Shown here piece after piece: positions 1-64,000 of a stretch of DNA of 64,000 bases. A program made the position numbers and the translations under genes. The notes beneath the pieces are model-generated. The model saw only the letters and a list, made by a program, of their open reading frames with translations, did not search any database and had not been told where the DNA came from. Each line of letters begins with the position of its first letter. Position 1 is the stretch's first letter. Source of the DNA: Hirudinaria manillensis (taxonomy: Eukaryota > Annelida > Clitellata > Hirudinida > Hirudinidae); NCBI GenBank assembly GCA_034509925.1, contig CM067531.1, forward strand, positions 11,087,319-11,151,318, read 5' to 3'.

Positions 1-38
1 TCAATCCTCAGACCGACACCACCTTCAAATGCTTCCGC

Positions 39-104
39 GATGATGATGATGACGATGACGATGACGACGACGATGATGATGATGATGACGATGATGATGA
101 TGAT
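39..104 (+). repeat. GAT/GAC microsatellite encoding 22 Asp codons in one frame
   Basis: A run of 22 consecutive GAT or GAC triplets. In the frame where they read as aspartate, the sequence is open from the window edge (position 3) to a TAA at 129-131. It starts NPQTDTTFKCFR, then poly-Asp, then GLSSKQEQ and stop. This could be the last coding exon of a gene lying to the left, or just an open simple repeat; no splice acceptor or homology decides between them. Confidence 0.6.
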
Positions 105-120
105 GGTCTTAGTAGTAAAC

Positions 121-240
121 AGGAGCAATAACAACAACAACAACAATAATAACAACAACAGCAATAATAATAATAACAATTATAATTATATAAACAATAT
201 ATTTATAATATTAATTATAATTATATATTTATTAATAATA
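121..240. repeat. AAC/AAT low-complexity tract grading into AT-rich DNA
   Basis: Interrupted AAC and AAT triplets followed by TATAAT-like sequence. No coding signal is visible. Confidence 0.7.
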
Positions 241-650
241 ACAGAAGATCTGATGAACGGTTTGAGGATCAAATATGAAGATATTATGACGTGAATGATG
301 ACGACGTGATTGATTTGTTTACAACAAAACTTTCATTCATTCATCGGAACGTTCACTCCTTCAACGATTCAATCGATAATCGTTTAAAAACGAATAAAAT
401 ATTTACAAATTACCTGATATTTGTTAGAAATTGTAACAAAATTACTGCAAATTAATCACAATTGTTCAAGAAAATGAAGAAAATTGAGTAAAAATCACAA
501 AACGTTTGTCTTTGATGTCCTCATGAAAGTCTAAAAAAGAATTCTGTGGAATGTTCAACCTGTGGAATGTTATCAATGAACTGCTGTCGGAGATCTTTTA
601 ATTAAAAAAAATAAATAATTAATTAATTTAATATTTAATCAATTATTATT
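241..650. other. AT-rich non-coding stretch with no recognised feature
   Basis: I see no splice-bounded open frame, RNA gene or repeat family between the AAC/AAT tract and the CAA/CAG repeat. It is either upstream intron of the zinc-finger gene or intergenic. Confidence 0.4.
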
Positions 651-654
651 AACC

Positions 655-1015
655 AACAACAACTACCAACAACAACAGCAAGAACAACAACAACAAAAGC
701 ATCAACAACCACCAACAACAACCATTAACAACAACAGCAACAACAACCATCAACAACAACAGCAACAACAACAGCAACAACAACCATCAACAACAACAGC
801 AACAACAACAACAACAGCAACATCAACAACCATCAACAACAACAGCAACAACAACAGCAACAACAACCATCAACAACAACAGCAACAACAGCAACAACAG
901 CAGCAGCAACAACAACAATCACCACAACAACCACCATCAACAACAACCAGCAACAACAGCAACAACAACAGCAACAACAACAGCAACAACAACCATCAAC
1001 AACAACAGCAACAAA
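655..1015. repeat. CAA/CAG (AAC/AGC) minisatellite-like repeat
   Basis: About 360 bp built from CAA and CAG triplets, broken by recurring CAACCATCAA segments that shift the phase. The pattern is a larger irregular unit, several CAACAACAG blocks plus one CCATCAA. Long stretches are open in more than one forward frame, but the phase shifts, the lack of a usable start and the surrounding non-coding sequence make a poly-Gln exon unlikely. Confidence 0.8.
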
Positions 1016-1245
1016 AACTTCTCCACTCGTGGGAATCTTCCTCCCCCCTCACAACTGTTGTTTCAAGCCTTCAACGGTTCTTCGTTCGTTCCATTAATTA
1101 ACACTAATTACGCCACGCCCACTAATTAATTATTCATTAACTCGACCAATCACAGCTTTGCAGCCAACTTGTCGTTTGTTGATATTTAAATCATCATTAA
1201 ATACGTTTCCATGGAAACATCAATGATCAACATCGTCATTGATAC

Positions 1246-1410
1246 GGCGTAATATACGGTTTTATGATATACCGCTTCATAATATACCGTTTCATAATAT
1301 ACCGTTTTATGACATACCCTTTCATAATATACCGTTTCATAATATACCGCTTCATAATATACCGTTTTATGATGTACCGTTTCATAATATACCGTTTCAT
1401 AATATACCGC
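1246..1410. repeat. 15-bp tandem array, ten full units plus one diverged unit
   Basis: Ten contiguous units of exactly 15 bp occupy 1261-1410, consensus TTCATAATATACCGT. A diverged unit lies at 1246-1260. Units starting TTTATGA recur at 1261, 1306 and 1366, and units ending CCGC at 1261, 1336 and 1396. This suggests a higher-order repeat of about four units. The 15-bp period keeps several frames open on both strands, but none looks like a gene. Confidence 0.95.
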
Positions 1411-1616
1411 TTCGAAGAAATAATTTTATTAACAGGGAAATTATTTGCAGACGAAGAGCTAAGGAAGCACATGTGAGCAGTTCATGTGGTTTATTTGTTC
1501 ACTGGTCATTCAATCCTAGGAATGCACTCCTAAAAACAAATTATGAACGACAATGAATATACAACAAAACCAACTATTTTTAATATTATTATTATAATAA
1601 TATCATCGTCAGTGTA

Positions 1617-1658
1617 ACTATCACTATTATTATTATTATTATGTATTATTATTATTAT

Positions 1659-1726
<68 letters not shown>

Positions 1727-1815
1727 TATTATTATTATTATGTATTATTATTATCGTTATTGTTGATGTAATTGTTATTATTATTATTATTATTATTATC
1801 ATTATTATTGTTATT
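1617..1815. repeat. ATT trinucleotide microsatellite
   Basis: A long, nearly pure ATT run with a few interruptions (ATGT, CGTT). It is one of many ATT/AAT tracts in this window. Confidence 0.95.
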
Positions 1816-2360
1816 TTTATTAAATTATCATGAAAATAATATTTGTTTACGAACTGAATATCATCTCCTTGATCGCACCAACACGATCTCAATCTCCCTC
1901 GTGGTCAGTCAAATTCCTTCCTGGTCGTCTTCATCTGCCGATGATTACGATTTGATTACGTTTTGATTACGTTTTGTCTTATCAGCAAAATATCAATTTC
2001 TCCGACTGTCCGCTGATATTATCTGATGATAATGAGGAGATAATATTGTAATATTAAAGGTTAATAAGTAATTATAAATAATAATAAATAATATAAATAA
2101 TAATAAATAAATAATTCTTTCTATGTTTTCTACGAGAGTGAAGGTCCACTTAAAGTCTCAAAATTGCAAATAATTTTCGTATGTTTTTCATGAATAAACA
2201 CCAATTTAAAGTCTCAAAGTCTTAAATAATTTTCGGATGTTTTGCAAGAATAGGCAATTGGAATATTATATAAAGTCTGTAATTTTTGAATGTTTTTACG
2301 TGAATAAACATCAATTTAAAGTCTAAAAATCTAAAAGTTGCAAAAATAATTTTCTTTCAG

Positions 2361-3404
2361 GAAGCGTAGGTCATTCGGACGTCGATTCCCTGGAAAACTC
2401 GAAGCATTTCAGAAGTTTTTCTTCGTATCCGTTTGTTTTAAATTCGGAACAGCACTGGAAAGAACAAACGCGTCCTGTGATTCATTGCTCCTCTCAACGC
2501 GGAACTTGCGTCGATAATTTTCCTAATTTCCTTCATTTTTGGAGCCACGAAAAACTCGCCTGCAATCCGTTCTTCCTGCCCTACCAGTGGTTCAAGGCCA
2601 ACGACGGACGACGGTTATTCCACGACCATCCGCGGTCTCAACCGTCCAGCTTTTGTCCAACCCAAATGTTCAACTTCTTGTATCCACCGAGGAGTCCCAC
2701 GCGACCTTCTTTTGCTCCCTGCTTTCAACCGTCGACTCCTCAACAGGTTCTCACCGATTCCCACGCGTGTCCCGACTGCGGAAAGCGATACAGTACCTCC
2801 AGTAACTTGGCCCGTCACAGGCAAAGCCATAAACAAACAGTTGGAACCGCATCGTCGTCGTCGTCATCGTCCGACGGAGCCGACAAGCAAAGCAGAAAAT
2901 GTCCTCATTGCGACAAGACCTACGTCTCCGTGCCTGCTTTCAACATGCACGTTAGGACCCACAATCAGGGGTGCGTCTGTCCGCATTGCGGCAAAAAGTT
3001 CAGTCGACCCTGGCTTTTGCAGGGTCACCTGAGGACCCACACGGGCGAGAAACCCTTCAGGTTCGTTTAGGAAAAGATTATTTTCAAGGAATTGATTCAT
3101 ATAGCCATAAATTTATTATCTCATCATTATTATTATCATTATTAGTACAAATATTGGTACGATCTGAAATTGTTTATGAACCTAAATTTAAAAGACTGAT
3201 ACGCGTCTACTCGGCAGATGTTCCCAATGCTCGAAGACCTTTGCCGACAAGTCCAACCTACGAGCCCACATTCAGACCCATTCGACGGAAAAGCCATTCG
3301 TCTGCGGTCGTTGCAAGAAGGCCTTTGCCCTGAAAAGTTATTTGTACAAGCACGAGGAATCCTCTTGCATGAGGAGTTCAAAGTTCTTCGTGGGCATCGC
3401 ATGA
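2361..3404 (+). CDS. SCRT: Scratch-type C2H2 zinc-finger transcription factor, 3' part (two exons)
   Basis: Exons 2361-3060 and 3218-3404, joined in phase by a GT-AG intron. The frame is open back to the acceptor TTTCTTTCAG at 2351-2360, so the true start (in this family an exon carrying the SNAG repressor motif) lies upstream and was not found. Five C2H2 fingers follow a Pro/Ser/Phe-rich N-terminal part. Finger 1 contains [11 protein letters not shown], finger 2 [14 protein letters not shown], finger 3 [14 protein letters not shown] followed by TGEKPF, finger 4 [14 protein letters not shown], and finger 5 [15 protein letters not shown], which ends in Cys. The finger order, the RPWLLQGH block and the [13 protein letters not shown] ending match Scratch better than Snail/Slug. 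Scratch proteins are nuclear E-box repressors involved in neural differentiation. The protein ends with FFVGIA. Family assignment is firm; Scratch rather than another Snail-superfamily member is likely. Confidence 0.88.
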
Positions 3405-3639
3405 AGTAGTCGACGTCTACTTGTTTGGTTCCGGTTTCTAAAAATGGCGCATTATTTTGACAAACTTACTTACAAGCTTCTCTTTCTTTCTCGTTGTTTT
3501 TCAACTTTCAATCGTTTTTTTTTGGGCGCAGTTGACTTTTTTACTCAAATGATGATTTGTTAGAAGGTTTAAAAGTTGTTATCAAGGGTATTTAGTGTAA
3601 ATATTTTAGCTATTTAGATAATAAAAATCAACTTTAGTT

Positions 3640-3825
3640 CAACCAATTGAACTCCTTCGAATGCTCATTAAATTCGTCCAAAGGTCTCAACGATGACCTC
3701 TAGCTAGTAACTTGTCATTATTAATGTTAGGAAATGATATGTGCCTTTACATCCCTTCGGGATTACATCGAGCACGTAAAATATTAGATAAATAAATGTA
3801 AATGTAAATGTAAATATGAAACCTT
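3640..3825 (+). mobile_element. Probable 3' end of a non-LTR retrotransposon
   Basis: The segment CATCCCTTCGGGATTACATC at 3748-3767 followed by GAGCACGTAAAATATTAGATAAAT and an AAATGT hexamer run (about 3796-3820) has the form of a LINE 3' untranslated end with a short tandem tail. No reverse transcriptase sequence precedes it, so at most a severely 5'-truncated copy remains. The call rests on this form alone. Confidence 0.4.
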
Positions 3826-4824
3826 TAATAAGATTTCCTCGTCTTATAATAACACCTGATGTTTCTAATTATATTTCAAAGTATAAAACACTATTTCTAT
3901 TATTATTATTATTATAATACAGCAGTACACTCAAATAGTTAGAAAAATTAGACCGCTAAATATAAAGCATTTTAGATTTTAGATTTTCGAACAATATCAG
4001 AACTCGTGAGTAGGAAATGAATTTGAAATTCAAAATAAAAATATTTAAATGCATAAAAAAAAATTAACTTTTACTACTGTCAGGTGACCCACGTCGGCGG
4101 TGGCCCAATTTAGTATAATTCTATACATTACTAGATGATGGATTGATTGTTATGGTCAAAGGTCAAGGACGACAGCTGCTGAAGGGGTTGGGAAAGATGG
4201 TCCACACGTGACAACCCTGCCTTAAACGTTAATCTTTTAATCTGGTGTTATCATCTGAATTTTCTTTCTTAAGTTTGAGACGCTGACGCTTAGATTATTT
4301 ACCGTGGAAATTGAATGTCAACATAAATGCTAAGTATAAAGATGTACTTAAAATATAAATTGTTAAATAAACTACGTTTGATTGATCAAATCTTCAAATA
4401 AAAATTGTCTTGTTATAGAAACACAAAAACTACAAACGCCTTGATGGACTTGAAGACAATTCACTTCTGAGTCCAATACTGTTGCGAAATAGGATTAAAG
4501 ATCTTCAGTTGTGGAACGCCTTGATGATGGGTAGCATGGTCATCACCAGGGGGTCGCGGGTGTATTGCGGTTTATATCATGGTACCCCCGCTTAGGGTGC
4601 CGCAAAACGTTAGAAACAAAATTTAGGCTACTATTTTTTTTACCTTAAATTTAGATTTTACTAACGTGATGTTTTAATAATATACTTAAAATTTAAACTG
4701 CAATTTATTGAATTACTTTTTGGCTTGTCACAGGACAGTCTCAAACGATGTTTCTTTCAAGCATCTCCTCGGAGAGGGAGGGTCAATGCCGGTGCTCCAG
4801 GGGAAACTCAAATCAATCGGGAAT

Positions 4825-5050
4825 AAAATTTAAAGTGGCATTGCCTGAGACTCCAACTGAAGAATTTGTAGACATAGTAGGTCTGCATTCTTTGCGGAAA
4901 TCTCGGCGTATAAGATCTCCTTTGAGAATTTTTTTTAGTTTCTAAGATTACTCAGTCTTTTAACCTGGAGTTGTAATGTGCTTTTTTTTGTCAGTAAATC
5001 TTCTTTCTTGAACCTGCAAAATATTTAATTAGGGGTCGTTAATAAAAGAT
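4825..5050. repeat. Dispersed repeat, copy 1
   Basis: Shares GAGACTCCAACTGAAGAATT, a following TAG/TAGT and GGTCTG..ATTCT block, AAGATCTC, and further on a TTTCTTGAAC..GCAAA..ATTT and GGGGTCGT block with 20288-20490. The order and spacing are conserved while the sequence between is diverged. The class of element is unknown; a short peptide PETPTEEF is encoded by both copies, possibly by chance. Confidence 0.7.
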
Positions 5051-6056
5051 ATCTTCAAGATACTTGGGTGTTAAATGATAATAATCTTGTTAATAATTAT
5101 TAATATTTAATTCATAGTTTAAATATTTTGAATATGTTTAGTGAATGGCCGTTATAGGTATGACAACTAATATTAAATTTTGTTAAACATGATCTTCGAA
5201 TTTCAATCACATTCAAAATTCGGCCTTTCATAAAATTAAATTAAACACCCATGTTTTAAGTTTTAACAAGGTAGAATTTATCGTAAGCATAGAATCATGT
5301 TTTAAAACATAGAAATTTCTTCAAAAGTTACAAAATAAATTCCCAAGTATCTAAGACGACCAAAACGAAACAAATTAAATGTTAAAACTTAAAATCAAAC
5401 TGAAATTAAATTTAATAAATTTAATCGTAAAAAGTTTTAATTTAAAAAATTTTATCGATTAATTAATTGTTAATTTCTGAAGCCCTATTATAAAACACGT
5501 TTTAAAGTTAAAACAAACTTGTAGGATCAAATTAATATATTTTATGTGAGTAAAATTTCAATAGCACAATCTACTTTTAATGCCTCCAAAAAAAATTTCA
5601 ATTTTGTGGGTATAAATAACTGTTCTTCGTCGTTGGAATATCGCATCATAGGCTAATTTGTTCGCTTGTTTTGGTCCATTTAACAGTGTCTATATTTTCA
5701 TAATTTCTTTCATATCGACTTTTGAAAAATTGGGTATTGATTTTGCCACGTCAGTTAGGTTTGTGATTTACATTTTATTTCGTAATGTTCGAATAATTTA
5801 ATATTAGTTTAAATGGTTGCAACATGTGCTAATGCACAGTGCTAACATAAAATGATACATCATTTTCTATTGTACTTTTCGAACATTTGCTGCTGGGGAT
5901 TTCATATTTAGAAACTCAATGGTTTAATGCTGCTCCATGTTCCTTCATTTGTTTCACGTTTGCTTACATATGATGAAGAAATACGTTTTAATTATGTTCT
6001 TTTGTGCCATTGTTATTGACATTACACTGCATGTTTGCAATATAAAAATCAAAGGT

Positions 6057-9000
6057 ATGAGCAATTCACAAGGTGATAGTGCAAATGAAAAGTTATGTGA
6101 CTCTCAGGAAGCACCTCCTAGTGGAAGTGGAGATGCTTTGAAGCCTTCAAAGTGTGTTTGATTTGTTTTCTGTTAGTGAAATATGCATGATCAAAATTTT
6201 CCTAAATGATCAGCCTAGTTGGACATACATCTGACATGTTCAATAGGATTATAGGGTAGCTTTATTATTAGACATTATTAGATGTTCTTTTTACAGATGC
6301 AGGACTTGCTCGTGATTCATTAAAACAACTTCAGATTAACCATTGAAATGTTTGCTCGTTGAAAAGCATTTTTTTGCTTTCACTTCATTAAGTCAACAAA
6401 AAATGATTTTCATGTGAAATTCATTTTGCGATGGTTTCAAAGCTGTTTCATATTTCGATATTTCTAGGGCATACGACATGGATGGAAAGGATATTGAATT
6501 ACTGACCAATGAAAATGGTTCATCTTGTGAGGTTATTATTATTATTATTATTATTATTTTATTGATTACAACCACAATGATAACAAGCTGTTTAGAAACA
6601 TTTGAAGGCAGAATTTTTTTTTGTAATTTCGTTTCTACTTTGGTAATTGGTTGGTACTTGATTGATTCCAGGGTGAGAAGTCGTCCGAGGATGAATTGGT
6701 GGGTTGATTGTTACGATGAATGCATCCGTGCGGGATTACAAGTGTTTGTATTTTGTATTTGTATTGACAGAAACAACTGAAAGAGTTTATTGCAGAGGTT
6801 GAAGAGAAAATCAACTTCAAGTCAAAACTGAGGCAGGATAACATTTCAGCTACAGGTTTGTTTAGTTTGGGGAAGCAGAATTTGATTTGATAATTTGAAA
6901 ACAATATAAATAAAAAATAAATGTTATTATACAAAATATTTCTGAAATGAATTATAAACATATAATAACAATATAATAATATTAATAATATTATAATATA
7001 CTGTTTTGCTACACGTTAATGATGGAAATTTCTTCAGAATTTAAAAAATAATCAGAAGTTAATTTACAAAACAAGCTGGAGTTTCACAAAAAATTTCACT
7101 TTTGCAGAGAATCCACCTGATGAATCACTCTTTGGGAAACTTGATTCGAATTTGAAGAAAACGAGTGCATTTGTAAAGAAGTTGGTCAGTGGGATTTCAT
7201 TGAATTGCTTTGAATTTTTTTGAATACTTTACTTTAATATGTTAATTACATGATTGATGATCGCCTGTCATCAGAAAACTGTCACAGAAACTCAGAAAGA
7301 TGCACTGATGAAAGACTGCAGGACGTTCAACCTGACGAGATACATTGGAGAAATCGTATGAATGTTGCGACTGTTGTGCATGCGTGCAAGCTTCGATATC
7401 CTTATATTGTTTTTTTGCAAATTTCTTCAGGCTTCAGCCCTCGTGGAAGCGAAATTAAAAATGTCGGACGTGAACTGCGTCCTTTCCATCTGCTCGCTCG
7501 TTCATCAACGTTATTCGGAATTTTCCAAGACTTTGTTGGAGCATTGGCAAAAGAATTCTCTGATAAAGAAGGACGATAAAGTTATTATTCTTTTAATTCT
7601 TAGATTAAATGAATTTAATTAGCAACAAATGCATGAAGTAAATTGTATCCTTGCAGTCCATAAATCTGAGCAAGTTGAGGGTAGACTTGAGGCTCTTCGG
7701 GGACCTCGTCTCCGTCGGCGTCCTGCCCGAGAAAGAGGGTCTCGGGGTGTTGGCCAATCAACTGAACCTCCTCACGTCGAACGACAAGGAGGAGTTCAAT
7801 AATCTTTCCATAATTATAAGCTTCTGCAAGCACTGTGGAGATGATTATGCAGGACTTGTTCCACAGAAGATGAGGTGTGTTTTGTCCTGATTTTATGGAT
7901 GATTTTGGATTTCATTAACTTTCTGTTGATTGCAGAGAATTGGCAGAGAAGTTCAAGATGACCATTCCTTATAATCAGGTTTGTAAATGCTTTGAGAGCA
8001 TAACTCTAAACAGTCTTTTAAGTTACAGCTGTGTATAATTATGGTAACCCTTCTGTGATGAAATGTTAAGTATGACCCTCTCAAATGATTGCATTGCATT
8101 AAGAACATTATCTGTAAAATTTAATTTAATAAATTATTATTTTTATTAATAAATTATTATTATTAGTTGTTGTTGGTCAATGTCATTAAAGTTTTCTTGT
8201 AAGAGACCATTGTTTATGACTGCTGTTTATGACTTTCCACTCTAACCAAAAAAATTTGTAGTTTTTGAAGAGCGACAGACAGAAAGCATGCAGGTCACTG
8301 CTGAAGGATTATTATCAGGCATTCTCGAGATTTGTGACGTCCAAATGCAAGGAATTGAGAGAACTCGAAAAGCAGAACAGGAAGATGCTGAAGGTGGTCG
8401 TTTGGAATCGTTATCATCACCGTCGGCCCGGTGTTTTTGTAAACGTTTGCAATTCGATATTTCAGATGAGGGGGGAATTGACTGCAGAGAGGAAGGAAAA
8501 ATACGAGACATGCCAACAGAACTTCCAGAAGCTTCTGCAGAATGGTCTGATATTTGCCGTGAGTTGACACATTGTTGTTGTTGATGATGATAATGATGAT
8601 GATTTTAATACGAATTCATAAATAAATTAAATTTTTAAAGGATTTATTGGGTGAACCCGCACCTCACATTCCAAAAGAAGGTAGTTCATCTTCGATGCCA
8701 AATTGTTATTTTTCTTATAAAATTATTTATGCATAATTGGAGAGCGACTGGCTCGTTATTGGTCGGCTCGTTAAGTCGTGAATATTCATATAATTGTCTA
8801 TAATTGTCAGAAATAAAAGCAGACGACGAAGTGTTTGTCGGTGATGTCATCTTCCCTCATAGGGGTGACGTGAGTTGAACAAACTTCAAGTTTTTCTTGG
8901 ATTTCAACAAAATTCAATTATAAAAAAAAACTAATTTTAAACAATTATATTATATTTATATTATTATTTTTTTTTATATTATAAACTCTAATTGTACCCT

Positions 9001-9287
9001 TTTTGACCCTTTGAAGCCGAACGACATCAACGAGAATGGTCTTTACGAGGACGAAGATACGAGGCAGTTTTACGAGTCCCTGCCCGATTTGAAGTCTTTA
9101 ATTCCTGGGGTTGGTTTTTTATTTGCAACAATTCAACAAATATTCGTGATCTCACGGGTCACGACCTTGTTTATGCAAATTAGATTTCATGTAATATGCA
9201 AATGAGGTTATGTGTGCTCGTATAATTTCAAAGTTATTGATCTGTTTTTGATGACATATTGAGATGGTGATGATTTTATTATTATTA

Positions 9288-9324
<37 letters not shown>

Positions 9325-12300
9325 TGATTCACCCATGTTGTATGCAGTTGGTTATTGGTCGGCTCGTTCTTCCAATTCATCTGATTAATTATTGCATAAG
9401 TTATTATTATTTATTATTATTATTTATTGTTATTATTTATTATTATTATTTATTATTATTATAATATATATTATTATAATTATTATTATTAGTATTATTG
9501 CATTAATCAAATCAAGAAAATCCTTTCTAAATTTTAGATATTATATAAAGACAGCGAACAAGCCATCGTAACCAACGTTGACATACCAACAGATGAAGGT
9601 AGGACTTGTTTGGTGACGTAATAAGTCTCTTTTAATGACAATGACATTCGTAAATCCTTGAATTTGTAAAAAAAATATGAATAATTGAAGACCTGGAAAT
9701 AATCGACGACGTCGTCACGACGACCGAGGAAACGAAAGAATCGACGTCCGACGAAAACAAGGCGACGGAAAACGAAAAAACGTTCAACGGGGAGTCGTTG
9801 GAATTGGAAAATGGTTTGAAGTTCGATGTTGACGTTTTATAGTTTGTCATGTCGCTACATTACATATGCCCCTGTAGATCACGTGCACAGAGCTATATAA
9901 ATATACATATTATTATTATTATTATTGTTATTATTATTATTATTATTGTTATTATTATTATTGTTATTACTATTATTATTATGTTGGCACCTTTCATTTT
10001 AAATCTATTGATTGGCATCGATCGTTCAATGTGATCCGATCGTTCTGTGTTGCTCTCCCATTGATTCTTATCCTATCTTTATAAAGCAGTATTGTTTGAA
10101 AGGTTTGTTTGAAAGTAAGAAGACTTTTTTTTTTGTATTTCCAGAGGAGGAGACGAATGTTGGGGGCACTTCGAGGGAGTTGTTTGAAAGTTACCTCAAC
10201 AATCTGCCAAATTGCATCAACAGAGACCTCGTTGACAAAGTCTGTATGACGATGTTTTTCTTTTTAAATTCTCATTTTAAATTAAATCAGTTCTTGGTTG
10301 TTGATAATTAATTTCAATTAATTGTTATGGAAATGATTTTAAAAATTAACTTTAAGTTCTTCTGTTTTTGGGTCACTTCTATTTTGTGTTATTATTATTA
10401 TTATTATTATTATTTTTTTTTTTAAATTATTATTCTTGGCTTAGGCAGTACCTTATTATCTAAAATTTGATTGTTCATATTTTACAATTATGCTTCTTAT
10501 CACATCAGGCAGCCATAGAATTTTGCATGAACTTCAATACCAAGGCTAACAGACGAAAACTTGCAAGGACTTTGTACAGTGTGCAGAGAATGAGGTTGCT
10601 GTCATGTATATTGCAGATATTATTAATATTATTGTTAATATTTTTTAATATTTTTATTTTAAAGTTGTTATTAGGAAATTAATTATTTTAAAAATTTTGG
10701 ACAGGCACGACCTTCTGCCCTTTTATTCTCGTCTCGTGGCGACCCTTCACCCTTGCATGCCAGGATTGTCAGCTGAACTTATTGCTCTGCTCAAAGATGA
10801 ATTCAATTTCATTGTAAGTTAATATCAATAATAAAATTAAAAATTTATACATTGCTATATTTTTTAATAATAATATATTAATTATTTATAATAATATATT
10901 TTTTATAATATTTTATTTAATTTATACAATGCCATATTTGAAATTTGTTGTAGATGAGGAAGAAAGATCAGATGAACATAGAATCAAAACTAAAAGTTAT
11001 CAGATTCTTGGGTTAGTTTGTGTTGTTGTATAGAATGCTATTACATTTAACATTGAAACTCAAAGAATGTGGAACATGGAACGATATATCTCAATTTGTA
11101 TTCCAACATAATCATTCTTTTATTTGATTATGTATTGGAACTTAAGGATTTTACAACATCCAAACTTATTGCTTGATTCTTGGATGATGTCATTAATTTC
11201 TATTTTAGGGGAACTAACCAAGTTTCAAATGCTCAGCAAATCAGAAGCACTTTTCTGTTTAAAGGTCTGACAATTTAATAATTGTTTCAACTGTTAATAA
11301 ATAATATTTTAATTAATAAATAGTATTATTATTTGATACTGACCAGTTAATAATATTAGTATTTGCACGACCAATTTGCATATTTTTGGTTGTTAAGTTT
11401 AAGTTCTGTTTTTAAAGTAATGTGACTTTCCTACAGAGATTTTTCCAAGATTTCACTCACCACAACATTGAAATGGCCTGTGCATTCCTCGAGAGTTGTG
11501 GCAGGTATTTGTACCGAAGTCCTGAATCCTTTTACAGAATGAAGAATTATTTGGTAATAATAATAACAACACAAACTCTCTCTTTTCAAACTCATTCTCT
11601 CTCCAATTAAAGACTTTTATTGATGAATTATTAATTAAACTCGTCAGGATGTCATGATGAGAAAGAAAGCCGCCCTACACCTGGACACGAGGTACATAAC
11701 GATGATCGAGAACGCGTACTACTACAGCAACCCTCCCGAAAACATGAAGCGAGAGACGACCAAAAAACTTCCTCCGACTTTTCAGTACGTCGAACGTCTT
11801 CTGTTTAAGGACCTTTCCAAAATAAACGTCGAGAAGGTCCTCAAACAAATGAGGAAACTGAACTGGAATGAACCTGAGGTATGTCAAGTCATGTCACGTC
11901 ATGCATTCTTAAATGTGTTTTAATGGTGAATTAAAAAAATGAATGATAATGATTTCCTCCAGCTGAAGTTATTTGTCATCAAATCCTTTTCTTCCATCTG
12001 GAAGGCCAAATATAACTGCATTCACTGTTGTGCTAACCTGCTCTCGGGCCTTTGTCAATACCAGGTGATTCGTCGTTTGCTAGAACCCGAGCGGGTCTGC
12101 GTGCGTGTTCTTATAAATATAACGTTTTGAAACTTTTTGTTTATCAGGAAGAAGTCTGTTATCAAATTGTCGATTCCGTGCTGGAAAGCATTCGGCTCGG
12201 AATGGAGGTTGGACGGGTTCTCCTGGATTTCTAAGTATTTGGATGGAAAATATTTAAGTTATTAAATCGTTTTAACAGATGATTCATCCGAAACACAATC

Positions 12301-14858
12301 AGAATCGTTTGAGTGTCGTGAAGTACCTCGGGGAAATGTACAACTTTAAAGTCATCGAATCTCACGTAATCTTCAAGACGTTGTATTCTTTCATCACGTT
12401 TGAAACCTCTTTGGATGGTAATTCTTTGTTTATTTATTTATTTGTTTGATTAATATTCTATTGCCTATATAATTTCTATAATTTGTATTATCATTTAATT
12501 AGAAGGATTTATAACAGATTAATTTAAACTATTTAATAATTGACATAATATTAACTAAACATTAAATTTACAGCATCCATTCCTTCACCTTTGGACCCTC
12601 CAGATTATTTGTTTCGCGTGAGACTCATCTGCATGCTTCTGGAAACCAGCGGCTGTTATTTCAATGCCGGACTGAGCAAGAGGAAACTCGATTGTTTCCT
12701 CGTGTACTTTCAGGTCGGGTTTTGTAGGGTCACGTACCCGTCCGTAGTACTCGTCGAGAGTCCTTGCTGAGTCTGGCTTTCTTTTAAAACAGAGATACTT
12801 CTGGTTCAAGAAAAGCAATCCTTTGTGGACGGACGAAATGCCCTTCCCGAAGGATGTTGACAATTTGGTGAACGATATTTTCCAGTTGTTAAGGCCTAAA
12901 ATGGTTCAATACAAGAGCTGGGAAGAGGCCAACAAAGCTGCTACTGATCTTGATGAAGAGTACAAAGCCAAAGTCGGTGAGTATACTGCTAATAGTAATA
13001 GTTAAATGATGAAAACTAGTACAGAAACCATATCTTTACCATGAAGTTATTCATTCAGTTTGTTAAATACTTCTCTGATCTTTGGAACAAATGCAAATAA
13101 TAATTATTTATTCTCATCAAAAACTGTTATTTATTTATTTAATATTAATTGCAAAATTTTAATTTGGCTGTTGTTCCTAATTTGGAGGAAATAGTTTGAA
13201 TTTCATTCAATAGAAATCATGCTTTAAATTAATGTGCACTTAAATTAGTGGTTAAATTATACAAGAATAATTTCTTATATTGTGTTGTAGTACAACTGCT
13301 AAAGGCAAACCAGAATGGTCCAAATCAAGAATTAGGTACTATCGTGGAATCAGAATCTGAGGATATGGGTAATGCAAACAATTTAGTTGTTTGTGTTTTA
13401 TTTGTTTTTTTACATGAAATGCTTTTAATGATAAACAGCAGATGATGATGCGGCAACCTTGAAGGGAAGTCAGGACAGTGAAATGGATTCAAATGGCATG
13501 AGTCCAAAAGTGAGTCTTTAGTAAAACTATTCGATTCTACGACGAAGTCTTTGATCCTTTCCAAGTTTTAATTACTTTACTAAAACCAATAATCAATAAC
13601 AAGGAATGCGGAGACACGGACAACGAAGCAATTGAACTCCAGGAGGGTGAAGACGGAGACGATGTAAAGTTTTTCTTTATTCTCCTCGTTCGGTACCCGA
13701 TTATCTGTTATTTTGACTTGAACTTCTGGTTTCAGACTTTATTTGTTCCTTGCAAACCTAAACTCATCAAATGTCAGGAAGATGACGATTTCCTAGCCGC
13801 ATTCGACAGGATGATGTCGGAGTCAATCCAGGTTAAAATTATTCTGACTAATAATTCTTATGCTTTCAGGCAAAAAACACAATTGATTAAAAATTGTATT
13901 TGAAAGAAATTGTATGTTTCATCCCAATTATTTCTTTTAAAAGTCAAGGCAGCAGGAAATCATCAAGACTCCTGCTGTCGAAATAGCCGTCCCGTTAGGA
14001 GCCAGGCAACAGACAAAGAGCAAAACCTTGGGTATTTACCTAAATTTATATTTAATGCCGGACCTTGTTTATAATTTTCTGCTCTTCAAATTTAGCTCCG
14101 AAATCAAGCGACGATAAAGGAGAAGAAGTCGCTATTCCATTCACTGTCCTCACGAGGAAAGGCAACAAGCCTCAGGTTTTATTTGTTTTAATTTCTTTCA
14201 AAGTTTGAACCAGATCTCTTAAATTGAAGAATTGCAATAATTATTATTTTTTTACAGCTCACCATATTGCCTGTGCCAACTACAGAAAAATTTGCAGCAA
14301 AGTTTAAAGAACAAAAGAAAGTCAGTATTTAATTTCAATAACTATTGGCCTGCCTGCAATACCAACAGGAGATCTGTTGCATGGCAAAAATATAATTCAC
14401 CTCATGAAAACATTTTAACTTTCTTTTTCAGTTTGAATTGGCAGAAAAGGAAAAAATGAAGAGAGTTGTGTTAGAGATCCATGAAAGGCAAGAGGAAGAG
14501 CATTATCAAGGTTTAGTAGGATGTTTGGATGTGATCTAAAAGGTCACAAGGTTTGGATGTGATCTAAAAGGTCACAATGTTTGGATGTGATCTAAAAGGT
14601 CACAATGTTTGGATGTGATCTAAAAGGTCACAATGTTTGGGTGTGATCTGAAAGGTCACAATGTTTGGTAGGATGTTTGGATGTGGTGTAAAAGGTCACA
14701 ATGTTGTCCTACTTTTTACTGAATGCAACATATTTTTTGCAACTACAGCTGAAATGTTGGCACAGCAACAACAGGCAACAACATTTAGAGAAAGAAGGGG
14801 AAATTTCCAACATCAGAGGGGAGCTCCTGATGCGGATGCAATATTCGGTTTCAAGTGA
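6057..14858 (+). CDS. UPF2: UPF2, nonsense-mediated mRNA decay factor (about 37 exons)
   Basis: UPF2 bridges UPF1 and the UPF3/exon-junction complex in nonsense-mediated decay. The product aligns along its whole length with animal UPF2: an N-terminal helix region (KQLKEFIAEVEEKIN), then three MIF4G repeats. Diagnostic blocks are NLTRYIGE and MSDVNCVLSICSLVHQRYSE (first repeat), LPNCINRDLVDK and MNFNTKANRRKLARTLY (second), and HHNIEMACAFLESCGRYLYR, YNCIHCCANLLSGL and KRKLDCFLVYFQRYF (third). An acidic linker and a UPF1-binding tail (ERQEEEHYQ, then RGAPDADAIFGFK) follow. First exons are 6057-6151, 6468-6531, 6672-6698, 6771-6855, 7108-7194, 7275-7355, 7431-7580 and 7657-7874; the last is about 14750-14858, ending in TGA. 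Introns are mostly 60-500 bp. An in-frame ATG at 5937 would add a hydrophobic stretch unlike UPF2, so ATG 6057 is preferred. All junctions checked keep frame, so the gene looks intact. Confidence 0.97.
9263..9500. repeat. ATT microsatellites in a UPF2 intron
   Basis: Long ATT/TTA runs interrupted by about 70 bp of unique sequence, inside the intron before the exon that begins near 9539. Similar tracts lie at about 9908-9982 and 10388-10412 in neighbouring UPF2 introns. Confidence 0.9.
14524..14703. repeat. 28-bp tandem array with internal palindrome in the last UPF2 intron
   Basis: Units of exactly 28 bp begin at 14524, 14552, 14580, 14608 and 14636. A sixth, diverged unit (14676-14703) follows a 12-bp spacer. 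Each unit contains GTGATCTAAAAGGTCAC, two nearly complementary 7-bp arms around AAA, so each can form a short hairpin. The array lies between the penultimate exon and the final exon near 14750. Confidence 0.95.
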
Positions 14859-15518
14859 TTAATCGACCTCTTTTCTTTTTTCATGATTTCTTTTTGAGAC
14901 TCTTAACGTAATTATTGATCCATTCCATTGAAGGCTGAAACAGCGCAGTTTTCCTTATTGCAGAAAGCGCTAATACCCTCCGAAGAGACAGCCATCTGGT
15001 ACATGGGGGTGGTTTCAAAACACCAGACAATTCGACGAACTGTGTGAGGGCTTCAAACACATTCGATAGGGGTGGATTCATTTTGATTGATGATGAAAAC
15101 AAAAGCAAGGATGTCAGATGCCTCTTACAGAAGAAACTCCATAATTCTTGCGACGAGCTATTTGTTGCAGTTTTGATTTTCTTTCATACTACGGCATAAA
15201 TAGGACGCTTTTTGTTTCACAATAAACAATGTCTTTCGTGGCATCGTCGGCGAATCGGCTTACAGGAAATAAACGGGAACGGACCTATCACGTCGTCCGA
15301 AAACGCTTTAGTATAAAAATCGGGTTAGGGACAAAACGGTCCATCAAATGCAAATTGTGACAGCTTCGACAGCAGAGATGTAAACACGTGAGGAGAACGG
15401 CATGGATACATGCTATGCGAGAAACTATGATCCCATTCCAAACGATTTAAGAGAGAAGCGGAATCCGAGAACATGATCGCAAATTTTCGCTCGAGATCGG
15501 TTAGTTGGTCGACCGAAA
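14859..15518. other. Convergent gap between UPF2 and ARIH2
   Basis: About 660 bp hold both 3' ends. Short open frames on the minus strand here have no homology and no splice context. The region is presumably 3' untranslated sequence for one or both genes. Confidence 0.6.
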
Positions 15519-18500
15519 TCATGCCTCCAAGAAATCTTTCACCAGGATCAGTCTTCTCTTTTCTGCAATGTCCATCTGATTTTCCAAATCCTTTGGAAAA
15601 TATACATTAAATGTATTATTAAATATTGAATCATATTTAGCAATAAATAAGCTACAAACCCCTCTGTCAGTTATTTCTGCTCTCTCTATTTTCCAAGACA
15701 GATTTTCTACCTCTGCTTCCAGCTGGGCTTGTTGGTATTCAAACTGCAAGCAATGTTTGTTTGGAAATGATACTAGGAAAAGCATACAATGTAAACATTC
15801 AATCAAATCAGGAAACAAGCTCAAATTAAATTAAAGACTTGTGAACACATATCCAGACTTTCCCATTTGACCCAAGCTTAACAAAGATCATTTGGTAGAA
15901 GTACTCATCAAAAACAATTTCAAAATGGATTTATTTGCAATAGACATGCATTAAGTTATTTGCCTATGCTCGGCACATCGAGTCAAAATGCACTGGAAAC
16001 CTATGGTTACGTTGAAATATTTACTTAATTTCTTGAGATCATGAAATAATAAATCAATAGCATAAGGAATAAGGAAAAGCACTGCAAATTGGATGCCTAC
16101 CAATTGCTTTCGAGAACCTTTTTCCAGGTAGTAAGCATAGGGATAGGTGTACTGGAGTGTATATCTACACTGAAAAATAAAGTTTGATTTAATTCAATTA
16201 TTAATTTTTATTAAAAACAATTAATTAACTTCTTAAATATTCTTATGTTGTCTTGGGACAGCAGTTCTCAACCTTTTCATTCCTGCGAACCCCTGGGAGA
16301 GATGCTTTATTGATCACAATGCGATTAACACACAATGTAATATTTCTGTTATAATGATTTATTATTTAGAAAATTGTGCCAGACTTTCATCTTTGCTTAT
16401 ATCCCAGCTCTTTCCTTCTCATCAAATTACTACTTTCATATCTTCTTTTTCAATCTCTCTTCAAGTTATCCAAAATAATATGTATTAATAATCCAAGCTT
16501 TTCTTATTGCATTTTCTTAATCCATTAATGACTTAACTAGAGAGTGTTTTTAAAGATTATTCAATGTTTAATTCAATTCCTGGCAAAAATAAAAGGTAAA
16601 GAAATACAGGAGTTGAATTCTACAAGTTCAGAATTGCTACCATAGGAAAAGATTAAAACATTAACATAATTTATCCTTAATCCTTGTTAAAGATGGATGG
16701 ATCACCTTTTTCAAAAGATCAGTTGCCCTCATAAGATATTGCCAATCGATCCAGGTTCCTGAACTCTTCATGACCTTGTCTTCAATCCTTTCCTTTATCT
16801 TTGAAACCGTCACCTCCTCCAGCTTCAAGCTCTTTGCATGGTTCTCCCACTGATGAATTAATGAATTAATTGTTGCATTCAAACGATGCATTAATAAAGC
16901 AAATCAATTTATAAAGTGCCACGGGAAAGGCATTAAATGGAACATTTATGTAAACATTTATGAACAATTTATGTTAAATTTTAAAGTAAAACTTACTCTT
17001 TCAAAATAGAATAGATATTTCTTCAGTGCCTCCCTTGCCTGAGCGTGAGCAGATTCGTTGCCAATGTTGGGATTCTCCTTGTACCGACTGCACTCGTAAT
17101 ATTCGCTGCCGTGAGACTTCCAATCTTAAGAAGAGGTTAAAACGACCAGAGTTTCATTCCAAATCAATGCCACTCGTGAAGAACATTATTTATTTTTAAA
17201 TGTTCAAGTAGTATAAATATAATATAATATATAATATATATAATAATATAATATAATATATATAATAATATAATATAATATATATAATAATATAATATAA
17301 TATATATAATAATATAATATATAATAAACTATTTATTGCTGTCTCCTTTCCTCCCTTGGTCTCACCCCTGTTCACAATCCATACCCTAATAAATTTGGCT
17401 AATCCTATTATTCCTAATAATATTAACAAATAAATGTATTTAAAAAAAAAACAAAACAAAAAAAACTCATCACTAACCTCCCAGACACATCCAGCAAAAA
17501 TCTTGCTTGCACTTAGAACATTGCATGTGGTTGCAACCACCATTTTTCTCAATGCACACGTGGCACTTTGGACACTTAAATATTAATAATTTTGAAATTA
17601 ACATAACGAATATAACTAGCAAAATAAATATAATCACAGCACTAACATCTTTGGTGTGAGCACTGATATAGTTGGCTGTTTCTGAATCGTCTGCACATTT
17701 GGTCAGCCATTTCTTGATCGTGTCGCAGTCTGTCGGAGCGTGATAGTCGATGCCGCACTTGAAACTAAAATTAATCGCACGTTACATTCATAAAGTTCGT
17801 GAATTTCAAATAAAATGAAATTTATTTTCTGGAAAAACCAGGCACAAAAACAATATGCTAATTTGGAATTCTCCAAATTCAAAGCAAGAACTAAGAACCA
17901 ACCAACCAGAACGATGTATTGCAGCAAGTACAAATCACTCTCTTGGCCTTCGATACTTTTGCCCGTACTACCACGGGGCAATTTGGACCCGGACAAAAGC
18001 GAAGTTCAGGATGGCTCTGCGGACCAACGTTGAATCCGAGTGAAGCAACCACAAATAAATGATTACATCAAAGTACCACAAATAATCACAAACAATCAGT
18101 ATTCATCCCAAAATCAATAAGAAAAATTTTATAAATATGAAAGTCCTTGAAATAATTCTCATTATTATGAGAAGTGAGTTTATAGATGTCATTTACAGAC
18201 ACCATGTCGTTCATTTTCATTATAAAAGTAATTAAAATATCATAATATTGCAAGGAACAAAACACGAAGACATGCTTCACTTATTAAACTCTTGAGAAGA
18301 AATGCATTTATAGCCTCAGCACCACCTCATGGCCACAGCAAAACTTATTAACAGTCAGCAAAATATTCTCGAAGCATAAACTTTACAAAATTTTGCACAA
18401 GACTATTCATTTGACGAAAAGCAATAAAGATTTATGTCTGAATTAATCTAATTAACTCGATTTGATCTCACAACCGCATAGAAAAAGAATAAATATGCAA

Positions 18501-19605
18501 TGAAAACCATTTTGAAAATGTTCCTTTTAAAGACTAGAAAATCATTTGAACATTTCAATCAGAGAATCAGTGTTTTCCAGAAAGTGTCTCACCTTGACAT
18601 GATCCTTGAAAGCATATTCCTGATATTTATCTCTTAAATTAGAGTTTGTTAGGATATTCTGCACAAAATCTTCAGGTACAAGAATGTTACATCCCTTTCC
18701 CATACATTCGATGGCTGAAAACATCAGAACCAATGCATTAAAAGTTTGAGCGACTGATTTAATAATAATAATTCAGATTTATTCAACATTATTTCTAAAT
18801 ATTATGCGACGAGCCATGGTTTTACTCAAACCTCTTTAAAAATGGCTTCCTTTCAACTCCCAAAATTCACAACCCAAAATAAGGACAATTGATTACCTGT
18901 TGAATGTCCATACTGAATTTGATAATGGAAATATGTCTGCCAGCATTCTGAACAGAAAGCATGGCCACATGAAAGACTATGGACACCTTCTGATGAGACC
19001 TTTTGCATGCAAACTGGACACATGAAATTGACAGAAAGTTTCTTTTCCTAAAAATATGTATCAAACCTTAAATAATTAATAACAATTTATCTTTAAGAGA
19101 TGTAATAAGACGTAATATGACTCTGGCAACTCAAACCTTACAGATCCATCTTTGCAAATAAAAGCATTCTTGGCATAATTATGATAGAATTAAGAATGAT
19201 ACCTGTACATTGTTGAGAGGATAAATTCGACAGTCAGACAACAGCTTCTTGGGATTTCTTTTGTGTTCTCTAACAATATCAAGCAGCATCCATTTCTGAG
19301 TGTGTAAGAGAACTTTAGCCAGAGCAGGTTGAACCTAAAACATGTTTAAATGAAGTGAAATGATCTTTTAACTCAGCCTAAAATTGAATGCTTACACTAA
19401 TGGCTTTACAAAGAGCCTCGACAGTTTCATTGAGCAATCTTTCTACATCTTCAACTCTTAGGATTTCATATTCGAATCTTTCAACATCATCGCCCGACAA
19501 AGGAATGGGATCACTTTCTTCAGCATCATGGTCATAATAGTGACGAAATGATTCTTCGTCTTCCATATCGTCATCACTCGATTCAAAAATTTCATTTTTG
19601 GACAT
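15519..19605 (-). CDS. ARIH2: Ariadne-2 (TRIAD1) RBR E3 ubiquitin ligase
   Basis: Multi-exon minus-strand gene. ATG is at 19603-19605 ([13 protein letters not shown]); an upstream in-frame TTG is not the start. The stop TGA reads from 15521-15519 after LVKDFLEA. Domains in order: an acidic N-terminus; a UBA-like region; RING1 (CPVCMQKV, then [11 protein letters not shown]); an IBR domain ([13 protein letters not shown], then [13 protein letters not shown]); RING2 ([20 protein letters not shown], then [15 protein letters not shown]); and the Ariadne domain ([45 protein letters not shown]). The catalytic RING2 cysteine in GGCNHM is present. [11 protein letters not shown]-type and YHAPTDC blocks match Ariadne-2 rather than Ariadne-1. 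RBR ligases take ubiquitin from E2 onto the RING2 cysteine; ARIH2 works with neddylated CUL5 complexes. Exon joins checked across the IBR and RING2 are in frame. The gene appears complete. Confidence 0.96.
16259..16300. mobile_element. hAT-like terminal sequence in an ARIH2 intron
   Basis: CAGCAGTTCTCAACCTTTTC at 16260-16279, followed by GAACCCCTGG, resembles the widespread hAT terminal inverted repeat that begins CAG-GGTTCTCAA. I did not find the matching inverted end, so its extent is unknown. Confidence 0.4.
17213..17330. repeat. TATAATA-type tandem array in an ARIH2 intron
   Basis: AT-only sequence made of TATATAATAATATAATATAA-like units, repeated about five times with variants. It lies between ARIH2 exons, next to the RING2 exon. 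Confidence 0.85.
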
Positions 19606-21357
19606 TTCGACAATACGAATGGAGGCTGACAATAATAATCGAGCTTTTAATTAATTTTCTACGGATATTTCAATAAAAATAGCAGCAGGCACAACAAATA
19701 TCTCCGACGAAGAAATATGCCCAGTCTCGCACAATTGAAAATAACAACCAACCAACCTATTTTATTGCGCTATTTTTTTAACGTTCTAATTAATTTCGTT
19801 AGTTAGTATATAATTCTAGTCAATAATTTAGGAACTGTTATGACTGCGATAGTTTGGGCACTCATAATTGGGCTTAATTTAATTCTTTTAACTATTATTA
19901 ATTTTATTCTTGAAAATAACACGGCTATTGATAGCAATGATTTTTAAATTTAAACCAGAGATTTAAAAGGATATTTCTTTTAATTATTAGTTTCCGATTA
20001 CCATGGTAATGCATTGATTAGAGGTTTGATGATAAAAGCTTCTGACATTCCAAAATATTTCTTAGCTGCGCTAAAAACGTGAAATTGTTTACATGAATTA
20101 TTACCAGCGGCATAGCTGCGTGGAATGGAAAGTACAGCTGGCACATTGTTCTGGGGCCCATGGCATTACCCCAGGAGAAATACAAACCAGCCAGGAATAC
20201 TGTTTAAAATTATCGTATTTGAAATTTAAAGTTTATTTTAAGTTAAAAGAATTAGAATGATACCAGAAACTCTGACTCTAAGATTGGAGGGGCCTGAGAC
20301 TCCAACTGAAGAATTTCTAGCTATAGTAAGGTCTGTATTCTCTGAGGAAGTTTAGGTAAAAACAAGATCTCTTTTTAGAGATCTTTTTAAGTTTCTAATA
20401 TTGAGTTATAATATTTTTTTTTTAAATGAATAATTTAATCAATAAATCTTTCTTGAACCGGCAAATTATTTGGTTGGGGTCGTCCGTAATTGCAGACACA
20501 TGCAAGAGTTTAGTAAAATATGGATTTCCGCACGAATTCAAGTCAAAAGCTGACTTTTGTGAACAAAGAGGGGGATTTATACCACTTAATATTTATATTT
20601 GTTACAATGAAATTCCTCCCCTTCCCCCCGAAAATCTAAAATGCTCTCAGGATCAATTGGCCTGAAAGAAACGCTGGCCACTCCTACCTCCAGAGATGGA
20701 ACCGGGTCAGGATTTTAGACCCTTGATCCGACCCGACCGATGGATATTGACTCGATTTTGACGCAATTCGATCCGACTCGACTGATGGGTATTTTGAGAC
20801 AATGCAATGGCTCGATGGCAATTTCAGAAAACCCAAATCGTATACTCTAACTTCTATTTACAAACACTAGGACAATCGAATTCAACAAAATTAAAATAAA
20901 ATTTATTGATAACGAGTCATAAAAGGTTAAACATTTGAAACATATCTTTTCTGTCAAATATTTCCGCTCCGTTGCATTTCATTGCAGATTTTATTTCGTC
21001 CTATGACGTCAATTTGAAACTTAAAAGCTATATTCGGTTGAAACTTTCTTTATGAAAATGTTTATCTTAACTTGGGGAGTGATCTAAATTATGTAACGTC
21101 AGTAGTTTTGTGTTCATTAAGAAAAATCAGTTTATATTGACCTACCATCTCTTCTTATTCAATAACGCTATGAACATTGCAAATTACTTTTTTTGCTTTT
21201 TATAAAATGTGTTATGAAAGTGAATATCTGAAAACTGCGACTGAAATTAATACTTAACATAATTTTATAAAATATCAAGACGAGAGATCTCTGTGTTTAA
21301 TAACATATCATAAACAAATTGCAGAATAAAACACAATTCCAATTGCTCAGCTCAGCG
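19606..21357. other. Intergenic region between ARIH2 and the first VWDE-like gene
   Basis: The two genes are divergent, so their promoters should lie here. Apart from the dispersed repeat at 20288-20490 and an imperfect 24-bp duplication near 20728-20792 (GATCCGACCCGACCGATGG and GATCCGACTCGACTGATGG), I see no gene or RNA. Confidence 0.6.
20288..20490. repeat. Dispersed repeat, copy 2
   Basis: Second copy of the element at 4825-5050, sharing GAGACTCCAACTGAAGAATT, AAGATCTC and TTTCTTGAAC..GCAAA blocks in the same order. About 60 bp beyond it, at about 20547-20568, GCTGACTTTTGTGAACAAA recurs with one mismatch near 48700. Confidence 0.7.
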
Positions 21358-24300
21358 ATGTCTGGAGTCCATCGAACAACAATTACGTTCTACCTCGTGC
21401 TTAATTTCTGTCGGATCGTGGTTGCCGCTGGTTCGTTGATTTCATTTTATAAACTTTCCTTTACTGCTGACGAGAATGAGAAACGACAGCTCCCCTAAAC
21501 CTAACCCTAACCCAGCTTTTAATCTATTAATGAAATTAAATCCTTAATTTTTATTTTAATTAACATTACTTAGATTGTTCACTGTATTAAAGTATATTAT
21601 ATAGGATAATAATTCTCAAATAAATCGACGTTTTACAAAGAAAAAGCATGAATTGATACTGATTAATATATCTTTTTATATGATTTTATAGTCGATATTC
21701 TTCTACTTAATGAATTAAAATCTTGCTCAATCTCGACGTAGTTTTCTACAAAAACTAATTCCTTCTCAGATTTGCCTAAAATTGTTTCATTGCAAATCGG
21801 CTCTCCGTACATTTCTGCCTCAAAAATGATCGGAAATTTCAAAGCCACGACGTTTTCAATTGATTGTTTAATATTTGGTGAGACGACTGACGAAAAGATA
21901 ACCGCCGAAACAACATTTTTGATAAATAAAAAGGTCATAACAACATTCAAAGATGATTACCCTCTCGACAAAGTACCCTTACCCGAGTCTAATCTCAGAG
22001 AAAAAATCGGAAATAACGTTAAGTTTTACTTGAATTTTAGAAGATATATTAACGTATTATTGCTTATTAACGTCAAACTCTTTTAAAATTATCAACAGTT
22101 AACATGCCAAGTCGTACTGCAACATTCTGACGGGAGAATATCGGAGGCCTACGAAAGTGCTCCCTACTTTCTCGGAGTCTACGCTGTGGTACAGAGGGCT
22201 GTTTCATTTTTCTTTTCTTTTTCTTAAATGTCGGCCATCACGATACGCCATGAGAATTAATAACATAGTTAATAAATTATAATAAATAATTAATATTATA
22301 ATAAATAATTAATACTATAATAAATAATTAATATTATAATAAATTGTCAATTTGAAGGATTCAAACGGCATTCCCATAAAGGAAGTGGAAGTAAAACAAG
22401 GAGAAAAATTTTCATTTTCTTTGAGAAGCACTTTCCCTTTCACCACAGGGCATTGCATGGACGCCAAGAATTGCTTGGTCACAAAAGCAATGTTCGATTT
22501 GCTTCACATCAAGACCGGTGTCGTAAAAACCCATTGTCGTTTGATCTTCACCGCTCTCAACGATAGTTTAACTTACGAATCGAGCACTGTCAATATAGCT
22601 GCCCTCGTGACCCCGGGCGTTGAAGAAAGTACCCATCTGCTGGAATTTAGACAATATAAAAGCGTTTTTAGGAACATATTGATTCAGCACTATCAGATTC
22701 CTCCGATAACGGTAAATCGACTTAAAAGACCGTTTATTATTTCGATTGCGAAGGTGTCAAATGTGCTTAAATGGAAAATTCTAAACCATACGTTTGAATT
22801 AAAGGTGCGTGTGGTGGATAATGTCAAGCAGAATTCGTGCCATTCTCATGGTGACCCTCATTTCGTAACATTTAAGTAAGTCCTTTCAATTAGATTTTAT
22901 TTCATTTTATTAATATATAAAGAAAATAAACACCACAGCAACATCAAATTCTACTTCTACCGTACAAATCTTCATCAAAACAGTCACTGCCCAGCAGTGC
23001 TTTTGTATTTTTCGAATTGTTGAAATATCAAATCATTTCCATAAAATCGCCTGTCTTAATAATCACTGGGATAAGAACGAAGGCGTAGACTAAACAGATA
23101 CACGAATAACTGACACCCGAAACAACATGGATTGCTCCTTCATCGCAACAGTTCCAGATTCTAATAATTTTTTTTTGTAAGAGACTTTTAGAAGCTCTTT
23201 CACTAATTCCGATTTACTTGATTTATAGATTTGTATCTAACCATACAAAATGCTTGCACAAGACACAGTATGGCAAGAATAGTATACAATACATATTGAT
23301 CCAATCAATTGAACAGGCGAGATCGGCGAAAAAGAAGTCATGTTTAGAACACAACGTGGTTGTATGCACGTGTGGAAAATAGAATCTTACTGTTTTATCA
23401 TTTGCAATCTCAAGCAATCACAGAATATATTTAATCTCGAAGTTCATCAAATGTAAATGAACCATTTTTTAACATCATGTCGAGCTGAGACTTTTGAGAT
23501 CGGTCTGGAGACTGGAGACAGGCTAAGGCCTGTCATTAGAGGTCACGTAAAAGAGAGTTGAGTCAAAAGAAGAACAAAAACACAGAAAAGATCATTGAAT
23601 GTCCTTCTTAATTTTATAAGAAATTCATCTGAGTGGTTGTAATTTATGTAATTTATGAAGAAAATTGCTTAAATGTAACGAATTCCTCATAGAAATAACA
23701 TCGAATCGAATCTATTGATGACATCTGCCAATCTGTTGTAATTTGTTTATAATTTGTATAGCGATGTGAGATTCGACAACTATTTTGTTGGAGACTTTGA
23801 TATGCTATCAACGAAGCACAGGACGTTTCAGGTGATATTTAATATGGCCGATTAGAATTAAATAATTTCTTTAACCAAATAATATCTTGTGATTTGTTGT
23901 CTAAAAGGAAAGCTTATATTATTATTATCTTAAATAAATTAAGAACTTTAACGTGATTTTGGATAGCGAATGCTTGCATCGGTTATTTTTAGTAGGTCGA
24001 ACCAATTCGTACTAAATGCCGCACAAAATTTGTTACAACGCTTTCAAGTCTCGTAAGTCTTCGTAAGTATTATAGAGAAAGGCTTTGAAGATTGGGTCTC
24101 ATCGAGTCAGAATAGATTAAAGTATAACATTGAGGAATTAAAGTATCGCAACTAATTTGCTTCAAATACGCTATGAAGGAGCGCATCGCAGTAGGAGCTG
24201 GGGATCGCTGTTCTATTCGGTCTCGTAATTGTAGCTTCAATCGTAGCTTCAATCATAAAATGGATGTTAAAAGATTAATATAAGTTCTTCGATCATTGAC

Positions 24301-27300
24301 GTTAGGTCCAAATTCGGCAAATATATTGTCTAGGAAGCGGACCTACTTGCATCTGTGGAGTGGTAGTGAGAGAAGGTTAGCAAATTGGTCAGATCCGTTC
24401 AAATTAACTTGGCTCCAATCTAAACAGTTACTAAACAAATTTAACTTTCAATTAAATGTGTGCCGTGTCACCGCATTTATGCATTTTGATGGATTTTGAA
24501 ATTAATTTCGCAAAATGTTATACTTGTCGAATAATGACTTTCAGGAAACAGCATCTTGGGTGTTACTGCATGCGACTATAAGCCAAATTATCTAGTCGTT
24601 GAAATCATGAAAGACAATACCAACCTACCTGCCATCATCCAAATGGATAAAGAAAAATATATCGTAAGTTATACCACCCACAACATTCATCAATTCAACA
24701 GAATAACATTGATTAAGGCTTTAAAGAAATAATAAATATTTTCAATGTTCAACCACTTGAAATGCATGGAATGCACTTTTAATCATTTATTTTGAATCTT
24801 AAATAATATTTCAACATTTAGCAAAATTTCAGGTTTTAGATCTTTTCTGGCGTTAAAAGGCAGTTTAGAATATATACGAATCATCACTATTACAAATGTT
24901 TATTTTAGAATATGTTGCTGGGGCACATATAAAACATTTAGGCTGGACAAACTATTTTCTGGATCCAGGCAGACGCATTTCATGCAATAAAGACTTTAAG
25001 ACTTAAACTATTCCTTGTCATCCAGCCTTATTTTCTAAATTTATTTGCGATTATAAGCGACAAAACAAAACAGCCATTAGATAATAATTAGATAATCCAT
25101 TGGATTGTTAAACCCTGGAACTCATTACCACCTGATTTTATTAATGCTACAACCGTTTCTAGATTCAATGCACTTATAAGAGACTTTGATCTTAGCAAAT
25201 ATCTTACATATAACTAACTCTCATTGTAGTCATTATCGCCACCTTGACTCATACTGTCATTGCAATTTGTCCTTGCTCGAATTGGAAATCGAAAACTGTG
25301 TTAGTGGTCCTATTGGGCCCTTCAGTTTGAATAAATAAAAAAATAAAAAATAAATAACACCAGACCCTATCTATCTAAATCTAAATCTAAATCTAAATCT
25401 GGACCTACTTAGTAGGCAAGTTCTGAACAATCCGCAATATAAGTTTTGATTTTTTCTGTTTTAACAGATAAGGTTGATATCTGGCGTTCGAGTGGAAGCA
25501 GAACCGTACACTTTGCATGGTAAAAAGTTTTTAAATGTCTACATATTCCCTCTCAAGAGAGAAAAGTATGGAGGTGTCTGTACACTACCAGCCCCACCGC
25601 CCGACTTCAACGAATTTAGGTAGGCAATAGCTTTTGAAATATACTGGGGAAGTTGCAGACATAAGCCAATTCCTTGTTAATGTGTTTCGATTCTCGTACT
25701 TTCTCAGCGGCTTTGTCATGGCGAACAGACTTTCGAAGAGAACCCCTTAATTGTTTTGGCATAACTTTCAACACTTTAACTGATCAAAAATAAACTTTGA
25801 ATAATTATGCATTCTTTACTTTTATTTTAATAACTCAAAACTGACTTAACATTTGCGAATTCAGGGTTTCTAGTACCGATACGTTCTTTTCGAAGACGTT
25901 GCCTCAGTGCGTGGATGAAGTGTTTACCTATCCGACATGCAAGTGCACATCGCCCTCAAAAGCAAACATCACTGTCGTTTGTGGTTTTCAGGATGAAAGT
26001 GAATATGAGAATATCATTAAATTGGAAAACGTTTGCGACACCAAAGATGCTCCAAAACTGGCGAAGCGAGAAGCGGGCTCCGATGAATTACGTGGCATGG
26101 TCGAGCTCATGCAATCCAACGTTAAATCTAAAGTCGATCTTTCAGATATTTTTGGAAGCATAGATCGAAAGACTCCTTCCTCGACTCAGGTTTTAAACAA
26201 TTTCTTTAACTAGTAGAACATGACGTTGAAAATGTTATTCGTGCTTCAATTCCTGTTTAATAACAACGAATTATGTCGAATTATTGGTGGCAGTTTGTAT
26301 TTGCTGTATAATATCGAATATTAGCCGCTTGAAATGTATTTTAACTAACAACTCGTTGGATACCACAATAAATCGTATTTGAAAAACACGCCAAGAAACA
26401 AGCGACTTGAAAAAACAACCAGAACCGCACCAGGACTCGGAAACACACGAAAACTCAATCGAACTCAAAACCTGTGTTAAAACCAAAGAAAGTTAATGGA
26501 TCAAGCCAAACTCGTGCTCATTTCGCGCGGATACAATATTTTGCATCGCCAGAATTTTATTACGACATATTACCAAACCTAGATTTTTGCGTTTTGTTTA
26601 GTTCATAAGGCTTATTTGACATGAAACGCCATTTTGGTACTTCAAAACTTATATATAATTCGAGATAATTTCAATAGACTGCATTCAAATCATACTTGAT
26701 CGATCTTTGTGATATCAAGTTTAACTTTAGACAAACGATCAAATGACTTTTATCGCAGGTTAATGAGATTACAAGATTAATTGATGAGGAAACTGCTAAA
26801 AAGGAATGCGAAAGTATGTTAAAATCTTCCCAATTTTACAAGCAATGCGCTGATATTGTTGGTGATGAAACGTATAAGGAACTAATAAGTAACTGCATTG
26901 ATGATGTTGGGGTGAGCCATTTTATCCAAGAACATCTTAAACACATGTCACCCACTCATCTTCTCACCCACTCATCCACGCACCCATTCACCCACTCACT
27001 TCCGAATTCCTAGTTGATCTCCTTTATATTCTCTCAATTCAGACTTAAAATCAATTTATTTAAAAATCAATTTTATTAAATTTATTTTACTTATTATTGA
27101 ATATTATGGTAAAGTAAACGCCTTTGCTTAGTATTTCTGGAGTTCAAGGAGCTTCTATGGTTTAATCAATTACTATACATTTCAGTTTTCTGGAAGTTAT
27201 GAAGTAATTGGAAGTATCATTAAAACATTTGAAACCTCTTGCGAAATTGATGCGAATAAAGGAGTATCAATTGTCAATGGATCATCGACTGATGATAGTA

Positions 27301-30070
27301 AAAAATTTGTTGATGTGGTAAACACCATACAAAATCAATCTTGTCCTGTTTGTGCCAACAATGGAACGTGTGTAAATGGGACGTGCAAGTGTCTTCCAGG
27401 TATAAGATAGAAATGAACAAATAGTTTAAAGAATATTGATGAATGCAGATAATTTTTTTAAACTCACTAATTTTGAAATTTATTTAAAAAATAACTTGTT
27501 CAGGTTTCTCTGGACAAAACTGTGCTTATGTGAGTAGCAATCCACCCGCGATAAATTTTGTCCGAAACCTGTCAATATGTGACGTTCTTGCCGACGAATG
27601 CGACTTGATTAATTTGGAAGTACTTGTTAACCCTGATATTGAGGAATCCATGAAATGTGTGGCAGACATGGTTTTAGAGGTCAGCTTTTTTGTTCTTAAG
27701 TATGGAACATGAGATAGATAAACAGAGAGCCATGCAATGGAATTAATTCTATTTGGCAGGATGGCACAAGAGAGAATCTGATGATGAGTGATAAAAGTAT
27801 CCAGCCAGGATTTTTTCAATGTGCTCCCGATAAGCAAGCCTTTGAAAAAGCTAGGAATGAAAGGAGTAAAATGAATGTGAAGCTCTATACAGTAGTCCAA
27901 TCTGAAGGAAAAGAACTAAAAAGCAATGAATTAGATCTTTTGGTTTATGACAGCACATGTCTTTCCTGTCTGAATGAAGGATGTCCACAAAAGGTATATT
28001 TGAATTCATTAAAATATTTCAAAATTATTTCTTCTTTAACCCATGGATGTCCAAGATAAAAATTTCCTTTCAGCTAAGGAGGGAGTACAAGTATAACCCA
28101 ATACATTTGAGTGGCAACCGAAAGTTTATTAAAACTAATTTACCAGTCAATAGGCACAGATTCAGAGAATATAAAAACACACTTTTCATTAAACAACTAC
28201 CAAACACTGCCATGTCACAACGTTTACAAACAAGGAACCTCCTGTTTACTTGTGTAAGGTGTAGTGTTTTATGCCAAGAGCATAAGAGCCGTGTTTTACC
28301 ACTTTTAATTGTTTTAAAATAAGAGTTTCCCTTCTTGGAGTTTGACATCGCCTTTTGCAGAGGTTCGTGAAGACCTCTCGCATGAACTAAATTTTCCGTA
28401 AATTTTATGTGCTTGGTAATTGTGCTCGAATTTGCTCTGTTGCTTTTGTGGCCTTGCACATTTCCGATGTGGGGCCAAGTATACCGACCTATGGCAAGGT
28501 CATTTGTACAATTGCCGAGCACGTGGTGCAATCCGTCCCTGCCGTCACATTGGAGTCTGCACTTGGAGTTTTCTACTAAACCCACCCAACCAATAGGGTC
28601 GTATACCGACCTTATTGCAAAAGCCGACCGGAGCGGTAACGTCTTCCACTTCAGTTCCTCGTCTAGTCCTGGCCAACCTCTAGTCGCTTCCTTGAGTGAT
28701 CTTGATCCTGATAATAATAATAATAATAATAATAATAATTCGGTTGATTAGAGTGGCGTATGTCCGGTGGACTTCAAGGCCACTGAGGGGGATGAGGATG
28801 ACTTTCCCTGAAAAGGGAGGTCTTCAGGGCGGAGTGATAATGTACATTATGTTTTTATTACATATTCTTTTATTCAGGGCGGAGTGATAATGTACATTAT
28901 GTTTTTATTACATATTCTTTTATTCAGGGCGGAGTGATAATGTACATTATGTTTTTATTACATATTCTTTTATTTTCCCAGCCAGTCAGGGGACCCTAAA
29001 AGGGCTGCTAATATGACCAACAATATGAAGTAGGAAAAATAACAAGTGACTAATAGCCACAATATAAAATTAGATCTTTGATTGAAGTTCCATTTAACCT
29101 TTAAAATGAATATTTACATAAGTGTTCCACAGGGGAACGAGATAGTAAACAAAAAATTCCACAAAGTTAGTCTGAGACAGTTAGGAGGATATAAAGACGA
29201 AAAAACACAGGGTGAGCAAACAAAAATTTCCCCAAAGTCACATGAATTTACAGGATGAAATGGCATTTTACATGTTGTCATATGCAATGTAATGTTGCAG
29301 TTGTTATTAAAAATATTTAAAGAAGTGTTTTGTGAACGTGCGTGACCATAATTTTAGGTGCCCAATGAGAGTTACAAATACACTAAGTATTCGAATGTTC
29401 ATAAAAAAGGCGTTTACTTTTGTTTTACATGACATTATCGTAGACATATTGAAGATAATTTTCACAAAAATTCATGACAAAATTTCAAAAATTCCAGGAT
29501 TTAAAATCAAAATTTGAAATGCACTTGTATCCCCTTGAGCATCCATGGGTTAAATATGATTATGTGACTGGTGCTTACTATACTTTTAAAAAAAATAAAA
29601 AGATTAGACAAAAATGGGAATAAAAACATTAACAATGTATGAGACATTCAAGATTAAACAGGAACATCTTACCGGTTTCATTTTGTTTGTCCAGACGTAT
29701 CACCGCTTTTACATTTGCCGTTGAATTATTTCAGAAAAATACATGCCTTATTGACCAAATATGCTATAAAGCAGGACAAACTAAAGATGAAAATCTTGTC
29801 TGCGATCCAAACATTTCTCCAACTCAGTGGTCAGGGGTTAAGGAATCCCAAAGTGTGTCTGAAAAAATAGCAGGTGCACCAGCAACTAAAGCTGCTAAAA
29901 CTGCTAAAACTATCCAAACCATCAAAGCGGCAACGGCAGAAAGAAAAGAAGTTGAAGTTAAAAAAACGACAAGCGAGTCCGCACAGACAGCTGTCGTGAG
30001 TAAAACCGAGAGGGTTATGTCTCCGGATTGGGTAATTGTATTTCCCATCATTGTTTGGGTTCTTCGGTAA
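21358..30070 (+). CDS. VWDE-like secreted protein A: vWD + EGF, probable GPI anchor (15 exons, 894 aa)
   Basis: Exons: 21358-21430, 21770-22017, 22099-22188, 22358-22711, 22805-22875, 23762-23831, 24306-24375, 24545-24663, 25468-25619, 25865-26189, 26759-26911, 27186-27399, 27504-27679, 27760-27993, 29735-30070. All junctions keep frame. An N-terminal signal peptide (TFYLVLNFCRIVVAA) leads into a region shared with VWDE. The von Willebrand D domain starts at CHSHGDPHFVTF, followed by FDNYFVGDFDML and CICGVVVREG. After it come a Cys-containing helical region, an EGF-like repeat (CPVCANNGTCVNGTCKCLPG, then FSGQNC), and a tail with YDSTCLSCLNEGC and KNTCLIDQICYKAG. A Lys/Thr-rich stalk and a final hydrophobic stretch (WVIVFPIIVWVL) suggest a GPI signal or membrane anchor. 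It lacks the D8C module of the neighbouring paralogue. VWDE family membership is firm; its function is not established. Confidence 0.88.
21492..21513. repeat. Short telomere-like CCCTAA run
   Basis: CCCCTAAACCTAACCCTAAC and two more bases lie in intron 1 of VWDE-like gene A. It is an interstitial fragment of the animal telomere repeat, or chance. Confidence 0.7.
24980..25365 (+). mobile_element. Degenerate LINE 3' end in an intron of VWDE-like gene A
   Basis: A frame near 25115-25215 reads VKPWNSLPPDFINATTVSRF and continues NALIRDFDLSKYL. That is the extreme C-terminus typical of Jockey/CR1-like reverse transcriptase proteins (W-N-SLP ... V ... F ... L). A 3' untranslated end follows, closing with AATAAATAAAAAAATAAA-type tail repeats. 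No catalytic part remains. It sits in the intron between 24663 and 25468, in the host's orientation. Confidence 0.65.
25370..25400. repeat. CTAAAT hexamer run
   Basis: About five copies of TCTAAA just downstream of the LINE tail, in the same intron. Confidence 0.7.
28070..28600 (-). pseudogene. Antisense fragment of a retrotransposon reverse-transcriptase C-terminus
   Basis: An open minus-strand frame of 171 codons contains CRLQCDGRDGLHHVLGNC followed by LAIGRYTWPHIGNV. The C-x3-C-x7-H-x4-C spacing followed by a GRYTWRH-type block is typical of the zinc-knuckle-like end of LINE ORF2 proteins. No catalytic residues are present. It lies in the 1.7-kb intron of VWDE-like gene A (27994-29734), in antisense orientation. 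Confidence 0.55.
28825..28974. repeat. Three tandem 50-bp units
   Basis: Each unit begins CAGGGCGGAGTGATAATGTA and ends TATTCTTTTATT. I see no differences between units, so the duplication is recent relative to the surrounding element. Confidence 0.97.
28825..29190 (-). mobile_element. LINE 3' end with a triplicated 50-bp tail, antisense in gene A intron
   Basis: Read on the minus strand, this contains CTGTCTCAGACTAACTTTGT, CTTTTAGGGTC and GGCTGGGAAAA, in the same order as the 3' end of the LINE copy at 37450-37520 in the paralogous gene B. The copy here has about 140 extra bases between the first two blocks. It ends in three apparently identical 50-bp tail units (28825-28874, 28875-28924, 28925-28974). 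Confidence 0.7.
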
Positions 30071-31552
30071 ACGAATATTCTCCATTTTACTATCTATACC
30101 CAACTTTCTGTAATTGTTCTATTCAGAAATAAGTTTTAAATCACTTTTAATATGGTCTAATTCAAGCTCAGTCACCAAGTAATTCTGTATTGTTCACTTA
30201 AAAATCATATTCTAGTTGAATAACTTTGATGTCATAAAATTAATTAATTCCAACATTTCAACGACAAAACGTTTTTATCTTCATGAAGTTAACGAATAAA
30301 GCCATGGTAAAAACTGCCGTCTCAGCGTCAATCCTGAGGAAATGTTGCTCTAATAAGCAGATCAATTAAGATCTCAGTTTAGATTACGATTTTCTGGAGT
30401 ACTTAAGGGCTGTTCACTCAGGTTCACTCAGATGATCAGAGTGAGATGGCTATATGTCTTGCAGACAGATCCAAAACGGGCGTATATTTGATTTAACAGC
30501 TTATTAAGGTCGACAATCTAACTCAACCAAATGTGCGATCAATAAGTGCTTGGGTTTTGAATAAAAACAGTTGTACTAGTTTCCAATTCAAATATAACAT
30601 GTTTTGTTCGAAGAAATTCTTAAAGTTCCGGGCACCGTGAATTTGAGGCTAGAAATTTTGGACGCTTTTATTTTCAAGCTTCGTTTGAAGCAATCGATGT
30701 TTGCAAATTGATTCAAAAGAGCTTTGACTAGCTCCTTATTTTATTGGCTATGCTAGAGTATATCTCAAGTTGGTTTGTTGGCACTGCAACTCGAGTGGAC
30801 GTTTTGAACCAATTAATTAGTAAAAAATTGTCTTGACAAGACCCTGCTAGTTTTGACAAACTCATGTGGAAGTTGATGACACCGTGATATTATTCTTATG
30901 CAATATTTAGAATTTTGGTTATCAGAAATTTTCAGACATAAGTGTAAATAAAAAGTAAAAGAACAGTAACAGAAAGGGTCACAAGTTTTGCTGGACGAAC
31001 CAAATCAGTTAATTCTTGACATTACGAGATGAGCGCAAGTGAATTGTCCTGGGAATATAGATATTACTTTTCACCCGTTGATTCAAAAAGAAGTAGATTC
31101 AACCTTTAAAATTATTCTGCCCGGTTCTCGTCCAGTCCGTCCTTAAATTTCTCCTCTCATATTTCGTTCCAAGCCTCGCCAAAGCGATCCATCACATACT
31201 CTTCACGATTATATTGGGAATTTAAATGAACTGAAAAAAAGGTTTAAAATTGGAAAACGATTTCAACAAGTTTAATTTCACATTTACGGTTGGTAAGGCT
31301 TAAAGATTTTTTGGTTCCCATTTTGTTTTGTGCTGCCGGAGTTTTTACGTCATAATCGTTAATGTAATCGGAGCTTCCTTTTCGGAGGTAATATTTAATT
31401 TGAATTCTTTATTCGTTATTGTTATTTATATATTTATAATTCCTCATTACTTCGTTATATCTTCAGCAATATCATTCGTACGGTCCCTTTAAATTTTGAT
31501 TTTGCTTCTTTTTACTCGGATTTAACAAACTGGAAATGCGAACGTGACTGAA
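30071..31552. other. Intergenic spacer between the two VWDE-like paralogues
   Basis: About 1.5 kb of AT-rich DNA without a convincing open frame. It should hold the 3' untranslated region of gene A and the promoter of gene B. Confidence 0.6.
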
Positions 31553-34500
31553 ATGTGCCTTTTCGGAATTTTTTTGTCATTAATTTTCCTTCACTTATCA
31601 AGTTGCGAAGGTATAGCTTTGTTTTACCGCATTGATTATAATAATAGCATTGATTTATAATAATAATAATAATAATAACAACAACTGGCTGTTCGAAGAG
31701 AAATAGGATGATCAGCTGGTGCCAATCAGAAAATCTGAGAAAAAATCTGCAAGAATTTTTATAAATATTCATTTTCTAGCCATAATTTAATGGCATAATT
31801 TTGTCGGATCGAACACATTCTAAAACGGTCACTTTGCATCGTTTTAGAAAATGCAGAATGCAATAATGTGGAATACATTGGAAATCCAATAAGAGGACCA
31901 ACTCTATCCAGTGAATCTGAAGAGGACCAAAGTTGCGATACACATATTGTCAAGGGTGAGTCAAGCTACATTATAATTACTTAATTACTTAAGTGCAGAA
32001 ACGCAAGTCAAGGTCTTTGTGCATTACTTCTCTTTCCATATCCGAGTGAAACTTTTTGCGTAAATGATTCCTAATTGGTCCATAATGTCTCATCTAATGA
32101 TCTACCTCATTTAACGAGTGATTTTCACGCAAGCACACTCTCATAAACCGAGGATTCAATGAGGACAGAAGGCACCCCATAATTTTTATTATCTACTTTT
32201 TTTTTACAAACCCTCGTTACTATACCACCCTCCCTACTATGTCATACTGCCATAAAATGGCATAAAATGACGAGATGTCGAGAAATTATGGGGGTTTCTC
32301 TCATGGTTTCTGTCCGCATTATTATATCAATTATGATCTATTAAAATTCATTTAAAAAATCACTTCATTGAAGAGAGAATTTTGTTAAAACGTTTATTTT
32401 ATTTTATTTTTCTCAGTTCATCATATCAATTTCTTTGTTGCCAAAAAAATGATAGCAAATCAGGTCGTAAGTATATTTTTGTTTGCCGTCGCAATAAGTC
32501 ATTTAACGCTCCAAGGTTTTCGTCCACCAAAAGCCGACATGGCCCTAAGGTTTGCTCACCTCGAGTGTACCCAATACCAGTGGTACCTAACCCTAACCCT
32601 AACCATGTTGTAATCAATTATGTTATTATGCCAATATTTTTCATATATTTAGACAAATGGTATGATCTCGGAGGAGAAATATCACCTGACTGTCCGGATG
32701 TTGGAAAATGTAGCACAATATCAGGCATATGGTACGAAGGAGATTATCCCAAAGGTAATATGGAGTCCGGGTAATATATGTTAGATCAGATGTCGGCAAC
32801 TTCCGGCCTAACACGCCTCAAGACGATGAAACGGCCTAATGGCCAAAAACGTTTGAATTTCAAGACTAATTAATTAGTCAGAAATTCTTTCAATTATTTA
32901 TATTAATTATTTATTATAATTAATTAATTATTCAACTTTAGAAGAAATGCATTTGTAAATAAAACGATCACTGAGCATCCATCTCGTCGCCCTATTAATG
33001 TCTTAAAATTAAAATCAGTTTTCAATACAGGCGACGAATTGATAACCTCCGAAGTTTGTGGCATAGACACTGATGGAAATTGTTGTGCTTGGAAAGCATC
33101 AATTCAGATCAAAAAATGTTCCATTGGATACATTTACAAACTTGCTCCACCGACAGATTGTCCAAGGGCGTATTGCGTTGGTTCAATTCACAACTGTGGG
33201 CCAAAAGAAATTCATCATAAAAGCTCAAATACCTGCTTAGGTAACCATTCTTTCTTTTTTTTTTGAAGAATTTCTTGTTTTACAAGTTTTAGATTAATGG
33301 CATTATTATAAGCGGACACAACGCATGTTTCCTATCAATCATCTATTAAAGATTTGGACGATTTGTCCAATTTATCATTACAGTTTAAATAAATTTTCTG
33401 ATTTATCCCTTTATTACATTCCATTTTTCTTTTCTGAGAATCTTTCCTTTCATGAGATTCTCGCTCTTAAAGAATTTGTGAACAATTTAAATATACTTTC
33501 TTATAGATTTCGATCTCATTTCAGGTGCACTTATTCAAGTTTGGTCTATAAGTTAGGGTCAGATTGAGTCGCAACAAAAATTGGTTCCAACAAAAAATGG
33601 CTCTGATGACAGTTTTACTTTATGATCACATTATATTTACGCCATTATATTTTATTCTTAATAACAATAATTTGAAATTATAGAATTCATATTGCTTTAT
33701 TCCTATCATAAACGCTTAATCTATTTCCAGCATTTCCAGCTGTTCAACTTGTGACTATTGGCCAACCGTTTATTTCTGATTCGAAAATGATAGGCACATT
33801 CAAAGTCTCTGTATTCTCGATAGAGTGCAAAGTACAATTCGAAGAAACGGATATTAAAGCTATACCCTATGGAAAGCCTCAAGTTATGATAATATTCCTG
33901 TTAAACAAAGACATGCCTGGAAGATTTGTGGAAAGTTACCCTAATCACAAAGCTATAATGAACGAAACTTATTTGGTTGGACACATCGGTAAAGAGGTAA
34001 TGTGTATAAATCAAATACCTGATGTTAGTAATTTATGTAGGCGACAATGAGTAATTAATGGTTGGTACGAATCACTGGCAGATCAAATGCCAAGCTCAAT
34101 TCAGGTACGCTTTCGACGATGGATCGATTTCCCAACGAACCGAAGAACGTACCAGCACCAGCTACATGTTAGAAATATATCCCCAGGTACAACTCATATT
34201 CATTTTCAAAAAAACTCTTCAATCGTGTGCGTAACAAATTTTTAACTTATTAAAATACAGAAGTAGATACATTTTTTAAGAAAGGTTAATGCATGTAGGG
34301 TTCGACATTAGGACATCCAAGTGGAGTTCGTTTTAGACAACCCTTACTTTTTTATAAATTGGCAGTTTTGAGTCAATCGAGAATACTAGATTCTAGTAAC
34401 TAGAAGCTTCTGAACTTCAAAACTCAAAACCAAGTTGACCACTGAGAAAAGAAAAGAAAAGATCCTGTGTTGCATTGTATTTATCCGATCTAATAATGCT

Positions 34501-37500
34501 TTGTATATCCTAGCAGGATTTTAAAGCAGTTATAAATCAATCTGCATTTGCATGGCGTCCCTACCGTGATGGGGCAGCTAAGCTGTCGAATAAGACACGT
34601 ATATCGACTGTATAAACTGACAATTTCGTCATAACTTCTGCAAGCAAGAAAACTTCCCATTCCAAGTCAAATTGAATGCTTAAAACTCTAACTTACTCTT
34701 AAAAAAGTCTTTCATATTTGTTAAACTTTTAGAATATCTTTTGATAACAATTAATTATTAGTTTCCAAATTCAAATTTACAGTTAAATCGTATTGCAGGA
34801 TAAGGAAGACAATAAAATAAGTCATGTCGAAATCCAGCAAGGTGTAGCTTTCAGTATCAGTCTTAAAAGCACATTTCCACTCACTGCTGCCCATTGCCTT
34901 CATTCTGAATCGTGCTCTTTGACAAAGTTGAATTTTGAAGCTGCATTTAATACAAGCGGCATGTTACAAGATAAATGTCATTTTACATTCGATCTGTCTT
35001 CTTCTAACCAACCCTCTTCGGCCATGCGAATCATTTCAAAGACAACTCCTGGTACTGAATCGAGCAGCTATTTTTTGATCTTTAAACCATTTAAAACTGA
35101 CGTGAAAGATGTTTTATTCCAAGGACTTCAACTTAATGAAATAAAGGTAAGAATTCAAATTCAATTAATCTAGAGTTACATTTACGTTTGTGACTTAATG
35201 AGTACATGTTTTAATGTTTTTAATGTTTTAATGTGCAGGTAATCGTTCATGAACCGGAAAAAGTGCCAGTCTGCCAATCGATAGGAGCTCATTATTTTCA
35301 AACTTTCGAGTTTAGTAAAACAATCTTTAATATTAACGATTTAATCCAAATTTCAAGACAAAATTTACTCAATATTATATTATATTATATTATATTATAT
35401 TATATTATATTATATTATATTATATTATATTATATTATATTATATTATATTATATTATATTATATTATATTATATTATATTATATTATATTATATATTAT
35501 ATTATATATTATATTATATTATATTATATTATATTATATTATATTATATTATATTATATTATATTATATTATATTATATTATATTATATTATATTATATT
35601 ATATTATATTATATTATATTATATTATATTATATTATATTATATTATATTATATTATATTATATTATATTATATTATATTATATTATATTATATTATATT
35701 ATATTATATTATATTATATTATATTATATTATATTATATTATATTATATTATATTATATTATATTATATTATATTATATTATATATTCTTTTCATGTACG
35801 TTTCATTAGTGGCCTGACTTTTGATGGTTATGGTAACGGAAATTACGAATTGCTGTCAACCACTCACAGAACCATGCAGGTACCATATACAAGTATTACG
35901 TTTAAATCAGAGATCTCCATGTATCAGTCATCTTTCCGATTGCCAGATTTAACCTCTAATTGTGTTTTTTAATTTGATAATTATTGTGAATTAGTGATTC
36001 AAGCATATTGAAATAGGACTTATCAGACCCGTATCACATTCTCACTCGACTATCAGATAACGTCATCTGCTGACCAGGAAAAACTATAACAAGGCAAATT
36101 ACTGAACAACTTCTTGTATCAAATGGGACCATATTTTCCAATATAAGAACATCTCATACAAATTTATTCCATTTATACTATACGAAAAGCAAAACCAAGA
36201 AATAGCAAATCTACCAAGTATCATTCCCTATGCAGGATAAAATTAGAATACTGGAGACGATGGAAAACGACGAGAGACGAGATCTAATTAAATATAAACA
36301 AATTTAAAAGAAAACCAATAAAATATAATGAAACAAGAGCAATTGCAGACGGAACTTGCTCCGATTAAAAAGTGATAGTTTGAGTGAGTTCTACAAAGCA
36401 GTTTGAGTGGGATCCAAATCGACTTGCACAAACTTAATAGGATGCGTTCATGACTGGACCAATGTCCTCCAAGAGAAAAAGCTCGCTGATATTATTTATT
36501 TCGATTTCAAACAAGCGGTTGATTCAGTATCGCACCCCAAACTTTTTCAAAACAGAACACAAAGAGTGCAGATAAATGTCAGAACCTAGGTAGGTGCTGA
36601 GTGGAGTGTCACATGGAGGCGTACTGTTCCTCCTCTTCATCAATGATATAATCGACAACATTAAAACTGGCGTCACGACAAAAAGCTCCACTAATTCCAA
36701 CCACCATCGGGATGAAATCAATGAACTCAGCCTTCGGAGCGAAAGATGGCAACTGAGACCGGCGTCAGACAAATGTTTCACATGTTCTATTCGTAGTAGA
36801 TCCGAAAAAGATATACAAACACCTCAATACTTCATTAAAAAAATATCAACTGACACAAATTCTCTTAATAAGGGATCTCTGATTGTGCGTTGGTGAAAAA
36901 CTTAACGTTTGTCACACATATCAAAAGCCCAGTTCAAAAAGCATCCGCAAGAGCTGGCCTACTAAATCTATCATTCACCTGCAAAATTAGAATCTAATAC
37001 TAACAATGGCCTTCTGTGCATATGTCAGAGCGATTCTAGAATATTGCCCGCAGGTTTGGAGCCTATATCACAAATATTTAATAAACAACATCGATGCAGT
37101 ACAGAGAAGATTCGCCAAAGCCATCTTTAAGAAAATACAAATATTTAACAAACTTATGGGACTCCCCATATTCGAGCACCGGCGATTTGCGTTTCCTCAT
37201 TAAAACAGATATTAAATCAAAGCATATCAAATAATCAAATCCTAGATTCTTAGCTAAATTCTAGATTCAGATCCTAGTCAGCCTTTTTTTTAAGGTGAGA
37301 TCGGATGCATGTAGTTCTGATATGTTAAAGTTGCGCTTCATTAATGGAACTGCAAAGTTGTGGAAAACTCTTCCCGAGGAGGTGGCGTCGTCAGTCAACT
37401 TCTCTCGGTTTAAAACTTAAATTTCAAATATTGATCTGAACCGATTCCTAGCTGTCTCAGACTAACTTTGTCGGTCATAGTGGCTCTTTTAGGGTCTCTG

Positions 37501-40500
37501 ATTGGCTGGGAAAAGAAATGAAAATAAAATTTTTAGGCTTTATTAGGAACTTATTCTTATTTTGACCTTTTTGTCGCAGGTTCAAATTCGTCAAATTCCA
37601 TGTTTCGGGACCATCTCTTGTATTTGTGGAGTAGTGGCCAGAGAAGGCATGGAAAATTGTTGTTTTTTTTTTATTTGAATTTAATCCATTAATCATTGCT
37701 GAATCTACAGTTAATAACATGATTGGAATAAATTCTTGCGATGATAAAAGAGAACCTCTGGCAGTGGAGCTGATGAGAGACAATGTTAATGCAAGAGCCT
37801 ACGTCGTTAAGAAAAAAACGGACTTCACTGTGAGTTACTGACTTATGTCAGTCATGCAAACATGTATGTAAAATGAAGCGCTAGTATTTAAAATAAATAG
37901 TGTGATAGTATTCCGTGGTATAATGAACGTGGTGGCAAAGTAATTTATTATTTTTTAATTGGCTTAATTAGATGAATTTTGTGGCCCAATAATCACTAGG
38001 TTAAGATTAAGGTGGGTCCTTGTGGTAAGGTGGTATTGTATGAGGTTTTTAAATCCATTTATAAATGAAAAAGTAACAATTAATTGCGTCGAGCTCCATA
38101 AAGATTCCATAATTTGCACCTAGAAATATTGACAGATATGTCGAGAAGGCATTCGTTACTTGTGATGATGTGCTAAGCTTCTAAGAATCTGAATTATAAC
38201 AAAGATTTTGTCCATTAAAACAAAAATCTAAATATCTCCAATGAATTCTCTACAGAGATGTTTAAAATTTCTACGTTATATAGATTGTTCTTCCATCTGG
38301 AATAGAAATAGATGTATTGCCATATTCGATAAACAACGTGACTTATTTGAGCGTGTTCGTGCGTGGACTGAAACACGAAATGTACGGCGGTATTTGTGCA
38401 GCAAAAGCAGCTCCAGACAGTATTGCAGTTTTCAAGTTGGTTACATTTCATTTAATTAATAAAATAATAATTATTAATTAAAATGAATCGCAACTGTCGA
38501 TGAGTCAGGATTTCAAGTCTCAAAGCCTATTTCCAAAAGACTTTGCCTCCGTGCGTGAAGGAAATATTTGGCTCCCCCTTCCGTGAATGCGATCCAAAGC
38601 AAGACCCGACTTCCAGAGAACACGAAACTATCGGAGCTTTCACAGGCTTAATCAAACTGACGAACGTTTGCGATCTGGAAAGCTTCCTCGGTCATCCGGC
38701 TGAAGGTGGCGGGCATGGTGAAGTTCCAGAGTTGAAGAGTGCCAACGATGAATCTTCTCAGGGTTTTACCATCGGATATATATTTCTATCCGTCAATAGC
38801 GGCACGGACAACGTTAAGGTTTGAATTTAGCATTAAATACTCGGCGTTTCTTAAAAGAAATTAAATTTTTTTTCTAATGTCCCATCGAAAGGTTAATCCT
38901 TCAGAACATATGGATCAACAAAAAGCATCGGATCTATGTAACGAGGCTATAAAGAAATCAAGTTCTTTTATCGATTGTCAAAGCAATAGCGAAGCAATAA
39001 TCAAAAAATGCGCAGATGGCTTAAAGGTATGGGAAGCCTCCTACTCGAAGTTGATTTGTTACTTGAACGAATAATCTTATAAAATAATTTCATAAATTGT
39101 CAACTGGAGTTTTCATCGATGAAATCAAATTATAAACGATATAACGTAAAATAAAACGTAGTGAATTGCACAGAACAAAATCAGTGCATTCATTTTAGTT
39201 CAATCCCCTATAAAAGCATGTTTTTTTCTTCTATTATTATAACATTTTTTATTTTCAGCATTCCGGAAGCGTTGACGTTGTTGAGAGTTACGTGCGCACG
39301 TTTGAACACGCTTGTGTGATTAATTTAAAAAGTTCAATAGAAATCGTCAACGGTAAGTCCACTCCTAGCTCCGAAAATAGCGTGAACGCCGTCAAAAAAA
39401 TAGAAAATGGATTCTGCCCATTGTGCAAAAATAATGGAACTTGTAGCAAAGGGGCTTGTTCGTGTCTAGAAGGTTGGCAGAAAATCTGTTACTCACGAGA
39501 GTTACTAATACTTTATCTTTCCATGAACAATGTGTTGTTGTTTTTGTTTTCATGTTTCATACAGGATTTGCAGGACTTTACTGTTCGATCGATGTGGGGA
39601 AAAATCCATCAATAAATCTTGCCCACGAAAGTAACTTCTGTGATCCTTCCATGAGACCGTGTTACATGATTAATGTCGAAACGACAATCAGCGACCCGCA
39701 AGATGTCTCGACTGTCAAATGCATAGTCGCCGTTTATGGGAAGGTTAGCATTAAAGATGTACCAGCATATGAAGCAGTGGTTCTTTTTGTGTCGCACCGT
39801 ACCGGAACTGCAAATGTAGAACTTTTGAGTGCTTTTTTGAGAACGATTGATGTGTGGACGAGTAATGGTAATGCTGAAAGATTTTATTTAGCCTCGAAAC
39901 GATCTTAAAATCCATTCGTTCAAACTCTCGTCTAATATTTAAGGTCCCCAAAAGAGTCCCGGGGGTCACCATGGGACCATAACACGAATATCGGCCGAAA
40001 TTTTAAGTCAAAAAAGTCATCAAATTACATTACATAACAACATCAATACGAAGTTTTAAAAATGATTGTTTCTCCGGTTTTCCCGTCTTTTACGTCTTTA
40101 CGCTATCTTCTATGCTTTTACCCCGATGACTAAGCTTTTGAAGGACTTGCATATTTTGTAAGAATCCACCAATGTCTTAACCATTACCCACACGAGGAGT
40201 ATCCTCCGACACATCGTAAAGTTTCGTAATTCTCCATGACTCCGACGTGGCGGCACTTATCCAGTTGACTAATAACCATCCCATTATGGTTTCCTGCACT
40301 ATCAAACGGGTCGTTCTGTTACATCCACTTTGTGAATGCCAGGCTTGTCGCACTTCTTCATCTTGACATACAATACAGTCCTTTCCTAGGGTGTCTGATA
40401 TCAGCGCAAACAATGTATTCCGACTTGCTCCATGCTTTCAGGTCAGGATATACCTGGTTATATCTTCGTTTGTGTGATTAGATTTGTTCACCGCATCATT

Positions 40501-41682
40501 CAACCCTTCTCCAAGTATAAAGAAAGGTTAAACAAAAAAAGAAGAATTCTTTTGTAATCCTCCTGCCTTCCGTTGCATTTTACATTCTCCAAAGTTCGAT
40601 GATGAAATTTTTTATGTGTTTCCATGTTAATGTTTCTAGAATCGTTATTAATCAACTCTAGTTCTATTTCTTTCCTAGATCTATACTGTACTACAAGTGC
40701 AGGCTGGGCTTAGTTCATTGTAACATATTAGATGAATTTTTGCTATTAAAGTTATTAGAATTAGATAAAATATCTTACACTATTTCACACGGTATTGCTA
40801 AAAACGGTACTTTAAATGGGAATGCTTTAGAAAGTCATCTGAAAAAGCTATTTTAAAAAAAAATATTCCTGCTCTGCATCTAGTTATGAAATTTTAAGTT
40901 ATGTTTCTGGTGAACTCGATTTTTTACATATAGTCAGGTGAACTGGAAGAACTCGAGGTCATTACAAAGGAGGTCCAACCAGGATATTTGCAATGCGTTC
41001 TCGATAAGAATTTCTATGAAAAGGGCGCTGCCTCGGATAAGAAAGAATATGCTATTTACAATACTTTTTATAACGGCCAATCGACGGTGAAATCTAACGT
41101 TTTAAAGATTGTCGTGTACAATGGTACATGCCTTGATTGCCATGAAACAGCTTGTAAACCGAAAGTTAGACTTAAAACCATTTCATTCGTTCGTCATTAA
41201 AAAACTCTAAATATTTGTTATGCGCTACAGTAATAGAAAATAAATTTATAAATTATAATCCGTATTAAGCTTCAAAATGGTTTCCTGAATTGAGAATTTT
41301 TATATATATATATATACGTTTATATTTACAAAATCGTTTCGTTTGACTGGTTTTTTAGAAAAACACATGCTTCATTGAAGAGATTTGCTACGAAGCAAAT
41401 CAAGCCAAAAATGATGAGCTCTACTGTAATCCTAATCTTTCCCAAGTTCAATGGTCGAACAAAAATGGAGCTCTGACCACGGCTAAGAAACCCAATGAAA
41501 ATGAAAATAATAAAGGAAATAAGGGAGATAATAAAGGAAATAATAAAGGAAATAATAAAGGAAATAAAGCAACAATGGCACCATCGACAGTACAAGTCGG
41601 AGTGAGCAGAGCCGAAAAAGAGCAGCATTCGGTTGTCACGTCGGTCGGAATAGCCGTTGGAATGATTGGTTGGTTCATTTGA
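31553..41682 (+). CDS. VWDE-like secreted protein B: D8C + vWD + EGF, probable GPI anchor (18 exons, 1022 aa)
   Basis: Exons: 31553-31610, 31848-31955, 32653-32754, 33031-33240, 33731-33996, 34082-34186, 34799-35146, 35239-35309, 35810-35879, 37580-37646, 37711-37829, 38284-38435, 38509-38818, 38892-39026, 39259-39472, 39565-39743, 40934-41164, 41359-41682. The signal peptide is MCLFGIFLSLIFLHLSSC. Exons 2-4 encode a D8C module (CNNVEYIGNP, KCSTISGIWYEG, CCAWKASIQIKKCSIGYIY, DCPRAYC). Then come the VWDE core, a vWD domain whose GDPH is replaced (SIGAHYF), ISCICGVVAREG, an EGF-like repeat (CPLCKNNGTCSKGACSCLEG), a stalk of GNNK repeats and a hydrophobic end (VGIAVGMIGWFI). The exon-10 donor is GC rather than GT. 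Many exons equal those of gene A in length and phase, so the two are tandem duplicates. Introns hold an ATATT array and a LINE. Confidence 0.88.
32586..32604. repeat. Short telomere-like CCCTAA run
   Basis: CCTAACCCTAACCCTAACC in an intron of VWDE-like gene B, three tandem telomere-type units. Confidence 0.85.
35371..35786. repeat. ATATT pentanucleotide array, about 415 bp
   Basis: Roughly 83 copies of a 5-bp ATATT unit with one irregular patch near 35490-35515. It fills most of the 500-bp intron (35310-35809) that splits the start of the vWD domain in gene B. The corresponding intron in gene A lacks it. Its long open frame of Ile, Leu and Tyr is an artefact of the repeat. Confidence 0.97.
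36390..37520 (+). pseudogene. Decayed non-LTR retrotransposon (Jockey/CR1-like reverse transcriptase)
   Basis: Several frames, broken by shifts and stops, spell reverse-transcriptase blocks in the right order: HDWTNVLQEKKLADIIYFDF followed by KQAVDSVSHPKL; SGVSHGGVLFLLFINDI; RPASDKC; AYVRAILEYCPQVWSLYHKY and NNIDAVQRRFAKAI; LMGLPIFEHRRF; and finally LWKTLPEEV followed by FSRFK. The FADD-type catalytic block is not recognisable between the blocks. It lies in the host's orientation in the intron of gene B between 35879 and 37580. The 3' end resembles the antisense element at 28825-29190. Confidence 0.88.
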
Positions 41683-42510
41683 AAAAGTTCATGATGAACT
41701 GATGATACTGATGCTTAGAAAAACAAAGATTTGATATTTTTATTTATTTTTTGCAATTTAATTTTCGTTTGGTTTAGATTTTTCCGAATTTTTAGAAAGT
41801 TTCAGAGCAATAAATTCAATCAATTCAATTGCTCATCTTAGAGTGAAATTAGTAAAAAATTTCAAGTTTTTCAGTCTGCAAGATGACAAAGCGACTGGGG
41901 GCCTGTTAAATAGAAGTTGAGAGTACAGTATTCAAAAACTTAAGCTGAAGAGTTTATAGGTGTCTCAGTAGGCAAACTGCTTGTGGTTAAACACTTGTTC
42001 TTTAACTGGAGATTGTTAGTTGGGTGGATGGGAGGATGAATGGATCGATGGATCGATGGATGGAGTGATTGATAAAAGTGAGATGTGACCTGCAGTTTAA
42101 AGCAGATGAACGATTCTTGAGTTTTTATGCAATTAACTTAAATTATTTCAAAAACTTAAGGCTGAAGCGTGTGTAAGTGTTTCAGGCGTTTATTGAGGCC
42201 TGAACCAAATTTTCCCAAGTTTTCCAATGTTGAAAATTTTTGATTTCAAAGAAATTAAAGGAAAGTAGTGGGGAAATATCTAGAATACTTTGACCTTTGT
42301 AACAGATTGTAACGTTTGCTCGCGTTTCTGAGTAGAATATTTTTTTGGCGAAGTTCATAAGGAAAATGTCTTTTATGTCGGTAATAATGAATAACATTTT
42401 TAATAAACCAAATCCATCAGTAAATTAAACGAGATCACTCAACTTTATCATCTTTTTCTGCTAACAAAGAAGATTTATTTATTTTTGAAAAACAAAAAAA
42501 AAAGAAATTA
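41683..42510. other. Convergent gap between VWDE-like gene B and the bHLH gene
   Basis: About 830 bp with 3' ends of both genes, a short GGATCGATGGAT repeat near 42040-42062, and nothing else recognised. Confidence 0.6.
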
Positions 42511-42891
42511 TTATTTTGACAAAATGCAGCGAATGCAAAAACAATTTGAGTGATTTGTGTTCGAATGGATCTTAGAAGTTGAAACACCGGGAAGCACGTT
42601 GTTCGGAATACGTTTTTTCATTTCATTGACGACATGTTGAAGCTCTACGATGTGTCTCCTTGCCAATTTCAAAGTGGCCACCTTCGACAATTTCGGGTTT
42701 TGTTCTTTGGAAATAGGAAGTACTTCTCGCAGTGAATCCATGGCGGAGTTCAACTCGTGCATCCTTCTTCTTTCTCTGTCGTTTAAGATGCATCTGTTGG
42801 CAGTCGAAGGACGTTTGGTGCGCTCAGTTGATTCGTCAACTCGTGGAAGTTCCTTTGATGAGCTGTCGATGCGTCTGTCCTGATCGCACAT
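42511..42891 (-). CDS. Small intronless bHLH transcription factor, Olig/Beta3-like
   Basis: A single open frame of 126 codons plus stop, starting at the only in-frame ATG (MCDQDRRIDSSSK). The frame stays open upstream without another ATG. The bHLH domain covers about residues 35-85. It has the basic region NDRERRRMHELNSAMDSLRE, with the Glu and Arg residues that contact E-boxes, then a loop and helix 2 (KLSKVATLKLARRHIVELQ) and an extension NEMKKRI. ERRRMHELN-AMD-LREV, followed by KLSK-ATL-LAR, is most like the Olig and BHLHE22/23 group of class A factors, which act in neural and sensory fate. It is very short compared with vertebrate Olig proteins, and ends in a Cys-rich tail (NCFCIRCILSK). 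Subfamily assignment is tentative. Confidence 0.85.
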   Translation of the reverse strand: MCDQDRRIDSSSKELPRVDESTERTKRPSTANRCILNDRERRRMHELNSAMDSLREVLPISKEQNPKLSKVATLKLARRHIVELQHVVNEMKKRIPNNVLPGVSTSKIHSNTNHSNCFCIRCILSK

Positions 42892-44797
42892 CGTCGAGAA
42901 ACAATCTTGGCCGAGTTTAAAGCTGATTCCATATGGATAGAATATTTTGAATAGTTTCAAATAAACAACATTTAAAAAGTCGAATGTACCTTAGGGATTT
43001 ATAAAAAATATCTGTTCATTTTCAGAGCTATTACCGAACAGAATAGTTTTGGACGATTTGTAATTCGTATTTTGATACCTAAATAACTCCATAAACCGTG
43101 TTAGGAAAAAAACCAAAGCTTTTATTATGTACTGAACGGATTATGAAAACGCCATATTTACATTAAACAAAACTTTAGGATGTGCTGGAAAATTATAAAT
43201 GGATTATAATAGTAAATAAAGATTATTACTAAAATATTCCTCGCATGCATTTTCTTTTAGTTAGTGATTTGATTGAACGACTTTAAAAAAATCAAAAGAT
43301 TATTCGTCACTAACTTGTTCCGAAGTAATAGGAAGATAAGGAAATCCTACTCATCGACGAGGTCGAGCCTTTTCCACTGAAAAACTATCGACATTTCAAT
43401 GTGAAACACGACCAGAACATTTCTAGAAATGCCAAAGACTTACGGAGTTTCACGTTCGTATCTAGGTTGTTCTAAAAATGCCGCACTTGTAATTGATTCT
43501 TGGAGCATTTAAGCAATGTCATGGTCATAAAGGGGCTTGAAAAGAAATTGTCAGCTCTTTGTGGTTTCCGGACACGAGGGGTGCAAAGGAAGTAGATTTG
43601 GTAGGGGGTGTTGTGCCATAAAACTTTCAACTACTCGAACGCCAGCAGTTTTACAAGCACATTGAAATGTTTTTCAATGGCACTAAATCTTCTAAAAACA
43701 AATTGATGATTGATTTGTGTTCGAATGTGTACCCCATGTATTGGGAATCTCTCGTTTTTCTGAAAAATTGGATGCAATGGTGACCAAAGTCTAGTTTTTC
43801 TTTACAATTCAAGGCGTTTTCATGTCTTATGATTGCCAAAAGAAAAGATGATTACAGATTATTTCAGAGAAAATACGTTGAAATCTTTGATGATGCATCT
43901 AGGATTTTATTAATGTCGTCTGTATAGTTGGATGTGTCGGACTTCCAAAGTCAAGTTGCTTTAAATATCTGGTAGCGGATGTTCCGAAGACATTACGTGA
44001 TGTAACATGTTGCATCATTTCACTGGTTGTAATGATAAACGAATTGCGTAATCACTTGGAGCTTATCTAATAATCATATGTGATAATAAAGGTCAGAGAA
44101 TAACAAGTCCTCTGACGGCAATTTCAATAAAGTTGAATTTTTCTTTCTTTACAAATTCTTACTTCCTCTGTTTTGAACTTAACGACATTTCTAATTGGTT
44201 GAGCCCTTCATGTGCATTGGATGTCGTTTGCATATTTGATTTTGAAGGGATTTATGGAAGGCTTTTGGATCGCAAGTTGCATAAAGTCATTTAAAGTATT
44301 ACTTTGAATTTGCAGTACTTATTTATCGCATAAATAAATCCAAACTATTGCTTTGTCAAGGTTATATTCTTGTCGTCTAATCAGTCATTTCACTCATCAA
44401 AGCTAAGCACACATACATGCATGCATGTAGAATCTATACATTGTAGATTTATAAGATTTCATCACCTTTATCTGAATTCGCCTCCAATTCGCCAAATTCG
44501 TGAAAATTGATTTTAAAATGCCGAAAATCTAAAGGTGCTTTGCAAATCGTGGAACTACTAAACCGTCAACAAAAGCTTTCAATCCTCTCATCGGATGTCA
44601 GACATTATTCCAATAGTTACTTGAGAAATTGTTGGCATAGAGAGAAAACCGGACCATTGATTGGTGATGTCGTGAATATAAATTAATACTTAATTTAAAA
44701 ATTACTCCTGACTAAGGTCTTGACCAGGTTGAAATAACACTTCAATCTTGCATGATTCTCAACATGAACTTATGAAATAACAAAGAAATCGACATTC
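42892..44797. other. Non-coding region upstream of the bHLH gene
   Basis: About 1.9 kb with no supported gene, RNA or repeat family. It is likely to hold the regulatory DNA of the bHLH gene and the 3' end of the EF-hand gene. Confidence 0.5.
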
Positions 44798-45911
44798 TCA
44801 GGGATCTTCCTTTGCTATGATTTGTGCAAAATCTGCAAAAAAAAAAAAACAAAACAAACAAACAGAATGTTACAAGACAGGAAAAGTGTACTTCACACAA
44901 AGGTCACAATAGTACTAGCAGCAGTACAAATGAAGTACTGCTCACTGATGTACTTGATTTTCCCTCTTCTGTCAACTTCTGCTCTCTTCAGCATCTGACT
45001 TGCTTCCTCCTCAGATAATGGTTCGCCATGATTCACCAGCAACTCTTTAAGTTCGGTGGCCGATAAATAACCTGCCAATTCATTCAAACTTCAAACTCAA
45101 ACCTTTTGCAAGCCTTATACCTATTGAGGTAATAATTAATGTTAATTATAGTTTTATTTTTACTTGTTTAGGTTTTCTCTTTCATTTAAGTATGCCCAAT
45201 GAAATTAATCGTATTCTTTATTAAGGATTTCATGATTTAACGAATCTTGAAAATGATTATTATTATAAAATAGGCTGTTGACTTAAATCTGGCGTGTTTA
45301 ATTATAATAAATCTGGTTTAATTATAATTAGGGAAATCTCAATAGCACTGGTTTTTTAAGTATTTGTCGGACGTACGCCATTTTAATAACTTTCTTATCA
45401 TTTTTCTTCTCCTCATTATAATTATTGTAAACAACAAAAGTTAGGAAGGAATATGAAATTATTTTTCAATTACAATTTTTACGTGTATTATATTATATTA
45501 TATCATTATCACCTGTTTCGTTTGGGTCGAGAATTTTGAAAGCTTCGAGAAGGTCTTGGTAAGAGTCTAGACGTTTGTCGAAATTTTTGACAACTTCGAG
45601 TAATTCCTTGAATTCAATTTCGTCGTTATTTGCTGTCAATAAAAATAAATTAATGAATAAAATATAATAAAAAATAAATGAAATGCTATTTAAGCATCGA
45701 TTGGTGCGTAACTCTTATCTTTGAGACTTTCCTGGACTTGATTGATTTCTTCTTCTGTTGGATTGAATCCAATCGACCTCATGACTGCTCCAATGTCTTC
45801 GATGAATATGCGACCGCTTTCAGAAACATCGAAGAAGGCAAAGACTTTTAAAGCTTCTACAATTTTGTGTTTAAGTAACTATTAACAATTAACCAAAGGA
45901 CTGGATGGCAT
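44798..45911 (-). CDS. EF-hand protein resembling EFCAB2/DRC8 (start uncertain)
   Basis: Exons 45713-45856, 45513-45632, 44946-45071 and 44798-44832 join in frame and end KYINFAQIIAKEDP, stop. The product has calmodulin-like EF hands: EF1 FFDVSESGRIFIEDIGAVMR, EF2 TNNDEIEFKELLEVV, EF3 ILDPNETGYLSATELKELL, then GEPLSEEEASQML and EF4 EVDRRGKIKYINF. The SIGFNPTEEEI block and the GEPLSEEE block are closest to EFCAB2, a subunit (DRC8) of the nexin-dynein regulatory complex of motile cilia. Several loops lack the full set of acidic ligands (EF4 has DRRGK), so calcium binding may be weak. The first exon is unclear: an ATG at 45909-45911 would join only through a weak donor (TCCA, then GTCCTT). A calmodulin or centrin relative is the alternative. 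Confidence 0.8.
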
Positions 45912-47750
45912 CGATTAACTTTTAAATTGAAAATGTAAAAGTAAACATTATTAAAACAAATTATTAAGAAGATAAAAATATCATCAAATATACCGACATC
46001 TTAGTAGAAATTATTATGAAACATTTCGTAGAAAATTAAAACATTTTTGTTCAATCATTAAATTATTATTTTTTTAGTATTTTAATTTATTAGTTTTATT
46101 TTTAATTTCAAACTCTCGAATAATAACTCTTTCATTGTAAAAATCTAAATTTATCCTTTAAAAATAAATGAAATCGCTTGTCGAGAAAGCTTGCCAAAGA
46201 AGAGTTACTCTCACTTGACGTTAAGCTTTTGTTGTCAGACCCTTGTTTTGAAGAAAACATGTTTAATTTTTGTTTAATGAAATAAATTTGTAATATTGTG
46301 TCAATCCAATTCAGACAATTATTGAGTTTATTTGCTTCACGTAATAAGTTTGAAACTTTGACTTGTGCAAGTAATTATTTTGAGATTATTTGCCTTAATA
46401 TCCAATTTCATCGAGTACTTTCCTATTGCAACAATGGCGAATTGGAACGCCATAAATTGTTAATAACTTTGTATTGTGTTGCCATAACAACGACAACATC
46501 AATTGCTGGTTTGCTTCACAAGCTTACGAGGCAATAATGATCAAATCTTTCTGATTGTATATTATGTTTATAAACACATGTGTATGACATGCTAAGAGGT
46601 TATTACTCAGAATGGTTTCATCTGATCCTTATTCAATTTATCCAAGCAAATTTGTCATTAAAAGTGTAAAGCAGACAAACGAGAACATAAGCACCAAGAT
46701 GAAAGGTCAGTAGCCTGTCAAAGGGAGCGACATTTTGGAGGGTAAAAGTAAAGAAAAATCTGAAATTTTTACTAAAATGAGTTTTTAAAGTTGAAATATG
46801 GTACCGCTTTTTTTGCGTAGTTCATACACGCTTTAAGACATTGTTTAAGTATTGTAATAAGGAGACAGTCTTCGACTGACAGCCACAATTTAAAGTTGAA
46901 GTCCCACAAAAATAAATATTTTTATGAATTTCTAAGGTCATATTATCATCATATCATCGGGAAATCGTCGGGAAGGAGCAGCAAATCGAACATGGAGAGG
47001 CGGCAAATCGAGCGAACGCCGGGGGCAAAAACAATTGGTACGCCATTGTGAACAATAGTTGTAAATACTTGAAATATTTTGGCTCCAAATTATCGTTTAC
47101 ATGCATAATCCGGGTTATGATGATTTCTTTAAAAAAAAACAAATAAGCTTAGGCAGCAGCTTAAACGATTGTCGTCGTTACATCATTTGATCAACAACAG
47201 TCGTTTCGTTTTTAGGACATCTTTGGTGTAACATATCTAAGATGCAAAGCGTGCTGGTCGACCAATTAGCGGGATATAAATGCATTGTGGACAACCATTG
47301 GAGATTGATGTTACAAAATTTGCCTATTTTGTTTCAGTTTTTTTCTGTTAGATAAAAGGAAAATAAATATATATATATCCATCTCTTTAGGAACCAGGTT
47401 AATTTCATGCAAATGTGCGTTTTGAATAAGAAATTGATGTAAAAAGTCACATGAGTTGACCGTAAATTTTGTAAACAAATTTTATCTTAGCCAATAATCG
47501 ATACAATCGATGAAGATATGTTTTGCTGCAGTATAAAAATTGTGCAATGTTAATGATACCCGATTAAAGAAATCGTTAAACATGGCTTTATCCAAGATTA
47601 ACAACAAGCTGTTTGATTGACTGATTGATTAATTACTCACAGATCATGAAGAGTTATAAATAAACGCTCAAATGTGACTATTATAGATTAGTTAATATTA
47701 GATACAAATATAAACAACGACATTTTCCTTTGCTGAAGCATCTGACAGAG
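45912..47750. other. Intergenic region without recognised genes
   Basis: AT-rich, about 1.8 kb, between two divergently oriented genes (EF-hand on minus, orphan gene on plus). Short open frames have no splice or homology support. Confidence 0.5.
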
Positions 47751-48438
47751 ATGGGTGAGTTGCTTCAATTCAATTTTTGTTTGTATTCGTTATAAATTGC
47801 TCCTCTAAACTCTCAGCAGCCGAAAAAGAAAAGAAATTGAGTTTGAAGAGAATTATTTCCAGATTTCGGTCCTCCATCAAAAATAAATTTTGTTTGGAAG
47901 GAAAGGAAGACAAAAGCAGTCTGAGAAGAGAAAGTTATTTGACCGCCATTTCTAAGCGTCAAATTACTTTGGTGAATTTATTATCGTTTGACTTTGAACA
48001 AGATTTTATCTGGATTTAATTAATTTTTTATCATATATGCAGCACCTGAAAGGAGAAGAGACTGGCGAAGAAAAGGGTGAATGTTCCGATATGATAAACG
48101 ACTCCATTTGTTTTTGTAAAGCTAGTACCTTGCCAGAAGAAGGTCCAATTACATACTCCCAAAGCCTTGACGATTTGTCTGTGAACGTCAATGAAGAAAA
48201 TATGCAACTAAATCTAAACAACTGGTGCCAGATTTCTCCACACGCTCCATATTTCTTGACGTGCCAATGCCCTTGTGCTTTTCCTAGCTTCACAACAAAC
48301 GTTGTCTGTCCCTGTTTATTTATCCCTGGTTATCCGCCCAAGGAAAGTATTGGACATATTTGTTGTTCGGGAGGGAACGGAGCATTTCCTACATATTTTT
48401 CTTACTGTTCTCATGATAGAATTTTAGCTTATTTATAA
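47751..48438 (+). CDS. Unrecognised 184-aa protein with basic N-terminus and Cys-rich C-terminus
   Basis: Three exons keep frame: 47751-47754 (ATG plus G, donor GTGAGT), 47817-47971 and 48043-48438 ending in TAA. The acceptor of exon 2 is a NAGNAG site (TCTCAGCAG), so forms with or without one alanine are expected. The N-terminus is strongly basic (KEKKLSLKRIISRFRSSIKN). The middle is acidic and Ser/Asn-rich. The C-terminal half is rich in Cys, Pro, Phe and Tyr (CQCPCAFPSF, VVCPCLFIPGYPP, HICCSGGNGAFPTYFSYC). No signal peptide or membrane helix is evident. I do not recognise the family. The splice fit and low repeat content support a real gene; a lineage-specific one is likely. Confidence 0.6.
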
Positions 48439-48584
48439 AAGATATTAGACCTCTAATGCAACTAACTGTTTTAGAGTTAATATCATTGCAGTTATTTTGA
48501 GTTTAAATTTGACCCCACAAAAATGCTAGTCCGTTGATATATTTAAATTAAGTTACCAAATTTTCATTCATGCATGCTCGATTA

Positions 48585-48942
48585 GTTATCAATAAAAAAA
48601 ATTGGCATGATAATCACTCTTCTCACCCAAACATTGAATGTGAACTGATTCACAAACCGTCTAAGGGGCCGTTTATAGAAGTCATGAGGGTAGAACCGAA
48701 AGCGGACTTTTGTGAACAAATTCTTGCAAACGTCTAAGAACGAACATCTCTTCTGGAGCGGTCAGTTGCAAATGATAGCAGGATCAGTGGCGTATCAGGA
48801 ATACTTTGGCTGGGTGTAAAATGTGAAGTTATTATTGAGAAATTATATATTTATCAATAAAAAAAATTGGCGTGATAATCACTCTTCTCACCCAAACATT
48901 GAATGTGAACTGATTCACAAACCATCTAAGGGGCCTTTCTAT
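48585..48942. repeat. Direct duplication of about 92 bp, copies 48585-48677 and 48850-48942
   Basis: Both copies run from TTATCAATAAAAAAAATTGG through AATCACTCTTCTCACCC and GAATGTGAACTGATTCACAA to TCTAAGGGGCC, with only a few differences. They are about 265 bp apart in direct orientation. The spacer contains GCGGACTTTTGTGAACAAA, shared with 20549-20567, and AGTGGCGTATCAGGA, which resembles an AGTGGCGTAGCCAGGA repeat common in invertebrates. Together this suggests a MITE-like or tandemly duplicated mobile repeat. Confidence 0.85.
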
Positions 48943-49315
48943 AATTTATATAACAACATATTTTATTGTAAACCTATCGTGATTTTTTACGTAATTTTTA
49001 TTTGCATTAACCAATATCAATTTTAGATAACTTCCGAAGAAATGAAGTTCCTTATATAGATCTCTATATTACGAATATTTTTACTATAGCAATTAATTAA
49101 ATTTTAACGACTGTAAAGCGATAATAGCATTTATTTTAAAATCCACTTTGTAATAAAGTACGGCTCGTTATCAAATTTTGTTGAAATTTCATTTGACTCC
49201 CACATCACTGCAGTATTTATTTTCGATCATTTACATTTACTTGGTCTGTTTGTCTAGCCCGACTAACCTGAATATTTTATGTTATTCGACATCGATATAA
49301 TAAAATCTCGAAACC

Positions 49316-52300
49316 ATGTCTAAATTTTTTCGATTTATGACGAGAAGAAACGCTAGCAGAGATGGCCAGCAAAGTAACACATCAGTAGTGGATGGTTTAC
49401 TGAAGAAAAAGCATATTCTGTGCAAAGTCAATCTTTTGGATGGTACTGAGACGAAAATAGAATTGCCGGTTAGTTATTGTTTTGTTATTTGAAAGTGGTT
49501 TTTGTTTACCACAAAACGACATTTTATTTACATTGGAATGGAAAATCGCTTTATTTGATATGAAGTTTTCATGACATAATATGTGTTTTGGAAAATCGAT
49601 TAATAGGATTATATTTTTCATTGATTTATTCAAATATCTCTTTTTCAAAATATATGACTTATCCTGATAATCATTATGTATTGCACTACTTTCTTTGCCA
49701 ATTAGATGACTGATATTTGTGATTTGAGAAATTCTAATGTGATATTGTATCCCTGACCGGACATGATGTTCTTAAGGATGCCAATAAATCTATTGCATTT
49801 GGATTTTGATTAGCTTTACTGAGGACACTCATGAAAACTGAATGATTAGAGCAAAAGCGATTTGTAAGTTTAAAATATGATGTACGTGTCTTGGAGTTGG
49901 TTTGTGTTAACAATGGTGTGCTCCTTGTTTTAAAGTTTGTTTTTCTCATCACTGCATGATCTCTTTATATTCTTAATTGCAAGTTTAATTTAACAGAAAC
50001 CTCATTTTATTGGCAATATATTAAACTGCAATGCACAGTTTTGTTTTATTCTGGTTGTGGCATTGTTGGGATTCAAACTAAACTATTTGTTGGTCTGTGG
50101 AAATGAAGAGTTCAACATTTAACTGGCCTGTGATGATTCACAGGCAATCTTCATTCCTTCAACTGCCCTTAGGGCATATTGAGATATACACAGCCTGACT
50201 TGGCTGGCATTGTATGAGTCTCATTGCAACTACATTGAGTCTCACAATTAATGAGGACCAAGTCAAATTAATCCATTTATATTTTCAGCTACTTTGATGT
50301 TTTGCTGTCATTAAGATAATAATAATAATTATTATTATAGATATTATTATTATAATTATAGATATTATTTAGTACCTTTAAAGAATTTCTGGCAGGATGC
50401 ACAAATAACAAACAAATAGGCAGCTGAGGATGTTTTATTTTCAGAAAAGTTCCCATGGTTCAGCACTTTATGAAAAAGTATTCCTGCACCTTGATTTAAT
50501 TGAAATAGATTACTTTGGACTCCAGTTTGTGGATAGTCTCAATGTGAAGGTATCAATCCATATTTGTGTCTGTCTGTGATGCTGGTAGTCCAAATGATTG
50601 ATTTCAATTTTGATGTTTTAGCATTGGTTGGATCCTTCAAAGAAGATTAAGAAACAGCTGAAACACATAGGTATGCTGTGCTGAGGAAATGTTTGTGTTT
50701 TGAATTTATTTATCTCAGACATCTATTAAAACATTGTTTTGTCAGTTGGTACTGCCTATGTGTTCAACTTTCGAGTCAAGTTTTATGCCAGCGAACCGAG
50801 CAATTTGCACGAGGAACTGACCAGGTAGATTGTCGAGCACACAGAAGTGCAGTTCTTTGATTGTTGGGCAGAGGTTCTAGTTCATGAATCTTATCGACAG
50901 GTATCAATTCTTTCTCCAATTGAAGCAAGACATTCTCGAGGGAAGACTTGAATGCCCTTTCAACACTTGTGTTGAACTGGCAGCATTTGCTCTTCAATGT
51001 GAGTGGCATTTGATACTTTTATCATTTTTACTTTAAAGATGTCTTTATATAATCTTAATTTTGACTTTTAAGTATGTTACATATCGTTCAAAATGGTTTC
51101 ATACTCATTATAACAATGAAAGGCAGTTTATATATTCGTTAAGCCATTTTTATGATATTTAAACATCTCTAATTTATCTCTAATTTATTAAATATTGTTT
51201 TGAAATAATATTTATTGCATTTTTTTTCATTCATTTCTATTAAAGCATTAATATTTTGAGCTTTTAGCACAATTAAATTCTTAAAATTGTAATATTAAGC
51301 ATGAATCATTTGGTGCTGGCAACATTTTATTCATGAGAATCAAATTTCTTCAGTATTAGCCATTCATAGTCCTCTGATCTAATTTGAGAGTGGCTCACGT
51401 TTCATGTTTCATCCTTCAACTTCTTTTCCCTTCTGCAACAACATTCTCTAAAAACTGTTTTTATACAATTGTCTTCTGAACAGATGAATTGCTTGATAAT
51501 CCATTTTTATTAAAAATAAGGTTCAAACAGTTGATGTCTGTTAACTGATACCAGTACCTTATTTTATGTTTACATTGCCTGTTCATTTATGCAAATTTAT
51601 GCAAATGAAATTATTATGCATAACCTTAACATCTAATTTTAATAATCGAGCAATGTCTTGTCGTGCAGTAATTTATTGTGATTATTTTAATGCTTAAGTT
51701 GTTTGGATTTCTGCAGAGATGTGGATTCAGTGATTTTATTTATAATTTTCTTGTTAAATTGTTTCAAACCACACTTAAAATGAATTAAAATGATTTAAAA
51801 ATTATATTGCTTTAAATCTAGCTGAAGTTGGAGACTATGATGAGAAGGTCCACAATCCTGGATTCATCTCTGAATTTAGATTTGTTGAAAATCAAACAGA
51901 GGCCATGGAGCATGACATACTGAAGAAGTTCAAAGAGTGCAAGTAAATACATAAAGCAATGAATATTAATCAATTAAGTACAAATAATGAGTTACAGTAC
52001 TACTAATTACTGTACTGGAGTCTTAACTATTTTGCTGATGTTGTGCAATTTTCCTAACTTTCGTATCTTGACTTTCAGAGGCCTGACTCCAGCTCAGGCA
52101 GAATTAAATTATTTAAACAAAGCCAAGTGGTTGGAATTTTATGGGATTGATATGCATTCTGTACAAGTGAGGTCCTTTTCGTTGATGCAAGTAACTGATA
52201 CTTTGTGGTTCAAACAGCTAAGTTGTTGATGAATTTGTTTCAGGGAAGAGACAACAATGAGTATTCTTTGGGTCTGACACCAACTGGAATCCTGATTTTT

Positions 52301-54922
52301 GAAGGGAGCAACAAAATAGGATTGTTTTTTTGGTAGAAACATTTTATGAGAACATTTTAATTTGCTTCGAAATGAATGCTAATTCCATCCACGATTGCAG
52401 GCCAAAAATAATCAAACTTCAGTTCAAGAAAACCAAATTGTTTCTGGTTGTAGTGGAGGACAACGACCAAGTAAGTAATCATGTTGTTTGTCATCGATTG
52501 TTTGTATTTGTTTCACAAGTTATGGTTATTATGTATAGTTGCGATTAACACACGATGAATGTAAACGAAAAGGGCAGGGAACAAGAACACTCCTTTCTCT
52601 TTCGCCTTCCCAACGAACATGCCTGCAAACACCTTTGGAAATGTGCTGTGGAACACCATTCCTTCTTTAGGATGAGAGCCTCAAACAAGCAGGTCCCCAG
52701 CAAACAGGGTTTCATTCGCATGGGTTCAAGGTTCAGATACAGGTAGATGTTTTGGTTGTATGTCCTTTATGTTCTTTAGCGATTACTTAAGACTGATCTT
52801 GTGAGTTTGTTTTGTTTGTTTTTTTAGGCTTGTTTGTTTCATTATGTTATGCACATAATTGTTTTGTTTAATACATGTTTGTTTGTTTAATACATGTTTA
52901 ATTTGCTTCTTTCATTATTTCTGTTACTTTTGTGACATTTGAATATACTCAAAAAAGACAATTTATACAAGTAAAGTATTGATGTCTGTTTGTATTTGCA
53001 AAAGTGGTAGAACCGAATTCCAAACTGCAAGCCTGAACAAGGCCCGTCGAACTGTAAAATTTGAAAGAAAGCCCAGTCAGAGATTTTCAAGGAGATTGGA
53101 CCACGACAGGAGGCTGTCTCACAAAGAGTTTGAACATTCTTTTCAACTTCTCCTCAGGGAATCTCTCTCATGTCAGTGAATTTACTTTCAGTGACATTTT
53201 CTCAAATGAAAGTGAAGGAAAGCATTCCACCAACCCTCCTCAATCTTCTGCTCTGGAAAGACTGGACAACCTCATCAAGGTATCTTTGGAAAGTAGCAAT
53301 TTGATCAAATAAAGGTTTCAACATTTTATAATCTATATAAATAAAAATGCAATGTGTGTTTGTATCATGCAAATGTTCTCTAAAAGTACTTAACCAATTG
53401 CTTTGAAATTTTGACACAACATAGTGCTCGGTTAGAGGAGTATTTTTTATGTAGGTTTCATATATATGCCACAACTATATCATGTAAAAATACGCTTTTT
53501 TTGAAAATCCTGCCATCTTGCCACTATAACGTCACTGTCTAATCTATATCAATATAAACTTTAGCGAGACATTAGTCCGTTAAAGCGCCTGCCTAGTATT
53601 AAACAAAACTATCAAAGGTATGTGCTTTATCTTACTTTATCTGACTGTTTGTTGTTGTGTCCAAAGTTCATGTTTTACTTTTACCAAATCATTGGTTGGC
53701 CTTGACACTTGGTGTGACTGATTTTACTAAAACAAAAATATTAATAAACACATGTAAATAAATTCTGATTTTACTCAAACAAAAATATTAATAAACTCAT
53801 GTAAATAAATTCTAACCAGAATCCCATATCTGTGTCCAAAAACAAGTCAACTTTGACAAATGGAGGCAGAAACGTTCCTGATATTCCTCAAAAAGGTGAC
53901 TGATTTTATTTGCTTCGTTAAATTCATTGAAATCGTTTGTTGCAATCAGACTTCATTAATGTCACGTACTTGAATAAGTCACATATTTGAATAATTATCC
54001 TGATTTCGCTTGAATTTCCTTAGAAAATGCAGACAGACAGCACAAGGACGTCAACACTTTTATGAATGATAAATTGAAGTTCGTCAGCACTCATACGAAA
54101 TCAAACTTGCAAAAATCTGCCATCGAGACAGGTGCGATTACGTTTTTGTTCGTTTTCAAAATCACGGAACAATCGCTTGTTTCTTTGATTATGTTAATTA
54201 ATTGGGTAATTGATGTTTTGACTTTAGATTATGTTAATTTATTAATGCATGCAATTTGCAGGTCATGTCAAGCCTCTTCAACTCAAAACTGAAAAGAGGT
54301 CTGTAATTTCTTCTTGAAGTTCTGAACAACAAGTTTGACTCAGTGGTTCCATAGTGTTTAATTAGGGAGTTGTGGTTCTTGGAATTGATTCCAATTTATA
54401 AAAATATGTAAATGTTTGAGGAAATCTTGAGTAGTTAATTGATGGGCATTGAGGCCATTGAGGAGAATATCAACAGTTGATTTAAGAATCTACATGCAAT
54501 ATTATAGACAATTTAGTTTCTAAAATTATAGCTGACAATGACAACTCCCGAGGGGCTTTTTCAGATTCCAAGAAGAGGTTGTCACCCCTACTTCTGAGAC
54601 TGATTCCACAATAACAAAGGTTAATGGTTCAGCTGTAATGCTTTGGTGATGGCATTGCTGCAAAAGCTGATGACAAATTCTGTAAACATTTTAACATGTA
54701 TTCTTGGAATAAAATTTCTCAAAATATGCTTTAAGATTGCAAAAATTGCAAAAGATTGCTGTAAATTCCATTTTCCAGGAGGACAAATCCAGCTTTGAGC
54801 TGGATGAATCATCGAGTCTTTCAACGTCCATGAGCGACGACAACGAAGCCAAGAAGGTCATCAAGCCCGCCGTGCCTGCCAAACGCTTCGGACTGAAGGC
54901 CCCGGTGATAACGGAACTGTGA
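49316..54922 (+). CDS. EPB41L5: FERM protein EPB41L5/EPB41L4B (Yurt) orthologue
   Basis: Starts [17 protein letters not shown] at ATG 49316. First exon 49316-49468; last exon about 54779-54922, ending [15 protein letters not shown] and TGA. The FERM domain is complete: F1 ([44 protein letters not shown]), F2 ([39 protein letters not shown]), F3 ([24 protein letters not shown]-type [31 protein letters not shown]). A FERM-adjacent segment ([20 protein letters not shown]) follows, then a variable, mostly disordered tail. These features and the short C-terminal TEL match EPB41L5/Yurt, a Crumbs-binding regulator of epithelial polarity and junctions. Near 53040-53180 the frame changes. A 62-bp intron (about 53118-53179) restores it, but a sequencing or real frameshift is possible. 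Tail exons are less certain than FERM exons. Confidence 0.94.
53332..53596. mobile_element. Possible short Helitron-like element in an EPB41L5 intron
   Basis: Begins TCTATATAAATAAAAATG after an A and ends CTAG before a T, as Helitrons do. It contains TTAACCAATTGCTTTGAAAT followed by TTTGACACA, a phrase resembling the repeat leader seen in many Helitron-type families. No clear terminal hairpin was found, so the call is weak. Confidence 0.35.
53720..53813. repeat. Two tandem 47-bp units next to a splice acceptor
   Basis: GATTTTACT-AAACAAAAATA and onward to CATGTAAATAAATTCT repeats twice with two or three differences. The second unit ends just before the acceptor AACCAG of the EPB41L5 exon that begins near 53820. 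Confidence 0.9.
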
Positions 54923-55894
54923 ACGTCTGCCGTCGTCATGTCACATCTAAACTTTCAGTCACTTCTGTGCTTTTAATGCTGTTTTCCACTCTCTTTGTTG
55001 AGCTTGAGATTTTAATTTCCCTGCACTCCAGTAGCATCATATCATGTTGCTTTGTTTATTTATGCCAACCTTTTGCGATCATGTTTTGCTACGACGAGAT
55101 TTAAGAAACGGATGTTTATTCGTGGCTCGGCACTTTTGACGGACTTTGTCGAATTGTCGCAACTGAGTTAGTTTGGAAAGGCTTTTGCGTGCTGATTTTG
55201 CAAGGCATCGTGTTTTAGCAAACAATATATATCCTATTTATTATTGTTTCTTTTGATTTTAGTCATTTCATTGTTGAAACTAAATAATTAATTGATTAAT
55301 TAAAGACTCTTTAGATGCATCCAGTGATGCACAACCCAGCAATAAAATTGCAGAATCGTAATTTGTTGGACGAGTCAACACCTCCAGATTCGATTTGATG
55401 GCACATCTTCAAAAAGCATCGAGCATTTCACGAAGCCGTGCCAGGGCTCGGAAGTTCTAGCCCCGATCGTCTTTTTGAATCAAAAACCGATTATCTCGCT
55501 AAAGACTTTTAATCCACAAAACGTGTTGAGAATAATTTCAGAACGTTGTAAATGTTTACATCAAGCTACAAGTAAACTGGTATGGATCCATTAAATAAAG
55601 AAATGAAAGTGTTAAATAAGTGATGCATCACAAAAGATTAGCAAAGGCGATTAGCAGCTTAAATCTCTATTATCTCGATGATCGTAAACGATGGTATAAA
55701 TGATGGTGAATTCGTTGAGAACTTTCTGTCAACAAAGATGTCATGATGGCTTGCCATGCCAGTGAACTCAAATGTAGAGATCTGCAGAACTACGTGTTAG
55801 CACAGACGATTGCAAGTGGAATTTATTATGTTAAGATGTAAAAATTTAATATGCACCAAAACAGACATGCAATAGAAAGATCAAAGTTAGACAT
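54923..55894. other. Convergent gap between EPB41L5 and the CSK-like kinase
   Basis: About 970 bp holding both 3' untranslated regions. No other feature seen. Confidence 0.6.
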
Positions 55895-58683
<2,789 letters not shown>

Positions 58684-59216
58684 TTCAAACTAGTAAATTC
58701 CGCTTCGATGAATTTCTAACTTCATTTCAAAGAAAAAAATATTTATATGGCAAAATCACCATGATCACACCACATTTGCCTCCAAAAACTGCTAGAACTT
58801 CCAAACAAGGAAGTCATCAACAAAAACATTGACTGAATGCAAGTAGAGAACAACTAATGATTGATATTTTAATTACTGTCTCGTCAAAATAAATATTTTT
58901 CAAATACCTCCTTATTGAAATGTTAAATTCATCAAGACAAGAATTTTTTTTGAGAATTTTGGACGCCATTTTGCCCATTCAAAATATCAAAATGAGTTTC
59001 TAAAGATGTAGTTTAGTACTTCTTTCGGCGTTAACATTTCATTCAGTTTAGAAAGTATTTACAAAAGTCAAACTTTCAAAAAAAAAAGTCAAACAAAGCA
59101 GATCCCCTCTCAGACCATATACCAAATTCCATGGTATTTCGTCCTAATAGTTATTTATCGTCCAGCCCAGTTGGACAGAGCTTAATGAAAACCGAAAGTA
59201 AAGTATTTCGTCTTAC

Positions 59217-59447
59217 AAATACAATTAGCCAGTGACGGTGGTTTGGATTCACAGTCCCGAAGATGGCCGTTACTTAAATAGGTACAATCTCTTGAGCCCC
59301 TTATACATATGTCTTGATGTAAAGGCATTCGTCTAGCGCCACCTGGAGGCGTGGGCCAGACATCGAACGCTACGCAATCGGTCACTTGCGGCGTTGAGTA
59401 CCCGAATGATTTTCCGAGTATAGTCAATGAATTTACAATATCGTTTT
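59217..59447 (-). other. Candidate orphan exon with six cysteines, host gene unknown
   Basis: Read on the minus strand, acceptor GTGTTTCAG precedes a 231-bp open stretch that ends at a GTAAGA donor. Both flanking introns would be phase 1, so the exon is symmetric, as is common for extracellular modules. The predicted peptide runs from NDIVNSLTILGKSFGYS through DCVAFDVWPTPPGG, DICIRGSRDC and LRDCESKPPSLANC. No matching family is recognised. It does not join in frame to the CSK first exon, and no partner exon or signal peptide was found nearby. It may be an isolated pseudo-exon. Confidence 0.3.
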
Positions 59448-59827
59448 CTGAAACACTCTTTTGTACATCATCCTACGCAGTTTTGACTTAATTTCGACAG
59501 TGTAGATTTGTATGTGTAGAATGTGGATAAGGGGATCGAGCATTTGCAATTTGCATATAAGAAATTTGATAATTTTTAAAAATTAATTGATACGATCTGT
59601 TTATAAAATTCTAATCGCTAGATCTTAAAATTATAAGAAACATAAAACTATTGTATCAAATTCTTTTTATTTGGTAAGATATGAATGCCGGCCTCGATGT
59701 TAAATCATATAATCATTCGTTTGAAGTTAACAGGCTTTTCTAAAACGTTAGTTTATAATTTTCATTCGCTTTTAAACTTGGCTACATTTGTGATTAATAA
59801 TATTTCAGACTTAAATCTTCCAGCAGT

Positions 59828-61818
59828 ATGGAATCCATAAAAAATATTTCCTCTTCATTGCCGCTTGTTGAATTCAAAGATATCAATTGCCAATTTTTGG
59901 TCGGTACGCCCGTTCCTTTGCGCTACACCATTTCAGAAAGCCACACTCCTAGTTCTCTTGACTGGATTGGCCTTTTCAGAATAGGATGGAAAAGTCACGG
60001 GGATTACGTGACTTACGTATATGCACCTGCTCCATCACGAAATGGTTCTGGCAAGGACTACGAAGTTGCTTTCGATTTTCCAGGTACGATTAATTTATAT
60101 ACACCACAATATTTGCACGAGTGCATGAGTATTGAAGTTCAATTAATTGAATTAATTAAATTTACAGAAAAATCGCTGCCAGAAGATGACGGATATTCAT
60201 ACCAGTTTTGCTACATCTCTAAGAGACAAGTACTTGGAATCAGTAACTCATTCGAGTTCAAGGAGTATTTGATTGAAGATTTACTTGAGTGCGACGTGGC
60301 TGGTCAAAGCTTCGTTAAAAGCAAATTTTACTCTGTTAATAAGGATTTAGCAGAAAGTTTTAGCAGCTCCCAGCAGGAGGTATGTTGAATATTAATATAA
60401 GCTTTTTACCTTTTTTATATTATATTTATTATTATTTGTATTTAACTTGTAGTTATTTAATTGATAGTAAATATTTCTAATTTTTTTTAAGAAACAAAAT
60501 GAACTCCAGAGCAAGATCCGAGATTATGAGTTACAAATGTCGAAGTTGTCAGAGAAAATTGCTAGTATGGAAAAGGAAAAACAGATCTTAACAAACGTAA
60601 GAAGATTTGAATAAACATTTCAGTATGTGGTTATAACAAATTTACCATTTATTTAGGAGAAAGAAGATCTGAATCTGAAGCTTACTGAGACGGAAAGCAG
60701 GGTATCCAGTTTGAACGATATATTGAATGGCATGAAGGAAGACAATTTGAAAGCCGTCGAAGAGTCATCTGCTTTGAGCGTGAGTCTTTAACTTATTTAT
60801 TAAGGCAATTATCAGAGAAAAACTAATTATCCTGTTAATGTTAAAGGACAAGTTAGATTTCGCGAAAGGAAAAGTTATGGAAGAGGAGTTCAGGGTTGTC
60901 GAAAAGCGTACTTCATACCAAAAGTCACTCTTACAGTTGCAAGAGAAGCGGATCAGGATTAAGGTTGGATTTAAATTTCATTTTTGCAGCCATTTTAAAG
61001 ATTAATTTCCAAAGATTAACTTAAATAAATATTACCACAGGAATTAGACGGGAAAATAAAAGATTCAAACGCAGTGGCTGCCCAGCTGCAAAACACGTTT
61101 GAGAGGCAAAAGATTTATTATGGAAAAAAATTGGCGAATGTCGAAAACGAAATTGAAAATCAGGATAACATCTTGGAGCTTGAAAAATCTAGATCGGGGG
61201 TTTGGAGTGCACTTATTGTAAGATTAAACATATTTTACAATTTATTATAATATCGTTATATTTTGATAGGAACTCCGAAGGAAATTAGAAGAGACGTGCG
61301 CTTCTGTTGTGAAATCTGAGAGATTTAATGAAGAATCGAAATTCCAGATAATTCAAATCCAACAACAGACTTCAAAGGACACAGAGGTAATTTTACATAT
61401 TTGCCTGTATTACAAGTATTAATTTATAATGGTGCCTCAACATATTTCAATAATTCAGATATACGAAAGCCAATTGGAAAGTATGGAGACTGAATACCGC
61501 AAAGAATCAGCATCGCAAGAAAGGGCAATTGAGAGAATTTGTGAAAATATAATGTCTCTGACTACGGCTCTGAATGATTCAAACAAGGTAATTTTTTACT
61601 TATTAATAAATTTTATAATAAATAAATTAATTAATAAATAAATTAAATTTCATAAATTAAAAGTAATTTAACCTGACGATTATATTCATTTTTTGGAAAT
61701 TGTTTTGCAGAAAGTGGAAAAATATGAAAAGACTTGGGGTCGTCTTATGAATCTGCCTACAACCATTTCGAACTTTTTTTCGGCCAAGTCAAGTTTTCTT
61801 GAATCAATGTTTGATTGA
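59828..61818 (+). CDS. SKICH + coiled-coil protein of the CALCOCO/TAX1BP1 type (9 exons, 447 aa)
   Basis: Exons: 59828-60083, 60168-60379, 60492-60596, 60657-60779, 60847-60963, 61041-61217, 61270-61386, 61459-61587, 61711-61818, all in phase. Residues about 15-125 form a SKICH domain: VEFKDINCQFLVG, LRYTISES, SSLDWIGLFRIGWKSHGDYV, YVYAPAP, YSYQFCYISKRQVLGISNSF. The rest, to about residue 420, is predicted coiled coil, rich in Lys, Glu, Leu and Gln, with one exon per heptad block. The family includes the autophagy receptors NDP52 and TAX1BP1 and the coactivator CALCOCO1. No C-terminal zinc finger is visible; the protein ends NFFSAKSSFLESMFD. No clear LC3-interacting motif was identified, so an autophagy role is inference. 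A paralogue follows at 63579. Confidence 0.87.
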
Positions 61819-63578
61819 TCTTTGATTATTCGTCGAGCTGTTTCTGAAGTCATGTAATATTAAGGAGAATAATTTCGTTTAGAGATGGAGGAATATAGGC
61901 AGTTGTTTTCTAATAAAAATCGTTTTGCACTAAATTTCATACAAAACCTAAAAACTAAACCAATAATTAACTTCCTCTTACTGTTGCTGGCTTCGTTGCA
62001 AATTAAAGTTTAATGAATTTTTAAAAAAAATCCTTGCACGAAATTATTTGCGAGGACACTAACCGTTTTCATGAATATTAATATTGAACAAATGCTGATT
62101 GGTCATTTAATTCATTCAAATAATATATTATATAATATACAATAAGAAAATTATAAAGAAATTTAAACGTGTAGAAGCTGGATGGATAGTTAAGTAGGGT
62201 ACGTGGGATAATAGCCAGGAGTTCCTGATTAATGAACGCTTTATACAGCTTCAATTTGCTGCTATGGAGGGTTCATGAAATTTATGACGACGTTAACAAA
62301 TATTTTGTCAGACGAATTGTGGTTTATCCATATTTTAAAGCAGTTGTTAAAGTAATTATTAAACTTGTGCTTAATAACAATGAGTATTTATAGGTTTCAG
62401 GATTTGTTTTATGACGATTTTTTTGACGACCAACAAAATTGTGAGAATCAACTCTTAAAAAACAGGACACTTAAAAAAACAACGTTTTTGGAGTTTCATA
62501 AATCAATTGTAACAATGTTTTGTCTTGTTAGAACGAGAGCATAAATATACCCGTTTAAATTAACGCAATTATGATCAAATATTGGTCTTTATATTGAGGC
62601 CCGTCAATTGCCAGACACTGATTGCGATTTTCAGCCACTGTCTCCCACGCCTTGCAGTAACACAATAGCTTTTCTACTTATTCATAACAAGGCATAATAT
62701 TAAATTAAGGTAAAACCTTAATTATTTAATTCTTAACAAGGAGGGAGGGGGCTTAGGTAATTAAATATGGGGGTGAATTGTGCGGTTTTACCATGTTTGG
62801 TCTATCGCTTAATAGCAAAGACGGTGTATTTATTTTGGTAACTTAATTAGAATATTCAAAACGGAGAAAACTTAAGACTTTTTTTTTTTTTAATTTGTAA
62901 AAAACATTAAATTAAAAGAAGCCTTAAAATAAATAATATCTTGGAAAATAAAAAGGTTAAACTGTAAAACTCATTTTATCTGGGAAAGATGATTTAACAT
63001 CAAAGCTCATGATGACATGTTATGAAATGTTAAGTTCATTTTACGAATTCTTGATAAGTTCGCCATTATTATTTTAAAATTTTAATCGTAGAAAGAAAGA
63101 CAGAAAAACATAAGAAAGTTTTAAAAAGAGTAACATTCATTTGTAATTTTCATTTGTAAAATTTCGTATCGTTTTGATTTCGTTTAAGCTATTTAAAATA
63201 TTATTTTACTTTAATGGCAAGTATTTTCAAAATATTTTAGAGATTTTAAAAGAAATATAATCCCATAAAACAACTCGATTAATATCTTTCTAATTCACAT
63301 TTCCTTGTGTTGCTAGTCCATAGTATTCGATGCTAGTTCTTAGAATCATAAACAACAGGTGAGCGCATTTAATTGTTTCTAGTGACCGGCTTGTACTTTC
63401 ATCACTTCAGAGTACAAAATCAGTACTTTCTTATCATTCATTAGTGTTTAGTGTTCATTTAAAAAAGAAACAAAACATAATGAGACAGATTTTTAGTGAA
63501 ATTTTACAAAAATAAAGCAAATGAAAGAATCTGTTTTGAAATTAAAATGTATTTTCGATTAATTAGTATTTGAAGAAA
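61819..63578. other. Spacer between the two SKICH genes
   Basis: About 1.8 kb of AT-rich DNA with no supported gene. It includes the 3' end of the first SKICH gene and the promoter of the second. Confidence 0.6.
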
Positions 63579-64000
63579 ATGGAGAAGAATAGAGTGATGT
63601 TTCAAAATGTACAAGAATCTTATGAGCTCAATCAGGACATTATTGTTGAATTTGTGATTTCCGAGGGACAACCGGTTCATTGCCGCGATTGGATAGGATT
63701 GTTTAAGGTTGGATGGACATTGTACAGCAACTTTTACTCCTACCAGTGGGTGCCTTATCCTTCTGGTTATGTCGAGGGCAGCGAACTCTCGAATAAGGTC
63801 GTGTTTCCAGGTATGTATTTGACTGTTTGTAATCACTTGTAATGATTTAATTTTTTAACGAATTAATTCACCGATCGTTCGTTTTTAAGCATCGCAACTC
63901 CCGTCGAACGATGGATGTTTTTACCAGTTTTGCTACATGTCGAACAACGGGAAAATGATGGGCGTCAGTTCATCGTTTCAATTTGAAGAGGAAATAATCG
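63579..64000 (+). CDS. Second SKICH-domain gene, cut off by the window end
   Basis: Exons 63579-63810 and 63890 to the window end, joined in phase 1 exactly as in the upstream gene. ATG 63579 is chosen; an in-frame TTG nine bases before it is ignored. The SKICH domain reads VMFQNVQESYELNQD, CRDWIGLFKVGWTLYSNFYS, YQWVPYPSGYVEG, CFYQFCYMSNNGKMMGVSSS and FQFEEEII. It looks more canonical than its neighbour: the WVPYP block is closer to the WAPYP of vertebrate family members. Whether it continues into a coiled coil cannot be seen. Confidence 0.85.

What the first reader, a model, noticed from the sequence alone, without database searches (positions are those of the whole stretch)
21358..41682. 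Tandem VWDE-like paralogues that differ by one exchangeable domain module
The exons after the first few match in length and phase between the copies (71, 70, 119, 152 and 214 nt in both). Gene B has three extra exons (31848-33240, 420 nt, 140 residues) encoding a D8C module; gene A goes directly from signal peptide to core. Every intron around and inside the D8C block is phase 1, so it can be lost or gained without breaking the frame. This is a clear case of module loss or gain after duplication.
Basis: partly seen in the sequence, partly recalled or inferred. Interest (0 to 1): 0.75.

Follow-up and report, generated by a model that had tools for sequence, protein, structure and literature searches.

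The report
Leech gene that lost one module
Two neighbouring genes for secreted or surface proteins, probably from a leech, are old copies of each other, and one has cleanly lost a three-exon domain that most of its relatives keep; it is a tidy but ordinary example of how a domain can disappear without breaking a gene.

Summary
Gene A (21358-30070, 15 exons, 894 aa) and gene B (31553-41682, 18 exons, 1022 aa) give full-length spliced ORFs. Thirteen of 13 comparable introns share alignment column and phase. B alone has three extra exons (108+102+210 nt), bounded and split by phase-1 introns. They encode a complete D8C ('D10C') domain: ten cysteines, GP2-like spacing, matches to uromodulin and GP2.

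The genome points to loss rather than gain. I found twelve related core units on three contigs. The block lies directly upstream of the core in nine. It is absent from A and from a C13 unit, g2; one unit is unresolved. Module and core identities correlate (r = 0.98), so B did not import its module recently. A and g2 do not group (AU p = 0.002): two losses. g2 keeps a fused scrap of the module; A keeps none detectable.

'Exchangeable' is unsupported: I saw inheritance and loss, no gain. A and B are only 35% identical, so the split is old. Assembly statistics match the leech Hirudinaria manillensis. Interest is modest. Boldest reading: complementary loss, A keeping GDPH without D10C and B the reverse.

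The parts
21358..21430 (+). Gene A exon 1: start and signal peptide (MSGVHRTTITFYLVLNFCRIVVAA), ends in phase 1
21431..21769 (+). Gene A intron 1 (339 nt, phase 1), at the place where the D8C block sits in relatives; no D8C relic found; holds a telomere-like CCTAAACCTAACCCTAACC stretch at 21494-21512
21770..30070 (+). Gene A exons 2-15: core (two beta-rich regions by eye, VWD-like with GDPH, linker, one EGF-like, Cys-rich C-terminus, short hydrophobic tail)
22805..24375 (+). Gene A exons 5-7: start of VWD-like domain, CHSHGDPHF motif kept
31553..31610 (+). Gene B exon 1: start and signal peptide (MCLFGIFLSLIFLHLSSCE), ends in phase 1
31848..31955 (+). Gene B exon 2: D8C/D10C module part 1 (Cys 1-2), phase 1-1
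32653..32754 (+). Gene B exon 3: D8C/D10C module part 2 (Cys 3-4), phase 1-1
33031..33240 (+). Gene B exon 4: D8C/D10C module part 3 (Cys 5-10 plus an extra C-terminal Cys pair), phase 1-1
33731..41682 (+). Gene B exons 5-18: core, same intron positions and phases as gene A exons 2-15; VWD-like motif is GAHY, not GDPH
32586..32604 (+). Telomere-like CCTAACCCTAACCCTAACC stretch in gene B intron 2, inside the D8C block

Best explanation
A and B descend from one gene whose protein ran: signal peptide, D10C domain, core (two beta-rich regions, VWD-like domain, linker, EGF-like, Cys-rich end). The ancestor carried D10C on three exons between phase-1 introns. In the A lineage a genomic deletion with both breakpoints inside the flanking phase-1 introns (ancestral introns 1 and 4) removed all three exons. 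The signal-peptide exon then spliced straight to the ancestral core acceptor, in frame. B kept the full layout. Shown: the predicted gene structures, presence or absence of the block, its wide retention in paralogues, and a second, separate loss in unit g2. Inferred: the deletion itself, its breakpoints, and the outcome, namely that A displays the core without the D10C head.
For: Nine of 12 core units found carry the block directly upstream of the core with phase-1 introns. D8C and core identity correlate at r = 0.977 over 45 pairs, B's residuals -4.3 to +2.8 points, so B's module travelled with its core. All ten D10C cysteines are present in 10 of 10 modules. The unrooted core trees join A with B against the rest, 94/98 with and 96/98* without the most diverged unit; holding A and g2 together is rejected, AU p = 0.002. 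A's exon 2 starts where the core exon of B and of the C13 units starts, 12 residues before PYIS/PFIS. Unit g2 shows such a loss with a scar: the exon C13:5146967-5146691 (-) reads in one frame from g3 into the last piece of a D8C exon, PVICPSETIFDQDTGVCI, followed by a phase-1 donor. Vertebrate VWDE carries D10C (PMC8930769, figure legend).
Against: A, B and k1 are long branches; treekit warned that the A-B join may be false, and B+k1 (p = 0.13), A+k1 (p = 0.13) and A+B+k1 (p = 0.34) are not rejected. No outgroup sequence is in the tree; with the root on A's branch a gain in the others would fit. A's intron 1 has no recognisable D8C relic, so loss in A rests on comparison, not on a scar. No transcripts were available.
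Confidence: 0.85

Rival explanations
1. Gain: the ancestor lacked D8C, A keeps the old state, and the block was inserted through a phase-1 intron in the line leading to B and the others.
For: Phase-1 symmetry permits gain as well as loss; the tree is unrooted and A is a long branch.
Against: Needs the root on A's branch, against the A-B clade (94/98, 96/98*). g2 would still be a loss. The vertebrate relative VWDE has D10C.
Confidence: 0.08
2. B got its D8C recently from a C13 or C7 paralogue by gene conversion or exon shuffling, after A and B had parted from a D8C-less ancestor.
For: Phase-1 exons could be swapped in frame.
Against: B's module is 36-47% identical to the other nine, as far off as its core predicts; residuals -4.3 to +2.8 points. 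C13 modules are 57-81% alike among themselves apart from the near-identical h1-h3.
Confidence: 0.02
3. Gene A has a D8C block that is missing from the assembly, or used only as an alternative first exon.
For: Only one assembly was examined and there are no RNA reads.
Against: No significant D8C in the six-frame window outside B's three exons, and none elsewhere on C6 among the 20 genome matches listed. A's intron 1 is only 339 nt and has no N.
Confidence: 0.05

Closest known systems
[quoted passage not shown]
   Same: D10C domain (in B), a VWD-like region and an EGF-like region in one extracellular protein; D10C in VWDE is stated in PMC8930769 (Extended Data Fig. 1 legend), VWD and EGF in PMC9117669 (passages seen)
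   Different: No Ig_VWDE (PF25776) match in A or B; VWD and EGF scores under the cut-offs; one EGF-like unit seen; A lacks D10C; short hydrophobic C-terminal tail in A and B
Uromodulin / GP2 decoy module (D8C, redefined as D10C)
   Same: B's module aligns with UMOD (4.7e-14) and GP2 (2.3e-12) and keeps ten cysteines with almost the same spacing
   Different: An extra Cys pair follows; the asparagine sites that carry the FimH-binding glycan in UMOD (N275) and GP2 (N65) are not kept; no ZP domain among the Pfam hits of B
FCGBP/mucin-type VWD domains with GDPH
   Same: A and eight other units have GDPH at the start of the VWD-like domain; a profile of six cores hits FCGBP chains at 7.7e-08 and 8.1e-06, the best stretch only 23 positions around that motif
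   Different: B has GAHY and g4 GDPR, so Asp-Pro cleavage is not expected in B; cleavage in A is not tested
Class 1-1 (phase-1 symmetrical) modules and domain loss in tandem families, for example snake venom metalloproteinases (PMC4963849, passages seen; general model recalled)
   Same: Loss of a domain in one member of a tandem family
   Different: Here the loss in A lies wholly within introns, while the loss in g2 is a fusion through an exon

Membership tests
D8C/D10C (UMOD/GP2 decoy domain) | Curated family score | tested here: met
   PF23283 28.1 bits against a cut-off of 27 in spliced B; not found exon by exon at the window
D8C/D10C (UMOD/GP2 decoy domain) | Ten cysteines at GP2-like spacing (22,22,6,25,7,1,11,15,5) | tested here: met
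   B 25,20,6,24,8,1,11,14,5; ten cysteines in 10 of 10 modules. GP2 numbers from PMC8930769
D8C/D10C (UMOD/GP2 decoy domain) | High-mannose glycan site used as FimH decoy | tested here: not met
   UMOD N275 column is K or Q in 10 of 10 modules; no sequon at the GP2 N65 position in 10 of 10
VWDE | D10C domain | tested here: met
   Met in B only; A has none
VWDE | VWD domain | tested here: inconclusive
   A core PF00094 16.4 bits, cut-off 22.9; 4 of 6 cores match, best E 0.0089. None of 26 genome matches of PF00094 lies in these units, exon by exon
VWDE | EGF-like domain(s) | tested here: inconclusive
   EGF_Teneurin 22.2 bits in A, 19.8 in B, cut-off 24.3; EGF_2 20.5 and 16.7, cut-off 22.1
VWDE | Ig_VWDE domain (PF25776) | tested here: not met
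   The one genome match is on C9 at E 0.126, below the cut-off; none in A or B
Symmetrical 1-1 exon module | Both flanking introns in phase 1, length a multiple of 3 | tested here: met
   58 | 108,102,210 | 266; all four introns phase 1; phase-1 introns also in the paralogue models
Cleavable GDPH VWD | Asp-Pro hydrolysis at GDPH | not testable with these tools
   Motif in A and eight other units; B GAHY, g4 GDPR; D-to-A and H-to-N changes block cleavage in FCGBP (PMC10880436 section 2.4)

The most novel reading that the evidence does not exclude
A and B underwent complementary degeneration: A threw away the D10C head but kept the self-cleaving GDPH VWD site, while B kept D10C but lost GDPH (GAHY). 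Two functions once joined in one molecule, a Cys-rich binding head and a cleaved, protease-resistant VWD body, are now on separate neighbouring proteins that may act together at the same surface.
Probability: 0.15. Interest if true: 0.5.

Novelty: new member of a known kind. Interest (0 to 1): 0.32.

Why it matters
It is a clean natural example of domain loss through phase-matched introns, with a second, separate loss in the same family by another route (fusion through an exon). If the genome is a leech, it also suggests that the uromodulin-type D10C domain was joined to a VWD-like core before vertebrates arose. The complementary D10C/GDPH pattern in two neighbours gives a simple test of whether the two features were one function.

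Tried and rejected
D8C relic in A: a D8C profile HMM with B and without B on the six-frame window found nothing significant in intron 1 or upstream. Nucleotide comparison of intron 1 with B's block gave the telomere-like repeat, 36 nt at 83%, as its best match. I considered this repeat as a shared remnant or a repair scar, because it occurs at only two places in the window. I set it aside: it is a simple sequence with 5265 exact matches in the genome, telomeres included; it is absent from the fetched C13 and C7 loci (32 of 38 loci without a match, the six others from the window's own stretch); and introns of genes only 35% identical should be saturated.

A recent A/B duplication was rejected: A-B core identity (35%) is no higher than A-C13 (34-37%). 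Treating each C13 unit as its own gene was rejected for g3+g2, which read as one gene. The k2 block (C7:102.2-102.9 kb) and the k3 core (from C7:111.5 kb) could not be shown to be one gene; a PDZ-like ORF (by eye) lies between, so that unit counts neither way. In some searches this core is named 'k2' and labelled D8C-bearing, and it is paired with the k2 module; leaving it out of the tree kept the A-B clade. My first scan for signal-peptide exons covered less than 3 kb for several units, only about 230 nt for h2 and h3; I repeated it over 3 kb for all, with A and B as controls. No structure prediction was run, because the spliced proteins are not given letter for letter by contiguous DNA. Leigh 2020 on VWDE (PMC7390686) is not held, so VWDE domain order is recalled only. 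The Pfam accession PF26129 does not exist in the library. One paper holds both VWDE and D8C. A search for two of VWDE, leech, annelid found 363 papers; the 8 listed do not hold VWDE, which says nothing on the other 355.

Full report
What was claimed and whether it is there. I rebuilt both from the DNA. Gene A runs 21358-30070 in 15 exons (894 aa) and gene B 31553-41682 in 18 exons (1022 aa), both on the + strand, both without internal stops. Exon lengths 71, 70, 119, 152 and 214 are shared, as stated; the other nine shared exons differ by multiples of three. On the protein alignment 13 of 13 introns (A 2-14, B 5-17) fall in the same column and phase. I computed no probability for this agreement; for unrelated genes it would be extraordinary.

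The extra block. B exons 2-4 (108, 102, 210 nt) are each phase 1 to phase 1, so the block can be removed in frame. Spliced, it matches D8C_UMOD just above the cut-off (28.1 against 27 bits); the exon-wise genome scan with that family listed three C13 places only. It matches uromodulin and GP2 chains by sequence (4.7e-14 and 2.3e-12). The 2022 structure of GP2 redefined the domain as D10C with five disulfides (PMC8930769, passages seen). B has the ten cysteines at nearly the same spacing, plus two more. The glycan sites used by UMOD and GP2 to bind bacterial FimH are absent in 10 of 10 modules, so a decoy role of the same kind is not supported.

The family in the genome. The window lies at C6:11087319-11151318 of a 148.4-Mb assembly in 23 contigs. 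Searches with B (50 rows), with its D8C block (20 rows) and with A's core (38 rows) listed three places only: the window, contig C13 (two clusters) and the start of C7. I fetched the last two and modelled the units: A, B; g1-g5 and h1-h3 on C13; k1 and a diverged core k3 on C7. k3 was found only by the aligner within the fetched stretch, so other such distant cores may have been missed elsewhere. The block lies directly upstream of the core, in the same exon order with phase-1 introns, in nine units (B, g1, g3, g4, g5, h1, h2, h3, k1); h1-h3 are near-identical copies (94-96% in the core). It is absent in A and g2. For k3 a block (k2) lies 8.7 kb upstream with another ORF between, unresolved. 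A hydrophobic start exon with a phase-1 donor was found by a simple rule within 3 kb of the block in g1, g3, g4, g5, h1, k1 and k2; not in h3, and only an implausible one in h2 (the rule recovers the A and B exons).

Loss rather than gain. Across 45 pairs of modules D8C identity tracks core identity (r = 0.977), and B lies on the line; the pairs are not independent. B's module has therefore travelled with its core. The unrooted core tree puts A with B (94/98; 96/98* without the most diverged unit) and rejects A plus g2 as a clade (AU p = 0.002), so absence arose twice. Cautions: A, B and k1 are long branches, treekit warns of a possible false join of A and B, other placements with k1 are not rejected (p 0.13, 0.13, 0.34), and no outgroup is in the tree. 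The outside evidence is that vertebrate VWDE contains D10C (legend of Extended Data Fig. 1 in PMC8930769).

How the module went. In A the signal-peptide exon joins the core at the ancestral core acceptor: the core exon begins 12 residues before PYIS/PFIS in A, B and the C13 units. The simplest event is one deletion from ancestral intron 1 to ancestral intron 4, leaving the 339-nt intron 1 of A. A model built without B would have recognised relics of the second or third D8C exon; none were found on the + strand at 18-31.5 kb (best E 11). A relic of the first, short exon could be missed (E 0.16 for B's own). The g2 loss took another path. The exon C13:5146967-5146691 (minus strand) reads in one open frame from the end of unit g3 into a D8C scrap, PVICPSETIFDQDTGVCI, then a phase-1 donor, then the g2 core. 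That fuses g3 and g2 into one gene and removes the ten-cysteine domain of g2; no convincing signal-peptide exon for g2 was found within 3 kb.

What the proteins may do. Both have signal-like N-termini and short hydrophobic C-terminal tails, which suggests a GPI anchor; I ran no predictor. The VWD-like region is recognised only weakly, not at all in an exon-wise genome scan, and by profile in FCGBP over 23 positions. A and eight other units keep GDPH; B has GAHY, g4 has GDPR, and the diverged C7 core has lost it. In FCGBP the Asp-Pro bond of GDPH cleaves itself, which makes the domain more resistant to protease, and changing Asp to Ala or Asn, or His to Asn, prevents or inhibits cleavage (PMC10880436, abstract and sections 2.4 and 2.7 read). 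A is thus predicted to be cleaved and B not. This gives the boldest reading: the two neighbours have lost complementary features. Against it, GDPH is also changed in g4, which keeps D10C, and g2 lacks D10C but keeps GDPH; the pattern could be coincidence.

Which animal. Hox-type homeodomains are scattered over several contigs and potato-inhibitor-I family (eglin-type, recalled) genes give 15 matches, most of them clustered on C2. The Asian buffalo leech assembly has 13 chromosomes of 14.76-8.30 Mb (147.43 Mb), nine small scaffolds and a mitochondrial genome (PMC10671345, passages seen). G000 has 23 contigs, 148.43 Mb, and C13 is 8,303,845 bases. I infer Hirudinaria manillensis or a very close assembly; no tool named it.

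Verdict. The mechanism is of a known kind, that of phase-1 modules (recalled; Patthy 1996 appears in a reference list seen).

Noticed in passing
L025 6691-6967 (C13:5146691-5146967, minus strand): Units g3 and g2 appear fused into one gene; a scrap of a D8C exon (PVICPSETIFDQDTGVCI) remains at the junction, in one open frame.
   Followed up: yes
window 21494-21512 and 32586-32604: The only two telomere-like CCTAACCCTAACC places in the window lie in A intron 1 and in B intron 2 inside the D8C block, same orientation.
   Followed up: partly
window 22805-22875 and 35239-35309: VWD motif is GDPH in A but GAHY in B; g4 on C13 has GDPR.
   Followed up: partly
C13:5494571-5508439 (L029-L031): Three tandem units h1-h3 are 94-96% identical in the core; h1 and h2 end in a stop shortly before the next unit, and no plausible signal-peptide exon was found within 3 kb of h2 or h3.
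   Followed up: partly
C13 units (L024-L031): No match to the EGF-like and C-terminal parts of A or B was listed on the fetched C13 stretches; h1, h2 and g5 read into a similar ...KPWE... tail.
   Followed up: no
C7:102203-115700 (L033-L035): A D8C block and a diverged core with EGF-like exon are separated by 8.7 kb holding another long ORF (PDZ-like by eye).
   Followed up: partly
window 36407-37420: Broken reverse-transcriptase-like (LINE-type, by eye) fragment in B intron 9.
   Followed up: no
window 28823-28974 and 35372-35784: Three perfect 50-bp tandem copies in A intron 14; about 83 copies of ATATT in B intron 8.
   Followed up: no
window 37647-37659: B intron 10 begins with GC, or with a GT 12 nt later that would add four residues in frame.
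   Followed up: no
window 2477-3070 (+), 42511-42960 (-), 59828-60388 (+): Neighbouring ORFs: C2H2 zinc fingers, a bHLH protein, a SKICH domain.
   Followed up: no
genome contigs C2, C4, C9, C10, C12, C13: The 11 best full-length Antp-class homeodomain matches (78-92% identical to the fly type) are scattered over six contigs.
   Followed up: no
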